A program made the position numbers and the translations under genes. Below, piece after piece: positions 1 through 64,000 of a stretch of 64,000 bases of DNA. Below the pieces are notes generated by a model, which was not told the DNA's origin, searched no databases, and saw only the letters and a list, made by a program, of their open reading frames with translations. Source of the stretch: Artocarpus heterophyllus (Eukaryota; Streptophyta; Magnoliopsida; Rosales; Moraceae); contig CM046347.1 of NCBI GenBank assembly GCA_025403435.1, forward strand, positions 23,696,597-23,760,596. The letters run 5' to 3'. Position 1 is the stretch's first letter. Every line of letters begins with the position of its first letter.

Positions 1-719
1 TGAAACATAAGATTTGATCAGGTGATCAAGACTTATGGGTTCGAACAAAATGTAGACAAACTATGTGTTTGCAAACATATTAAGGATAGGAATGTGGTTT
101 TTTTACTGCTCTATGTAGATGACATTCTGCTAATTGGTAATGATGTTGAGGTATTGTCATTAGTCAAATTATGGTTGACCAAACAGTTTGACATGAAAGA
201 CTTGGGTGAAGCTAATTATGTTCTTGGTATCTAGATCTTTCAAGATAGAAAGAACAAAATGATATCTTTATCCCAAGCTGCATACATAGATAAAATTTTC
301 AAGAAGCATAAAATGCAGAATTCTAAGAAATATGGGTAACCATTTAGGTCTAAAATTACTCTTTCTAAGAAAGACTCACTAAAGTCTGATGAAGAAAACA
401 AATAGAAGAAAAAAGTGCCTTATGCTTTGGCAGTAGGTAGTCTCATGTATGCTATGCTTTGTACACGACTAAGCGTTTGTTATACGGTCGGGATAGTAAG
501 TCGATTTCAATCAGATCCAAGACCAAACCACTGAATTGTGGTCAAGCATATTTTCAAGTACTTGAGAAGGACTCGAGGGTATATGCTTATGTATTCAGGT
601 AAGGATCTAACTAATACAGGATACATTCATTCAAATTTTCAATCATGTTTGAATTCGAGAAGATCGACTTCTGGTTTTGTGTTTACTCTGGTGGCAGTGC
701 CATTGTTTAGAGAAGTGTT
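1..719 (+). pseudogene. Element X: degraded copia pol fragment (RT to RNase H), first copy
   Basis: This is a broken piece of a Ty1/copia polyprotein. The RT catalytic motif [11 protein letters not shown] is readable near 112-144, followed by [15 protein letters not shown], which ends at a TAG. From about 538 the RT/RNase H connection reads [15 protein letters not shown] and then [12 protein letters not shown]. Several stops and frameshifts separate these blocks, so no functional protein is possible. At about 719 the reading jumps from the start of RNase H back to the RT start ([18 protein letters not shown]), so a second pol copy follows. The 5' part of the element lies left of the window. 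Confidence 0.9.
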
Positions 720-1885
720 AAAGAAAGGAGTGGATGGAAAAGTTGAAACCTATAAGGCTAGACTAGTAGCTAAGGGATACATGCAAAAGGATGGACTCGA
801 ATACGAGAAAACCTTTTTGCCTACAGACATGCTTAAGTCCATCCGCATTCTCATGTCCATAGTTGACGCTATCGACTATAAGATTTGACAAATGGATGTC
901 AAGATGACTTTCTAAATAATTATCTTGATGAGTCCATTTATATGGTACAACCAGACGGGTTCAAGGCTAGGAGGGTAAGGTTTGTAAGCTGCTAAAGTCA
1001 ATTTATGGACATAAGTAAGATTCCTTTTCTTGGAACATAAGATTTGATCAAGTGATCAAGACTTATGGGTTCGCACAAAATGTGGATGAACCATGTGTTT
1101 ACAAAACACTTTAAGGATGAGAAGGTGGTTTTTTTACTGCTCTATATAGATGGCATTATGTTAATTGGCAATAACGTTAGGGCGTTGTCATCAGTCAATT
1201 TATGGTTCACCAAGTAGTTTGACATGAAAGACGTAGGTGAAGCTAATTATGATCTTGGTATCTAGATCTTTTAGGATAGGAAGAAAAAAATAATAGTTTT
1301 ATCCCAAGCGGGCTACATAGATAAAATTCTCAAGAGGTATGCAATGTAGGATTCCAAGAAAGGTGGGCAATCGTCCAAGTCTGTAATTAATCTCTCTAAG
1401 AAAGACTCATTAAATTCTGATGAGGAAAGAGAATACATGAAAAAGGTATCTTACGCTTCGGCAATGGGTAGTCTCATATATGCCATTCTTTGCACATGAC
1501 CAGATATTAGTTATGCGGTCGGGATAGCAAGTCGATTTCAGTCAGATCCAAAATCGAACCACTGGATTGCAGTCAAGCATATTTTCAAGTACCTAAGAAG
1601 GACTCGAGAGTAGATGCTTGTATATTTGGGTGAGGATTTAACACCTTTAGGATATACTGACTCAGATTTCTAATCCTGTTTAGATTCAAGAAGATCGACT
1701 ACTGGTTTTGTGTTTACTCTAGGCAACGGTGCCATTGTTTGGAGAAGTATGAAGCAAGATTGCACTTCGAATGCAACTATGGAGGCTGAGTATGTGGCAG
1801 CTAGTGATGCTTCGAAAGAAGCAATGTGGCTCTGCAAGTTTCTTGGGGATCTTGAGCTAGTTCCTAGTATGGATAAGGCGGTATC
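720..1885 (+). pseudogene. Element X: second, tandem copy of degraded pol (RT to RNase H)
   Basis: A second copia RT begins directly after the jump at about 719 and runs into RNase H. Recognisable blocks are [21 protein letters not shown], the QMDVK region (preceded by an in-frame TGA near 885), a frameshifted RT core at 1130-1270, and the RNase H start [19 protein letters not shown] at about 1779-1836. Many indels and stops show long decay. RNase H is cut at GCGGTATC (1885) by a solo LTR and continues at 3909. Having two RT regions in a row is abnormal for copia and indicates an internal duplication or a rearranged parent. Confidence 0.88.
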
Positions 1886-3908
1886 TGTTAGACATGTATG
1901 CCCTAAGGAGTAAAAATGTAATACGTTTTTGGAGACATTTTTATCGATAAAGAATTTATTCATTTATATATACCAAATCTTGTCCTCTTTACGTTCATAT
2001 TTGTTGAATGTATGTTAAGCAAACAATAGTCTAAGACTGTCAGTCTAAACCTTTAAGAATTGGGCATATGATTGACTGATTATGCAGAAGACACGATTCT
2101 TAAGGTGACGATCTAAAACGTATGATCCACAATCGAGGGAATAAAGTTGGGTGCTTTATTCACGCAACGATTGTTATGTTGTCTATATCCCTATTGGGAG
2201 ATGGTTTGTCTTGACCATCAGAGTTGGACTCCATGAATAGAAACATTGGCACGTTGTCATAGGTGACGATGTGTTGGATCGGGACACAGAGTGAATTGAT
2301 TTGGATTAATAATTCTATCTTAGCAAATCGATGCACTTTAGACAATCATTTGTATTGTATCTTTATCCTGAGATGGATAGTGGGCCCGTTGTCTCGACTT
2401 ATGTCATTTGATGTACCAAAGGGTGACTCCCACATCTCAATAGTGGTATGCATGCTGGTACGTTGGAGGTATGACTCTTGATAGTGTACACTTGTTATTC
2501 ATAGATACGCAATCCATAGCTCATCTTTAAGAGTAATGATATCCTCTTATATGCGTTATCCTGTAATTGGAAAACTGGAGCGCTCAACCATTTAGATACA
2601 TAGGTGTAACCGAATGGTATACTATCTTTGGATGGTAAGTTTTCTAATGGTGAGATAATGGAACGTAAGATAAAAATAATCGGGAAGGTAAGACAGAACT
2701 TGTCTTTAAGCTGATTATGGATTATCATATGGGGATACGATACACTTTGATATGTCATGGAGACTTAGCTATACGAGCTTCGTAATTCTATAAAGTTTGA
2801 GAGTGCTGCTCCAAGTTTTTAGTGGAGTAGCGTTGGAGTTGATAATTGTGAAATATATATCTAGGATATTGGGTTTCATAATTAACGTGAGCTTGAACTT
2901 TATAGGTCCATTTTGGTCCCCTTTGCTAGCTCAAAAAATCCTGTAACGATACGGCGTGCTTTTTCAATAATTGGTGACTTATGTCGGATTTATCAGATTG
3001 GTTTAAAATTTGAAAGAATCAAATAATTCATGTCTGTTTATTGGTTGAATTAATTTTGTAATAAAATTAATTTAAGATAAACTTGTTGAATTATTGGGAT
3101 CAGATAATTCTTGTCTATTTATCGATTGATTTAATTGGATAAATTAAATCAAGATAAACATGTAGAATTATTGTGAATTGATTTATTTTCTTAGAGATTA
3201 TCTTGATAAAGTTTGTTTTGATCAGATAACTTCTCTATTGGGTTATTTGAATCAAAACTAAGACTTTATCCTATAGAATCTTGGGTGCAAAATAAAAGAT
3301 TCGCGAAGATATTTACGCGGCAGTTCGGCCTGCCAAACTACGTGTTCGGCCTGTCGATAGGACTTGTTCGGCCTGCCGATCAACAAGAGATAAGATTACG
3401 CGTTTTCACGCGGATCTTATCAGATATTGATCCGAACTTGATTCTGTTTCGAGTTTTTGAGACCTAATCTGATAAGGACTGACCCCAGGACCAATCGCGA
3501 TATAAAGGGAGTAAGTCTCAAGAGTTACTTATATCAATTGAGAGATTAAGAGTGATACTCTTCTAGTGAGCATCTGAAAACTTCCTGAGAACTTTTGTTC
3601 ACAAATCACGAACACTAGCTTTGGGTTCTCTCGATTGGATGGAAGGAGAGTCACCGGTGGAAGAGCTGTACGTGTGAGCCCACACTCACTCCGATCCTGG
3701 ATAGAGAATAGCAAAGAAGACCAGTTGGTTAAGGCTCTTCTGGAACGTTATTTCTCTTCATGGATTACGGAGGTTCTTCAACACACAAAGGTTAGCAAGA
3801 TCTGTTTAATTTATACATATAGCATGTCAAACTTGTGTTTTGGAAAAATACTCTAATATTAAAATTTTAAAAATTCCTGCTGCGTACCTCACGTTGTTTT
3901 TTCAAACA
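1886..3908 (+). mobile_element. Solo LTR S1 of the dominant copia family, inserted in RNase H of X
   Basis: A complete LTR of 2023 bp runs from TGTTAGACATG to CAAACA. It is flanked by a perfect 5-bp target duplication GTATC (1881-1885 and 3909-3913). Joining the flanks restores continuous RNase H sequence of X. There is no PBS to its right and no PPT of its own to its left, so this is a solo LTR, the usual product of recombination between the two LTRs of a full element. It carries the family's GC-rich near-palindromes at about 3321-3385 and the R/U5 sense ORF at 3635-3856. Confidence 0.92.
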
Positions 3909-3996
3909 GTATCACTGTATTATGATAACACTGTAGCGATAGCTAATGCTAAGGAACCAAGATTTCACAAGAAGAGTAAGCATATTGATCAGAAGT
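3909..3996 (+). pseudogene. Element X: 88-bp RNase H segment between two insertions
   Basis: The sequence encodes the RNase H stretch that includes [17 protein letters not shown] and KKSKHID. It continues the reading broken at 1885 and is broken again at 3996 by element A. It begins with the second copy of the S1 target duplication (GTATC) and ends with the first copy of the element A duplication (GAAGT, 3992-3996). Confidence 0.92.
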
Positions 3997-5948
3997 TGTT
4001 AGACATGTATGCCCTAAGGAGTAAACATGTAATAAGTTTTTGGAGACATTTTTATCAATAAAGAATTTATTCATTATTTATATACCAAATCCTGTCCTCT
4101 TTACGTTCAAATTTGTTGAATGTATGTTAAGCAAACAATAGTCTGAGACTGTCAGTCTAAACCTTAAGAATTGGGCATATGATGAAATGATTATGCGGTA
4201 GACATGATTGTTAGGGTGACGGTCTAAAACGTATGATCCGCAATCGAGGGAATAAAGTTGGGTGCTTTATTCATGCAAAGATTGTTATGTTGTCTATATC
4301 CCTTTTGGGAGACGGTTTGTCTTGACCATCGGAGGTGGACTCCGTGAATAGAAACATTGGCACATCGTCATAAGTGACGATGTGTTGGATAGGAACATAA
4401 AGTGAATTGATTTGGATTAATAATTCTGTCTCGGTAAATTGATTCACTTTAGATAATCATTTGTGTTGTATCTTAATCCTGAGATGAATAGTGGGCCCGT
4501 TATCTTGGCGTGTGTCTTTTGATGTACCAAAGGTGACACCCACATCTTAATAGTGGTATGCATGCCGGTACGTTGGAGGCATGACTCTTGATAGTGTAGA
4601 CCTGTTATTCATAGATATGGAATCCATAGCTCCTCTTTTGGAGTAATGATATCCTCTTATATGTGTTATCTTGTAATTGAAAAATTGGAGCACTCAACCA
4701 TTTGGATACATAGGTGTAACCGAATGGTATACTGTTATTGGATAGTAAGTTTTTTGACGGTGAGATAATGGAACGTAAGATAAAAATAATCGGGAAGATG
4801 AGATAGAACTTGTCCTTAAGCCGATTATGGATTATCATATTGGGGTACGATACACTATGATATGTCATGAAGACTAAGCTATACGAGCTTCGTAATTCTA
4901 TGTAGTTCGAGAGTGCAGCTCCAAACTTTTAGTGGAGCAGCGTTGGAGTTGATATTTATGAAATGTATATCTGGGATATTGGGTTTCATGATTATCGGGA
5001 GCTTGAACTATATAGGTCCATTTGGTCCCCTTTGCTAGCTCACAACATCCTGTAACGACACGGCGTGTTTTTCCAATAATTGGTGATTTATGTAAGATTT
5101 ATCAGATCGGTTGAAATTTGGAAGAATCAAATAATTCATGTCTGTTTATCTGTTGAATTAATTTTGTAATAAATTAATTCAAGATAAACTTGTTGAATTA
5201 TTAGGAATTGATTTATTTTCTTATAGATTATCTAGATAAAGTTGTTTTGATCAAATAACTTCTCTATTGGGTTATTTGAATTAAAACTAAGACTTTATCC
5301 TATAGAATCTTAGGTGAAAAATAAAAGATTCGCAAGATTTTTTATTTGATAGTTCGGCCCGTTGATGGACGTGTTCGGCCAGTCGATGGGACCTATTTGG
5401 CCTGCCGATCAAGTGGATCGGCCTGCCGATCAACGAAGGATAAGATCACGCGTTTCCACGTGGATCTTATTAGATATTGATCCAAATTTGATTCTGATTT
5501 GAATTTTGAGACCTAATCTGATGAGGATTGACCCTAGCACCAACCTCTATAAATAGGGAGTGATTCTCACAGGTTACTTAGATCAATTGAGAGATTAAGA
5601 ATGATACTCTGCTAAGTGAGAATCTGAAAAACTCCCTGAGAGCTTTTGTTCACAAATCACGAACACTTGCTTTGGGTTCTCTCGATTGGTTGGAAGGAGA
5701 GTCACCAGTGGAAGAGTTATACGTGTGAGCCCACACTCACTTCGGTCGTGGATAGAGAATAGCAAAGAAGACTAGTTGGTTGAGGCTCTTTTGGAACGTT
5801 ACTTCTCTTCACGTTTTGCGAGAGTTATTCAGCACACAAAGGTTAGTAAGATCTTGTTAATTTATGCATATAGCGTGTCAAACTTGTGTTTCGGAAATTA
5901 CACTGATGTAAAATTTATAAAACTCCGTTGCGCACTCTTTTTCCAACA
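3997..5948 (+). repeat. Element A 5' LTR
   Basis: A 1952-bp LTR runs from TGTTAGACATG to CCAACA. The TATA box is at 5548-5555. GC-rich near-palindromes (GTTCGGCC, CGGCCTGCCGATC) cluster at about 5350-5440, 100-200 bp upstream of TATA. R plus U5 spans roughly the last 370 bp. Confidence 0.94.
5548..5555 (+). promoter_or_regulatory. TATA box of element A 5' LTR promoter
   Basis: TATAAATA lies in CCTCTATAAATAGGGAGTG, about 390 bp before the LTR end. The same position holds TATAAAAAGGGAG or TATAAATAGGGAG in the other LTRs. Transcription would start about 25-35 nt downstream, which sets the U3/R boundary. The start site is inferred. Confidence 0.7.
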
Positions 5949-5950
5949 AA

Positions 5951-5962
5951 TGGTATTAGAGA
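5951..5962 (+). other. Element A primer binding site (decayed)
   Basis: TGGTATTAGAGA follows the LTR by two bases. It matches TGGTATCAGAGC, complementary to the 3' end of initiator methionine tRNA, apart from mutations. This is the minus-strand priming site used in copia reverse transcription. Confidence 0.85.
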
Positions 5963-7601
5963 CACAGCTTTTATATAAATTTACGAGTTTGTGATCATGT
6001 TATATGCATAAATTTTGTGATCTTAATCTCTCCTGTGCTTGAATTTAATTTTATAAAGAGTTGGCACTCTAGGATTCTATATAATTATATGTTGCCATGG
6101 ATTATGTGGTGAATGTTTATTAATTAATTATGGTTGATTAAATCGTTGTTTAATTATTAATTAATTTATATTGGTTATGGTTCCTTAGAGGTTAGAATGT
6201 GTATCTAGGTTTTTCATGTAATTAGATGGCGGACTATCATCTCCGTCTAGGAATTATTATTCATTTTAAATTAGTAAGAATTTTGTAATTAAATAATTAT
6301 TTAGAGAAGACGGATTTAGAAGATTGATGATGATGCTCATAGGTATTTCCTGAGTCTCTAATTTTATGTTTTTGAATTGTTGAAAATAAAATTGATAAAT
6401 TGCTTTAAAATTGTATTTTTTGGAATGGAGATTTCTGCTCGGTCGGCATGCCGAACATCACAGTTCAACAGGTTGATGGTCATAGATCGGCAGACCGAAC
6501 GTGTGGTTTGGCAGGCCGTCAGTGGGACAGAAATCGCCTAGCTCTGCCGGCAGGTCAAACTTTCATGGGTCGGTAGGTCAATCTTCCTGATCGGCGGGCC
6601 GATGGAGCATGACCGGCAGCCTATCACCCAGATCGACTTGCCAACCGAGAGTTGGAAAATTTTCAGAAAAGGTGTAGTTTTAATTTTATTTTTGGGATAA
6701 TTCTGAGAAACATTAAATTTGGATATGACCAAAAATATGAAGTGTTGAATTCATACAAGATTAAAGACTTGAAGATGGAATTACATGAAGAAGGATACAA
6801 CTTGAGGATTCAAGGATGAAGAATCGATAATATGTCTCGATTATTCTCTTATAATCTTAGTTTTCTATTTTCTAGGGTGGAGCCATAATATTACGGTTAT
6901 ATATTATTTTGCTTGTGGCTTTGCTTGATTGCTTTGCTTGTCTACATTATAATATGATTTGCCATGTCTATTGATAACATGTCATATAGAATAGGGAGTG
7001 CCGCTCATATTAAAATTGGTCATGCATATTCTTAAAATAAAACCTTGATTTCAAAAGATTGAGTGGGAGAAGGTTTTCGAAGAGAGAACCTAAGGCCTCC
7101 ATCGTTGGTCGATAGGCAGAACATGGTGGTCCCGACCCCTAGGAAGGGATTTCTATCATGTACCAGATTGGATCTCTGAGAGGATAAGGTATTTTAGCAT
7201 AATTTATGGTTGCACACCCCTAGGTGGTGATTATAAATCATGGATAAAATATTAAAACGATGGTTATACACTCACATTAATTTGATTATTAACCTCCCCT
7301 AGGAGCTCTGTTAATAAAATTAATGACCAAAGAAACGATTATTAATAAATGCTGGATCATAAGAGTCTTGGATGACATATATTAATCAGGAGAGGATCTG
7401 TATTCCTGATTGAATTTGGCATGACTCCCGTAGGAGCTTGTTGAATTCTGAGTTGGGAATTATCGTTGTAAGGTTGTGATATTTTCAAGGTTTTGACACA
7501 TAAACACATTTGTATAATTTTTACGTAATTGTGTTATCTTACTAAATTATTATTATATGTTTTCTTATGTTTGGTATATGATTCTTTATTGTAGATTAAA
7601 A
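5963..7601 (+). other. Element A untranslated leader with near-palindrome cluster and hairpin array
   Basis: There is no gene in this 1.6-kb leader between PBS and gag. A cluster of GC-rich near-palindromes (GGTCGGCATGCCGAAC and relatives) lies at about 6438-6645. Further on is a set of inverted repeats with CCCCTAGG cores at 7136-7143, 7217-7224 and 7296-7303, and a mutated CCCGTAGG at 7427-7434. The arms TTATTAAC and GTTAATAA around 7296-7303 are perfect complements, as are AATCAGGA (7384-7391) and TCCTGATT (7404-7411). Confidence 0.75.
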
Positions 7602-10600
7602 ATGTCTAAAAATGCTTTATCATCGATACTTGACAAAAACCTATTAACCGATGAGAACTATAACGATTGGAAACGGAACCTGGATATCGTCCTGTCCTTT
7701 GAGAAACTGAAATATGTACTGACAACCCTTTGTCCTCCCGAGCCTATGGGAGACTCAAGTAATGAGCAATTCCAAGCATATTATTGTTGGAAAGATGCTA
7801 ATGATCAGGCCTGCTGCTATGTTATGGCTAGCATGAACAACGTGCTGCAGGCTCAACATCAGGATTATGAGACTTCAAAGCAGATCTTGGATAATCTTGA
7901 AGATATGTTTGGAGGGCAAGCCATAACAAAGAAGCAAGGGGTGCTTTGAAAACTCTTAAACCGTAGACAGAGACCAAGGACATCTGTAAAGGAGCATATG
8001 ATGTTGGTCATGGGTTACCTTGCTGAGGCTCAAACCAATGGAGCCGACATCGATGTTGAAACTCAAATGACTATGGTCTTTGAGACTCTGTCTAAGGAAT
8101 TTATTCCATTTAGAGCTACTTTTAATTTAAGCAATAGACGGGATATGACCTTAATAGAACTGATGAAACAGTTACAGGAGTCTGAATTGCTGATCAGGGA
8201 GTCTCCTGCAGGTGGTGAGGCCAACATGGTAGCTGCTTCTAGTTCCAATCCTAACTCTAGGAATGGAAAGAAGTAACAGGCCAAGAATGGGAAGTCTTCA
8301 ATTCCTGCTACTACCAAGAGCAGGAAGAAGAAGAAGAAGAACCCAAAGAAGCTTAAGTGCTTCTTCTGTGGAAAGGTCGGGCATATCAAGAAGCATTGCA
8401 AGGACTTCCTTTTCAAAGAAGGTAGGTGTGATCTTCTATATTTAGAAACTTGTTTGGTTGAGGAATCCAGTGACATTTGGGTCATAGATTCTGGTGCAAC
8501 TAATCATGTTTGTGTTTCTCTGCAGGGGTTAAAAGAAACGAGAAGTCTGCTACATGAGGACTTTATGCTTCGGATGGGCGATGGATCCTTGGTCTCAACG
8601 AAAGCAGTGGGAGATGTCCATCTTTATTTTGATAATTATAGGAATTTATTTTTGCAAGATTGTTTTTATGTTCCTAAATTTAAAAGAAATTTAATTTCTA
8701 TAGCTTGTTTATTTAAAGACTCCAACTTGGTTTCTTTTAATGATAAAGTGGTGATTCGTAAAAACAAATCTTTTATCTGTTCTGGATGGATGCAAAATAA
8801 TCTATATTTTATCAAACTGAAGATGAACTTATTGCTTAATGCTGAGATGAATGATAATAACTCTAAAAGGCTTAAAACTTCTCACTCTAATAAGACTTAT
8901 CTTTGGCATTTACGCCTTGGTCATATTAACTTGAATAGGATTCAAAGGTTGGTAAGGGATGGACCTTTAAGTCACTTAAAGGTGGAATCTATACCTCAAT
9001 GTGAATCTTGTTTGGAGGGTACAATGACCAAAAGACCATTCGGGTCTAAGGGCAATAGGGTCGAAGGGGTTCTAGAACATGTGCATAGTGATGTTTGCGG
9101 ACCAATGAACATCCGAGCACGAGGAGGGTATGAGTACTTCGTCCCTTTTATTGATGATTACTTAAGATATGGGTATGTGTACCTGATGCACCATAAAAGA
9201 GAAACTTTTGACAAGTTCAGGGAGTTTCGAGCTAAAGTGGAAAAGCAATTAGATAGACCCATAAAGGCACTTCGATCAGATTGAGGTGGGGAATACCTTT
9301 CTAATGAGTTCTTGGAAGACTTGTTAGAGAATGAGATTTTATCCCATTTGACTGCGTCGGGCACTCCGCAGTAGAATGGCGTACCAGAGAGAAGAAATAG
9401 GACTTTGTTGGACATGATTATATCCATGATGAGTTATTCATCATTACCTTTATCCTTTTGGGAATATGCACTACAAACCGCATGTTATCTTTTAAACAAT
9501 GTGCCTTTAAAATCGGTCCCTAAAACTCCTCACGAGTTATGGACGGGTAGAAAGGCATCCTTAAGCCATATTTGCATATGGGGATGTCCGGCTCATGTCC
9601 TGTTTAAGGATTTGAATAAGTTGGAAGCACATTTAGAAGTTAGCGTGTTTGTAGGATATCCAAAAGGGACTAAAGGGGGTTATTTTTATAACCCAAAGGA
9701 AAATAAAGTCATGGTTTCAACTAATACAACTTTCCTTAAGGAGAGTTACATGGACGACTTGAAACCTCGAAGCAAAGTGGTGCTTGAGGAGTTAAGGAGT
9801 GATCCGATCACTCCAGAGGTTCTGAATGAAACTGTTTCGATCGATGTAGAAAAACCAAACAAACCTGAACAACAACCTTAGGGGCTTCGACGTAGTGGGA
9901 GGATCGGGCTTCAACCTGAGAGGTATATGTTCAACGGGGAGGTCTTTTTGGCTTAACCAGATAAACATGACAGGGATCCTTAAACTTATGTAGAAGCTAC
10001 GGAGGATGTTGATTCAAAACTCTGGACAGAGGCCATGACCATTGAGATGAAGTCTATGGAGACTAATCAGGTTTAGCAGCTTGTGGATCTTCCCGAATGT
10101 GTAAAACCCATAGGGTGTAAGTGGATTTACAAGATGAAAGGAGGAGTGGATGGAAAGATCGAAACCTTTAAGTCTAGGCTGGTAGCTAAGGGTTATACGT
10201 AAAAGGAAGAAATTGATTATGAGGAAACCTTTTTGCCTATAGCCATGCTTAAGTCTATCCGGATTCTCTTGTCCATAGCTACCGCTCTTGACTATGAGAT
10301 TTGACAGATGGATGTCAAGACGGCTTTTCTGAATGGCTATTTTGATGAGTCCATTTATATAGAACAACCAGACGGGTTCAAAGTCACGGGTCAAGAGGGT
10401 AAGGTTTGTAAGCTGCTAAAGTCAATTTATGGACTTAAGCAGGCTTCTCGTTCTTGGAACATAAGATTTGATCAGGTGATCAAGACTTATGGGTTCTCAC
10501 AAAATGTGGATGAACCATGTGTTTATAAACACATTAAGGATGTGAAGGTGATTTTTCTACTGCTCTATTTAAATGACATTCTGCTGATTGGCAATGACGC

Positions 10601-11538
10601 TGGGTCATTGTCATCGGTCAAATTATGGTTGACCAAACAATTTGACTTGAAAGACTTAGGAGAGGCTAATTTTGTTCTTGGTATCCAGATCTTTTGGGAT
10701 AGGAAGAAGAAAATGATAGCTTTGTCCCAGGCCAGCTACATAGATAAAATTCTCAAGAGGTTTACAATGCAGGATTCCAAGAAAGGTGGGCAACCATCTA
10801 GGTCTGGAATTACTCTTTCTAAGAAAGACTCTCTAAAGTCTTATGAAGAATGTGCCTTATGCTTCGGTAGTAGGTTGTCTCATGTATGCCATGCTTTGCA
10901 CACGACCAGATATTAGTTATGCGGTCGGGATTGTAAGTCGATTTCAGGCAGATCCAGGACCGAACCATTAGGTTGCGGTAAAGCATATTTTCAAGTACCT
11001 GAGAAGGATTCAAGAGTATATGCTTGTATATTTGGGTGAGGACCTGACTCCTCTAGGATATACTGACTTAGATTTTCAATCATGTCTGGATTCAAGGAAA
11101 TCGACTTCAGGTTTTGTATTTACTCTGGGCGGCAGTGCCATCAGTTGGAGAAGTGCTAAGCAAGATTGCACTTAGGATTCAACGATGGAGGCCGAGTATG
11201 TGGCAGCTAGTGATGCTTCGAAAGAAACAGTGTGGCTCCGCAAGTTCCTTGGGGATCTTGAGGTAGTTCCTGGTATAGATAAAGCGGTATCATTATACTG
11301 TGATAATATTGCGGTGATAGCTAATGCTAAGGAACCAAGATTTCACAAGAAAAGTAAGCATATTGATCAGAAGTATCATGTGATAAAGGACTTCATTGAG
11401 GGCGAGCATGTCATGGTGTGCAAGATCGCATCAGAGGACAATTTAGCTGATCCATTTACGAAGACACTTACTGGGAGAGTCTTCGAGAGGCATGTGGAAG
11501 CTATGGGGATGCGAGATTTGTCATATTTACTCACTTAG
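7602..11538 (+). pseudogene. Element A gag-pol polyprotein, inactivated
   Basis: Gag starts at [13 protein letters not shown] (7602). The order is gag, a CCHC zinc knuckle ([15 protein letters not shown], about 8357-8401), aspartic protease ([12 protein letters not shown], with an intact DSG), GAG-pre-integrase (WHLRLGHIN...CESC), integrase, RT (the active site reads [11 protein letters not shown], so the first D of YVDD is N), and RNase H ending at TAG 11536-11538. The frame stays constant to about 10850 but carries many stops, mostly readable as C-to-T or G-to-A changes (for example CAG to TAG at 9371, CAA to TAA at 10199, TGA at 10303). A 17-bp deletion at 10841-10850 shifts the frame into RNase H. 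It cannot produce the full polyprotein. Confidence 0.93.
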
Positions 11539-11540
11539 TG

Positions 11541-11552
11541 CAAGTGGGAGAT
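11541..11552 (+). other. Element A polypurine tract
   Basis: CAAGTGGGAGAT directly precedes the 3' LTR and begins only two bases after the RNase H stop codon. It would prime plus-strand DNA synthesis. Confidence 0.88.
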
Positions 11553-13505
11553 TGTTAGACATGTATGCCCTAAGGAGTAAAAATGTAATAAGTTTTTGGA
11601 GACATTTTTATCAATAAAGAATTTATTCATTATTTATATACCAAATTTTGTCCTCTTTATGTTCATATTTGTTGAATGTATGTTAAGCAAACAATAATCT
11701 GAGACTGTCGGTCTAAACCTTAAGAATTGGGCATATGATGGATGGATTATGCGGAAGACACGATTCTTAAGGTGATGGTCAAAATCATACGATCCGCAAT
11801 CGAGGGAATAAAGTTGGGCACTTTATTCATGCAAAGATTGTTATGTTGTCTATATCCCTTTTAGAAGATGATTTGTCTTGACCATCAGAGGTGGACTGTG
11901 TGAATAGAAATATTGGCACGTTGTCATAAGTGACGATGTGTTAGATCGGGACATAAAGTGAACTGATTTGGATTAATAATTCTGTCTCGGCAAATTTATC
12001 CACTTTAGACAATCATTTGTGTTGTACCTTAATCCTGAGATGAATAGTGGGCCCGTTGTCTTGGCTTGTGTCTTTTGATGTACCAAAGGGTGACACCCAC
12101 ATCTTAATAGTGGTATGCATGCCGGTACGTTGAAGGCATGACTCTTGATAACGTAGACCTATTATTCATAGATATGGAATCTATAGCTCCTCTTTAGAAG
12201 TAATGATATCCTCTTATATGCGTTATCCTGTAATTGGAAAATTGGAGCGCTCAACCATTTGGATACATAGGTGTAACCGAATGGTATACTGTCATTGGAT
12301 AGTAAGTTTTCTGATGGTTAGATAATGGAACATAAGATAAAAATAATCGAAAAGGTAAGACAGAACTTGTCCTTAAGCCGATTATGGATTATCATATGGG
12401 GGTACGATACACTATGATATGTCATGGAGACTTAGCTATACGAGTTTCTTAATTCTATGTAGTTCGAGAGTACAGCTCCAAGCTTTTAGTGGAGCAGCGT
12501 TGGAGTTGATAATTATGAAATGTATATTTGGGATATTAGGTTTCATCATTATCGAGAGTTTGAACTATATAGGTCCATTTGGTTTCCTTTGCTAGCTCAC
12601 AACATCCTGTAATGGCACGACGTGTTTTTTCAATAATTGGTGATTTATGTCAGATTTATTAGATTGCTTGAAATTTAGAAGAATCAAATAATTCATGTCT
12701 GTTTATCGGTTTAATTAATTTTGTAATAAATTAATTCAAGATAAACTTGTTGAATTATTGGGAATTGATTTATTTTCTTAGAGATTATCTAGATAAAGTT
12801 GTTTTGATCAAATAACTTCTCTATTGGGTTATTTGAATTAAAACTGAGACTTTATCCTATAGAATCTCAGGTGGAAAATAAAAGATTCGCAAGATTTTTT
12901 ATTCGATAGTTCAGCCTGCCGATGGACATGTTCGGCCGGCCGATGGGACCTGTTCAGCCTGCCGACCAAGTGGTTCAGCCTGCCGATCAGGGAAGGATAA
13001 GATCACGCGTTTTTACACGGATCTTATCAGATATTGATCCGAATTTGATTCTGATCCGAATTTTGAGACCTAATTTGATGAGGACTGACCCTAGGACCAA
13101 CCTCTATAAATAGGGAGTGATTCTCACAGGTTACTTAGATCAATTGAGAGATTAAGAGTGATACTTTGCTAAGTGAGAAACTGAAAAACTCCCTAAGAGC
13201 TTTTGTTCACAAATCATGAACACTTGCTTTGGGTTCTCTCGATTGGTTGGAAAGAGTGTCACTATTGGAAGAGCTATACGTGTGAGCCCACACTCACTCC
13301 GATCGTGGATAGAGAATAGCAAAAAAGACCAATTGGTTGAGACTCTTCTGGAACGTTACTTCTCTTCACATTTTGCGAGAGTTCTTCGGCACACAAAGGT
13401 TAGTAAGATCTTGTTAATTTATGCATATAGCATGTCAAACTTGTGTTTTGAAAATTACTCTGATGTAAAATTTATAAAACTCCACTGCACACTCTTTTTC
13501 CAATA
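11553..13505 (+). repeat. Element A 3' LTR
   Basis: A 1953-bp LTR runs from TGTTAGACATG to CCAATA. It has near-palindromes at about 12905-12990, a TATA box near 13106 (CTATAAATAGGGAG) and an open R/U5 sense frame at 13216-13506. Confidence 0.94.
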
Positions 13506-13688
13506 GAAGTATCATGGGATAAAGGACTTCGTTGAGGGCGGGCATGTTGCTGTATGCAAAATCGCATCTGAGGACAATTTAGCTGATCCATTCATGAAAA
13601 CACTAATTGCGAGAGTTTTTGAAAGGCATGTGGAAGCTATGGGGATGCAGGATTTGTCATATTTACTAACTTAGTGCATGTGGGCTAT
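13506..13688 (+). pseudogene. Element X: RNase H C-terminus and PPT
   Basis: The sequence resumes RNase H of X after element A with the duplicated GAAGT and continues through [21 protein letters not shown] coding to the stop, then a degraded PPT (CATGTGGGCTAT, about 13677-13688). It joins the left flank at 3996 exactly, which proves that A landed inside X. Confidence 0.92.
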
Positions 13689-15629
13689 TGTTAGACATGT
13701 ATACCCTAAGGAGTAAAAATGTAATATGTTTTTAGAGACTTTTTGTCAATAAAGAATTTATTTATTATTCATATACCATATTATTGTCCTCTTTACATTC
13801 ATATTTGTTGAATATATGATAAACAAACAAAAGTTTGAGACTATCGGTCTAAACCTTTAAAGTCAGGCATATGATGGATAGATTATGCGGAAGACATGAT
13901 TCTTAAGGTGACAGTCTAAATCATAAGATCCACAATTGATGGAGTAAAGTTGGGCACTTTATTCATGCAAAGATTGTTATGTTGTCTATAACCCTAACGA
14001 GAGATGGTTTGTGTTGGCCATCGGAGGTGGACTCCATGAATAGAAACATCGGTGTATTGTCATAGGTGACAATGCATTAGATCGGGACATAAAGGGTAAT
14101 TGATTTGGATTAATACTTCTGTCTTGGTAAATCAATTCACTTTAGACATCATATGTGTTGTATCTTAATCTTGAGATGAATAATAGGCATGGACCCGTTG
14201 TCTTGACTAATGTCTTTTGATGTACCAAAGGAAGGCATCCATATTTCATGTTGGTTTGCATGCCAATATGTTGGAGACATGACTCTTCATAGTGTAGACT
14301 TGTTTTTCATAGATATGAAATCCGTAGCTCCTCTTTGGGAGTCGATGATATCCTTTTATATGCGTTATCTTGTAATTAGAAGACTACAACACTCAACCAT
14401 TTGGATACATAGGTGTAACCGAACGGTATACTGTCTTTGGATGGTAAGTTTTTTAATGGTGAGAAAATGGAATGTAAGAGAAAAATAATTGGGAAGGTAA
14501 GAATTTATCCTTAAGCCGATTATAGATATCCTATAGGGATACGATACATCATTATATGTCATGGATACTTAGCTATTTGGGCTTCATAATTTTATATAGT
14601 TTGAGAGTGCAGCTCTAAGCTTTTAGTGGAGCAGCGTAAGAGTTGATAATTATGAAACATATATGCAGGATATTGGGTTTTATAATTATCAGGAGCTTGA
14701 ACTATATAGGTCCATTAGGTACCCTTTATAAGCTCATAATAAATTTTGTAACGATACGACATGCTTTTCCAATAAATTGATGACTTATGCTAAATTATTA
14801 GATTAGCTGAAATTCGATAGGATCAGATAATTCATGTCTGTTTATTGGTTGAATTAATTTTGGAGTAAATTAATTCAAGATCAATTTGTTGAATTATCCA
14901 GAATATTTATTTTCCTAGAGATTATCTAGGCATGGTTGTTTTAAGCAGGTAACTTCTTTATTGGCTTATGTGACTTAAAACTGAGGCTTTATCCAAAGAA
15001 TTTTAAGGAAAAATAAAAGATTCATAGGTATCATTTGTCGTAAATTTGGCAGGCCAATCTTCAGGTTTGGCCTGTCGATGGATTAAGTTCTGCAGGCTAA
15101 TCTTCTAGTTCGGCCTAGCGATTGAACGATAATTTGATCACGCATTTTTACGTGATTTTATCAGATATTGATCTAGATTCAAATTTTTGAGGCTTTATCT
15201 GATAAGGACTATCCCTTGGGTCCAACCTCTATAAATAAGGAGTGAGACTTTATAGTTATTTAGATCAATTGAGAGATCAAGAGTGAGCACTCTATACTAT
15301 GAGTCTCTGAAACTCCCCTGAAGAGCTATTGTTTACAAATCATGAACCTTAGTTTTGGGAATTTCTCAATTGGTTGCAAAAAGAGTCACTAGGGAAGAGC
15401 TGAATGAGTATGCCCACACATACACCGATCGTGCATAGAGAATAGCAAAGAAGACCAGTTGGTTTAGGCTCTTTCGAAACGCCTTCCTCCTCATAGATTG
15501 CAGGAGCTTCTCAGCATACAAGGTTAGTAAGATCTGGTTAATTTATCCATATAGCATGTCAAACTTGTGTTTTGAAAAATACTCTAATTAAAAAAATTTA
15601 AATTTTCGCTGTGTATTGTTTTTCTAATA
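13689..15629 (+). repeat. Element X 3' LTR
   Basis: An old LTR of about 1941 bp runs from TGTTAGACATGTATACCC to CTAATA, adjoining the PPT of X. It is strongly diverged: the near-palindromes have decayed (TTTGGCAGGCCAATC, about 15050-15125) and the R/U5 ORF is broken. TATA is near 15228 (CTCTATAAATAAGGAG). The target duplication cannot be tested because the 5' end of X is outside the window. Confidence 0.9.
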
Positions 15630-16834
15630 ACGACTTCATAAGGGATACACAGAATGAACCCTACAAAAACTCTGCAGAAATATTGCCAGATTTCTTATTA
15701 TATTTCCATTCTCAAACGACTTGAAATCTATACACACTTTACTCATCATAATGAAGAACAGTGGATGAACCACTTTAAAATTTTTGCGTGTGGTATCATT
15801 TATTTTTCCAATACTGTTTGATTTTTCTAAGCTTTGTTTTAATTCGCTTTTTATAATTATTTTAATGGTTAACTTTGAAGTTAAACAGATCCTAACAACA
15901 GTGATTTGAGGGACCAAACTTTTGAGAAACAAGTTCTAAATTGATCTAACACTTTTACATTTGGTTAGATATCCAATGTCTACAAGAAGTAAGCCATTGG
16001 TTGCTATTTTACAGCAACTCTGCTTTTATAATTTAAAATTACTAAACTAACCTTAATAATAATACATAATTTTCAATCCACCTGTTTTTCCATATCAAAT
16101 TAAAATAAATCAAATAACACGTTAAAAAATGAATTTGAGTGATTTTTTTAAAATTTAATTAAAATAAAATTTGTTTGAAATTTGATAGTGCTTGATATTA
16201 AAAATTTACTTTCAATTTTTATGTTATTTATTTTTTACATGGACAAATAATTTATCTTGTTTAATAAAAATAATTTATTTTTAAAAAATATATTAAATGA
16301 TAAAAATAAAAATATATTATATTTTTAATATTTTAATGTATAACTATTATATATGTTAATCTTAAAATTAAAATTAATTTGAAACTAAAATTATAAATAT
16401 CCTTAGTAAAATATGTTTATTTTTGTCATTATATATCTCTACAGTAATTTTATATATACTTTATTAAATACTTATAATTTTGCTTATACTTCTCACAACA
16501 GCTCTAAATTTACCAAATACGTACCTACTTATGGCCTATAGCACAACACAACACCATGAAAAGGCAAGCACGTCACAATACAACAATATCAAATTGGCCT
16601 AAAACAAAATCAACTTTAGGCGCCAAAACTAAAAGGCATGCGTGGCGGGCGGGGTTTTAGGGAGGCTATCCTTTTCTTTTCTTTTTTCTTTTTTCTTTTT
16701 TCTTTTTTCCGTTTTCCTTTTTTGGTTTTTGTTTGGTAGAAAGTGGTCGAGAGCGGTAGAGTATTTTAGAGTTGGTGGAGTTGGGTGTGGATGAGCGATC
16801 AGACGTAGGAACAGAGAATAGAAATAGCAGAGAG
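15630..16834. other. Intergenic, AT-rich; upstream region of the WRNIP1-like gene
   Basis: No gene is supported here. The sequence is AT-rich. A T/C-rich tract (TTTTCTTTTCTTTTTTC and repeats) lies at about 16669-16725, just before the CDS, and probably belongs to the promoter or 5' UTR, where such pyrimidine tracts are common in plants. An upstream in-frame ATG at 16772 would add 21 residues without domain features. Confidence 0.6.
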
Positions 16835-19522
16835 ATGGAGCAACTCCTGAGCATGGGCTTCTCCGATAAATTAGCTGAGCAAGCCTTGTCGGCCACGGGC
16901 GGTGACTCCCCAACCAAAGCCATCGAATGGATTCTCAATCAACCCCAATTAAACGACACCAAAATTAACGTCGTATCAACCCTTGCTTCTGCTTCTTCTT
17001 CTGCTGTTGCTGCTGCTGCTCCAAAACAATCTCCTCATTCTTCTCAAGCCAATCTCCACCGCTTCTTCAACTTCCCATCTAAATGCCCCCAAAACGACGA
17101 CGTACCGACCCCTTCTCCTGATTCCTCTGCTCCCTCACCCACGCCCACGCCTCCCCAAAACGACATGCTCGCCACCCATTCCAAGAAGCGACTGAGGCTA
17201 TCCCCGCCGCCTCCGCCGTTGTCGGAGCGTATGCGGCCTCGAACCCTAGACGACGTCGTTGGGCAGGGGCACCTCCTCTCGTCCAAGTCTTCCCTCCTCC
17301 GCTCCGCCGTGGACCGCGGCCGTCTCCCTTCACTCGTTCTGTGGGGCCCACCCGGGTCCGGCAAGACCTCCATCGCCCGCGCCATCCTCGGATCTCTCTC
17401 TGTCTCCTCCTTCCGTTTCGTCTCCTTCTCCGCCGTCACCTCTGGCGTCAAGGACGTCAGGGACGCCGTCGACGAAGCGCGCCGCGTGAAGGCCAAGTCC
17501 AACACCACCACGCTCCTCTTCGTCGACGAAGTCCACCGCTTCAACAAGTCTCAGCAGGACTCCTTCCTCCCCATTATCGAAGACGGCAGCGTCGTCTTTG
17601 TCGGCGCCACCACCGAGAACCCTTCCTTCCACCTCACAACGCCCCTCCTCTCCCGCTGCCGCCTCCTCCTCCTCCAGCCCCTGCAGCCCCACCACTTGTC
17701 CTCATTGCTCCACCGCGCCGTCGACGATCCCTGCAACGGCATACGTGCAAGCGTGGGCGCGGTGCCCATCCGCGTCGATGACGACGCCATCCACTTCATT
17801 TCCAACAACTGCGACGGCGATGCTCGCGCCGCGCTCAACGCCTTGGAGATTGCGACCGTTGCTGCCGCCGCCTCATCGGCCCAAGACGCCGCAGTTGTTA
17901 TTGTCTCGTTGGAGGATGCCAAGGAGGCGTTGCAGTGCAAACATCTGGCTTATGACAAAGGAGGGGAAGAGCACTACAATTGCATCAGCGCGCTGCACAA
18001 GTCCATGAGGGGAAACGACGCCAATGCCGGAATCTATTGGCTGGCCAGGATGTTGGAAGGAGGGGAACAACCTCTATACATTGCTCGCAGGCTCATAAGG
18101 TATCACTCTAATAATAAGCACTTGTACCTGTAAATCTCTTTTTTAATGTTTGGTTTAATAATGGAAGAAAATTGGAATATGAACATTGGAATTTATTATG
18201 GGAATCGTGATTCTAGGTTTTTTTCGTTTGTTATTGAAAGGAAAAAACAATAACTGGTTTAACAAAAGTGCTTCTTATGTCTTTAAATTATTATCATTTT
18301 TTTTTTGATAAATATTAAGAGGTTTGAGAAGTGACTTAACACTTTGAACTCTTACACTTTTTTGTATTATTTATTATAGTTTGGCTTATTCGTTAATGGC
18401 TCGAGTTTCTGTTTGTTGAATTCTGGCCAACCTTAATTGTCACTAGTTTGAAGTGAAATTAGAATATGAATAGGAATTGGAGTTGACATCACACTGTGAT
18501 TATCGTGTTTCATTAGTTATTGAAATGTAACGAAATAACTCCTATTTTTATGGAATAATAATAACTATTTTGATAAGTGTACATAGTAATGTCTTCAGAT
18601 TAGAATAGTGGGAATGGTAATTTTAGAAAAATGTTTAGGATGTTTGAGAAGAAAAGAAAAAACCAACCCTGATTCTGATTTGTTAATCTTCAGCTTCTCC
18701 AATACAATAGCTAATAAAGGGATTAAAACCCACTCTGATGTAGAAGAAGATGACTTGTTGTTTGGCTAATTAAACAAAACGTCATACGAATACAAACTAG
18801 CTCTATAGGACCTGGAGAGTTGTGATTTTGGGAGATTTTTGGGATTGTATTTCTGAAGGAAAGAAACAGAGGCGCGCCTCTCTACCCTTCCGCCATGGAT
18901 GTGGTCTATTGCAGCGTCTTGCTACGTCACACTCACGCTAAATGATAACAATTTAACTACCAAGGTTACATGAACACTACACAAATAACAACAATGTGAA
19001 TATAAAAACGACTACCGTAACAAAATCTGCCTAGAACATGATCTATTAGTCTTTTCATTTAGTCTAACTTTGATTTTCCCTAATTTCTTTTGTTTTCTCT
19101 TTTTTGTATTTGTTCTTTTTATGAGGTTTGCGAGTGAGGATGTTGGATTAGCTGATCCATTGGCTCTGAATCAGGCAGTAGCCTGCTACCAAGCTTGCCA
19201 CTTCTTGGGAATGCCGGAGTGCAATGTGATTCTCGCTCAGTGTGTGGCTTACTTGGCGTTGGCTCCAAAATCTGTGGCCATTTATCGAGCCATCGGTGCT
19301 GCACAGAAGGCAGTGAAGGAATCAGACGGACAGAACGAGGGAGTTCCTTTGCATTTGAGGAATGCACCTACCAAGTTGATGAAGGAGATAGGGTATGGGA
19401 AGGACTACATTTATACTCCAGACAATCCCTCCGCCTTTCAAAGCTATCTCCCTCCCTCTCTTGAGGGACGCAAGTTTTTGGATTGGCCAACTTCTGATGA
19501 AACGCCATTGCATCGTTGTTGA
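16835..19522 (+). CDS. WRNIP1: WRNIP1/Mgs1/RarA-type AAA+ ATPase (exons 16835-18099 and 19126-19522)
   Basis: The spliced product is about 553 aa. Residues 1-36 form a UBA-like domain (MGFSDKLAEQAL, TGGDSPTKAIEWIL). A Ser/Pro-rich linker with a basic KKRLRLS patch follows. The AAA+ core has Walker A GPPGSGKT (171-178), Walker B DEVH (231-234), sensor 1 GATTEN (257-262) and sensor 2 GDAR (R331). The C-terminal MgsA-type part spans the splice junction (ARRLIR, then FASEDVGLADP) and ends near LPPSLEGRKFLDW. The family acts in the nucleus at stalled replication forks with ubiquitin-linked damage tolerance; that role is inferred from homologues. I start at 16835 because the UBA begins there; the ATG at 16772 is also in frame. 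Exon 1 is GC-rich, unlike its surroundings. It is the only intact host gene seen. Confidence 0.93.
18100..19125 (+). other. Intron of the WRNIP1-like gene
   Basis: A GT-AG intron of 1026 bp interrupts an Arg codon (AG at the end of exon 1, G at the start of exon 2). The donor is ATAAG|GTATCA and the acceptor is a T-rich tract ending ATGAG|G. Splicing restores RFASEDVGLADP, the conserved family junction. The intron is AT-rich and I see no gene or clear transposon in it. Confidence 0.9.
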
Positions 19523-20285
19523 TGGTACTTTAGGAGTCTACTAACTTATTCCCCCGTCTTTTTTCTTGGGTTATATTTGTGCATTATTTCTTTACGAGAT
19601 TCGTCACTTCTTTTGTTCATAGTTGTCCATGCAATACTTGAACTTGAAAATTACTTCGTATTTGATCATCATTTGAAAAATGATCGGAAAATGGATACTG
19701 TGGGTTCTTGTAGATCTATTTTAGATGTATGTAGAAGATTCAAGCATAATCTTAGTCTTCATACTGCTCTTCTTCTTTTTTTTTTTTTTATTTATTTAAA
19801 GAATTTAACAACAAATGTCGAGCTCTAACAATATCCTCCAACATCATTTTGCCAATAAATTAAAATGGACCAAGTGTTGTACATTTCGGTTGGCGAGTAG
19901 AATTCTTTCTTGTATTCCCTCTAAATGTTTATGCTGCAAGCAAAATGCTTATTTTTGTTATCATTCAATTGATGAATGAATGTAAGCACGAGCCATTATT
20001 TAGCTGATGAATCTTAAAACTGTTGTGTACTTTCATTTCTAATAAAGGTTAGGTGATCTAGTTTTGGTTGGAACAAAACAGCCGGGGAAATGGATGCATG
20101 GATCTTGGAACGCATTTATATCTTTAAGAGAAAATTACACAGAATGTTTTTTTGTCAATACTTTTTATCAACATTGTCCTCTTTTTTGACTTTTTAAAAC
20201 TGTCTTTTTTACATTTATTTTCTCTTTAATTTTATTTTTCAATTGCCCTTGTTACCTTTATCCCAAGCAAACTTAAATATTGATT
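19523..20285 (+). other. 3' UTR and downstream spacer of the WRNIP1-like gene
   Basis: There is no further coding. Candidate polyadenylation signals AATAAA occur at 19854-19859 and 20041-20046. A poly-T run lies near 19774-19790. The transcript end is not determinable from sequence alone. Confidence 0.55.
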
Positions 20286-20636
20286 GAAGGCGGTTGACAT
20301 TGCTTTGTTTCAAAGAAAATATATTCGAACTTGATAGGTTTTGGAGCGCTCTAGCTCTCTACGTTGGCGATTGGAGGCGCTTGATATTTTTTTATTTCAA
20401 AGAAAATATATTGGAATTTACTTGGTAGGTAGGTTCCAACTCCAAAACCTACCTGGTTACGTTTCGACACCTTGCGTCGGTGACCAGAGGCAGTTGACAT
20501 TTTTTTGTTTAAGAAAATACATTAGAATCTGGTAGGTTTTAGCTGTGTAACCTACCAGGTTACGCTCTAGCAACCCGCGTCGACGATCGGATGAGGTAGG
20601 TACTTCTTTGTTTCAAAGCAATCATGTCCTACTATG
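20286..20636. repeat. Imperfect tandem repeat, about three and a half units of roughly 87-113 bp
   Basis: Units begin near 20286, 20373, 20486 and 20589. Each has GGCGNTTGACAT, then TTTGTTTCAAAGAAAATA, a GGTAGGT segment, and often AACCTACC followed by GGTTACG. In the third unit GGTAGGTT and AACCTACC are inverted copies that could form a stem. The last unit is interrupted at 20636 and its remainder is at 23685-23740. Confidence 0.65.
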
Positions 20637-23600
20637 TGTAATGACCAAGAAAATTTCATTAATAAAACATAATATTTAATTATGTTTAATTAATGAATTT
20701 ACTCTTAAAAATGTAAATTTTTATAAAAAAATTATTACGATAAAGTATGAATGAGCGGTATTGATTGCAAATTTTATGGCAAATGTGACGCAATGTTGGA
20801 TATGGTAAAATACAGATTTTATGAGCTTAATTACTCAGAAATTTATAAATAATATTCATAAAATGAATTTTATATCACGATTAATTGTAAAATTATGATA
20901 TAAGCGAATAGGAAATTAGAATGTAAATAGGACGTAAAAGTTGTCTAAACCCAAACCCGGGGTAAAAAGGAGGCCGAAGCAGTATAAGTATACTGCTAAG
21001 TGAAAATGCAGATACAGAAAATATCATATTGGCCTTCAAAAGTGAACGAAAGGTAAGTTAAATATTTTTTATACGGTCTAAGGATAGGATGTACATTGAT
21101 TTGACCATGACAATGTAAGAAAAATACTGTGTGACAAAAAATTACATTGTGTAAATTTTTGGGCCCCACAAAGTGGACACCCAATCGAATTTGATTGGGC
21201 CACCAAGGCAAGAAATGTGGCCCAATAGCATGTCACCACCTAGAGTAATCAAGTGGATGACCATGAGTCATCAAAAGAGATAAACAAGCATTTAATGCAA
21301 GTTTATCAAAAATTTTCATTTCCTTCTCTTCCTCCCATATTCGGCAGCCATAGTAGTAGCTCTCAAAAAAAAAAAATTTCTTAACCCCACACTTTGCAAA
21401 AATAACCCCAAACAAGTTTTAGAAGCAAAGCTCAAGGACTTTTCACAAGTTCTAAGGTCAAATCCCAAACATTTTAGCAAGTTTTCAAGGGATTTTTCAT
21501 GGGTTAATGGAGAAATTAATTCATGGTGTTTTTGCATAAAAATGACGCCTAGGAAGGAGTTCAAGGAGCCTTGGAAGGTTAGAAATCCAAAGAGTATTAT
21601 TTGGGTAAGTTTTGAATTTCAAAGTTTTGAAATTTTGTAATTTTAGTTTTGATTTTTATTCCTTTGAACCTATGTGGGTTCTAGAGCATGTATTTGATGA
21701 AATTTCATGGATACGTGATGTATGGCATGTTGAAGTTGTGCAATTTTGGTTTATGGTGCAAAATTGTAGTTTTTGCAAAAACTGACTTTTTTGTAATTTT
21801 GATGTTAGTCTTAGCAAAAGTGATGTTTGAGCATGAGAATAATTTAAACAAAGGATGAAACAGTTTCTGCAGGGGTAGATATGCAATTTTGAAATGGATT
21901 TCTACAAAAACACCCTAAGGACTAAATTGTAATAAAAAGTTCTTTCTCGGTAGAGTTGAAAAATGGCCAAAAATGCCCTTGTACAGTGAGATTTTCATAA
22001 AAGTTAAAACACAAAAGTTGTAGATCTCGACGAAACTGTTAGGCATTACAGATAGTTCGTCAAAAATCTCGATCGATTGTGAGATTTTGATTTTTCAAAG
22101 AAATTGTGAAAATTGTGAAAAAAATTTAAAAAGGGCAAAAACGTCATTTCCTAAAAGATTGTGAATATTGTACTTTGAACAAAAATGATCCTTGAGAAAA
22201 ATAAAAAATTTTGGTTTGAAAAGGACAATTTTACCCTCGGGGGCAAAATTGTCAAAGTTTTCAATTAGGGGACTAAACTGCAAAATTTTACAAAAATAGG
22301 GTACCTTGAGGAATTAAGGTAATCCGACCCATTAGGATATTATTTTGAAATGAGTACAAGATTATTGCCATTAGATGAGCGGAATCGAGCTGGGAGGTTA
22401 GTCGGCCCGCTAGGGGCAAAGTCGTCATTTTTCCCTCGAGAAAAACTGAATTGTTTCAAAACGACCCCAAGAGAGAAAAAGTGTGATTAGAAAGAATTCT
22501 ACTCTTCGTTAAGGTTAATGGCATGGAATAACATAAGAATAAGGAAACTAGTGGTTTCAAAGTTGTATACGGTTATGCAACTCGACTAATTAAGTAACGA
22601 ACGTTTTGTAACGAAACGTTGTGGAATTGGCTAATAGTTTTGTAATTGGCCAACAGGATCCAAGGGGTCTAGGAGAAAGGAGATTGAAGTTGATTTTGCG
22701 GTACTCAAAAACAAGCAAGTACCCTTCCCACCTACAGTATGAAAATGTAGGTATTGAGTGAGATGTATGCATGTGAGTATAATAATGTGTAAACTTGTGT
22801 GTCTACTATGATATGAATACCTAGGGGTATAGTATGAATACCTATGAGTATAAAATGAATACCAGTGTGTATGAAAGGTCATGTATATGTATGTATTATG
22901 ATGAGTACCTGTGTGTACTACGACGAATACCTGTGTGTATATAAAGTAGGTACCTGTGTGTACTATGCTATACAAAAGAATTTATGTTTTGAGTACAACA
23001 TGTGATTGTCATTTCATGCATGGTATGTCAACCATAATAAATGGACTGGTAAATATATCACCAGGAATTAAGAAAAGTGTCATACCGACTCCTAACTCAA
23101 GAGGAGTTTAAAGGATATAGTATGGTCATAGAGTTACGTAGACCTAAATGAAAATGCGCAATGGTACGAACACTTGGGTCCTAGTAAAAGATAAGAAATG
23201 TTGATGATAAAGACAGTTTATAAAAAAGCATAATCGAATCATGCATTTATTTGTACGTTCATATGGGATTTATGGGACTTATTGGGCGTTAACTCATTAA
23301 GTATTTCATGTTGTAGGTATTCTAATGAGAAGATCAGAATAAATTTAAATGGTGAGCAAGCTGAGGGGTGGATGGTGTACAGATTGGGTATGGAATCCCC
23401 TGCTGTGATGTTTCCACTGTAAGATATTTTATGATGTTTTAAAATGTAAGTCTTAGAAAACAGTATTGTACAAGAAAGACTGTTTATGTAAGTACAAGTA
23501 TATAGATTTCTGAGTATATTTTATGTTATTTTGGAACAATATGTTTAACGAAAAATTTCATAAACATGAGGATGTTTATGCAAATTATTTATTTGAGTTA

Positions 23601-23684
23601 GAAAAAAAAAAATTTCCTAAATTCTTACATATAAGTAAGTAAGAAAAAGTGATTTATCACAGCCCAAAAAGGCAGGTTGTGACA
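20637..23684. mobile_element. Probable solo LTR, 3048 bp, unrelated to the copia family
   Basis: The segment starts TGTAATGACC and ends GTTGTGACA, the TG...CA termini of an LTR. It is flanked by CTATG (20632-20636) and CTGTG (23685-23689), a 5-bp duplication with one mismatch. The flanks on both sides belong to the same tandem repeat, so something inserted there. It has no convincing ORF, PBS or PPT, which fits a solo LTR. Length and termini resemble Ty3/gypsy LTRs, but the lineage is uncertain. Promoter-like sequence with GCAGTATAAGTATACTGC sits at about 20979-20996. A minisatellite is at about 22740-22975. Confidence 0.6.
22740..22975. repeat. Minisatellite inside the probable solo LTR
   Basis: Imperfect repeats of a unit like ATGAATACCTGTGTGTACT recur at about 22790-22970, with ATACCTAGG, ATACCTATGAG, ACCAGTGTGTA and ACCTGTGTGTACTA variants. 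The unit length is roughly 24-34 bp and varies between copies. Confidence 0.6.
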
Positions 23685-23740
23685 CTGTGTAACCTACAAG
23701 GTTACGCTCCAGCACCCTACGCCAGCGAGCAAAGTAATCT
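23685..23740. repeat. Remainder of the split tandem repeat
   Basis: CTGTGTAACCTAC, then AAGGTTACGCTCCAGC, matches the repeat unit seen at 20542-20570. It continues the unit broken at 20636 by the TG...CA element. Confidence 0.65.
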
Positions 23741-24659
23741 ACCATATGAGAGAGTGAGAATAGAGGGTAATTTAGACTTTTAATAAGTCACATTTTCTAA
23801 TCAAAGAAGGAAGGTTAACTTGGACTTTTCATAAATTATATTTTTAAATTAAAGGGAAATTTTTTGAAAAGAGTCTTTTAAGAGGGCATTCTTAAAAAAG
23901 GTGCTCTTTTAGGAGGCATTCTTGTGTTTCTCTCTATCTTCAATTTTCAAGTACCTGTTCAACTCAACCTGAAGCCTACTTGGGACTCCCACTTATTGTA
24001 ACGCTCTTAAGCTAGTAGGTCCTTTATTAACTTATTTGTATCCAATTAGCATAAAAAGTATCATTTATAGTAGACTTGTATTCATAAGAAATCAACTTTA
24101 AACGAAAATCATATAGGTTGTTTGGCATTTTGGTTTGAACTAAAACTTTTGGTTCAAAATTTTAAATACTGTAGCATGTGAGAGCTTTACATTAAAGCTA
24201 TTTTTTGTTTTACATGATAGCATGTAAGAGATAGATAACAGAATAATTCTTATGACAAATGCAATTCTTATAGAAAAATAAGGGAATACAAAATTTCTAA
24301 ATCAAAATTCTAGCTCTCTAGTCATAGGACGTTGACCATCTTGCTCACTCAATGAGTACCTCTACATATACAATCACCATTAGGTCTACCACACTAATAT
24401 GTCTATCATGGAGTTAATCTACTCCAACAGCCTAAATAAAATGTCTCCTCAATTGGACGTAGATCCTAATTATAGTCTAATCATATATAAAGTGCCTAGC
24501 TAAATACATAGACTGCGCATTATATTATTTAGCCTATTAATCTTACTCTCATATCTATACCGCATATAAACTCCATATATGTCAGATCTTAAAATCTAGT
24601 TATAATGGTGACAAATCACATGTCTGCTTAAATGCTTAAGCATAATAATCAAAGCAATA
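23741..24659. other. AT-rich spacer without recognised genes
   Basis: I see no ORF of note and no recognised transposon ends. Short local repeats such as AGAGGGCATTCTT and AGGAGGCATTCTT occur near 23880-23925. Confidence 0.5.
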
Positions 24660-26006
24660 CGAGGACAATTATTGTGAAATGAAAGCAATTCAGCCCTTCT
24701 TGGGTAGCTATTCTTGAGCAAACAATTGGGTTTTTAAAACTTTTTACAATTATTGGAATTTTCTAGATTGATCACAAGCAATAATTGTCCGAATACTAAA
24801 TACAAGTATATTAAACAATTACAAATGTGTAAAAGTAAAGAGATAAGGTAAGAAAAGTGCAAACACTATTTATAGTAGTTCGGCAAAATGCGTCCACTGT
24901 TGTCGAGCAAGACCTTGACTCGACATCTTTTACTATCTTGACCATTTTTTTTGGTGCGATCACTCCAAGTACAATTTGGTGACTTGTTTACTCAATACTT
25001 ACTACAACCTCTTATAATCCGCCAATTTTATATAGATTGGCTAACCAAAACAACCCCGAAACATACTAAGGCTTAGGAAACCTAATGCACTCGGTTTACA
25101 ATATTTTTTAAATTTTAAGCTCAACACTCACAGCTCCTAAAAATATATAGAATACAAACTTTGAATGAAGTAAAAGATGATTAAGCACACAATGAGTATT
25201 TGTTAGCAAGTTTGGCTCAAGAAGTGATCAAAGGGTTGTTGAACACTTAAAGATTGATACAAAGATGTTTTTATCTGTTCTTGGTGATCAACAAACTAAA
25301 AAATGAGGCTATTTATAGGCTAGAACGCAAAACTAGCCATTTAACGAGCATTTGCAATGGCTAGAAAACTAGCCATTAGAAAGTTCAGTCGATCGCTGTG
25401 CACATGGCTCGGTCGACTGAGTTGTTACCCAAAACAGCCCAAGACGACCGGGCATGGTTAACAAGCCTAGCGCCTAAATTTGATTCAAATATTAATTTAA
25501 ACCATTTTACATAAAAAAAATAACTTAAAAAAATTTTAAGATTAATTCTAAGTCTTGAAACTAGATTTTAGCATATAGAACTAATTTAGAATAATATTTG
25601 AAGACTTTAACCGTATTTTAAACCAAGTTTGAAAGATTTGATATCAAAATTGAGAACTTTTGAAGGCAAGTTTGAAAACAAAAATTAGAATCAAACTTGA
25701 GCTAATTGAACTTGATAAAAACTATATGCATGTTCTAACATCATACAAGCTAAGAAATAAAACTTAAACCTATTCTTTATGCTTGTTGGTGCCATTTCTT
25801 CAATCTTTAAGCTCTTGGTAATTTGATCCATCTTCACGTTAATATCTTTTGAGTCTTAATGAAATTCTTCCAAGTATCTTGAGATGCTAAAATAATACTT
25901 TCAAATAGCACTACATTCTCAAGATAAAGTATTATCACTTAAGCAATTAATTGTTTGTTGTCATCAAAACAAAAATAAATATTTATTTGAAACCTTGGAG
26001 CCAATA
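24660..26006 (-). repeat. SIRE-like copia 3' LTR (left border approximate)
   Basis: In minus orientation the LTR begins TATTGGCTCC at 26006, directly after a purine run (AAAAAGGGGAGAT). Landmarks are TTGATGACAACAAACAATTAA-type sequence, two TATA-like CTATAAATAG sites (about 25308-25317 and 24867-24876) and a GTCGAC-type palindrome region at about 25386-25425. A TTCCAATA end near 24751 is possible, but similar sequence continues to about 24660. Assignment to SIRE rests on these landmarks and on the neighbouring coding. Confidence 0.6.
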
Positions 26007-26345
26007 ATCTCCCCTTTTTTTTTATCAAGCTTTAGGTAAAATAAGGAAAGAAATTTGCTTAAAACAGATAACAAGTATTGTTCAGACATTTCTTACCATA
26101 TATTTACCTTAAGCTCCCCCTTTTATCATAATATTATCTCTCCTTTAATATGCGCAATCTTGAGGAAAATTGTTCTCGATTTCAAGAATAAATTTTGATC
26201 AAATTAACCTCAATCTTAATCTCAATGAAATTTATAAAAATAATCTTTAATAAAGATAGATATATCTCCCCTGCATTAAATACATCATCTCCCCCTGTTT
26301 TAAATAGATTATGTAATCAAAGTAACAAGCACTCAAAGTAATAAC
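26007..26345 (-). other. SIRE-like element: 3' spacer with repeated purine runs, distal part
   Basis: This untranslated region contains several pyrimidine runs on the plus strand (CTCCCC at 26008, CTCCCCC near 26113, CTCCCC near 26268, CTCCCCC near 26290), which are GGGGGAG tracts in element sense. The one touching the LTR is the likely PPT. It is separated from its other half (28285 on) by a solo LTR. Confidence 0.6.
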
Positions 26346-28284
26346 TGTTATACATGATGCCTTAAGGAGTAAAATGTTGCAATATGTTTTTGGAGACATT
26401 TTATCAATAAAGAGTTTATTTATTATTCATATACCAAATATTGTCCTCTTTATGTTCATATCTGTTGAATATATGATAAGCAAACAAAAGTCTGAGACTA
26501 TCGGTCTAAACCTTAAAGAATCATGCATGTGATAGATAGATTATATAAAAGACATGAATCTTAAAGGTGATGGTCTAAATCATAAGATTCGCAATCAAAG
26601 GAATAAAGTTAGGCACTTTATTCATGCTAAGATTGTTATGTTGCCTACATCTCTAACGGGAGATGGCTTATCTTGGCAATCGGAGTGGGCCTTAACGAGT
26701 AGAAACATTGGTGCATTGTCGTAGGTGACAATGTATTGGATAAAGGACATAAAAGTTGAATTGATTTGGTTAATGATTCTGTTTGTGCAAATCAATTCAC
26801 TTTAGACAATCATATATGTTGTGTCTTAATCCTGAAATGACTAATGAGCCCGTTATCTTGACTTATGTCTTTTAATGTACCAAAGGTTTACATCCTGACT
26901 TAATGACGGTACGCATACCGGTACGTTGAAGTCATGACTCTTGATTGATGTAGACTCGTTATTCATATATATGGAATCCATAGCTCTTTTTGTAGAGTTA
27001 ATGATATTCTCTTATATGCGTTATCCTATAATTGGAAGACTGGTGCGCTTAACCATTTAGATACATAGATGTAACCGAATGGTATATTGTCTTTAAATAG
27101 TAAGTATTCCAATGGTGTGATAATGGAACATAAGATAAAAATAATCAGGAAGGTATATTATCCTTAAGCCGATTATGAATATCCTATGGGGATGTAACAC
27201 ATTATGATATGTCATGGACGGTTAGTTTATTGAAACTTTGTAATTTTATATAATTCGAGAGTACAGCTTTAAGCTTTTAGTGGAGTAGTGTTAGAGTTGA
27301 TAATTGTAAAATATATATCTATGATATTGTATTTTATAATTATAGGAGCTTGAACTATATATGTCCATCGAGTCTCCTTTGTTAGCTCATAATAAATCTT
27401 GTAACGATACGGCATGCCTTTCTTGCATATTAGTGACTTATGTTAAATTATTAGATTGGCTGAAATTCGATAAAGATTAGATTTAATAATTCATGTTAGT
27501 TTATCGGTTGACTTAATTTTATAAATTGATTTAAGATAAACGTGTTGAATTATTTGGATAATATTTTATTTTCTATGAGATTATTCAGATATGATTGTTT
27601 TGATCGGATAACTTTTCTATTGGGTTATTTGAATTAAAATTGAGGCTCTATCTAAGAATCTTAGGTGGAAAATAAGATATTCTTAGGGATCAAATTATCG
27701 TAAGTTCGACAGGCCAATTTGTTAGTTTGGCCTGCTGATAGAGTAAGTTGGCAGGCTAAGAGATCGGCCCACTGACCGTGCAATAATCTATATACGCGTT
27801 TTAGATGCGTTTTTCGTTAGAATTTGATCTAGATTCAAATTTTGAGGTCTTATTTGATATGGATTAACCTTAGATTCAACCACTATAAATAGGGGGTGAG
27901 TTTTCTCATTTATTGAAATCTGTTGAGAAGTATAGAGTTCATACTCTAGTGTGAGAAACTCTAAAACTCCTTGAGAACTATTGTTCAATATCAAGAACTT
28001 AGTTCTAGGTCTTCTCAAGTGGTTGGAAGGAGAGTCACTAAAGGAAGAGCTATACGACAAGTGACGACCCATACTCCGATAATGGATAGAGAATAGCAAA
28101 AAAGAGCAGTTAATTGAGGCTGTTCTAGAACATTCTTCTCTACACAGATTTGAGTGCACTTCGGTATTCAAAAGAGGTTAGTAAGATATATCATTGATTT
28201 ATGTATATAACATGTCTAACTTGTCTTTTGGAAAATATTATTATTTTATTTTTTAAAATTTTGTTGCATACTTATTTTCTAACA
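26346..28284 (+). mobile_element. Solo LTR F of the dominant copia family, inserted in the SIRE-like element
   Basis: A 1939-bp LTR runs from TGTTATACATG to TCTAACA. The flanks ATAAC (26341-26345) and ACAAC (28285-28289) form a duplication with one mismatch. No PBS or PPT of its own adjoins it. TATA is near 27882 (CTATAAATAGGGGG). The near-palindromes are decayed (about 27700-27775), so the copy is old. Confidence 0.85.
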
Positions 28285-28550
28285 ACAACATGCACTCAAA
28301 GTAATAAGCAATCAATCATATCTTCTCCCCCTTTGTCATCAATAAAAAAAAGAGACAAAAATTGGAGCATTGAACTCATAATCAAACATGAAGCTAAAAT
28401 TCCATAAAAAACCGCAAAAAGATAAATAATCTAAAGTAAAAATCCTAAAATGGTCTTAAAATTGAGGAAAAAAATAAACCTAAAGCATAAAACAACCAAA
28501 AATATAAAAGAGAAACAAAACTAAAAAACAAATCAAGACAAAGGTGGTCC
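28285..28550 (-). other. SIRE-like element: 3' spacer, proximal part
   Basis: This is an untranslated segment with CTCCCCCTTTGTCATC at about 28325-28340, which reads GATGACAAAGGGGGAG in element sense, a hallmark of the region after the last SIRE ORF. The sequence GCACTCAAAGTAATAA occurs here (about 28292) and on the other side of solo LTR F (about 26327). Confidence 0.6.
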
Positions 28551-29508
28551 TCACATGTTAAGGTACCAAAGTTCCTCGAGGATGTTTCCCATGGTGTTAT
28601 TTGAGTTTGCCACATTATTTCCTGTAGACCATGTTGTTGTTGAGTTGAGTGAGTTGCTCATCAGTGTGAGCTCGATAGGCGACAAAGTTTGACTCAAAGG
28701 TGTCAAACCTGGAAATGAGCTATTGGTAGGAAGTATGAGAAGAAGAACCAACGTGGAATGTAGGGAGGTGTTTAGTCTTCCATTGTAAAGTCCTCTTCAC
28801 TTGAGCAAATTCTTGTTGCTTGCCCTCGTCTAGAGCATATGGTTCAACCTTTTACCATACGAACTACCATTTACTAAAGTACAAGCCATCTTTTGGAGGG
28901 ATTGATTCATTAAAGTACGAATGGATATTTGGTTCTTACCTTTTGGTCTCTCGAAGGAGTGATACCTTGAAATACTCGAAAATGTGAGTGAACATTTATC
29001 CAAAAGGCAAAGCATTACCTGATTGGCTACAAGCTGCGTAAGGATGCTATGGCAAGCATTGACTATAGTATTTGAAATAAGACAATAAATAAGGTACATG
29101 TTGACTTTTTGAGTTCATTTTGCGACCCGCTTTTGGAATAAAGTTTGTGAAAATGACATGGTGAAGAGTATGGGTTATGAGGGGTAGGTTTTGTGTAGGA
29201 GGCTTAAGAATAAAAGTTTTTTCAAAGTCATTCATGAGACACTAGAAAACATTAAGGTCAATGAAAGCAGTACCAAAAGCCTCTAATGATTTCACATGAA
29301 TGCCCTCATTTGGTATGTTTAAAGCACAACTCAAGGATTCATGATTCAATTTAGTAATTTTTCCTTTCATTTCACATGTGATGGTATGGTTTGCAAGATT
29401 GGCATTAAGTTGGGCATAAAAGATTATGAGTAATCTACGGTACACCAAATACCTAGACTCTACCATGGTTAATAATCCTTGATGCTCAAATAAGACTCTA
29501 AGGTTCAA
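28551..29508 (-). pseudogene. SIRE-like downstream ORF with putative plant transposon protein domain, broken
   Basis: Coding fragments lie in different frames: 29508-29242 reads LLIIFYAQLNANLANHTITC, then KGKITKLNHESLSCALNIPN; 29235-29047, 29099-28830 and 28751-28551 follow. The FYAQL...KGK...FNHE-like...NIPNEG pattern matches the plant transposon protein domain often found after pol in large plant LTR elements. Its function is not established, though such ORFs have been called env-like or accessory. Frameshifts and stops make this copy non-functional. It lies downstream of RNase H, as expected. Confidence 0.65.
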
Positions 29509-30435
29509 TGATTACATATCATCAAAGATTATTATCCTTCCATCCACAGTTTTCTTGTGCACCATTCTTTCATAATTGTGCAAGCTAATGGGATTAAAAT
29601 ATTGGGATCATGGATTACCTTTAAATGAAATTTGTTGTTGTTGGTAGCCGGTCACTTGCCTCGTCACCTAGAAAATTTGTCTCGTCCCACCGTTAGTGGA
29701 AAATCCAAAAAGAATTGAAAGGTTTAAATATGTGAAAATATGAAGTGAGGTTTAGATTTTGCAATAAAAGTATAGTTTTGGAGGATTTTTAATATGATTA
29801 GGAACTAAAACACAAGAAAACTTGTTAGGAACTCAAGAAAATGCAATGGGGAGTGTTTGAAATGGTTTTTTACTCTGCCAGAGTTGAGAGATGGCAGAAA
29901 AAAAGAGAGAAATAAGGAGGTTTTCTACTTTTAAACTTGTCTTGTGTCAAGTCCAGTATGGACTTGCCTGACAGTCCGGTCGATCAGACTATAAATACCC
30001 CGGTCGACTAGGGTTGCTAAATATGCAGGCCCTCAAGCTACAAAAATGCAGTTGAAAGAAAATTTTCTTTTAAAACTTTAAGAACTCAAATGGTTTCAAA
30101 ATAAATATAAGCACTTTTAAAACAATTAAGATTTAAAATGTCTCTAAATATGAGTGACAAATAAAAAGAATTTGAATAGAATCATATTTTTTCATCAGCT
30201 AAAACATATCATACATACGCTTATGGGATAATCATAAAAAAAATCATAATATTTTTTAATTTAATGAAATGCATTTGCAAATAAGAAATTATACTTAAAA
30301 GCAATATGCAAAACAAATCAATATAAAAAGCAAGTATTCATGTGAAGAGATTCTCAGATCTTCAATTTTAAATCTGAAGCATCTAAAATACCAAATCTTC
30401 TTCTAAGATATGAAAATCGATCTAATACAAAAGGC
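29509..30435 (-). other. SIRE-like element: spacer between RNase H and the downstream ORF
   Basis: I recognise no coding here. GTCGAC-type repeats occur at about 29968-30012 (CCGGTCGATCAGAC and CCCGGTCGACTAGGG), echoing those in the LTR at about 25386-25425. Confidence 0.5.
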
Positions 30436-32414
30436 TTAGTGAAATAACCACAAGTTGTTCATCAGTGTTAATAAATTCTGTGATGTCTCCCTTATGAAAT
30501 AATCATGTAAGAAAAGATGTCTAATCTCAATATGCTTGGTGCGTGAATTCAAAATTGGATTCTTAGATAAATGTATTGCACTAGTGTTATCACATATAAT
30601 TGGGACATGCTCATAATACAATCTTATGTCCATGAGTGTTATTTTCATTTAAAGGATTTGTGCACAACAACTAGCAGTCAAAATGAATTCGATTTCCATG
30701 GTTGATAGAGCAACGGAATTTTGTTTCTTACTAAACCATGAGACTAGTGAGAATCCTAGTAAATGACATGTTCCACTTGTGCTTTTTTGATCGATTGTGC
30801 TACTGGCCCTAATCAGCATTGGAGTAGCTCATTAAGTATATCCATGCGCCTTTAGGATACTACAATCCTAAGTTCTTAGTGCCATTCAAATAAAGAAAAA
30901 TTTGTTTAACTGCACTAAAATTAGATTCTTTAGGATTTGCTTGAAATCGTGCTCAAAGACTAACACTTAACATAATATCCAGTCTACTTGTGGTCAAATA
31001 AAATAAGGAACCGATCATACCTCGATACTTTGTAATATCTACTATCTTACCACTTTCATTCTTGTCTAATTTGATTGATGAGCTCATACGAGTTGGTGTT
31101 GACTTTAGATATTCAATTTTGAATTTTTTTGAGGAGATCCGTTACATATTTAGCTTGGTTAAGAAAAATGACATCTTTTTTTTGTTTGATTTGTAATCCG
31201 AGGAAGAAAATCAATTCTTTTATCATGTTTCAAATTCACTATACATACACTTATAAAACTCTTTATATAAAGTAATATTAGAAGCACTAAAAATAATACC
31301 ATCAACATAAATTTGAACTATAAATAAATCTTCCATTCATTTTAGTAAAAAGAGTAGTATCTGCTTTTCCCGTTGAAAATCTATTTTTAATAAAAAATTT
31401 ACTCAATCTATTATACCAAGATCTAGGGGTTTTAAAGCATAAAAAGTCTTTTTCAATTTAAAAACATGATCCAAATACTTATGATTTTGAAAACCAGGTG
31501 GTTATTCAACATAAACTTCTTTTAAAATATATCTATTTATGAATGCGTTTTTGACGTTCATATGATAAAAGGTGAACACTTTGTAGCAAGTAAAAACAAC
31601 TAACATTCTAATGAATTCTAAATGAGCAATCGATGCAAAGGTTTCTTTATAATTGATACCTTCTTCTTGATTGAAATCTAGGGCCATTTGTTTAGCCTTG
31701 TTTCGTACAATTATACCTTCCTTATTCTTTTTATTTCTCAACACCTATTTAGTACCAATTATAGATTGAGAGCTAGGCCTAGTATCAAGTTCTTATATAT
31801 CATTTCTTTTAAATTGATTTAGCTCTTTTTGCATTGCTAAAATCCAAAATTCATCATTTTTGGTATCTTTAAAACATTTTGATTTAATTTGAGAAAGAAA
31901 AGCTAAATTGTTGCAAATATTTATAAATGTTGTAAATATTTTTAAATGATGACCTAGTTCTCACCCCATGTGTTGGACTATCATGAATGATAATATCAGA
32001 CTTAGGGTGATAGGAATGATATCTCCAATCTTTTGGTAAAAGATGTGAAGTGGTGTGAAGTGGTCTTATCTTTTGAATGCTCCATTTGATGTTGATCTTG
32101 TTGTGATTGTTGAGTTGGTTGGGAGATGTTCTTCTGAGAAGTGTTTGGCTCTTCTTGAACCTTTTTTCCTTTATCTTTGATTTCTAAGTTCTTCATTTGA
32201 TGTTCCAAATCTAAATCATAATCATTTTCCACTTTCTTGATAGAAACATTAATTTTATCAAATACAACATGCATAGATTCTTCTACAACTAGAGTTCTTT
32301 TATTAAACATCGTATAAGCTTTGCTAGAAGTAGAATAACAAAGAAAAATACCAACATCAAATTTTGCCTCAAATTTTTCTAAATTGCCTTTAGTGTTTAA
32401 AATAAAGCATTTGC
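30436..32414 (-). pseudogene. SIRE-like copia pol remnant: integrase end, RT and RNase H
   Basis: Reading leftward, 32310-32002 holds the integrase C-terminal and linker region (MFNKRTLVVEESMHVVFD). Position 31744-31502 holds the RT N-terminus (AKQMALDFNQEEGINYKETF, NVKNAFINRYILKEVYV). The RNase H block follows (about 30730-30436: STMEIEF, then CDNTSAIHLSKNPILNSRTKHIEIRHLFL). Frames change repeatedly and the RT core is poorly preserved. The 5' part (gag, protease, integrase core) is cut off at 32415 by an inverted LTR piece. It is distinct in sequence from the dominant family and dead. Confidence 0.82.
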
Positions 32415-33306
32415 TATTAGAAAAACAGTATGCAGCGAAAATTTAAAAATTTTTAATTATAGTATTTTCTAAAACACAAGTTTGACATGCTATCTGCATA
32501 AATTAACCAGATCTTACTAACCATGTATACCAAAGAGCTCCTGCAATCTGTGTAGAGAAGGGCATTCTAAAAGAGCTTCAACCAATTAGTCTTTTTGCTA
32601 TTCTCTACCCACGATCAGAGAATGTGTGGGCACATCTCGTACAACTCTTTTCCGCTGACTCTCCTTCCAACCAATTGAGAAAAACCCAAAACTACTATTC
32701 GTGATTTGTGAACAATAGCTCTTTCGGGGGTTTCAGATACTCATAGACTAGAGTGCTCCCTCTTGATTTCTCAATTAATCTAAATAACTGTGAAGTCTCA
32801 CTCTCTATTTATAGAGGTTGGACCCAGGGGTTTGTCCTTATCAGATAAGACCTCAAAAATTTGAACTAGGATCAATATCTGATAAAATCATGTAAAAAAC
32901 ATGTGATCAGATTATCGCTCGGTTGGCAGGCTGAATTGGCAGATCGGCCTATTGAACTTAGTTCATCGACAGACCGAACCTGAAGGCTGGCCTACCAAGC
33001 TTTTGATAAATGATCCTTACAAATCTTTTATTTCTCACTCGAGAATCTTTTATCTGATTAAAATAATTATCTCTAGATAATCTCTGGGAAAAAAATATTC
33101 CTAATAATTCAACAAGTTTATCTTGAATTTATTTTTCACAAAATTTATTCAATCGATAAACAGACATGAATTATTTGATCTTATCAAATTTCAACCAATC
33201 TGATAATTTGACATAAGTCACCAATTTATTAGAAAATCTCACTGTATCGTTACAGGATTTATTATAAGTTTGCAAAGGGGACCTAATGGATCTATATAGT
33301 TCAAGG
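32415..33306 (-). repeat. Truncated inverted LTR piece (dominant family)
   Basis: This is the last 892 bp of a family LTR in minus orientation. The LTR end (TATTAGAAAAACAG on the plus strand) meets integrase-coding DNA of the SIRE-like element at 32415. It carries a TATA region near 32810 and decayed near-palindromes at about 32920-33000. It stops abruptly at about 33306, inside sequence matching the LTR middle. Confidence 0.85.
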
Positions 33307-33935
33307 AATCTAGGGTGGGAAATAAAAGATTCTCAAGGATCATTTATTGTAAGTTTGGTAGGCCGATCTTCAAGTTCGGCCTACCGATGGAGTAAGTTCA
33401 GTAGGCTAGTCTGCTAGTTTGGCCCGCCAATCGAATAATAATTTGATCTCACGTTTTTATACGATTATATTAGATATTGATCTAGATTTAAATTTTTGAG
33501 GCCTTATCTAAGAAAGACCGACTCCTGGTCCAACCTCTATAAAAGGGGAGTGAGACTTCATAATTATTTAGATCAGTTGAGAGATCAAGAATGAGCACTC
33601 TATTACGTGAGTCTCTGAAACTCCCCTGAAGAGTTATTGTTCATAAATCACGAACGGTAGTTTTTGGTTTTTCTCAATTGGTTAGAAGGAGAGCCACCGG
33701 GGAATAGCTATACGACATGCGCCCACACTACTCCGTCGTAGATAGAGAATAAAAAAGAAGAGCAGTTAGTTTAGACTCTTATGGAATGCTTTCTGTTCAT
33801 CGATTGCAAGAGCTCTTTGGCAAATAAGGTTAGTAAGATCTGGTTAGTATATGTATATAGCGTGTCAAACTTGTGTTTTAAAAAATACTCTAGTATAAAA
33901 TTTTTAAATTTTTGCTGTGTACTATATTTCCAACA
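33307..33935 (+). repeat. Element E 5' LTR, 3' portion only
   Basis: The last 629 bp of a family LTR in plus orientation, from GAATCTAGGGTGGG to TTCCAACA. TATA-like CTCTATAAAAGGGG lies near 33535. It forms an inverted pair with 32415-33047. The first two thirds of the LTR are missing. Confidence 0.88.
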
Positions 33936-33937
33936 AT

Positions 33938-33949
33938 TGGTATCAGAGC
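33938..33949 (+). other. Element E primer binding site
   Basis: TGGTATCAGAGC follows the LTR by two bases. It is a perfect complement of the initiator methionine tRNA 3' end. Confidence 0.9.
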
Positions 33950-35591
33950 CATGGTTTTTACATAAATTTATGACTTTGTGATCATGCTATATGTATAGAT
34001 AATATAATCTTGATCTCTCCTATGCTTGAATTCAATATTTTAGAGAGTTGGCATTCTAGGGTTTCTATATATTTATATGTTGTCACGGAATTCTATGGTG
34101 AATGTTATTAATTAATTATGGTTGATTAAATTATATTTAATTAATTAATTTATGCCAGTTATGATTCATTAGAGGTTAGAATGTGTATCTAGGTTTTTCA
34201 TGTAATTAGATGGTGGTCAATCATCATCGTCTAGGAATTATTATTTAATTTTAAAGTTGTAAAAATTTTGTAATTAAATAATCATTCGAAGAAGACGGAT
34301 TTAGGAAATGGATGATAACATTCCACAGGTATTTCTTAAGTCACTAATTTTTATGTTTTTGAATTGTTGAAAATAAGATTGAAAAACTGCATAAGAACTG
34401 TATTTTTGGAAATCATGATTTCTACTCGGTCGGGAAGCCTATGGTCATAGACCGACAAGCTGAAACTCTAAGATCTACAGGCCGTCAGCAGAGCAGAATT
34501 CTGATGGCTCTAGCAAAAGGCTGAACTTGTAAGTTTGGTAGCCAATCTGTCATGACTGTAGACCAAACCATGAGGTTTGGTAAGCCAAAGGGTCATGACC
34601 AGTAGGCCGATCACACAAATCAGCATGCCAACAGAGAGTTGTGTTTTTTCAAAAAAAGATGCATTTTTCGGTGTAGTTTTGATTTTATTTTTGAGACAAT
34701 TTTGAGAAACATTAAGTTTGGATTTGACCAAAAATATGGAGTATTCGATCTATGTAGGATTGAACACTTGAAGATGGATAATCCATGAAAAAGGATACAA
34801 TTTGATGATTCAAAGATGAAGAATCGATAATATGTTTCAATTGATCTCTTGTAATCTTTGCTTTCTTTTCTCTAGAGTGGAACCATAATATTATGGTTAT
34901 TTATTATTATTTTGCTTGTAACTTTGCATATTGCTTTACTTGTCTGCATTATAATATGATTTGCTATGTATGTTGATAACATGTTATATAGAATAGGGCT
35001 CATAAAAAATTGTTCATGTATGTCTTTTAAAATAAAACCTTGATTTCAAAAGATTAAGTGGGAGAAGGTTTTCAAAGAGAGGACTGACGGCCTCCATCGT
35101 TGGTCCATAGGTAGCACATGGTGGTTTCAACCTTGGGTAGGGACTTCATCATGTACCAAGTTGGATCTCCGAAAGGATAAGGTTTTTTAACATGATTTAT
35201 CGTTGCACACCCCTAGGAGGTGATTAAAAATCATGGATAAAATATTAAAACAGTAGTTATACACTCATCTTAATTTATTATTAACCTCCCCTAGGAGCTC
35301 TGTTAATAAAATTAACAGAAAAAGAAACAATTATTAATATATGCTGGATCAGACGGGTCCTAGATGGCATATATTAATCAAGAGGGGATCCGTGTTCTTG
35401 ATTAAATTTTGCAAGTCTGCCCTAGGCGGCTTGTTGAATTCTGAGTAGGGAATTATCATTGTTAGGTTGTGATTTTTTTCAAGGTTTTGTCACATAAAGC
35501 ATTGTATGTTTTACATAATTGTGTCATCTTACTAAAGGTTTATGGCATGTTTGCTTATGTTTGGTATATAATTCTTTATTGTAAATTAAAA
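33950..35591 (+). other. Element E untranslated leader
   Basis: There is no gene. The near-palindrome cluster at about 34425-34640 is heavily decayed. Hairpin cores remain at about 35211-35221 (CCCCTAGGAGG), 35289-35296 (CCCCTAGG within TTATTAAC and GTTAATAA arms) and near 35421 (GCCCTAGGCGG). The arms AATCAAGA (35376-35383) and TCTTGATT (35396-35403) pair perfectly and differ from element C at a matching base in each arm. Confidence 0.7.
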
Positions 35592-37407
35592 ATGTCTAAA
35601 AATGCGTTATCTTTGATACTTGACAAAAACCAATTACCGGTGAAAATTAGAATGATTGGAAACAAAACCTGAATATTGTCTTGTCGTTTGAGAAACTAAA
35701 ATTTATGCTGACAACTTTGTGTCCTCCCGAGCCTACGGGAGATTCCACTAGTGAGAAAATTGAAGCGTATGATCGCTTGAAGGATGTTAATGATTAGGCC
35801 TGTTGTTATATTATGGCTAGCATGAATAACATGCTACAGGCCCAACATGAAGATTATGAGACTGCGAAGCATATTTTAGATAATCTTTAAGACATGTTTG
35901 GAGGCCAAGCCCTAACAAAGCAGCAAGGGGAGCTTTGAAAACTCTTAAACTACAAACAAAGGCCGGGGACATCTGTGAATGAGCATATGATATTGGTCAT
36001 GGGTTACTTCGCTGAGGTTCAAACCAATAGAGCTAACATAGATGCTGAAACACAGATGACTATGGTCTTTGAGACTCTATCTAAGGAGTTTATTTTCTTA
36101 GAGCTACATTTAATTTAAGCAATAAACTGGATATGAAATTGATTGAGTTGATGAAGCAGTTATAGGAGTTTGAAATTTTGATCAGGAAAACTCCCACTAG
36201 TGGCGAGGCCAACTTGGCGGCTGCGTCTGGTTCCAATCCTAACCCAGGGAATAGAAAGAAGTAGCAGGCCAAGAACGGGAAGTCTTATATTCTTGCAAAT
36301 GGCAAGAACAAGAAGAAGAAAAAGAAGAACCCAAAAAAGCTTAAGTGTTTTTTTGCAGAAAGGTCGGGCACATAAAAAAGAATTACAAGGACTTCCTTTC
36401 CCGAGGAGGTAGGTGTGATCTTTTGGTTTTTGAAACTTGTTTAGTTGAGGAATCAAGTGACACTTAGGTCATAGATTCTGAAGCAACTAATCATGTTTGT
36501 GTTTCTCTATAGGGTTTCAAAGAAATGAGAAGTTTGCTACATGAAGACTTCACTCTTTAGATGGGCGATGGATCCTTAGTGTTGGCTGAAGAAGTACAAG
36601 ACGTCTATCTTTATTTTGATAATTATAGGAGTTTATTTTTGCGAGATTATTCTTATGTTCCTAAACTAAAAAGGAGTTTGATATCTATAGCTTATTTATT
36701 TAAAGACTTTTATTCAATTTCTTTTAATAATAAAGTGGTGATTCGTAAAAACAAATCTTTTATTTGTAATGGATGGATGCAAAATAATCTATATTTTATC
36801 AAACCTATGATGGACTTATTGCTTAACATAGAGGTTAATGATAATAATTTTAAAAGACTTAAAACTTTTCACTCTAATAAGATTTATCTTTGGCATTTAT
36901 GACTAGGTCATATTAATCTTAATAGGAGTCAAAGATTGATAAGAGATGGACCTTTAAGTCACTTAAAGGTGAGATCTATGTCACAATGTGAATCTTGTTT
37001 GGAGAGTAAAATAACCAAAAGACCATTTGGGTCTCAGGGCAATAGAGCTGAAGGGTTCTAGAACTTGTGCATAGTGATATTTACGGACCGATGAACATCC
37101 AGGGACGAGAAGGGTATGAGTATTTCATCACATTTATTGATGATTACTTAAGATATGGGTATGTGCACCTGATGCATCACAAAAGCGAAACTTTTGACAA
37201 GTTCAAGAAGTTTTGAGCTAAAGTGAAAAAGCAATTGGGTAAACCTGTAAAGGCACTTTGATCCGATCAAGGTGGTGAATACCTTTCTAATGCGTTATTG
37301 GGACACTTATTAGAGAATGGGATTCTATCCCATTTAACTATGCCAAGCACTTTGCAGTAGAATGGCATAGCTGAGAGAAGGAATAGGACTTTGTTGGACA
37401 TGGTTAG
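35592..37407 (+). pseudogene. Element E gag-pol, decayed and cut in integrase
   Basis: Gag starts with MSKNALSLILDKNQL. A zinc-knuckle remnant near 36343-36390, the protease region (DIDSGATN-like, with E for G near 36480), GAG-pre-integrase (36561-36902 is the best open stretch) and integrase up to [10 protein letters not shown] follow. Many frameshifts and stops are present. At 37407 the integrase reading is broken by the 5' LTR of element B; the expected continuation (SMMSYSS) is not seen directly downstream of B. Confidence 0.9.
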
Positions 37408-38282
37408 TGTTAGACATGTACGCCCTAAAGAGTAAAAATGTAATACGTTTTTGAAAACATTTTTATCAATAGAGAATTTATTCATTTATATATACCAAAT
37501 CTTGTCCTCTTTACGTTCATATTTATTGAATGTATATTAAGCAAACAGTAGTCTGAGACTGTCAGTCTAAACCTTAAGAATTGGGCATATGATGGACTGA
37601 TTATGCGAAAGACACGATTCTTAAGGTGACGGTCTAAAACATATGATCCGCAATCGAGGGAATAAAGTTGGGCGCTTTATTCATGCAAAGATTGTTATAT
37701 TGTCTATATCCCTTTTGGGAGATGGTTTGTCTTGACCATCAGAGTTGGACTCAGTGAATAGAAACATTGGCATGTTGTCATAGGTAACGATGTGTTGGAT
37801 CGGGACATAAAGTGAATTGATTTGGATTAATAATTCTGTCTTGGCAAATTGATTCACTTTAGACAATCATTTGTATTATATCTTAATCCTGAGATGAATA
37901 GTGGGCCCGTTGTCTTGACTTGTATCTTTTGATGTACCAAAGGGTGACTCCCACATCTCAACAGTGGTATGCATGCCGGTACGTTGGAGGCATAACTCTT
38001 GATAGCGTAGACTTATTATTCATAGATATAGAATCCATAGCTCCTCTTTAGGAATAATGATATCCTCTTATATGCATTGTCATGTAATTGAAAAACTGGA
38101 GCATTCAACCATTTGGATACATAGGTATAACCAAATGGTATACTATCTTTGGATGGTAAGTTTTCTGATGGTAAGATAATGGAACGTAAGATAAAAATAA
38201 TCAGGAAGGTAAGACAGAACTTGTCCTTAAGCTGATTATGGATTTTCATATGGGGATACGATACACTTTGATATGTCATGGA
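37408..38282 (+). repeat. Element B 5' LTR, first part
   Basis: The LTR begins TGTTAGACATGTACGCC at 37408, in the integrase of element E (preceding pentamer GTTAG), and runs 875 bp until element C interrupts it. It resumes at 47983. The summed length of 2023 bp equals the solo LTR S1. Confidence 0.93.
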
Positions 38283-40314
38283 TGTTGGAAACAAAGTGCG
38301 CAGCGGAATTTTAAAATTTTTCATCAGAGTATTTTCCAAAACACAAGTTTGACATGTTATATGTATAAATTAAACAGATCTTACTAACCTCAGTGTGCCG
38401 AAGAACCTCCGCGACCTGTGTAGAGAAGTAACGTTCCAGAAGAGCCTCAACCAACTGGTCTTCTTTGCTATTCTCTATCCACAACCGGAGTGAGTGTGGG
38501 CTCACACGTACAGCTCTTCCACCGGTGACTCTCCTTCCAACCAATAGAGAGAACCCAAAGCTAGTGTTCGTAATTTGTGAACAAAAGCTCTCAGGGAGTT
38601 TTCAGATGCTCACTAGAAGAGTATCACTCTTAATCTCTCAAATTGATCTGAGTAAATCATTAGACTCACTCCCTTTTTATACCTATTGGTCCTTGGGGTC
38701 AGTCCATATCAGATTAGGTCTCAAAAATCGAAACAGAATCAAGTTCGGATCAATATCTGATAAGATACGCGTGAAAAACGCGTAATCTTAACTGTCGCGG
38801 TCGGCATGCCGAACTGTGTGATAGGCAGGCCGAACTGACCAGTTCGGCAGGCCGAACACGTCATCCGGCATGCCGAACTGCCGAGAAAAAATATCCGCGA
38901 ATCTTTTATTTTCCACCCGAGATTCTAAAGGATAAAGTCTCAGTTTTGATTCAAATAGCCCAATAGAAAAGATATCTGATCAAAACAAACTTTATCAAGA
39001 TAATCTCTAAGAAAATAAATCAATTCACAATAATTCTACAAGTTTATCTTGTTCTAATTGTCCAAAATTAAAACAACCGATAAACAGACAAGAATTATCC
39101 GAACGCCATAATTCAACAAGTTCATCTTGAACTAATTTCTTACATAATTAATTCAACCGATAAACAGACATGAATTATTTGATTCTTATAAATTTTAAAC
39201 CAATCTGATAAATCCGACATAAGTCACCAATTATTGGAAAAGCACGTCGTGTCGTTACAGGATTTTGTGAGCTAGCAAAGGGGACCAAAATGGACCTATA
39301 AAGTTCAAGCTCATGATAATTATGAAACCCAATATCCCAGATATATATTTCACAATTATCAACTCCAACGCTACTCCACTAAAAGCTTGGAACTGCACTC
39401 TCGAACTTTATAGAATTACGAAGCTCGTGTAGCTAAGTCTCCATGACATATCATAGTGTATCGCATTCCCATATGATCATCCATAATCGGCTTAAGGACA
39501 AGTTCTGTCTTACCTTCCCGATTATTTTTATCTTACGTTCCATTGTCTCACCATTAGAAAACTTACCATCCAAAGATAGTATACCATTCGGTTACACCTA
39601 TGTATCCAAATGGTTGAGCGCTCCAGTTTTCCAATTACAGGACAACGCATATAAGAGGATATCATTACTCCTAAAGAGGAGCTATGGATTCCATATCTAT
39701 GAATAACAAGTCTACGCTACCAAGAGTCATGCCTCCAACGAACCGGCATGCATGCCACTATAGAGATGTGGGAGTCACCCATTGGTACATCAAAAGACAC
39801 AAATCGAGACAACGGGCCCATTATTCATCTCAGGATTAAGATACAATACAAATGATTGTCTAAAGTGAATCTATTTGCCAAGACAGAATTATTAATCCAA
39901 ATCAATTCACTTTATGTCCCGATCCAACACATCGTCACCTATGACAACGCGCCAATGTTTCTATTCACGGAGTCCAACTCCGATGGCCAAGACAAACCAT
40001 CTCCCAAAAGGGATATAGACAACATAACAATCTTTACATGAATAAAGCGCCCAACTTTATTCCCTCGATTGCGGATCATATATTTTAGACCATCACCTTA
40101 AGAGTCATGTCTACGGCATAATCATCCCATCATATGCCCAACTCTTAAGGTTTAGACTGACAGTCTCAGACTACTGTTTGCTTATCATACATTCAACAAA
40201 TATGAACGTAAAGAGGACAATATTTGGTATATATAAATGAATAAATTCTTTATTGATAAAAATGTCTCCAAAAACGTATTTCATTTTTACTCCTTAGAGC
40301 ATACATGTCTAACA
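38283..40314 (-). repeat. Element C 3' LTR
   Basis: 2032 bp, TGTTAGACATG...CCAACA in element orientation. Differences from the 5' LTR that I saw include C/T near 38600, T/C near 39248, A/G near 39393, and two changes in the segment at about 40105-40120. Confidence 0.96.
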
Positions 40315-40326
40315 ATCTCCCACTTG
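40315..40326 (-). other. Element C polypurine tract
   Basis: ATCTCCCACTTG on the plus strand is CAAGTGGGAGAT in element sense. It lies directly upstream of the 3' LTR and two bases after the pol stop codon. Confidence 0.9.
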
Positions 40327-40328
40327 CA

Positions 40329-43300
40329 CTAAGTGAGTAAATACTGCAAATTTCGCATCCCCATAGCTTCCACATGCCTTTCGAAGACTCTCCCAGAAAG
40401 TGTCTTCGTAAATGGATCAGCTAAATTGTCCTCTGACGCGATCTTGCACACCGTGACATGCCCGCTCTCAACGAAGTCCTTTATCACATGATACTTCCGA
40501 TCAATATGCTTACTCTTCTTGTGAAATCTTGGTTCCTTAGCATTAGCTACCGCCGCACTGTTATCACAGTACAGTGATACCGCTTTATCCACACCAGGAA
40601 CTACCTCAAGATCCCCAAGGAACTTGCGGAGCCACATTGCTTCTTTTGAAGCATCACTAGCCGCCACATACTCGGCCTCCATCGTTGAATCCGAAGTGCA
40701 ATCTTGCTTCGCACTTCTCCAACTGATGGCACCGCCACCCAGAGTAAACACAAACCCCGATGTCGATTTCCTAGAATCCAGGCAGGATTGAAAATCCTAA
40801 TCAGTGTATCCTAGAGGAGTTAAATCCTCACCCGAATACACAAGCATATACCCTCGAGTCCTTCTTAGGTACTTGAAAATATGCTTTACCGCAACCCAAT
40901 GGTTCGGTCCTGGATCCGCCTGAAATCGACTCACAATCCCGACCGCATAGCTAATATCCGGTCGAGTGCAAAGCATGGCATACATGAGACTACCTACTGC
41001 CGAAGCATAAGGTACCTTCTTCATGTATTCTCTTTCTTCATAAGACTTTGGAGAGTCTTTCTTAGAAAGAGTAATTCCAGACCTAGATGGTTGCCCACCT
41101 TTCTTGGAATCCTGCATTGCAAACCTCCTGAGAATTTTATCTATGTAGCTGGCCTGTGACAAAGCTATCATTTTGTTCTTCCTATCCCGAAAGATCTGGA
41201 TACCGAGAACAAAATTAGCCTCACCCAAGTCCTTCATGTCAAACTGCTTGGTCAACCATAATTTGACAGATGACAACGCCCCAACGTCATTGCCAATTAG
41301 CAGAATGTCATCTACATAGAGTAGTAGAAAAACCACCTTCCCATTCTTAATGTGTTTGTAAACACATGGTTCATCCATATTTTGTGAGAACCCATAAGTC
41401 TTGATCACTTGATCAAATCTTATGTTCCAAGAACGAGAAGCCTGCTTAAGTCCATAAATTGACTTTAGCAGCTTACAAACCTTACCCTCTTGACCCATGA
41501 CCTTGAACCCGTCTGGTTGTTCCATATAAATGGACTCATCAAGATAGCCATTCAGAAAAGCCGTCTTGACATCCATCTGCCAAATCTCGTAGTCGAGAGC
41601 GGCAGCTATGGACAAGAGAATCCGGATGGACTTAAGCATGGCTACAGGCGAAAAGGTTTCCTCATAATCGATTCCTTCCTTTTGCGTATAACCCTTAGCT
41701 ACCAGTCTAGCCTTAAAGGTTTCGACCTTTCCATCCACTCCTCTTTTCCTCTTGTAGATCCACTTACACCCTATGGGTTTTACCCCTTCGGGAAGATCCA
41801 CAAGCTCCCAGACCCGATTAGTCTCCATAGACTTCATCTCAATGTTCATGGCCTCTGTCCAGAGTCTTGAATCAACATCCTCCATAGCTTCTGCGTAAGT
41901 ATAAGGATCCCTGTCATGTTCATCCGGTTCAGCCAAAAAGACCTCCCCATTGAACATATACCTCTCAGGTTGACGCCCGATCCTCCCACTACGCCGAAGC
42001 CCCTGAGGTTGTTGTTCAGGTTTGTTTGGTTTTTCTACACCGATCGGAATGGTTTCGTTCGGAACCTCCGGAGTAAACGGATTACCCCTCAACTCCTCAA
42101 GCACCACTTTGCTTTGAGGTTTAAAGTCGTTCATGTAACTCTCCTCAAGGAAAGTTGCATTAGTTGAAACCACGACTTTATTTTCCTTTGGGTTATAAAA
42201 ATAACCCCCTTTAGTCCCTTTTGGATATCCTACAAACACGCAAACTTCTGAACGTGCTTCCAACTTATTCGGATCCTTAAACAGGACATGAGCTGGACAT
42301 CCCCATATGCGAATATGGTTTAAGGATGTCTTCCGTCTTGTCCACAACTCGTGAGGAGTTTTAGGGACCGATTTTGAAGGCACATTGTTCAAAAGATAAC
42401 ATGCGGTTTGTAGTGCATATCCCCAAAAGGATAAAGGCAATGATGAATAACTCATCATGGACCGAATCATGTCCAACAAAGTCCTATTCCTTCTCTCTGC
42501 TACGCCATTCTGCTGCGGAGTGCCCGGCGCAGTCAAATGGGAGAAAATCCCATTCTCTAACAAGTGTCCCAAGAACTCATCAGAAAGGTATTCCCCACCT
42601 CGATCAGATCGAAGTGCCTTTATAGGTCTACCCAATTGCTTTTCCACTTCAGCCCGAAACTCCCTGAACTTATCATAAGTTTCGCTTTTGTGGTGCATTA
42701 GGTACACATACCCATATCTTGAGTAATCGTCAATAAAAGTAACGAAGTACTCATACCCTCCTCGTGCCCGGATGTTCATCGGTCCGCAAACATCACTATG
42801 CACAAGTTCTAGAACCCCTTCGGCCCTATTGCCCTTAGACCCGTATGGTCTTTTGGTCATTTTACCCTCCAAACAAGACTCACATTGAGGTATAGATTCC
42901 ACCTTTAAGTGACTTAAAGGTCCATCCCTTACCAACCTTTGAATCCTATTTAGGTTAATATGGCCAAGGCGCAAATGCCAAAGATAAGTCTTATTAGAGT
43001 GAGAAGTTTTAAGTCTTTTTGAGTCATTATCATTTATCTCAGCATTAAGCAATAGGTCCATCTTAGGTTTGATAAAATATAGATTATTTTGCATCCATCC
43101 AGAACAGATAAAAGATTTGTTTTTACGAATCACCACTTTTTCATTAAAAGATACCACGTAGGAGTCTTTAAATAAAGAAGATACAGAAATTAAATTCCTT
43201 TTAAATTTAGGAACATAAAAACAATCTCGCAAAATTAAACTCCTATAATTATCAAAATAAAGATGGATATCTCCCACTGCTTTCGCTGAGACCAAGGATC

Positions 43301-44282
43301 CATCGCCCATCCGAAGCGTTAAGTCTTCACGAAGTAGACTTCTCGTTTCTTTGAATCCCTGCAGAGAAACACAAACATGATTAGTTGCACCGAAATCTAT
43401 GACCCAAATGTCACTGGATTCCTCAACCAAACAAGTTTCTAAATATAGAAGATCACACCTACCTCCCTTGGAAAGGAAGTCTTTGCAATGCTTCTTTATA
43501 TGCCCGACCTTACCACAAAAGAAGCACTTAAGCTTCTTTGGGTTCTTCTTCTTCTTCTTCTTGCTCTTGGTAGCAATAGGAATAGAAGACTTCCCTCTTT
43601 TGGCCCGTTGCTTCTTTCCATTCCCAGAGTTAGGATTGGAACCAGAAGCAGCTACCATATTGGCCTCTCCACCAGCAGGAGACTCCCTGATCAGCAGTTC
43701 AAACTCTTGTAACTGTTTCATCAGTTCTGTCAAGGTCATATCCCGTCTATTGCTTAGATTAAAAGTAGCTCTAAATGGAATAAATTCCTTAGACAGAGTC
43801 TCAAAGACCATAGTCATCTGAGTTTCAGCATCGATGTCGGCTCCATTGGTTTGAGCCTCAGCGAGGTAACCCATGACCAACATCATGTGCTCCTTTACAG
43901 ATGTCCCCGGTCTCTGTCTATAGTTTAAGAGTTTCCGAAGCGCCCCTTGCCGCTTTGTTATGGCCTGGCCTCCAAACATGTCCTCAAGATTATCCAAGAT
44001 CTGCTTCGCAGTCTCATAATCCTGATGTTGAGCCTGCAGCACGTTATTCATGCTAGCCATAACATAGCAGCGGGCCTGATCATTAGCATCTTTCCAGCGG
44101 TCGTACGCTTGGAATTGCTCATTACTTGAGTCTCCCGTAGGCTCGGGAGGACAAGGAGTTGTCAGAACATATTTCAGTTTCTCAAAGGAAAGGACGATGT
44201 CCAGGTTCCGTTTCCAATCATTATAGTTCTCACCGGTTAATTGGTTTTTGTCAAGTATCGATGATAAAGCGTTTTTAGACAT
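40329..44282 (-). CDS. Element C gag-pol polyprotein, one premature TAG at codon 1162
   Basis: The start is [15 protein letters not shown] at 44282; an upstream in-frame ATG at 44354 is not conserved in context. The order is gag (1-230), a lysine-rich stretch with CCHC knuckle [15 protein letters not shown], protease with DFG where relatives have DSG, GAG-pre-integrase (WHLRLGHIN...CESC), and integrase ([21 protein letters not shown] carrying the D,D,E residues). RT follows ([31 protein letters not shown]), then RNase H ([24 protein letters not shown]). The frame is open except TAG at 40799-40797, between GYTD and DFQSC, where relatives have a Ser codon. It would make gag, integrase and RT but a truncated RNase H, and the altered protease motif should block processing. 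Confidence 0.95.
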
Positions 44283-44433
44283 TTTCAATCTACAATAAAG
44301 AATCATATACCAATCATAAGCAAACATATATAATAATTTAGTAAGATAACACAATCATGTAAAATCATACAAATGTGTTTATGTGTCAAAACCTTGAAAA
44401 TATCACAACCTTACAATGATAATTCCCAACTCA

Positions 44434-44761
44434 GAATTCAACAAGCTCCTAGGGGAGTCATGCCAAATTCAATCAGGAACACGGATCCCCTCCTGATTAA
44501 TATATGCCATCCAGGACCCGTATGATCCAGCATATACTAATAATCGTTTCTTTGGCCATTAATTTTATTAACAGAGCTCCTAGGGGAGGTTAATAATAAA
44601 ATTAACGTGAGTGTATAACCATCGTTTTAATATTTTATCCATGATTTATAATCACCACCTAGGGGTGTGCAACCATAAATCATACTAAAATACCTTATCC
44701 TTTCAGAGATCCAATCTGGTACATGATAGAAATCCTTTCCTAGGGGTTGGGACCATCATGT
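44434..44761 (-). other. Array of inverted repeats with CCCCTAGG cores upstream of gag
   Basis: In order from gag: 44434-44470 (arms GAATT/AATTC, longer with G-U pairs in RNA; core CTCCCCTAGGAG), 44471-44498 (AATCAGGA/TCCTGATT), 44501-44536 (TATATGC/GCATATA), 44565-44596 (TTATTAAC/GTTAATAA, core CTCCCCTAGGAG), 44641-44683 (ATGATTTAT/ATAAATCAT, core CACCCCTAGGTG) and 44721-44761 (ACATG/CATGT with inner TCCC/GGGA, core CCCCTAGG). The arms are seen directly; folding and function are inferred. Confidence 0.7.
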
Positions 44762-45253
44762 TCTTCCTATGGACCAACGATGGAGGCCTTAGGTTCTCTC
44801 TTCGAAAACCTTCTCCCACTTAATCTTTTGAAGTCAAGGTTTTATTTTAAAATTATGCATGAACAATTTTAATATGAGCGGCACTCCCTATTCTATATGA
44901 CATGTTATCAATATACATGGTAAATCATATTATAATGCAGACAAGCAAAGCAATCAAGCAAAGCTACAAGCATAATAATAATAATAACCGTAATATTATG
45001 GTTCCACCCTAGAGAATAGAAAAACTAAGATTACAAGAGAATAATCGAGACATTTATCGATTCTTCATCCTTGAATCCTCAAGCTGTATCCTTCTTCATG
45101 TAATATCCATCTTCAAGTCCTCAATCCCATATGAATCGAACACTTCATATTTCCGGTCATATCCAAATTTAATGTTTCTCAGAATCGTCCCAAAAATAAA
45201 ATTAAAACTGCACTTGAAAAATCGCACCTTTTCTGGACACCTGGCAGCTCTCG

Positions 45254-45441
45254 GTCGGCAGGCCGATCTAGGTGATCGGCCTACCGATCATGGAGGTTCG
45301 GCCTGCCGAACATGAAGGTTCGGCCTGCCGGCAGAGCACCAAAATTTCTGCCCCACTGTCGGCCTGCCGGACCGTACGTCCGGCCTGCCGATCTGTGACC
45401 TTCGGCCTGCCGAACTGTGAGGTCCGGCATGCCGACCGAGC
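45254..45441 (-). repeat. Leader cluster of TCGGCNNGCCGA near-palindromes
   Basis: About eight copies of a 12-14 bp motif, such as TCGGCAGGCCGA, TTCGGCCTGCCGAA, TCCGGCCTGCCGA and CCGGCATGCCGA, are spaced 15-30 bp apart. Most have two or more CpG. The motif recurs in the LTR upstream of TATA. Confidence 0.85.
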
Positions 45442-45931
45442 AGAAAACCCTCAATCCAGAAAATACAATTTTAATGCAATTCATCAATTTTATTTTCAAC
45501 AATTCAAAAACATAAAATTAGAGACTCAGGAAATACCTGGAGGCGCTATCATCTATCTTTAAGTTCCGACTTCTTGTTCCATCTTCTCCGAATAATTATT
45601 TAATTACAAAATTCTTACAAATTAAAAATTAAATAATAATTCCTAGACGGAGATGATAGTCCGCCATCTAATTACATGAAAAACCTAGATACACATTCTA
45701 ACCTCTAAGGAACCATAACCGGTATTAATTAATTAAAAATTAAACAACAATTTAATCAACCATAATCAATTAATAAACATTCACCATATAATCCATGACA
45801 ACATATATATTATATAGAAACCTAGAGTGCCATCTCTCTATAAAATTTAATTCAAGCATTGGAGAGATTAAGATCACAAAATTTATGCATATAACATGAT
45901 CACAAACTTGCAAATTTATGTAAAAACCTCA

Positions 45932-45943
45932 GCTCTGATACCA
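45932..45943 (-). other. Element C primer binding site
   Basis: GCTCTGATACCA is TGGTATCAGAGC in element sense, two bases from the LTR. It is a perfect initiator methionine tRNA complement. Confidence 0.94.
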
Positions 45944-45973
45944 ATTGTTGGAAACAAAGTGCGCAGCGGAATT

Positions 45974-46207
45974 TTAAAATTTTTCATCAGAGTATTTTCC
46001 AAAACACAAGTTTGACATGTTATATGTATAAATTAAACAGATCTTACTAACCTCAGTGTGCCGAAGAACCTCCGCGACCTGTGTAGAGAAGTAACGTTCC
46101 AGAAGAGCCTCAACCAACTGGTCTTCTTTGCTATTCTCTATCCACAACCGGAGTGAGTGTGGGCTCACACGTACAGCTCTTCCACCGGTGACTCTCCTTC
46201 CAACCAA
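45974..46207 (-). CDS. Possible 77-codon sense ORF in R/U5 of element C
   Basis: The ORF begins MVGRRVTGGRAVRVSPHS and continues LVEALLERYFSTQVAEVL. It starts about 100 nt downstream of the expected transcription start and ends shortly before the LTR end, so it would be an upstream ORF on the genomic RNA. It is identical in the 3' LTR (38544-38311) and largely open in other LTRs (3635-3856, 13216-13506, 48896-49078). I recognise no domain. It may simply be conserved nucleotide sequence. Confidence 0.3.
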   Translation of the reverse strand: MVGRRVTGGRAVRVSPHSLRLWIENSKEDQLVEALLERYFSTQVAEVLRHTEVSKICLIYTYNMSNLCFGKYSDEKF

Positions 46208-46336
46208 TAGAGAGAACCCAAAGCTAGTGTTCGTAATTTGTGAACAAAAGCTCTCAGGGAGTTTTTAGATGCTCACTAGAAGAGTATCACTCTTAATCTC
46301 TCAAATTGATCTGAGTAAATCATTAGACTCACTCCC

Positions 46337-46344
46337 TTTTTATA
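46337..46344 (-). promoter_or_regulatory. TATA box of element C
   Basis: TATAAAAA in element sense, within TATAAAAAGGGAGTGAG. It lies about 390 bp from the LTR end, so U3 is about 1.65 kb and R plus U5 about 0.37 kb. The start site itself is inferred. Confidence 0.72.
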
Positions 46345-46462
46345 CCTATTGGTCCTTGGGGTCAGTCCATATCAGATTAGGTCTCAAAAATCGAAACAGA
46401 ATCAAGTTCGGATCAATATCTGATAAGATACGCGTGAAAAACGCGTAATCTTAACTGTCGCG

Positions 46463-46550
46463 GTCGGCATGCCGAACTGTGTGATAGGCAGGCCGAACTG
46501 ACCAGTTCGGCAGGCCGAACACGTCATCCGGCATGCCGAACTGCCGAGAA
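46463..46550 (-). promoter_or_regulatory. U3 cluster of TCGGCNNGCCGA near-palindromes, 120-215 bp upstream of TATA
   Basis: Four copies (GTCGGCATGCCGAAC, GGCAGGCCGAAC, TTCGGCAGGCCGAAC, CCGGCATGCCGAAC) lie in 88 bp. TCGGCATGCCGA is a perfect 12-bp palindrome. An identical set is in the 3' LTR (about 38798-38885) and mutated sets are in every other family LTR. The position fits transcription factor sites; this role is inferred. Confidence 0.65.
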
Positions 46551-47982
46551 AAAATATCCGCGAATCTTTTATTTTCCACCCGAGATTCTAAAGGATAAAG
46601 TCTCAGTTTTGATTCAAATAGCCCAATAGAAAAGATATCTGATCAAAACAAACTTTATCAAGATAATCTCTAAGAAAATAAATCAATTCACAATAATTCT
46701 ACAAGTTTATCTTGTTCTAATTGTCCAAAATTAAAACAACCGATAAACAGACAAGAATTATCCGAACGCCATAATTCAACAAGTTCATCTTGAACTAATT
46801 TCTTACATAATTAATTCAACCGATAAACAGACATGAATTATTTGATTCTTATAAATTTTAAACCAATCTGATAAATCCGACATAAGTCACCAATTATTGG
46901 AAAAGCACGCCGTGTCGTTACAGGATTTTGTGAGCTAGCAAAGGGGACCAAAATGGACCTATAAAGTTCAAGCTCATGATAATTATGAAACCCAATATCC
47001 CAGATATACATTTCACAATTATCAACTCCAACGCTACTCCACTAAAAGCTTGGAGCTGCACTCTCGAACTTTATAGAATTACGAAGCTCGTGTAGCTAAG
47101 TCTCCATGACATATCATAGTGTATCGCATCCCCATATGATCATCCATAATCGGCTTAAGGACAAGTTCTGTCTTACCTTCCCGATTATTTTTATCTTACG
47201 TTCCATTGTCTCACCATTAGAAAACTTACCATCCAAAGATAGTATACCATTCGGTTACACCTATGTATCCAAATGGTTGAGCGCTCCAGTTTTCCAATTA
47301 CAGGACAACGCATATAAGAGGATATCATTACTCCTAAAGAGGAGCTATGGATTCCATATCTATGAATAACAAGTCTACGCTACCAAGAGTCATGCCTCCA
47401 ACGTACCGGCATGCATGCCACTATAGAGATGTGGGAGTCACCCATTGGTACATCAAAAGACACAAATCGAGACAACGGGCCCATTATTCATCTCAGGATT
47501 AAGATACAATACAAATGATTGTCTAAAGTGAATCTATTTGCCAAGACAGAATTATTAATCCAAATCAATTCACTTTATGTCCCGATCCAACACATCGTCA
47601 CCTATGACAACGCGCCAATGTTTCTATTCACGGAGTCCAACTCCGATGGCCAAGACAAACCATCTCCCAAAAGGGATATAGACAACATAACAATCTTTAC
47701 ATGAATAAAGCGCCCAACTTTATTCCCTCGATTACGGATCATATATTTTAGACCATCACCTTAAGAGTCGTGTCTACCGCATAATCATCCCATCATATGC
47801 CCAACTCTTAAGGTTTAGACTGACAGTCTCAGACTACTGTTTGCTTATCATACATTCAACAAATATGAACGTAAAGAGGACAATATTTGGTATATATAAA
47901 TGAATAAATTCTTTATTGATAAAAATGTCTCCAAAAACGTATTACATTTTTACTCCTTAGAGCATACATGTCTAACAATGGA

Positions 47983-49130
47983 GACTTAGCTGAACGAGTT
48001 TCGTAATTCTATAATGTTCGAGAGTGCAGCTCCAAGCTTTTAGTAGAGTAGCGTTGGAGTTGATAATTGTGAAATGTATATCTGGGATATTGGGTTTCAT
48101 AATTATCATGAGCTTGAACTTTATAGGTCCATTTTGGTCCCCTTTGCTAGCTCACAAAATCCTATAATGACACAGCGTGCTTTTTCAATAATTGATGACT
48201 TACATTGGATTTATCAGATTGGTTTAAAATTTGAAAGAATCAAATAATTCATGTCTGTTTATTGGTTAAATTAATTTTGTAATAAAATTAATTTAAGATA
48301 AACTTGTTGAATTATTGGGATCAGATAATTCTTGTCTTTTTATCAGTTGACTTAATTTTGGATAAATTAGATCAAGATAAACTTGTAGAATTATTGTGAA
48401 TTGATTTATTTTCTTAGAGATTATCTTGATAAAGTTTGTTTTGGTCAAATAACTTTTCTATTGGGCTATTTGAATCAAAACTGAGACTTTATCCTATAGA
48501 TTCTCGGGTGAAAAATAAAAGATTCGTGGAGATATTTATGCAGGAGTTCGGCCTGCCGAATGACGTGTTCGGCTTGCGATGGGGCATGTTCGGCCTCCCA
48601 ATCAGCGAGCGATAAGATTACATGTTTTCACGCGGATCTTATTAGATATTGATCCGAACTTGATTCTGTTTCGAGTTTTTGAGACCTAATATGATAAGGA
48701 CTGACCCCAGGACCAATCGCTATAAAAAGGGAGTGAGTCTCATGATTTACTCAGATCAATTGAGAGATTAAGAGTGATACTCTTCTGGTGAGCATCTAAA
48801 AATTCCTTGAGAGCTTTTGTTCACAAATCACGAACACTAGCTTTGAGTTCTCTCGATTGGTTGGAAGGAGAGTCACCGGTTGAAGAGCTGTACATGTGAG
48901 CCCACACTCACTCCGATCGTGGATAGAGAATAGCAAAGAAGACCAGTTGGTTAAGGCTCTTCTGGAACGTTACTTTTCTTCACAGGTCGCGGAGGTTCTT
49001 CGGCACATAAAGGTTAGTAAGATCTGTTTAATATATACATATAGCATGTCAAACTTGTGTTTTGGAAAAATACTCTGATGTTAAAATTTCTAAAATTTTT
49101 GTTGCGTACCTCACACTGTTTTTTCCAACA
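47983..49130 (+). repeat. Element B 5' LTR, second part
   Basis: The LTR resumes after the duplicated ATGGA and continues 1148 bp to TTTCCAACA. GC-rich near-palindromes lie at about 48547-48605, TATA near 48721 (GCTATAAAAAGGGAG), and the R/U5 frame at about 48860-49078. Confidence 0.93.
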
Positions 49131-49132
49131 AT

Positions 49133-49144
49133 TGGTATCAGAAA
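49133..49144 (+). other. Element B primer binding site
   Basis: TGGTATCAGAAA, two bases after the LTR, is the iMet tRNA complement with terminal changes. Confidence 0.85.
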
Positions 49145-50806
49145 CATGGTTTTACATAAATTTACAAGTTTGTGATCATGTTATATGCATAAATTTTGTG
49201 ATCTTAAACTCTCCTATGCTTGAATTTAATTTTATAGAGAGTTGGCACTCTAGGTTTCTATATAATTATATGTCGTCATGAATTATGTGGTAAATGTTAA
49301 TTAATTATGGTTGATTAAATCGTTGTTTAATTAATTATTAATTAATTAATTTATATCGGTTATGGTTCCTTAGAGGTTAGAATGTGTATTTAGATTTTTC
49401 ATGTAATTAGATGACGGACTATCATCTCTGTCTAGGAATTATTATTTAATTTTAAATTTGCAAGAAGTTTGTAATTAAATAATTATTCAGAGAAGACGGA
49501 ACTAGAAGACGGATCTCGAAGATTGATGATGGCGCTCCTAGGTATTTCCCGAGTCTCTAATTTTATGTTTTTGAATCGTTGAAAATAAAATTGATGAATT
49601 GCATTAAAATTGTATTTTCTAGAATGGGAGATTTCTGCTCGGTCGGCATGCTGGACCTCGTAGTTTGGCAAGCCGATGGTCACAGATTGACAGGCCGGAC
49701 GTATGGTTCGGCAGGCCGACAGTGGGGCAGAAATCGGCTGGCTTTGCCGACAGGCCGAACTTCCAGTTCGGCATGCCGATCTTTTTGATCAATAGGCCGA
49801 TGAAACATGACCGGCAGGCCGATCACCAAGATCGCCCTGCCGACCGAGAGCTAGAAAATTTCCAGAAAAGGTGCAATTTTTCAATGCAGTTTTAATTTTA
49901 TTTTTGGGACGATTCTGAGAAACATTAAATTTAGATTTGACTAGCAATATGAAGTATTTGATTCATACGAGATTGAAGACTCAAAGATAGGCATTGCATG
50001 AAGAATGATGCAACTTGAGGATTCAAGGATGAAGAATTGATATATGTCTCGATTATTCTTTTGTAATCTTATTTTTTTATTCTGTAGGATGGAACTATAA
50101 TATTACGGTTGTTATTATTTTGCTTGTAGCTTTGCTTGATTGCTTTGCTTGTCTGCATTATAATATGATTTGCCATATATATTGATAACATGTCATATAG
50201 AGTAGGAAGTGCCGCTCATATTAAAACTATTCATGCATAATTTTAAAATAAAACCTTGAGTTCAAAAGATTGAGTGGGAGAAGGTTTTCAAAGAGAGAAC
50301 CTAAGGCCTCCATCGTTGGCCCATAGGCAGAACATGGTGGTCCCGACCCCTAGGAAGGGATTTCTATCATGTACCAGATTGGATTCTGAAAGGATAAGGT
50401 ATTTTAGTATGATTTATGGTTGCACACCCCTAGGTGGTGATTATAAATCATGGATAAAATATTGAAACAATGGTTATACACTCACGTTAATTTTATTATT
50501 AACCTCCCCTAGGAGCTCTGTTAATAAAATTAATAGCCAAAGAAACGATTATTAATATATGCCGGATCATACGGGCCCTGGATGGCATATATTAATCAGG
50601 AGGGGATCCGTGTTCTGATTGAATTTGGCATGACTCCCCTAGGAGCTCGTTAAATTCTGAGTTGGGAATTATCGTTGTAAGGTTGTGATATTTTCAAGGT
50701 TTTGACACATAGACACATTTGTATGATTTTACATGGTTGTGTTATCTTACTAAATTATTATATGTTTGCTTATGTTTGGTATATGATTCTTTATTGTAGA
50801 TTGAAA
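49145..50806 (+). other. Element B untranslated leader
   Basis: There is no gene. The near-palindrome cluster is at about 49638-49850. Hairpin cores CCCCTAGG are near 50347, 50427, 50507 and 50636, all four retained. The inverted arms TTATTAAC and GTTAATAA again flank the third. Confidence 0.78.
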
Positions 50807-53800
50807 ATGTCTAAAAACGCTTTATCATCGATACTTGACAAAAACTAATTAACTGGTGTCTTGTCCTTTGAGAAACTGAAATATGTACTAACGATCCCTT
50901 GTCCTCCTGAGCCTACGGGGGACTCAAGTAATGAGCAATTCCAAGCGTACGATCGTTGGAAAGATGCTAATGATCAGGCCCACTGCTATGTTATGGCTAG
51001 CATGAACAATTTGCTGCAGGCTCAACATCAGGATTATGAGACTGCGAAGTAGATCTTGGATAATCTTGAGGATATGTTTGGAGGCCAGGCCATAACAAAG
51101 AGGCAAGGGGCGCTTCAGAAACTTCTAAATTGTAGACAAAGACCGGGGACATCTGTAAAGGAGCACATGATGTTGGTCATGGGTTACCTCGCTGAGGCTC
51201 AAACCAATGGAGCTGACATCGATGCTGAAACTCAGATGACAATGGTCTTTGAGACTCTGTCTAAGGAATTTATTCTGTTTAAAGCTACTTTTAATTTAAG
51301 CAATAGACAGGATATAACCTTAACAGAATTGATGAAACAGTTACAGGAGTTCAAACTGCTGATCAAGGAGTCTCCTGCTGGTGGAAAGGCCAACATGGTA
51401 GCTACTTCTGATTCCAATCCTAACTCAGGGAATAGAAAGAAGCAACGGGCCAAGAACGGGAAGTGTTCTTTTCTTGCTACTACCAAGAGCAAGAAAAAGA
51501 AGAAGAAGAACCCAAAGAAGCTTAAGCGCTTCTTCTGTGGAAAGGTCAGGCATATTAAAAAGCATTGCCAGGACTTCCTTTCCAAAGGAGGTAGGTATGA
51601 TCTACTATATTTAAAAACTTGTTTGGTTGAGGAATCCAGTGACATCTGGGTCATAGATTCCGGTGCAACTAATCATGTTTATGTTTCTCTACAGGGGTTT
51701 AAAGAAACGAGAAGTCTGCTACATGAATACTTCACGCTTCGGATGGGCGATGGATCCTTGGTCTCAGCGGAAGCAATGGGAGATGTCCATCTTTACTTTG
51801 ATAATTATAGGAATTTAATTTTGCAAGATTGTTTTTATGTTCCTAAATTTAAAAGGAATTTAATTTCTGTATCTTGTTTATTTAAAGACTCCTACGTGGT
51901 ATCTTCTAATGAAAAAGTAGTGATTCGTAAAAATAAATCTTTTTTCTGTTCTGGATGGATGCAAAATAATCTATATTTTATCAAACCTAAGATGGACTTA
52001 TTGCTTAATGCTGAGATAAATAATGATGACTCTAAAAGATTTAAAACTTCTCACTCTAATAAGACTTATCTTTGGCATTTATGCCTTGGTCATATTAACC
52101 TGAATAGGATTCAAAGGTTGGTAAGGGATGGACCTTTAAGTTACTTATAGGTGGAATCTATACCTCAATGTGAATCTTGTTTGGAGGGTAAAATGACCAA
52201 AAGACTATTCGGGTCTAAGGGCAATAGGGCCGAAGGGGTTCTAGAACTTGTGCATAGTGATGTTTGTAGACCGATGAACATCCGGGCATGAGAAGGGTAT
52301 GAGTACTTTGTCACTTTTATTGATGATTACTCAAGATATGGGTATGTGTACATAATGCACCACAAAAGTGAAACTTTTGATAAGTTTAGGGAGTTTTGGG
52401 CTGAAGGGGAAAAGCAATTGAGTAAACCCATAAAGGCACTTCGATCTGATCGAGGTGGGGAATACCTTTCTGATGAGTTCATGGAACACTTATTAGAGAA
52501 TGGGATTTTATCCCATTTGACTACGCTGGGCACTTCGCAGCAGAATGGCATAGCGAAGAGAAGGAATAGGACTTTGTTAGACATGATTAGGTCCATGATG
52601 AGTTATTCATCATTGCCTTTATCCTTTTGGGGATATGCACTACAAACCGCATGTTATCGTTTGAACAATGTGCCTTCAAAATCGGTCCCTAAAACTCCTC
52701 ACGAGTTGTGGACGAGTAGGAAAACATCCTTAAACCATATTCGCATATGGGGATGTCCTGTTCATGTCTTATTTAAGGATCCGAATAAGTTGGAAGCACG
52801 TTCGGAAGTTTGTGTGCTTGTAGGATATCCAAAAGGGACTAAAGGGGGTTATTTTTATAATCCAAAGTAAAATAAAGTTATGGTTTCAACTAATGCAACT
52901 TTCCTTGAGGAGAGTTACATGGACGACTTTAAACCTTGAAGCAAAGTGGTGCTTGAGGAGTTAAGGAGTGATCAAATCACTCCGGAGGTTCTGAACGAAA
53001 CCATTCTGATCGGTGTAGAAAAACCAAACAAACCTGAACAACAACCTCAGGGGCTTCAGCGTAGTGGGAGGATCGGGCGTCAACCTGAGAGGTATATGTT
53101 CAATGGGGAAGTCTTCTTGGCTGAACTGGATGAACATGACAAGGATCCTTATACTTACACAGAAGCTATGGAGGATGTTGATTCAAGACTCTGGACAGAG
53201 GCCATGAACATAGAGATGAAGTCTATGGAGACTAATCGGGTCTAGGAACCTATGGATCTTCCCGAATGGGTAAAACCCATAGGGTGTAAGTGGATCTACA
53301 AGAGAAAAAGAGGAGTGGATGGAAAGGTCAAAACCTTTAAGGCTAGACTGGTAGCTAAGGGTTATACGTAAAAGGAAGGAATCGATTATGAGGAAACCTT
53401 TTCGCCTGTAGCCATGCTTAAGTCCATCCGGATTCTTTTGTCCATAGCTGCCGCTCTCGACTACGAGATTTGACAGATGGATGTCAAGACAGCTTTTTTG
53501 AATGGCTATCTTGATGAGTCCATTTATATGGAACAACCAGACGGGTTCAAGGTCGCGGGTCAAGAGGGTAAGGTTTGTAAACTGCTAAAGTCAATTTATG
53601 GACTTAAGCAGTTTTCCCGTTCTTGGAACATAAGATTTGATCAAGTGATCAAGACTTATAGGTTCTCACAAAATGTGGATGAACCATGTGTTTACAAACA
53701 CATTAAAGATGGGAAGGTGGTTTTTCTACTGCTCTATGTAGATGACATTCTGCTAATTGGCAATGACGTTGGGGCGTTGTCATCGGTTGAATTATGGTTG

Positions 53801-54365
53801 ACCAAGCAGTTTGACATGAAGGACTTGGGTGAGGCTAATTTTGTTCTCAGTATCTAGATCTTTCGGGATAAGAAGAATGAAATGATAGCTTTGTCACAGA
53901 CCGGCTACATAGATATAATTCTCACGAGATTTGCAATGCAAGATTCCAAGAAAGGTGGGCAACCATCTAGGTCTGGAATTACTCTTTCTAAGAAAGACTC
54001 TTCAAAGTCTTATGAAGAAAGAGAATACATGAAGAAGGTGCCTTATGCTTCGGCAGTAGCTAGTCTCATGTATGCTATGCTTTGCACACGACCGGATATT
54101 AGCTATGTGGTCGGGATTGTAAGTCGATTTCAGGCGGATCCAGGACCGAACCATTGGGTTACAGTAAAGCATATTTTCAAGTACCTGAGAAGGACTCGAG
54201 GGTATATGCTTGTCTATTCGGGTGAGGACTTGACTCCTCTAGGATATACTGACTTGGATTTTCAATCCTGTCTGGATTCTAGGAAATCGACTTCGGGGTT
54301 TGTGTTTACTCTGGGTGGCTGTGCCATCAGTTGGAGAAGTGCGAAGCATGATTGCACTTCGGATA
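50807..54365 (+). pseudogene. Element B gag-pol, first copy, stop-ridden but frame-preserved
   Basis: Gag ([11 protein letters not shown], then TAA for Gln) through zinc knuckle (CGKVRHIKKHC, with the first Cys changed to Arg), protease DSGATN, integrase, RT ([11 protein letters not shown]) and the start of RNase H. All large open segments (50861, 51056, 52346, 52946, 53477, 53882) are in the same frame, so decay is by nonsense changes; a deletion of about 36 nt near 50852 removes [14 protein letters not shown] residues in frame. A TGA precedes [11 protein letters not shown] (53471). At about 54365 the reading jumps back to the integrase C-terminus. Confidence 0.92.
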
Positions 54366-56224
54366 ACTCAAGGGGAGTTATTTCTATAATCCAAAGGAAA
54401 ATAAACTCGTGGTTTCAATGCAACTTTCCTTGAGGAAAGTTACATGGACAACTTTAAGCCAAGAAGTAAAGTAGTACTCGAGGAGTTAGTAAGTGATTCG
54501 ATCACACTGGGGGTTTCAAATGAAAATTTTCCAATTCTTGTAGAAAAACCAACTGAACAACAACCTAAGGGGCTTCGGTATAGTGGGAGGATCGAGCATC
54601 AACCTGAGAGGTATATGTTCAACGGTAAAGCCTTTTTGGCTGAACCTATTGAACATGACAGGGATCCTTACACTTATGAAAAAGCTATAGAGGATGTTGA
54701 TTCAAAACTCTAGATAGAAGCTATGAACATTGTGATTAAGTCTACGGAGACTAATCGGGTCTAGAAACTTGTAGATCTTCCCAAAAAGGTAAAACCCCTA
54801 GCGTATAAGTCGATCTATAAAAGAAAGAGAGCAGTGGCTGGGAAAGTCGAAACTTATAAGGCTAGACTGGTAGTTAAGGGATACACGCAAAAGAAAAGAA
54901 TCGATTATGAGGAAACCTTTTCGCCTGTAACCATACTTAAGTTTATTTGTATTCTCTTACCCATAGCTGCTGCTCTAAATTGACAGATAGATGTTGAGAC
55001 AGCCTTTTTGAATGGCTATCTTGATGAGTCCATATATATGGTACAACCAGACGGGCTCAAGGCAGAGGATAAGGTTTGTAAGCTGCTAAAGTCAATTTAT
55101 GGACTTAAGCAGGCTTCCTATTCTTGGAACATAAGATTTGATCAAGTGATCAAGACTTATGGGTTCAAACAAAATTTTGACGAACTATGTCTTTACAAGC
55201 ATATTAAGGATGGAAAGGTAGTTTTTCTACTGCTCTATGTAGATAAAATTTTGCTAATTGGCAAGACATTGGAGCATTGTCATCGGTCAAATTATGGTTG
55301 ACCAAGTAGTTTGACATGAAAGACTTGGGTGAAACTAATTATGTTCTCGATATCTAGATCTTTCAGGATAGCAAGAACAGAATAATAGCTTTGTCCCAAG
55401 CTAACTACATAGATAAAATTCTCAAAAAGTTTGCAATGCAGGATTCCAAGAAAAATAGGTAACCATTTAGGTCTGGAATTACTCTTTCTAAGAAGAACTT
55501 GTCAAAGTCTAATGAAGAAAGGGAATACATGAAGAAGGTGCCTTATGCTTCGACAGTAGATATTCTCATGTATGCGATGCTTTGCACACGACTAGATATT
55601 AATTATGCAGTCGGGATAGTAAGTCGATTTCAAGCGAATTCGGGACCACACCATTGGGTTGCGGTCAAGTATATTTTCAAGTACCTAAGAAGGACTCAAT
55701 GGTATATGCTTGTATATTCGGGTGAGGATTTAACTCCTCTAGGATATACTAGCTCAAATTTCCAATCCTATTTGGATTCGAGAAGATCGACTTCAAGTTT
55801 TGTGTTTACTCTAGGTGGCGATGCCATTGTTTGGAGAAGTGTCAATTAAGATTACACTTCAGATTCAACAATGGAGGCGAAGTATGTTGCAGCCAGTGAT
55901 GTTTCGAAAGAAGCAGCGTGGCTTCGCAGGTTCCTTGGAGATCTTGAAGTAGTTCCTGGTATGGATTAGGTGGTATCGATATATTGTGATAACACTGCAG
56001 CGATAGCTAATGCTAAGGAACCAAGATTTCACAAGAAGAGTATGCATATTCATCAAAAGTATCATGTGATAAATGACTTTATTGAGGGTGGGCATGTTGC
56101 TGTATGCAAAATCAGATCTGAGGACAATCTAGCCAATCCATTCATGAAGACACTAACTGCGAGAGTTTTTGAGAGGCATGTGGAGATTATGGGGTTGCGA
56201 GATATGTCATATTTACTCGCTTAG
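54366..56224 (+). pseudogene. Element B pol, second partial copy (integrase end to RNase H)
   Basis: After the break at 54365, the integrase C-terminal region (about 54370-54440, then [15 protein letters not shown]) starts again and runs through RT (LLLYVDKILLIG; the second D of YVDD is K) and RNase H ([16 protein letters not shown]) to the stop at 56222-56224. This copy is more decayed than the first, with a frameshift near 55261, so the two halves probably come from different parent elements. Confidence 0.9.
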
Positions 56225-56226
56225 TG

Positions 56227-56238
56227 CAAGTGGGAGAT
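56227..56238 (+). other. Element B polypurine tract
   Basis: CAAGTGGGAGAT immediately precedes the 3' LTR. Confidence 0.88.
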
Positions 56239-57610
56239 TGTTAGATATGTATACCCTAAGGAGTAAAAATGTAATTTATTTTTTAAGACATTTTTATTAA
56301 TAAAGAATTTATTTATTATTCATATACTATATATTGTCCTCTTTACGTTCATATTTGTTGGATGTATGTAAAGCAAACAAAAGTATGAGATTATCAGTCT
56401 AAACTTTTGAGAATCAGGCATATACAGGACAAATTATGCGGAAGATATGATTCTTAATGTAACGGTCTAAATTATAAGATCCACAATAGAGGGAATAAAG
56501 TTGGGTGCTTTATTCATGCAAAGATTGTTATGTTGTCTATATCCCTAATGGGAGATGGTTTGTCTTAGCAATTAGAGGTGGACTCTATGATTAGAAATAT
56601 TGGTGGATTGTCAGGTGACGATGTATTGGATCTGGACATAAATTATAATTGATTTGGATTAATAATTCTGTCTCAGTAAATCAATTTACTTTAGACAATC
56701 ATGTGTTTGTATCTTAATCCTGAGATGAATAGTGGGCCCGTTTTGTTGACTTATGTCTTTTGATATACCAAATGGTGACATCTGTATTTTATGATGGTAT
56801 GCATGTCGGTACATTAGAGACATGACTCTTGATAGTATATCCTTATTATTCATAGATATGGAATCTATAGCTCCTCTTTAGGAGTCGACGATATCCTCTT
56901 ATAAGTGTTATCCTATAATTGGAAAACTAAAGCGTTCAATCATTTGGATATATAGATGTAACCAAATGGTATACTATCTTTGGATAGTAAGTTTTCGATA
57001 GTGAGATAATGGAATGTAAGAGAAAAATAATCAAGAAGGTAGGATAGAATTTATCCTTAAGCTAATTATGGATATTCTATAGGGATTCGACGCATTATGA
57101 TATGTCATGGAGACATAACTATTTGGGCTTCGTAATTTCAAATAGTTCAAGAATAATTATAAAATGTATATCTTAGATATTAGGTTTCATAATTATTAGG
57201 AGCTTGAACTATATAGGTCTATCAGGTCCCCTTTGTTAGCTCATAATAAATCTTGTAACGATGCGGTGTGCTTTTCCCATAAATTGGTGTCTTATGTCAA
57301 ATTATCAGATTGGATGAAATTTGATAGGATCAAATATTTCATGTTTGTTTATCGGTTGAATTAATTTTGTGAAAAATAAATTCAAAATAAACTTGTTAAA
57401 TTATTGGGAATAGTTATTTTTCTAGAGATTATCTAGATATGGTTGTTCTAATCAGATAACTTCTCTATTGGGTTATTTGAATTAAAACTGAGGCTTTATC
57501 CAAAGAATCTCGGTGGGAAATAAAAGATTCTCAAGGATCATTTATTGTAAGTTTGGCAGGCCAAACACCAACTGAACGATAATCTAATCTCACATTTTTA
57601 CGCGATTTTA
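56239..57610 (+). repeat. Element B 3' LTR, truncated
   Basis: The LTR begins TGTTAGATATGTATACCC and runs 1372 bp, to just past the near-palindrome zone (GTTTGGCAGGCCAAAC, about 57550). At 57610 it is joined to gag sequence in the opposite orientation. TATA, R and U5 are missing. Confidence 0.9.
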
Positions 57611-58287
57611 GCCTGTTGCATCTTTCCATTCCCCAAGTTAGGATTGGAACCAAAGGCAGCCGCCAAGTTGGCTCACCACGAGCAGGAGTTTTCTCGATCA
57701 AATTTTCAAACTCTTGTAACTGCTTAATCAACTTAGTCAAGATCATATCCCGTCTATTGCTTAAATTAAATGATGCTCTAAATGGGATAAACTCTTTAGA
57801 TAGACTCTTAAAGACCATAGTCATATGTGTTTCAGCATCAATGTTAGCTCCATTGGTTTGTGTCCCAACGAGGTAACCCATGACCAACATCATGCCCCTT
57901 TACAGGTGTCCCTAGTCTCGGTTTGTAGTTTAGAAGTTTTCAAAGTGCCCCTTACCGTTTTGTTAGGGCCTGGCCTTTAAACATGTCTTCAAGATTATCC
58001 AAGATCTGCTTCGCAGTCTTATAATCTTTATGTTGTGCCTGTAGCACGTTATTCATGCTAGCCATAACATAACAGCGGGGCTGATCGTTAGCATCTTTCT
58101 AGCGATCATAAGCTTGGATTTGCTCATTATTGGAATCTCCCGTAGGTTCAGGAGGACACGAAGTTGTTAGCACAAATTTTAGTTTCTTAAAGAATAGGAC
58201 GATATTCAGGCTCCGTTTCTAATCATTAAAATTCTCACCGATTAATTGGTTTTTGTGAAGTATCGATGATAAAACGTTTTTAGAAAT
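57611..58287 (-). pseudogene. Element D gag fragment, inverted
   Basis: Minus-strand gag reads leftward from about 58287 to 57611. A recognisable stretch is [20 protein letters not shown], then [20 protein letters not shown]. The initiator is lost (ATG to ATT) and frameshifts are present. It stops within the lysine-rich region before the zinc knuckle, at the junction with the element B LTR. Confidence 0.88.
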
Positions 58288-59647
58288 TTTTAATCTATAA
58301 TAAAGAATCATATATCAAACATAAGTAAGCATACCAAAATAATTTAGTAAGATAACACAATCAAGTCAACATACAACTGTGTTTATATGTCAAAACCTTA
58401 AAAATATCACAACCTTACAACAATAATTCCCAACTCAAAATTCTACAAGCCGCCTAGGGGAGACTTGCCAAATTCAATTAGGAACATAGATCCCCTTCTA
58501 ATTATTATATGCCATTCAGGACCCGTATGATCCAGCATATATTAATAATCGTTTCTTTAGCCATCAATTTTATTAACAGAGCTCCTAGGGAGGTTAGTAA
58601 TAAAATTAACATAAGTGTATAACCATAGTTTCAATATTTTATCCATGATTTATAATCACCACCTAGGGGTGTGCAATGATAAATCATACAAAAATACCTT
58701 ATCCTTTTGGAGATTTAATCTGGTACATGATGAAGTCCTTTCTTAGAAGTCGGAACCACCTTGTGCTACCTATGGACGAACGATAGAGGCCGTAGGTCTT
58801 TTCTTCAAAATCCTTATCCCACTCAATCTTTTGATATCAAAGTTTTATTTAAAAAACATGCATGAACAATTTTTAATGAGTGGCACCCCTTATTCTATAT
58901 GACATGTTATCAACATGCATGAAAAATCATATTATAATGCAGACAAGCAAAGCAATTATGCAAAGCCACAAGCAAAATAATAATAAATAGCCATAATATT
59001 ATGATTCTACCATAGAGAAAAGAAATTAAAGATTACAAGAGATTAAACAAAACATATTATCGATTCTTCATCATTGAATCTTGAAGTTGTATCCTTTTTC
59101 ATGTATTATCTATCTTTAAGTCTTCAATCCTACGTAGATTAAATACTCCATACTTCCAGTCATATCCAAATTTAATGTTTCTCAGAATTTTCCTAAAAAT
59201 AAAATCAAAACTGCAACGAAAAATGCGCCATTTCTTAAAAACACAACTCTCTTCGACATGCCGATTTGTGTAATCGGCCTACCAATCATAAACCATCAAC
59301 CTGCCAAACTTGGCAGTTTACCTGCCGCCAAAGCTAGCTAAATATTGCTCCACTACCGAACTAGAGGTTCGGCCCTCCGGTCTGCGACCATCAGCCTGCC
59401 AAACCTGAGGATTTAGCCTACGGACTAGCATAAATTAATTAATTAATTAATAAATAAATAATAATTTAATTAACCATAATTAATTAATAAACATTCACTA
59501 TATAATTCCATGACAACATATAAAAATATAGAAACCCTAGAGTGCCAACTTTTCAAAAAAATTAAATTCAAGCATAGGAGAGATCAAGATCATATAATTT
59601 ATATGTATAGCATGATCACAAACTTGTAAATTCAGGTAAAAACTATG
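58288..59647 (-). other. Element D untranslated leader
   Basis: There is no gene. CCTAGGGG-type cores remain at about 58451-58460 and 58662-58670, with a damaged one at about 58584. The arms AATTAGGA (58476-58483) and TTCTAATT (58496-58503) are changed together relative to element C. The near-palindrome cluster is decayed (about 59255-59430), and a deletion follows near 59430, joined to an ATTAATTAATTAA run. Confidence 0.7.
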
Positions 59648-59659
59648 TCTCTGATACCA
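59648..59659 (-). other. Element D primer binding site
   Basis: TCTCTGATACCA is TGGTATCAGAGA in element sense, two bases from the LTR at 59662. Confidence 0.88.
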
Positions 59660-59661
59660 AT

Positions 59662-61583
59662 TGTTAGAAGAGCAGTACGTAGTGGAAATTTAAAAAATTT
59701 TAATTAGAGTATTTTTCAAAACATAAGTTTGATACACTATATGCATAAATTAACTAGATCTTACTAACCTTGTATACCAAAGAGCTTTTGCAATCTGTGT
59801 AGAAAAAGGCATTCTAGAAGAGCCTCAACCAACTGGTCTTCTTTGCTATTCTATATCTATGATCGGAGTATGTGTGGGCACATCTCGTATAGCTCTTCCT
59901 CGGTGACTCTCCTTCCAACCAATTAAGAAAAACTTAAAACTACCATTTGTGATTTGTGAACAATGGCTCTTCAGGTGAGTTTTAGAGACTTATAGACTAG
60001 AGTGCTCACTCTTGATTTCTCAACTAATCTAAATAACTATGAAGTCTCACTCCCTATTTATAGAGGTTGACCTACGGGTTAGTCCTTATCAAATAAGGCC
60101 TTCAAAATTTGAACCTGTATCAATATTTGATAAAATCGCGTAAACAAACGTGTGCTTAGATTAGTGCTCAGTCTATAGGTCGAATTGACAGATCAGCCTG
60201 CCGAATTTAGTCCATCCATAGGCCGAACTTACGATAAATGATCCATGCTAATCTTTTATTTCCTAACCAAGATTCTTTGGATTAAGCCTCAATTTTAATT
60301 CAAACAACCTAATAGAGAAGTTATCTGATTAAAAAAACCATATCTAGATAATCTCTAAGAAAATAAATATTCCAGATAATTCAACAAGCTTATCTTGAAT
60401 TAATTTTTTACAAAATTAATTCAACTGATAAATATACATGAATTATTTGATCTCATAGAATTTCAGCCAATCTAATAATTTAACATAAGTCGCCAAATTA
60501 TTGGAAAAGCATGCTATATCGTTACAAGATTTGTTGTGAGCTAGCAAAGGGGACCTGATGGACCTATATAGTTCAAGCTCCCATTAATTATAAAACCCAA
60601 TATCCTAAATATATGTTTCATAATTATCAACTCTAATGCTACTCCACTAAAAGCTTAGAGCTACATTCTCGAACTATATAAAATTACGAAGCTCGAATAG
60701 CTAAGTCTTTATGACATATCATAATGTATCGTATCCCCATAACATTATCCATAATTGGCTTAAGGATAAATTCTGTCTTACCTTCCTATTTATTTTTTCT
60801 TATGTTCCATTATCTCACCACCAGAAAACTTACCATCCAAAGACCGTATACCATTTGGATACACCTATGTATCCAAATGTTTGAGCGCTTTAGTTTTTCA
60901 ATTACAGGATAATGCATATAAGAGGATATCATCGACTCCTTAAAAGGAGCTATGGATTCTGTATCTATGAACAACAATTCTACGCTATCAAGAGTCATAT
61001 CTCCAACGTATCGGTATACGTACCATCGTAAAATATAGATGTCACCCTTTTGCACATCAAAAGATATAAGAAAAGACAACGGACCTACTATTTATCTCAG
61101 GATTAAGATACAACACACATGATTGTCTAAAGTGAATTGATTTGATGAGACATAATTATTAATCCCAATCAATTATACTTTGTGTTCTGATCCAATATAT
61201 CGTCACCTATGATAATACACCAATGTTTCTATTCACGGAGTCCATCTTCGATGGCCAAGACAAACCATCTTCCAATAAGGATATAGACAACATAACAATC
61301 TTTGCATGAATAAAGCACCAAACTTTTTTCCTCAATTGTGGATCTTGTGATTTAGATAGTCACCTTTATAATCATGTTTTTCATATAATCTGTCCATCAT
61401 ATGTCTGATTCTAAACGTTTAGATCGATAGTCTCAGACTTTTGTTTGCTTATCTTATATTTAACAAATACGAACGTAAAGAGGACAACAACTTGGTATAT
61501 GAATAATAAATAAATTCTTTATTGATAAAAATGTCTCCAAAAACATATTACATTTTTACTTCTTAGGGCATAAATGTCTAACA
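59662..61583 (-). repeat. Element D LTR flanked by PBS on one side and PPT on the other
   Basis: A 1922-bp LTR in minus orientation. Its downstream edge (59662) meets a PBS and leader, as a 5' LTR should. Its upstream edge (61583) meets a PPT and RNase H, as a 3' LTR should. One LTR therefore serves two internal regions. The near-palindromes are decayed (about 60165-60235); TATA is near 60057. Confidence 0.88.
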
Positions 61584-61595
61584 ATCTCCCACTTG
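61584..61595 (-). other. Polypurine tract upstream of element D LTR
   Basis: ATCTCCCACTTG is CAAGTGGGAGAT in element sense, next to the LTR. Confidence 0.87.
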
Positions 61596-63338
61596 CACTA
61601 AGTTAGTAAATATGACAAATCTTGCATCCCCATAGCTTCTACATACCTCTTGAAAACTCTCGCAGTTAATGTCTTTGTGAATGGATTAGCTAAATTGTTC
61701 TTAGATGCGATTTTGCATACAATAACATGCCCACCCTCAACGAAGTCCTTTATCACATGATACTTCTGATCAATATATATACTCGTCTTTTGAAATCTTG
61801 GTTCTTTAGCATTAGCTATCGTTGTAGTGTTATCACAATACAGTGATACCGAATTATCCATACCAGGAACTACCTCAAGATCTCCAAGGAACTTGTAGAG
61901 CCACACAACTTCTTTTAAAGCATCACTAGCTACCACATATTTGGCCTCCATCGTTGAATCTGAAGTTTAATCTTGCTTGACACTTCTCTAAACAATGGCA
62001 CTGCCACCTGCAGTAAACATAAAACCAGTAGTCGATCTTCTCGAATCCAAACAAGATTAGAAATCTGAGTCAATATATCTTAAAGGTGTTAAATCCTCAC
62101 CTGAATATACAAGCATATATCCTCAAGTCCTTATTAGGCACTTGAAAATATGCTTGACCGCGACCTAGTGGTCCAGTCCTGGATCCTACTGAAATGGACT
62201 TACTATCCTAACTGCATAACTAATATCTGGTCATGTATAAAGCATGGCGTACATGAGATTACTTACTGCCGAAGCATAAGGCACCTTCTTCATGTATTCT
62301 TTCTCCTCAAGATACTTTGGTGAGTCTATCTTAAAAAGTGTAATTCCAGACCTATATGATTATCCACCTTTCTTGGAATCCTACATTGCATACCTCTTGA
62401 GAATTTTATCTATGTAGCTTACTTGGGATAAAGCTATTATTTTGTTTTTTCTATACCAAAAGATCTAGATACCGAGAACATAATTAGCTTTACCTAAGTC
62501 TTTCATGTCAAACTACTTGGTCAACCATAATTTGACCGATGACAACACCCTAATGTCATTGCCAATTAGCAAAACGTCATCAACGTAGAGTAGTTGAAAA
62601 ACCACCTTTCCATCCTTAATGTGTTTGTAAACACGTGGTTCGTATATATTTTGTGCGAACCCATAAGTCTTGATCACTTGATTAAATCTTATGTTCCAAG
62701 AACAGGAAGCCTGTTTAAGTCCATAAATTGACTTTAGTAGCTTATAAACCTTACCCTCTTGATCCTTAGCCTTGAACCCATCTGGTTCTACCATATAAAT
62801 GGATTCATCAAGATAGCCATTTAGAAAGGTCGTCTTGACATCCATCTGTCGAATCTCGTAGTTGAGAGCAGCAGCTATGGACAAGAGAATACGGATGACT
62901 TTAAGCATGGCTACAGATGAAAAGGTTTTCTCATAATTGATTCCTTCCTTTTGCGTGTATCCCTTAGCTACGAGTCTAGCCTATAGGTTTCGACTTTCCC
63001 TTCTACTCCTTTCTTTCTCTTATAAATCCACTTACACCCTATGGGTATTACCCCTTCGGGAAGATCTACAAGCTCTTAGACATGATTAGTCTTCATAGAC
63101 TACATCTTTATGTTTATGGCCTCTGTCTAGAGTTTCGAATCAACATCCTCTATAGCCTCTTCATAAGTGTAAAGATCCCTATCATGTTTAATTGGTTCAG
63201 CCAAAAAGGCTTCACTATTGACGATATACCTCTCGGGTTGATGCCTGATCCTCCCACTATGCCAAAGCTCCATAGGTTGTTGTTCAGTTGGTTTTTCTAC
63301 ACTGATTGGAATGGTTTCACTCGAAACCCCTAGAGTAA
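61596..63338 (-). pseudogene. Copia pol fragment (integrase end, RT, RNase H), minus strand
   Basis: RNase H is open at 61951-61598 ([14 protein letters not shown]) up to the usual stop. RT is open at 62908-62513 ([20 protein letters not shown] and YVDDVLLIGND, where YVDD is intact). The RT N-terminus and integrase tail (about 63338-62910) are frameshifted. The codon before QMDVK is CGA (Arg), not TGA as in A, B and X. The fragment ends at about 63338 against an LTR piece in the opposite orientation. Confidence 0.9.
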
Positions 63339-64000
63339 CTAAAGTATGAGACCATTAATGTAAACCTTTAAGATTGTCTAAATGATGGATAGATTATATG
63401 GGAGATATGAATCTTAAAGGTGATAGTCTAAATAAAAAGATCTATAATCGAGAGAATAAAGTAAGGTGCTTTATTCATGTAAAGATTGTTATGTTGTCTA
63501 CATCCCTTACAGGAGATGGCTTGTCTTGATCATCAGAGTTGGACTCCGCGAGTAGAAACATTAGTATATTATCATAGGTGACAATATATTAAAGTAGGAC
63601 AAAAGTTGATTGAGTTAATTTATAATTCTATTGATTTAAATCAATTTACTTTAGATAATCATATGTGTCATATCTTAATCCTAAAATGAATTAATAGGCC
63701 CGTATCCTTGACTTATATCTTGTGATATATCAAAGGGTGGCATCTTGAATTACATGAAGGTATGCAAGCTGATACATTAGAGACATGGTTCTTGATTGAA
63801 GTAGACTCATTATTTATATATATGGAATTCAAAGTTCCTTTTAGAGTTATTAATATTCTCTTATAGGTATTATCTTCTAATTAGAAAACTTGAGCGCTCA
63901 ACTATTCGGATACATGAGTGTAACTGAATGGTATACTATTTGTATTAGTTATAAATAGTAAGTTTTTTTATGGTGAGATAATAAAACATAATATAAAAAA
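63339..64000 (+). repeat. LTR fragment, plus strand, running off the window
   Basis: The sequence from AAAGTATGAGACCATTAATG matches the family LTR from about 130 bp inside its start (AAGTCTGAGACTATCGGTC in relatives) and continues through U3 landmarks to the window end. It is strongly diverged. Confidence 0.8.

Follow-up and report, generated by a model that had tools for sequence, protein, structure and literature searches.

A hairpin array with repeated, family-differing tips in the leader of a plant copia retrotransposon: a possible packaging signal

Copia element C, found with its sister copies A, B, D and E in a 64,000-nt stretch of Artocarpus heterophyllus contig CM046347.1 (hereafter the window), carries an array of predicted RNA hairpins in its long untranslated leader, close to gag. 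Four of these hairpins end in the same tetraloop, and in a distant relative four hairpins at matching places likewise share a tip, but a different one. We see an even chance that the array is a structured RNA domain of plant copia genomic RNA, serving as a multivalent packaging signal read by a trans-acting protein, likeliest the element's own Gag. An earlier note on this DNA had proposed a dimerisation or packaging signal. The packaging half of that proposal is the best available reading because of the position between primer binding site (PBS) and gag, the fold of the sense-strand RNA, the selection on pairing and the repetition of identical tips; dimerisation through CCTAGG is unsupported.

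Results

Element C and its surroundings

Element C (Table 1) has the marks of a copia LTR retrotransposon: an LTR pair with TSD, a PBS (TGGTATCAGAGC, which we take to be of the initiator-tRNA-Met type) and, in one frame with gag, integrase (493-590) ahead of RT (823-1062). The Gag, integrase and RT domains share this frame, which opens with the gag ATG at 44282. The LTRs begin with TG, end with CA and are 99.5% identical across 2034 nt in a self-alignment; C is a young copia element. Among the best 120 of 7884 matches to its RT, the nearest named ones are from Acer, Citrus, Cucumis and Vitis (75-84%), and others reach up to 90% identity.

C is seemingly nested in the 5' LTR of B (37408-38282 and 47978-49130), an insertion within the same family. 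At 26346-28285 lies an LTR-like copy that has no internal sequence next to it. Amid the copia copies, a host-like reading frame on the plus strand (16772-18133) encodes UBA, AAA and MgsA-type C-terminal domains; it is presumably WRNIP1-like.

Table 1. Positions in the window of element C, the parts of its leader and the homologous arrays of the sister copies
Feature	Position	Strand	Remarks
Homologous array, element A	7121..7456	plus	3 exact cores
Homologous array, element D	35116..35449	plus	2 exact cores
Copia element C	38283..47977	minus	LTRs 38283-40314 and 45946-47977; TSD ATGGA on both sides
gag-pol reading frame of C	40797..44282	minus	Pfam Retrotran_gag_2, gag_pre-integrs, rve, RVT_2
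Untranslated leader of C	44283..45943	minus	1.66 kb, 48 upstream ATGs
Putative 125-nt intron, array to gag	44290..44414	minus	GTAAGG donor, TACTAA branch-like box 44338-44343, TTTATTGTAG acceptor
Hairpin H5	44436..44468	minus	tip CTCC-CCTA-GGAG, core 44448-44455
Hairpin H4b	44472..44497	minus	without core motif; two compensatory pairs within A-E
Hairpin H4a	44498..44539	minus	without core motif
Hairpin H3	44557..44607	minus	tip CTCC-CCTA-GGAG, core 44579-44586; strongest covariation
Linker H2-H3, ATGGTTATACACT	44610..44622	minus	identical in L001; one change (ATGGTAATACACT) in L003
Hairpin H2	44629..44694	minus	tip CACC-CCTA-GGTG, core 44658-44665
Hairpin H1	44721..44761	minus	core CCCCTAGG 44739-44746; apical stem CC/GG only
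Hairpin H0	44782..44816	minus	bipartite stem with asymmetric bulge; predicted fold and pair changes
Candidate upstream splice donor AG|GTATTTCC	45536..45537	minus	also in A and B; AG|GTATTTCT in D
Primer binding site TGGTATCAGAGC	45932..45943	minus	read from sequence
Homologous array, element B	50332..50665	plus	4 exact cores
Homologous array, element E	58430..58764	minus	2 exact cores

Predicted fold of the array

The 328 nt from 44761 to 44434, read on the minus strand as sense, fold to a predicted -102.2 kcal/mol (z -4.53), which none of 100 shuffles equals; the antisense of the same stretch gives z -1.25, equalled by 9 of 100. The earlier note had described about six stem-loops upstream of gag, four of them with a shared core at the tip, and this description agrees with the fold: six hairpins follow in series (H1, H2, H3, H4a, H4b and H5), and H1, H2, H3 and H5 carry CCCCTAGG. 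To these six the conserved set adds one further hairpin, H0. The four core-bearing hairpins present a CCUA tetraloop on a stem closed by CC/GG, extended to C(A/U)CC/GG(U/A)G at three of the four tips. The CTCC/GGAG or CACC/GGTG flanks that had been ascribed to the cores thus exist in H2, H3 and H5 but not in H1. Outer stems of the array hairpins have at most 12 perfect bp.

CCCCTAGG occurs 16 times in the 64-kb window against 0.93 expected, a number that none of 100 shuffles reaches. All but one of these sites (at 22820) lie inside the arrays of the five copies, namely four each in C and B, three in A and two each in D and E. The same four cores had been claimed for B and A, which is correct for B; in A three are exact and the fourth reads CCCGTAGG. 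Their partial retention in E and D was rightly noted. The MFE fold of the C array contains eight hairpin loops, four of them CCCTAG, and more than two alike are seen in 0 of 500 shuffles.

In 150-nt sense windows at the array, z falls to -5.4 in C, -4.1 in B, -4.9 in D and -3.2 in A, and the antisense windows of C lie at about -1 to +1. The array is favoured over shuffled sequence, which the note had made a condition of its proposal, and since the sense values are far more extreme than the antisense ones, the fold of the array is a property of the sense RNA. C thus has structured RNA between PBS and gag, as is expected of a psi-type signal. Other parts of the leaders contain windows of equal strength (B 49231, z -4.5; D 34536, z -4.4; D 34186, z -4.0). 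The GC-rich palindrome array of C (45245-45495) even exceeds the hairpin array, with z to -8.2 in sense and -7.3 in antisense, so that low energy alone does not distinguish the hairpins. Folded singly, the hairpins of C and of the two relatives L001 and L003 described below (n=12) give z between -3.50 and -0.41, mostly not extreme. A known Rfam family as the identity of the array was rejected, with no match at gathering score in the whole window.

The GC-rich palindromes (CGGC..GCCG, e.g. CGGCAGGCCG) occupy 45240-45450 in minus-strand sense and recur in the LTRs (38802-38875 and 46465-46538).

Conservation among the sister copies

Elements A-E align across the array with 93% mean column identity. 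In a leader profile of A-D (E, which lacks part of the leader, was left out) the array is among the best-conserved parts, with 85-92% mean pairwise identity in 100-nt windows, similar to gag; the GC-rich palindrome array changes fastest, with 54-69% mean identity. Four of 99 array pairs change on both sides in A-E, against 1.5 in shuffles, and 11 of 500 shuffles reach four. The proportion of paired cells (95.7% versus 95.2%; 38/500) does not go beyond shuffles, nor are there more pair types than in them (371/500). Covariation support within A-E alone, five close copies, is modest.

Counted strictly, as tetraloops on at least four unbroken pairs, three loops are alike in each of C, B and L001 (0/1000 shuffles each) and two in A (10/1000); D, E and L003 show no significant repeat by this count. 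The results for A, D, E and L003 speak against the packaging reading, as does the MFE fold of B, in which only three of seven loops are CCCTAG despite four exact cores.

Distant relatives share the array layout

A search with a 240-aa RT piece in one-per-species prokaryote genomes yielded five loci, four of them with 70-84% identity, which we presume to be plant contamination. Leader and gag are present in two, L001 and L003, which sit in assemblies labelled Streptomyces. L001 is 84% identical to C in RT and 45% in gag, L003 75% and 44%; in both, Gag diverges faster than RT. The Gags of C, L001 and L003 each have one CCHC knuckle after a Lys-rich stretch. The L001 contig (1-7560), which carries the label Streptomyces fumigatiscleroticus, contains a copia element of plant type in apparently circularly permuted order (PBS 7102, gag 1288); the contig is apparently a one-LTR circle or an assembly artefact.

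L001 aligns to the C leader from just before H0 across the array to the gag start (61%, E 2e-23). Its MFE fold has seven hairpin loops, four of which are CCAAAG, with more than two alike in 0 of 500 shuffles; the energy of the whole array is less extreme (z -2.14, 2/100 shuffles). CCAAAG followed by G or C occurs six times on the sense strand of the 7560-bp contig, four times within the array. The cores start at 84, 165, 244 and 375 in C and at 77, 163, 247 and 377 in L001, i.e. with spacings of 81, 79 and 131 versus 86, 84 and 130, and the four matching tips read CCUA in C and CAAA in L001. The case for H1, H2 and H5 in this comparison rests on position, spacing and tips, since the outer stems are too diverged to align.

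The array of L003 (z -4.06, 0/100 shuffles) has four hairpins tipped CCUUCG or CCCUUCG, and the four CCTTCGG sites of this locus all lie within it. Its H3 tip is unlike these four CUUCG-type tips. The H1-type hairpins of L003 look tandemly multiplied. At 1690-1980, a hairpin unit with the CCTTCGG core stands three times in tandem, which illustrates how arrays may grow.

As a background for loop repetition we used 1378 real 420-nt windows, drawn from both strands of the 64-kb window and of all five loci. Only the arrays of C and L001 reach four identical loops. Windows with at least three number 12, of which nine lie on the array sense strand of A, B, C, L001 and L003; of the others, two come from the antisense strand of B and one from elsewhere in L001.

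The other loci are less informative. L002 (RT 77%, 3.2 kb) has no match to C gag and L005 (RT 35%) is too distant. L004 (RT 70%) has a long region after the PBS in which no array was seen by eye (1300-4399), and none of its windows holds three or more loops alike; as its gag start was not located, this negative is not a clean one. No relative was found in the viral_contigs collection by gag or RT piece, among plasmids by leader DNA or among phages by RT piece. The RT piece matched four plasmid records. In the best two (79%) about 1.4 kb of the record lies 5' of RT, and from the match positions we judge the leader to be out of reach; one of them, of 4649 bp, has no gag domain in its protein.

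Pairing in H3 is under selection

When a model of H3 made only from A-E is run on the loci, L001 scores 40.2 bits (E 7.5e-6) and L003 29.2 bits (E 0.0018); L002, L004 and L005 give no hit at E up to 5. In the seven sequences (A-E, L001, L003), 11 of 18 H3 pairs change on both sides, which 0 of 500 shuffles reach. The alignment was fitted to the structure and so leans toward pairing; in it 94.3% of cells pair, and a slid partner gives at most five double changes. None of the four apical pairs changes on both sides. In H0, three of 12 pairs change on both sides (4/500 shuffles), as do three pairs when the partner is slid by one column, and the H2 model is not significant in L001 (E 0.14). The linker ATGGTTATACACT between H2 and H3 is nearly invariant in the three families, unlike the stems.

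Pairing is under selection, at least in H3. Maintained pairing of the kind expected of a psi-type signal is thus found at H3, more weakly at H0 and modestly within A-E alone. The covariation above a shuffled control on which the note had let its proposal depend is weak in the sister copies and becomes strong at H3 once the two distant relatives are added.

The inverted repeats are present on both strands and the same leader holds a second, GC-rich palindrome array, as would fit palindromes that act as DNA, for instance as protein binding sites or satellite-like repeats, without RNA function. We reject such DNA-only palindromes as highly improbable: the fold is sense-biased, pairing is kept through G-U pairs and double changes, and the common tip sits on outer stems that are unrelated to one another.

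The tips are not predicted to expose a conserved palindrome

According to the earlier note, CCTAGG loops of two RNAs would kiss and so start dimerisation of the genomic RNA. CCTAGG is indeed self-complementary and four copies would raise valency, and retroviral and Ty1 RNAs are described as dimerising through hairpins in passages of two papers (PMC5454406, PMC516450). Computed co-folding of isolated C tips gains -2.8 to -12.8 kcal/mol beyond two monomers, but two L001 tips likewise co-fold favourably (-2.8 and -6.1). The predicted loop is CCUA; the GG of CCTAGG lies in the stem with a pairing probability of at least 0.93 at all four C sites, leaving CCTA open, and the homologous tips of L001 read CAAA, which is not self-complementary. 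Neither the exposed self-complementary loop of a dimer initiation site nor its conservation in relatives is therefore found, and kissing through CCTAGG was discarded as a conserved mechanism. Dimerisation by the array is unlikely on these grounds; it may take place elsewhere in the RNA.

Splice-like signals and upstream ATGs

Putative splice signals flank the array. Those of the putative intron between array and gag (Table 1) lie at comparable distances in A, B, C and E, where E has the acceptor TTTATTATAG; their equivalents in L001 are GTAAGA, TACTAA and TTTTCAG. D has lost donor and acceptor, and a pattern search between array and gag of L003 found neither GTAAG nor TACTAA. GTAAG is present elsewhere in most leaders too. 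Some 1.25 kb upstream, A-C have a candidate donor, AG|GTATTTCC. Splicing from it would remove the array together with many upstream ATGs, so that the array would mark genomic RNA; leader splicing could in this way separate translated from packaged RNA. In many retroviruses, though not in all, psi is kept on the unspliced RNA and lost from the spliced form. Spliced isoforms are known from sunflower LTR elements (PMC7730604).

Counts of upstream ATGs in six full-length leaders (A, B, C, D, L001, L003) range from 43 to 49, and structure adjoins the gag start. Array and leader might accordingly bring ribosomes to gag past these ATGs by internal entry or shunt. We consider such a translation element improbable, for it leaves the identical, family-differing tips unexplained, and the intron-like signals offer an alternative way of shortening the leader.

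A host RNA-binding protein acting in export, localisation or splicing control would also suit identical tips that recur beside putative splice sites, and the structured CaMV leader is described as recruiting host export factors (PMC12786077). A conserved host protein should preserve the tip, however, and the tips differ among the three families compared, though their hosts may differ as well. To such a protein we give a low probability as well.

Discussion

The tips are identical within an element, different between elements, placed at matching positions and carried on outer stems that have drifted; this combination points to a single trans-acting reader. Gene conversion as the source of the tips would require about 12 nt to be carried between hairpins with unrelated stems. 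To our knowledge, CCUA and CAAA loops are not known as extra-stable tetraloops. The four tips would then offer one and the same binding site to a trans-acting protein, and that protein would vary from family to family. As the reader must differ, the element's own Gag or nucleocapsid would be the simplest candidate, because Gag differs between families and must find its own RNA. Multivalent recognition of the tips by Gag could select the genomic RNA into virus-like particles, and the family-specific tips suggest a tag by which the coat protein picks its own RNA. A host protein or a translation role could give the same tip pattern.

A more far-reaching version of the packaging reading is a plant copia 'loop barcode', in which four hairpins share one family-specific tetraloop that co-evolves with Gag, the tips switch together and particles pick their own RNA among the copia transcripts of the cell. 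We propose it tentatively and with less confidence than the packaging function itself; the comparison comprises three families (A-E, L001 and L003).

For plant LTR retrotransposons, the means by which an element selects its own genomic RNA seem to be largely unsettled. A review from 2025 on the host factors of these elements contains no mention of hairpin, stem-loop, dimeri- or psi, and where it treats packaging it names no cis-signal from plants (PMC12786077). Among the listed matches to literature on plant or copia leader hairpins, tetraloops and packaging signals, no title or abstract opening describes such an array, which is weak evidence that it is new. A repeated tip that varies by family offers a code of Gag-RNA recognition that is concrete and can be tested. 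Should the tips follow Gag in further families as well, genome sequence by itself could suffice to reveal RNA-protein co-evolution.

Among known systems, the barley elements BARE1 and BARE2 are likewise plant copia elements with stated conserved dimerisation and packaging signals, which BARE2 is said to keep; the passage describing them mentions no repeated array with identical tips (PMC3735527). Ty1 is a copia-type element too, and passages on it describe cis-acting packaging and dimerisation structures at its 5' end, where the TIPIRT domain contains a pseudoknot and kissing hairpins (PMC5454406, PMC4974528). Two Ty1 hairpins have complementary 7-nt motifs, whereas C has four identical tips, with loops that are not mutually complementary, in a 1.66-kb leader.

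The MLV packaging signal has a double-hairpin layout and a leader position. The GACG-tetraloop hairpins of MLV and RSV are the nearest analogue, as hairpins that share one tetraloop, and a packaging role is what we infer for C. GACG tetraloops are described as involved in alpha- and gammaretroviral packaging (PMC516450). Unlike in MLV and RSV, the array comprises four sites, belongs to plant copia elements, has loops that differ between relatives (CCUA and CAAA) and is predicted here from sequence.
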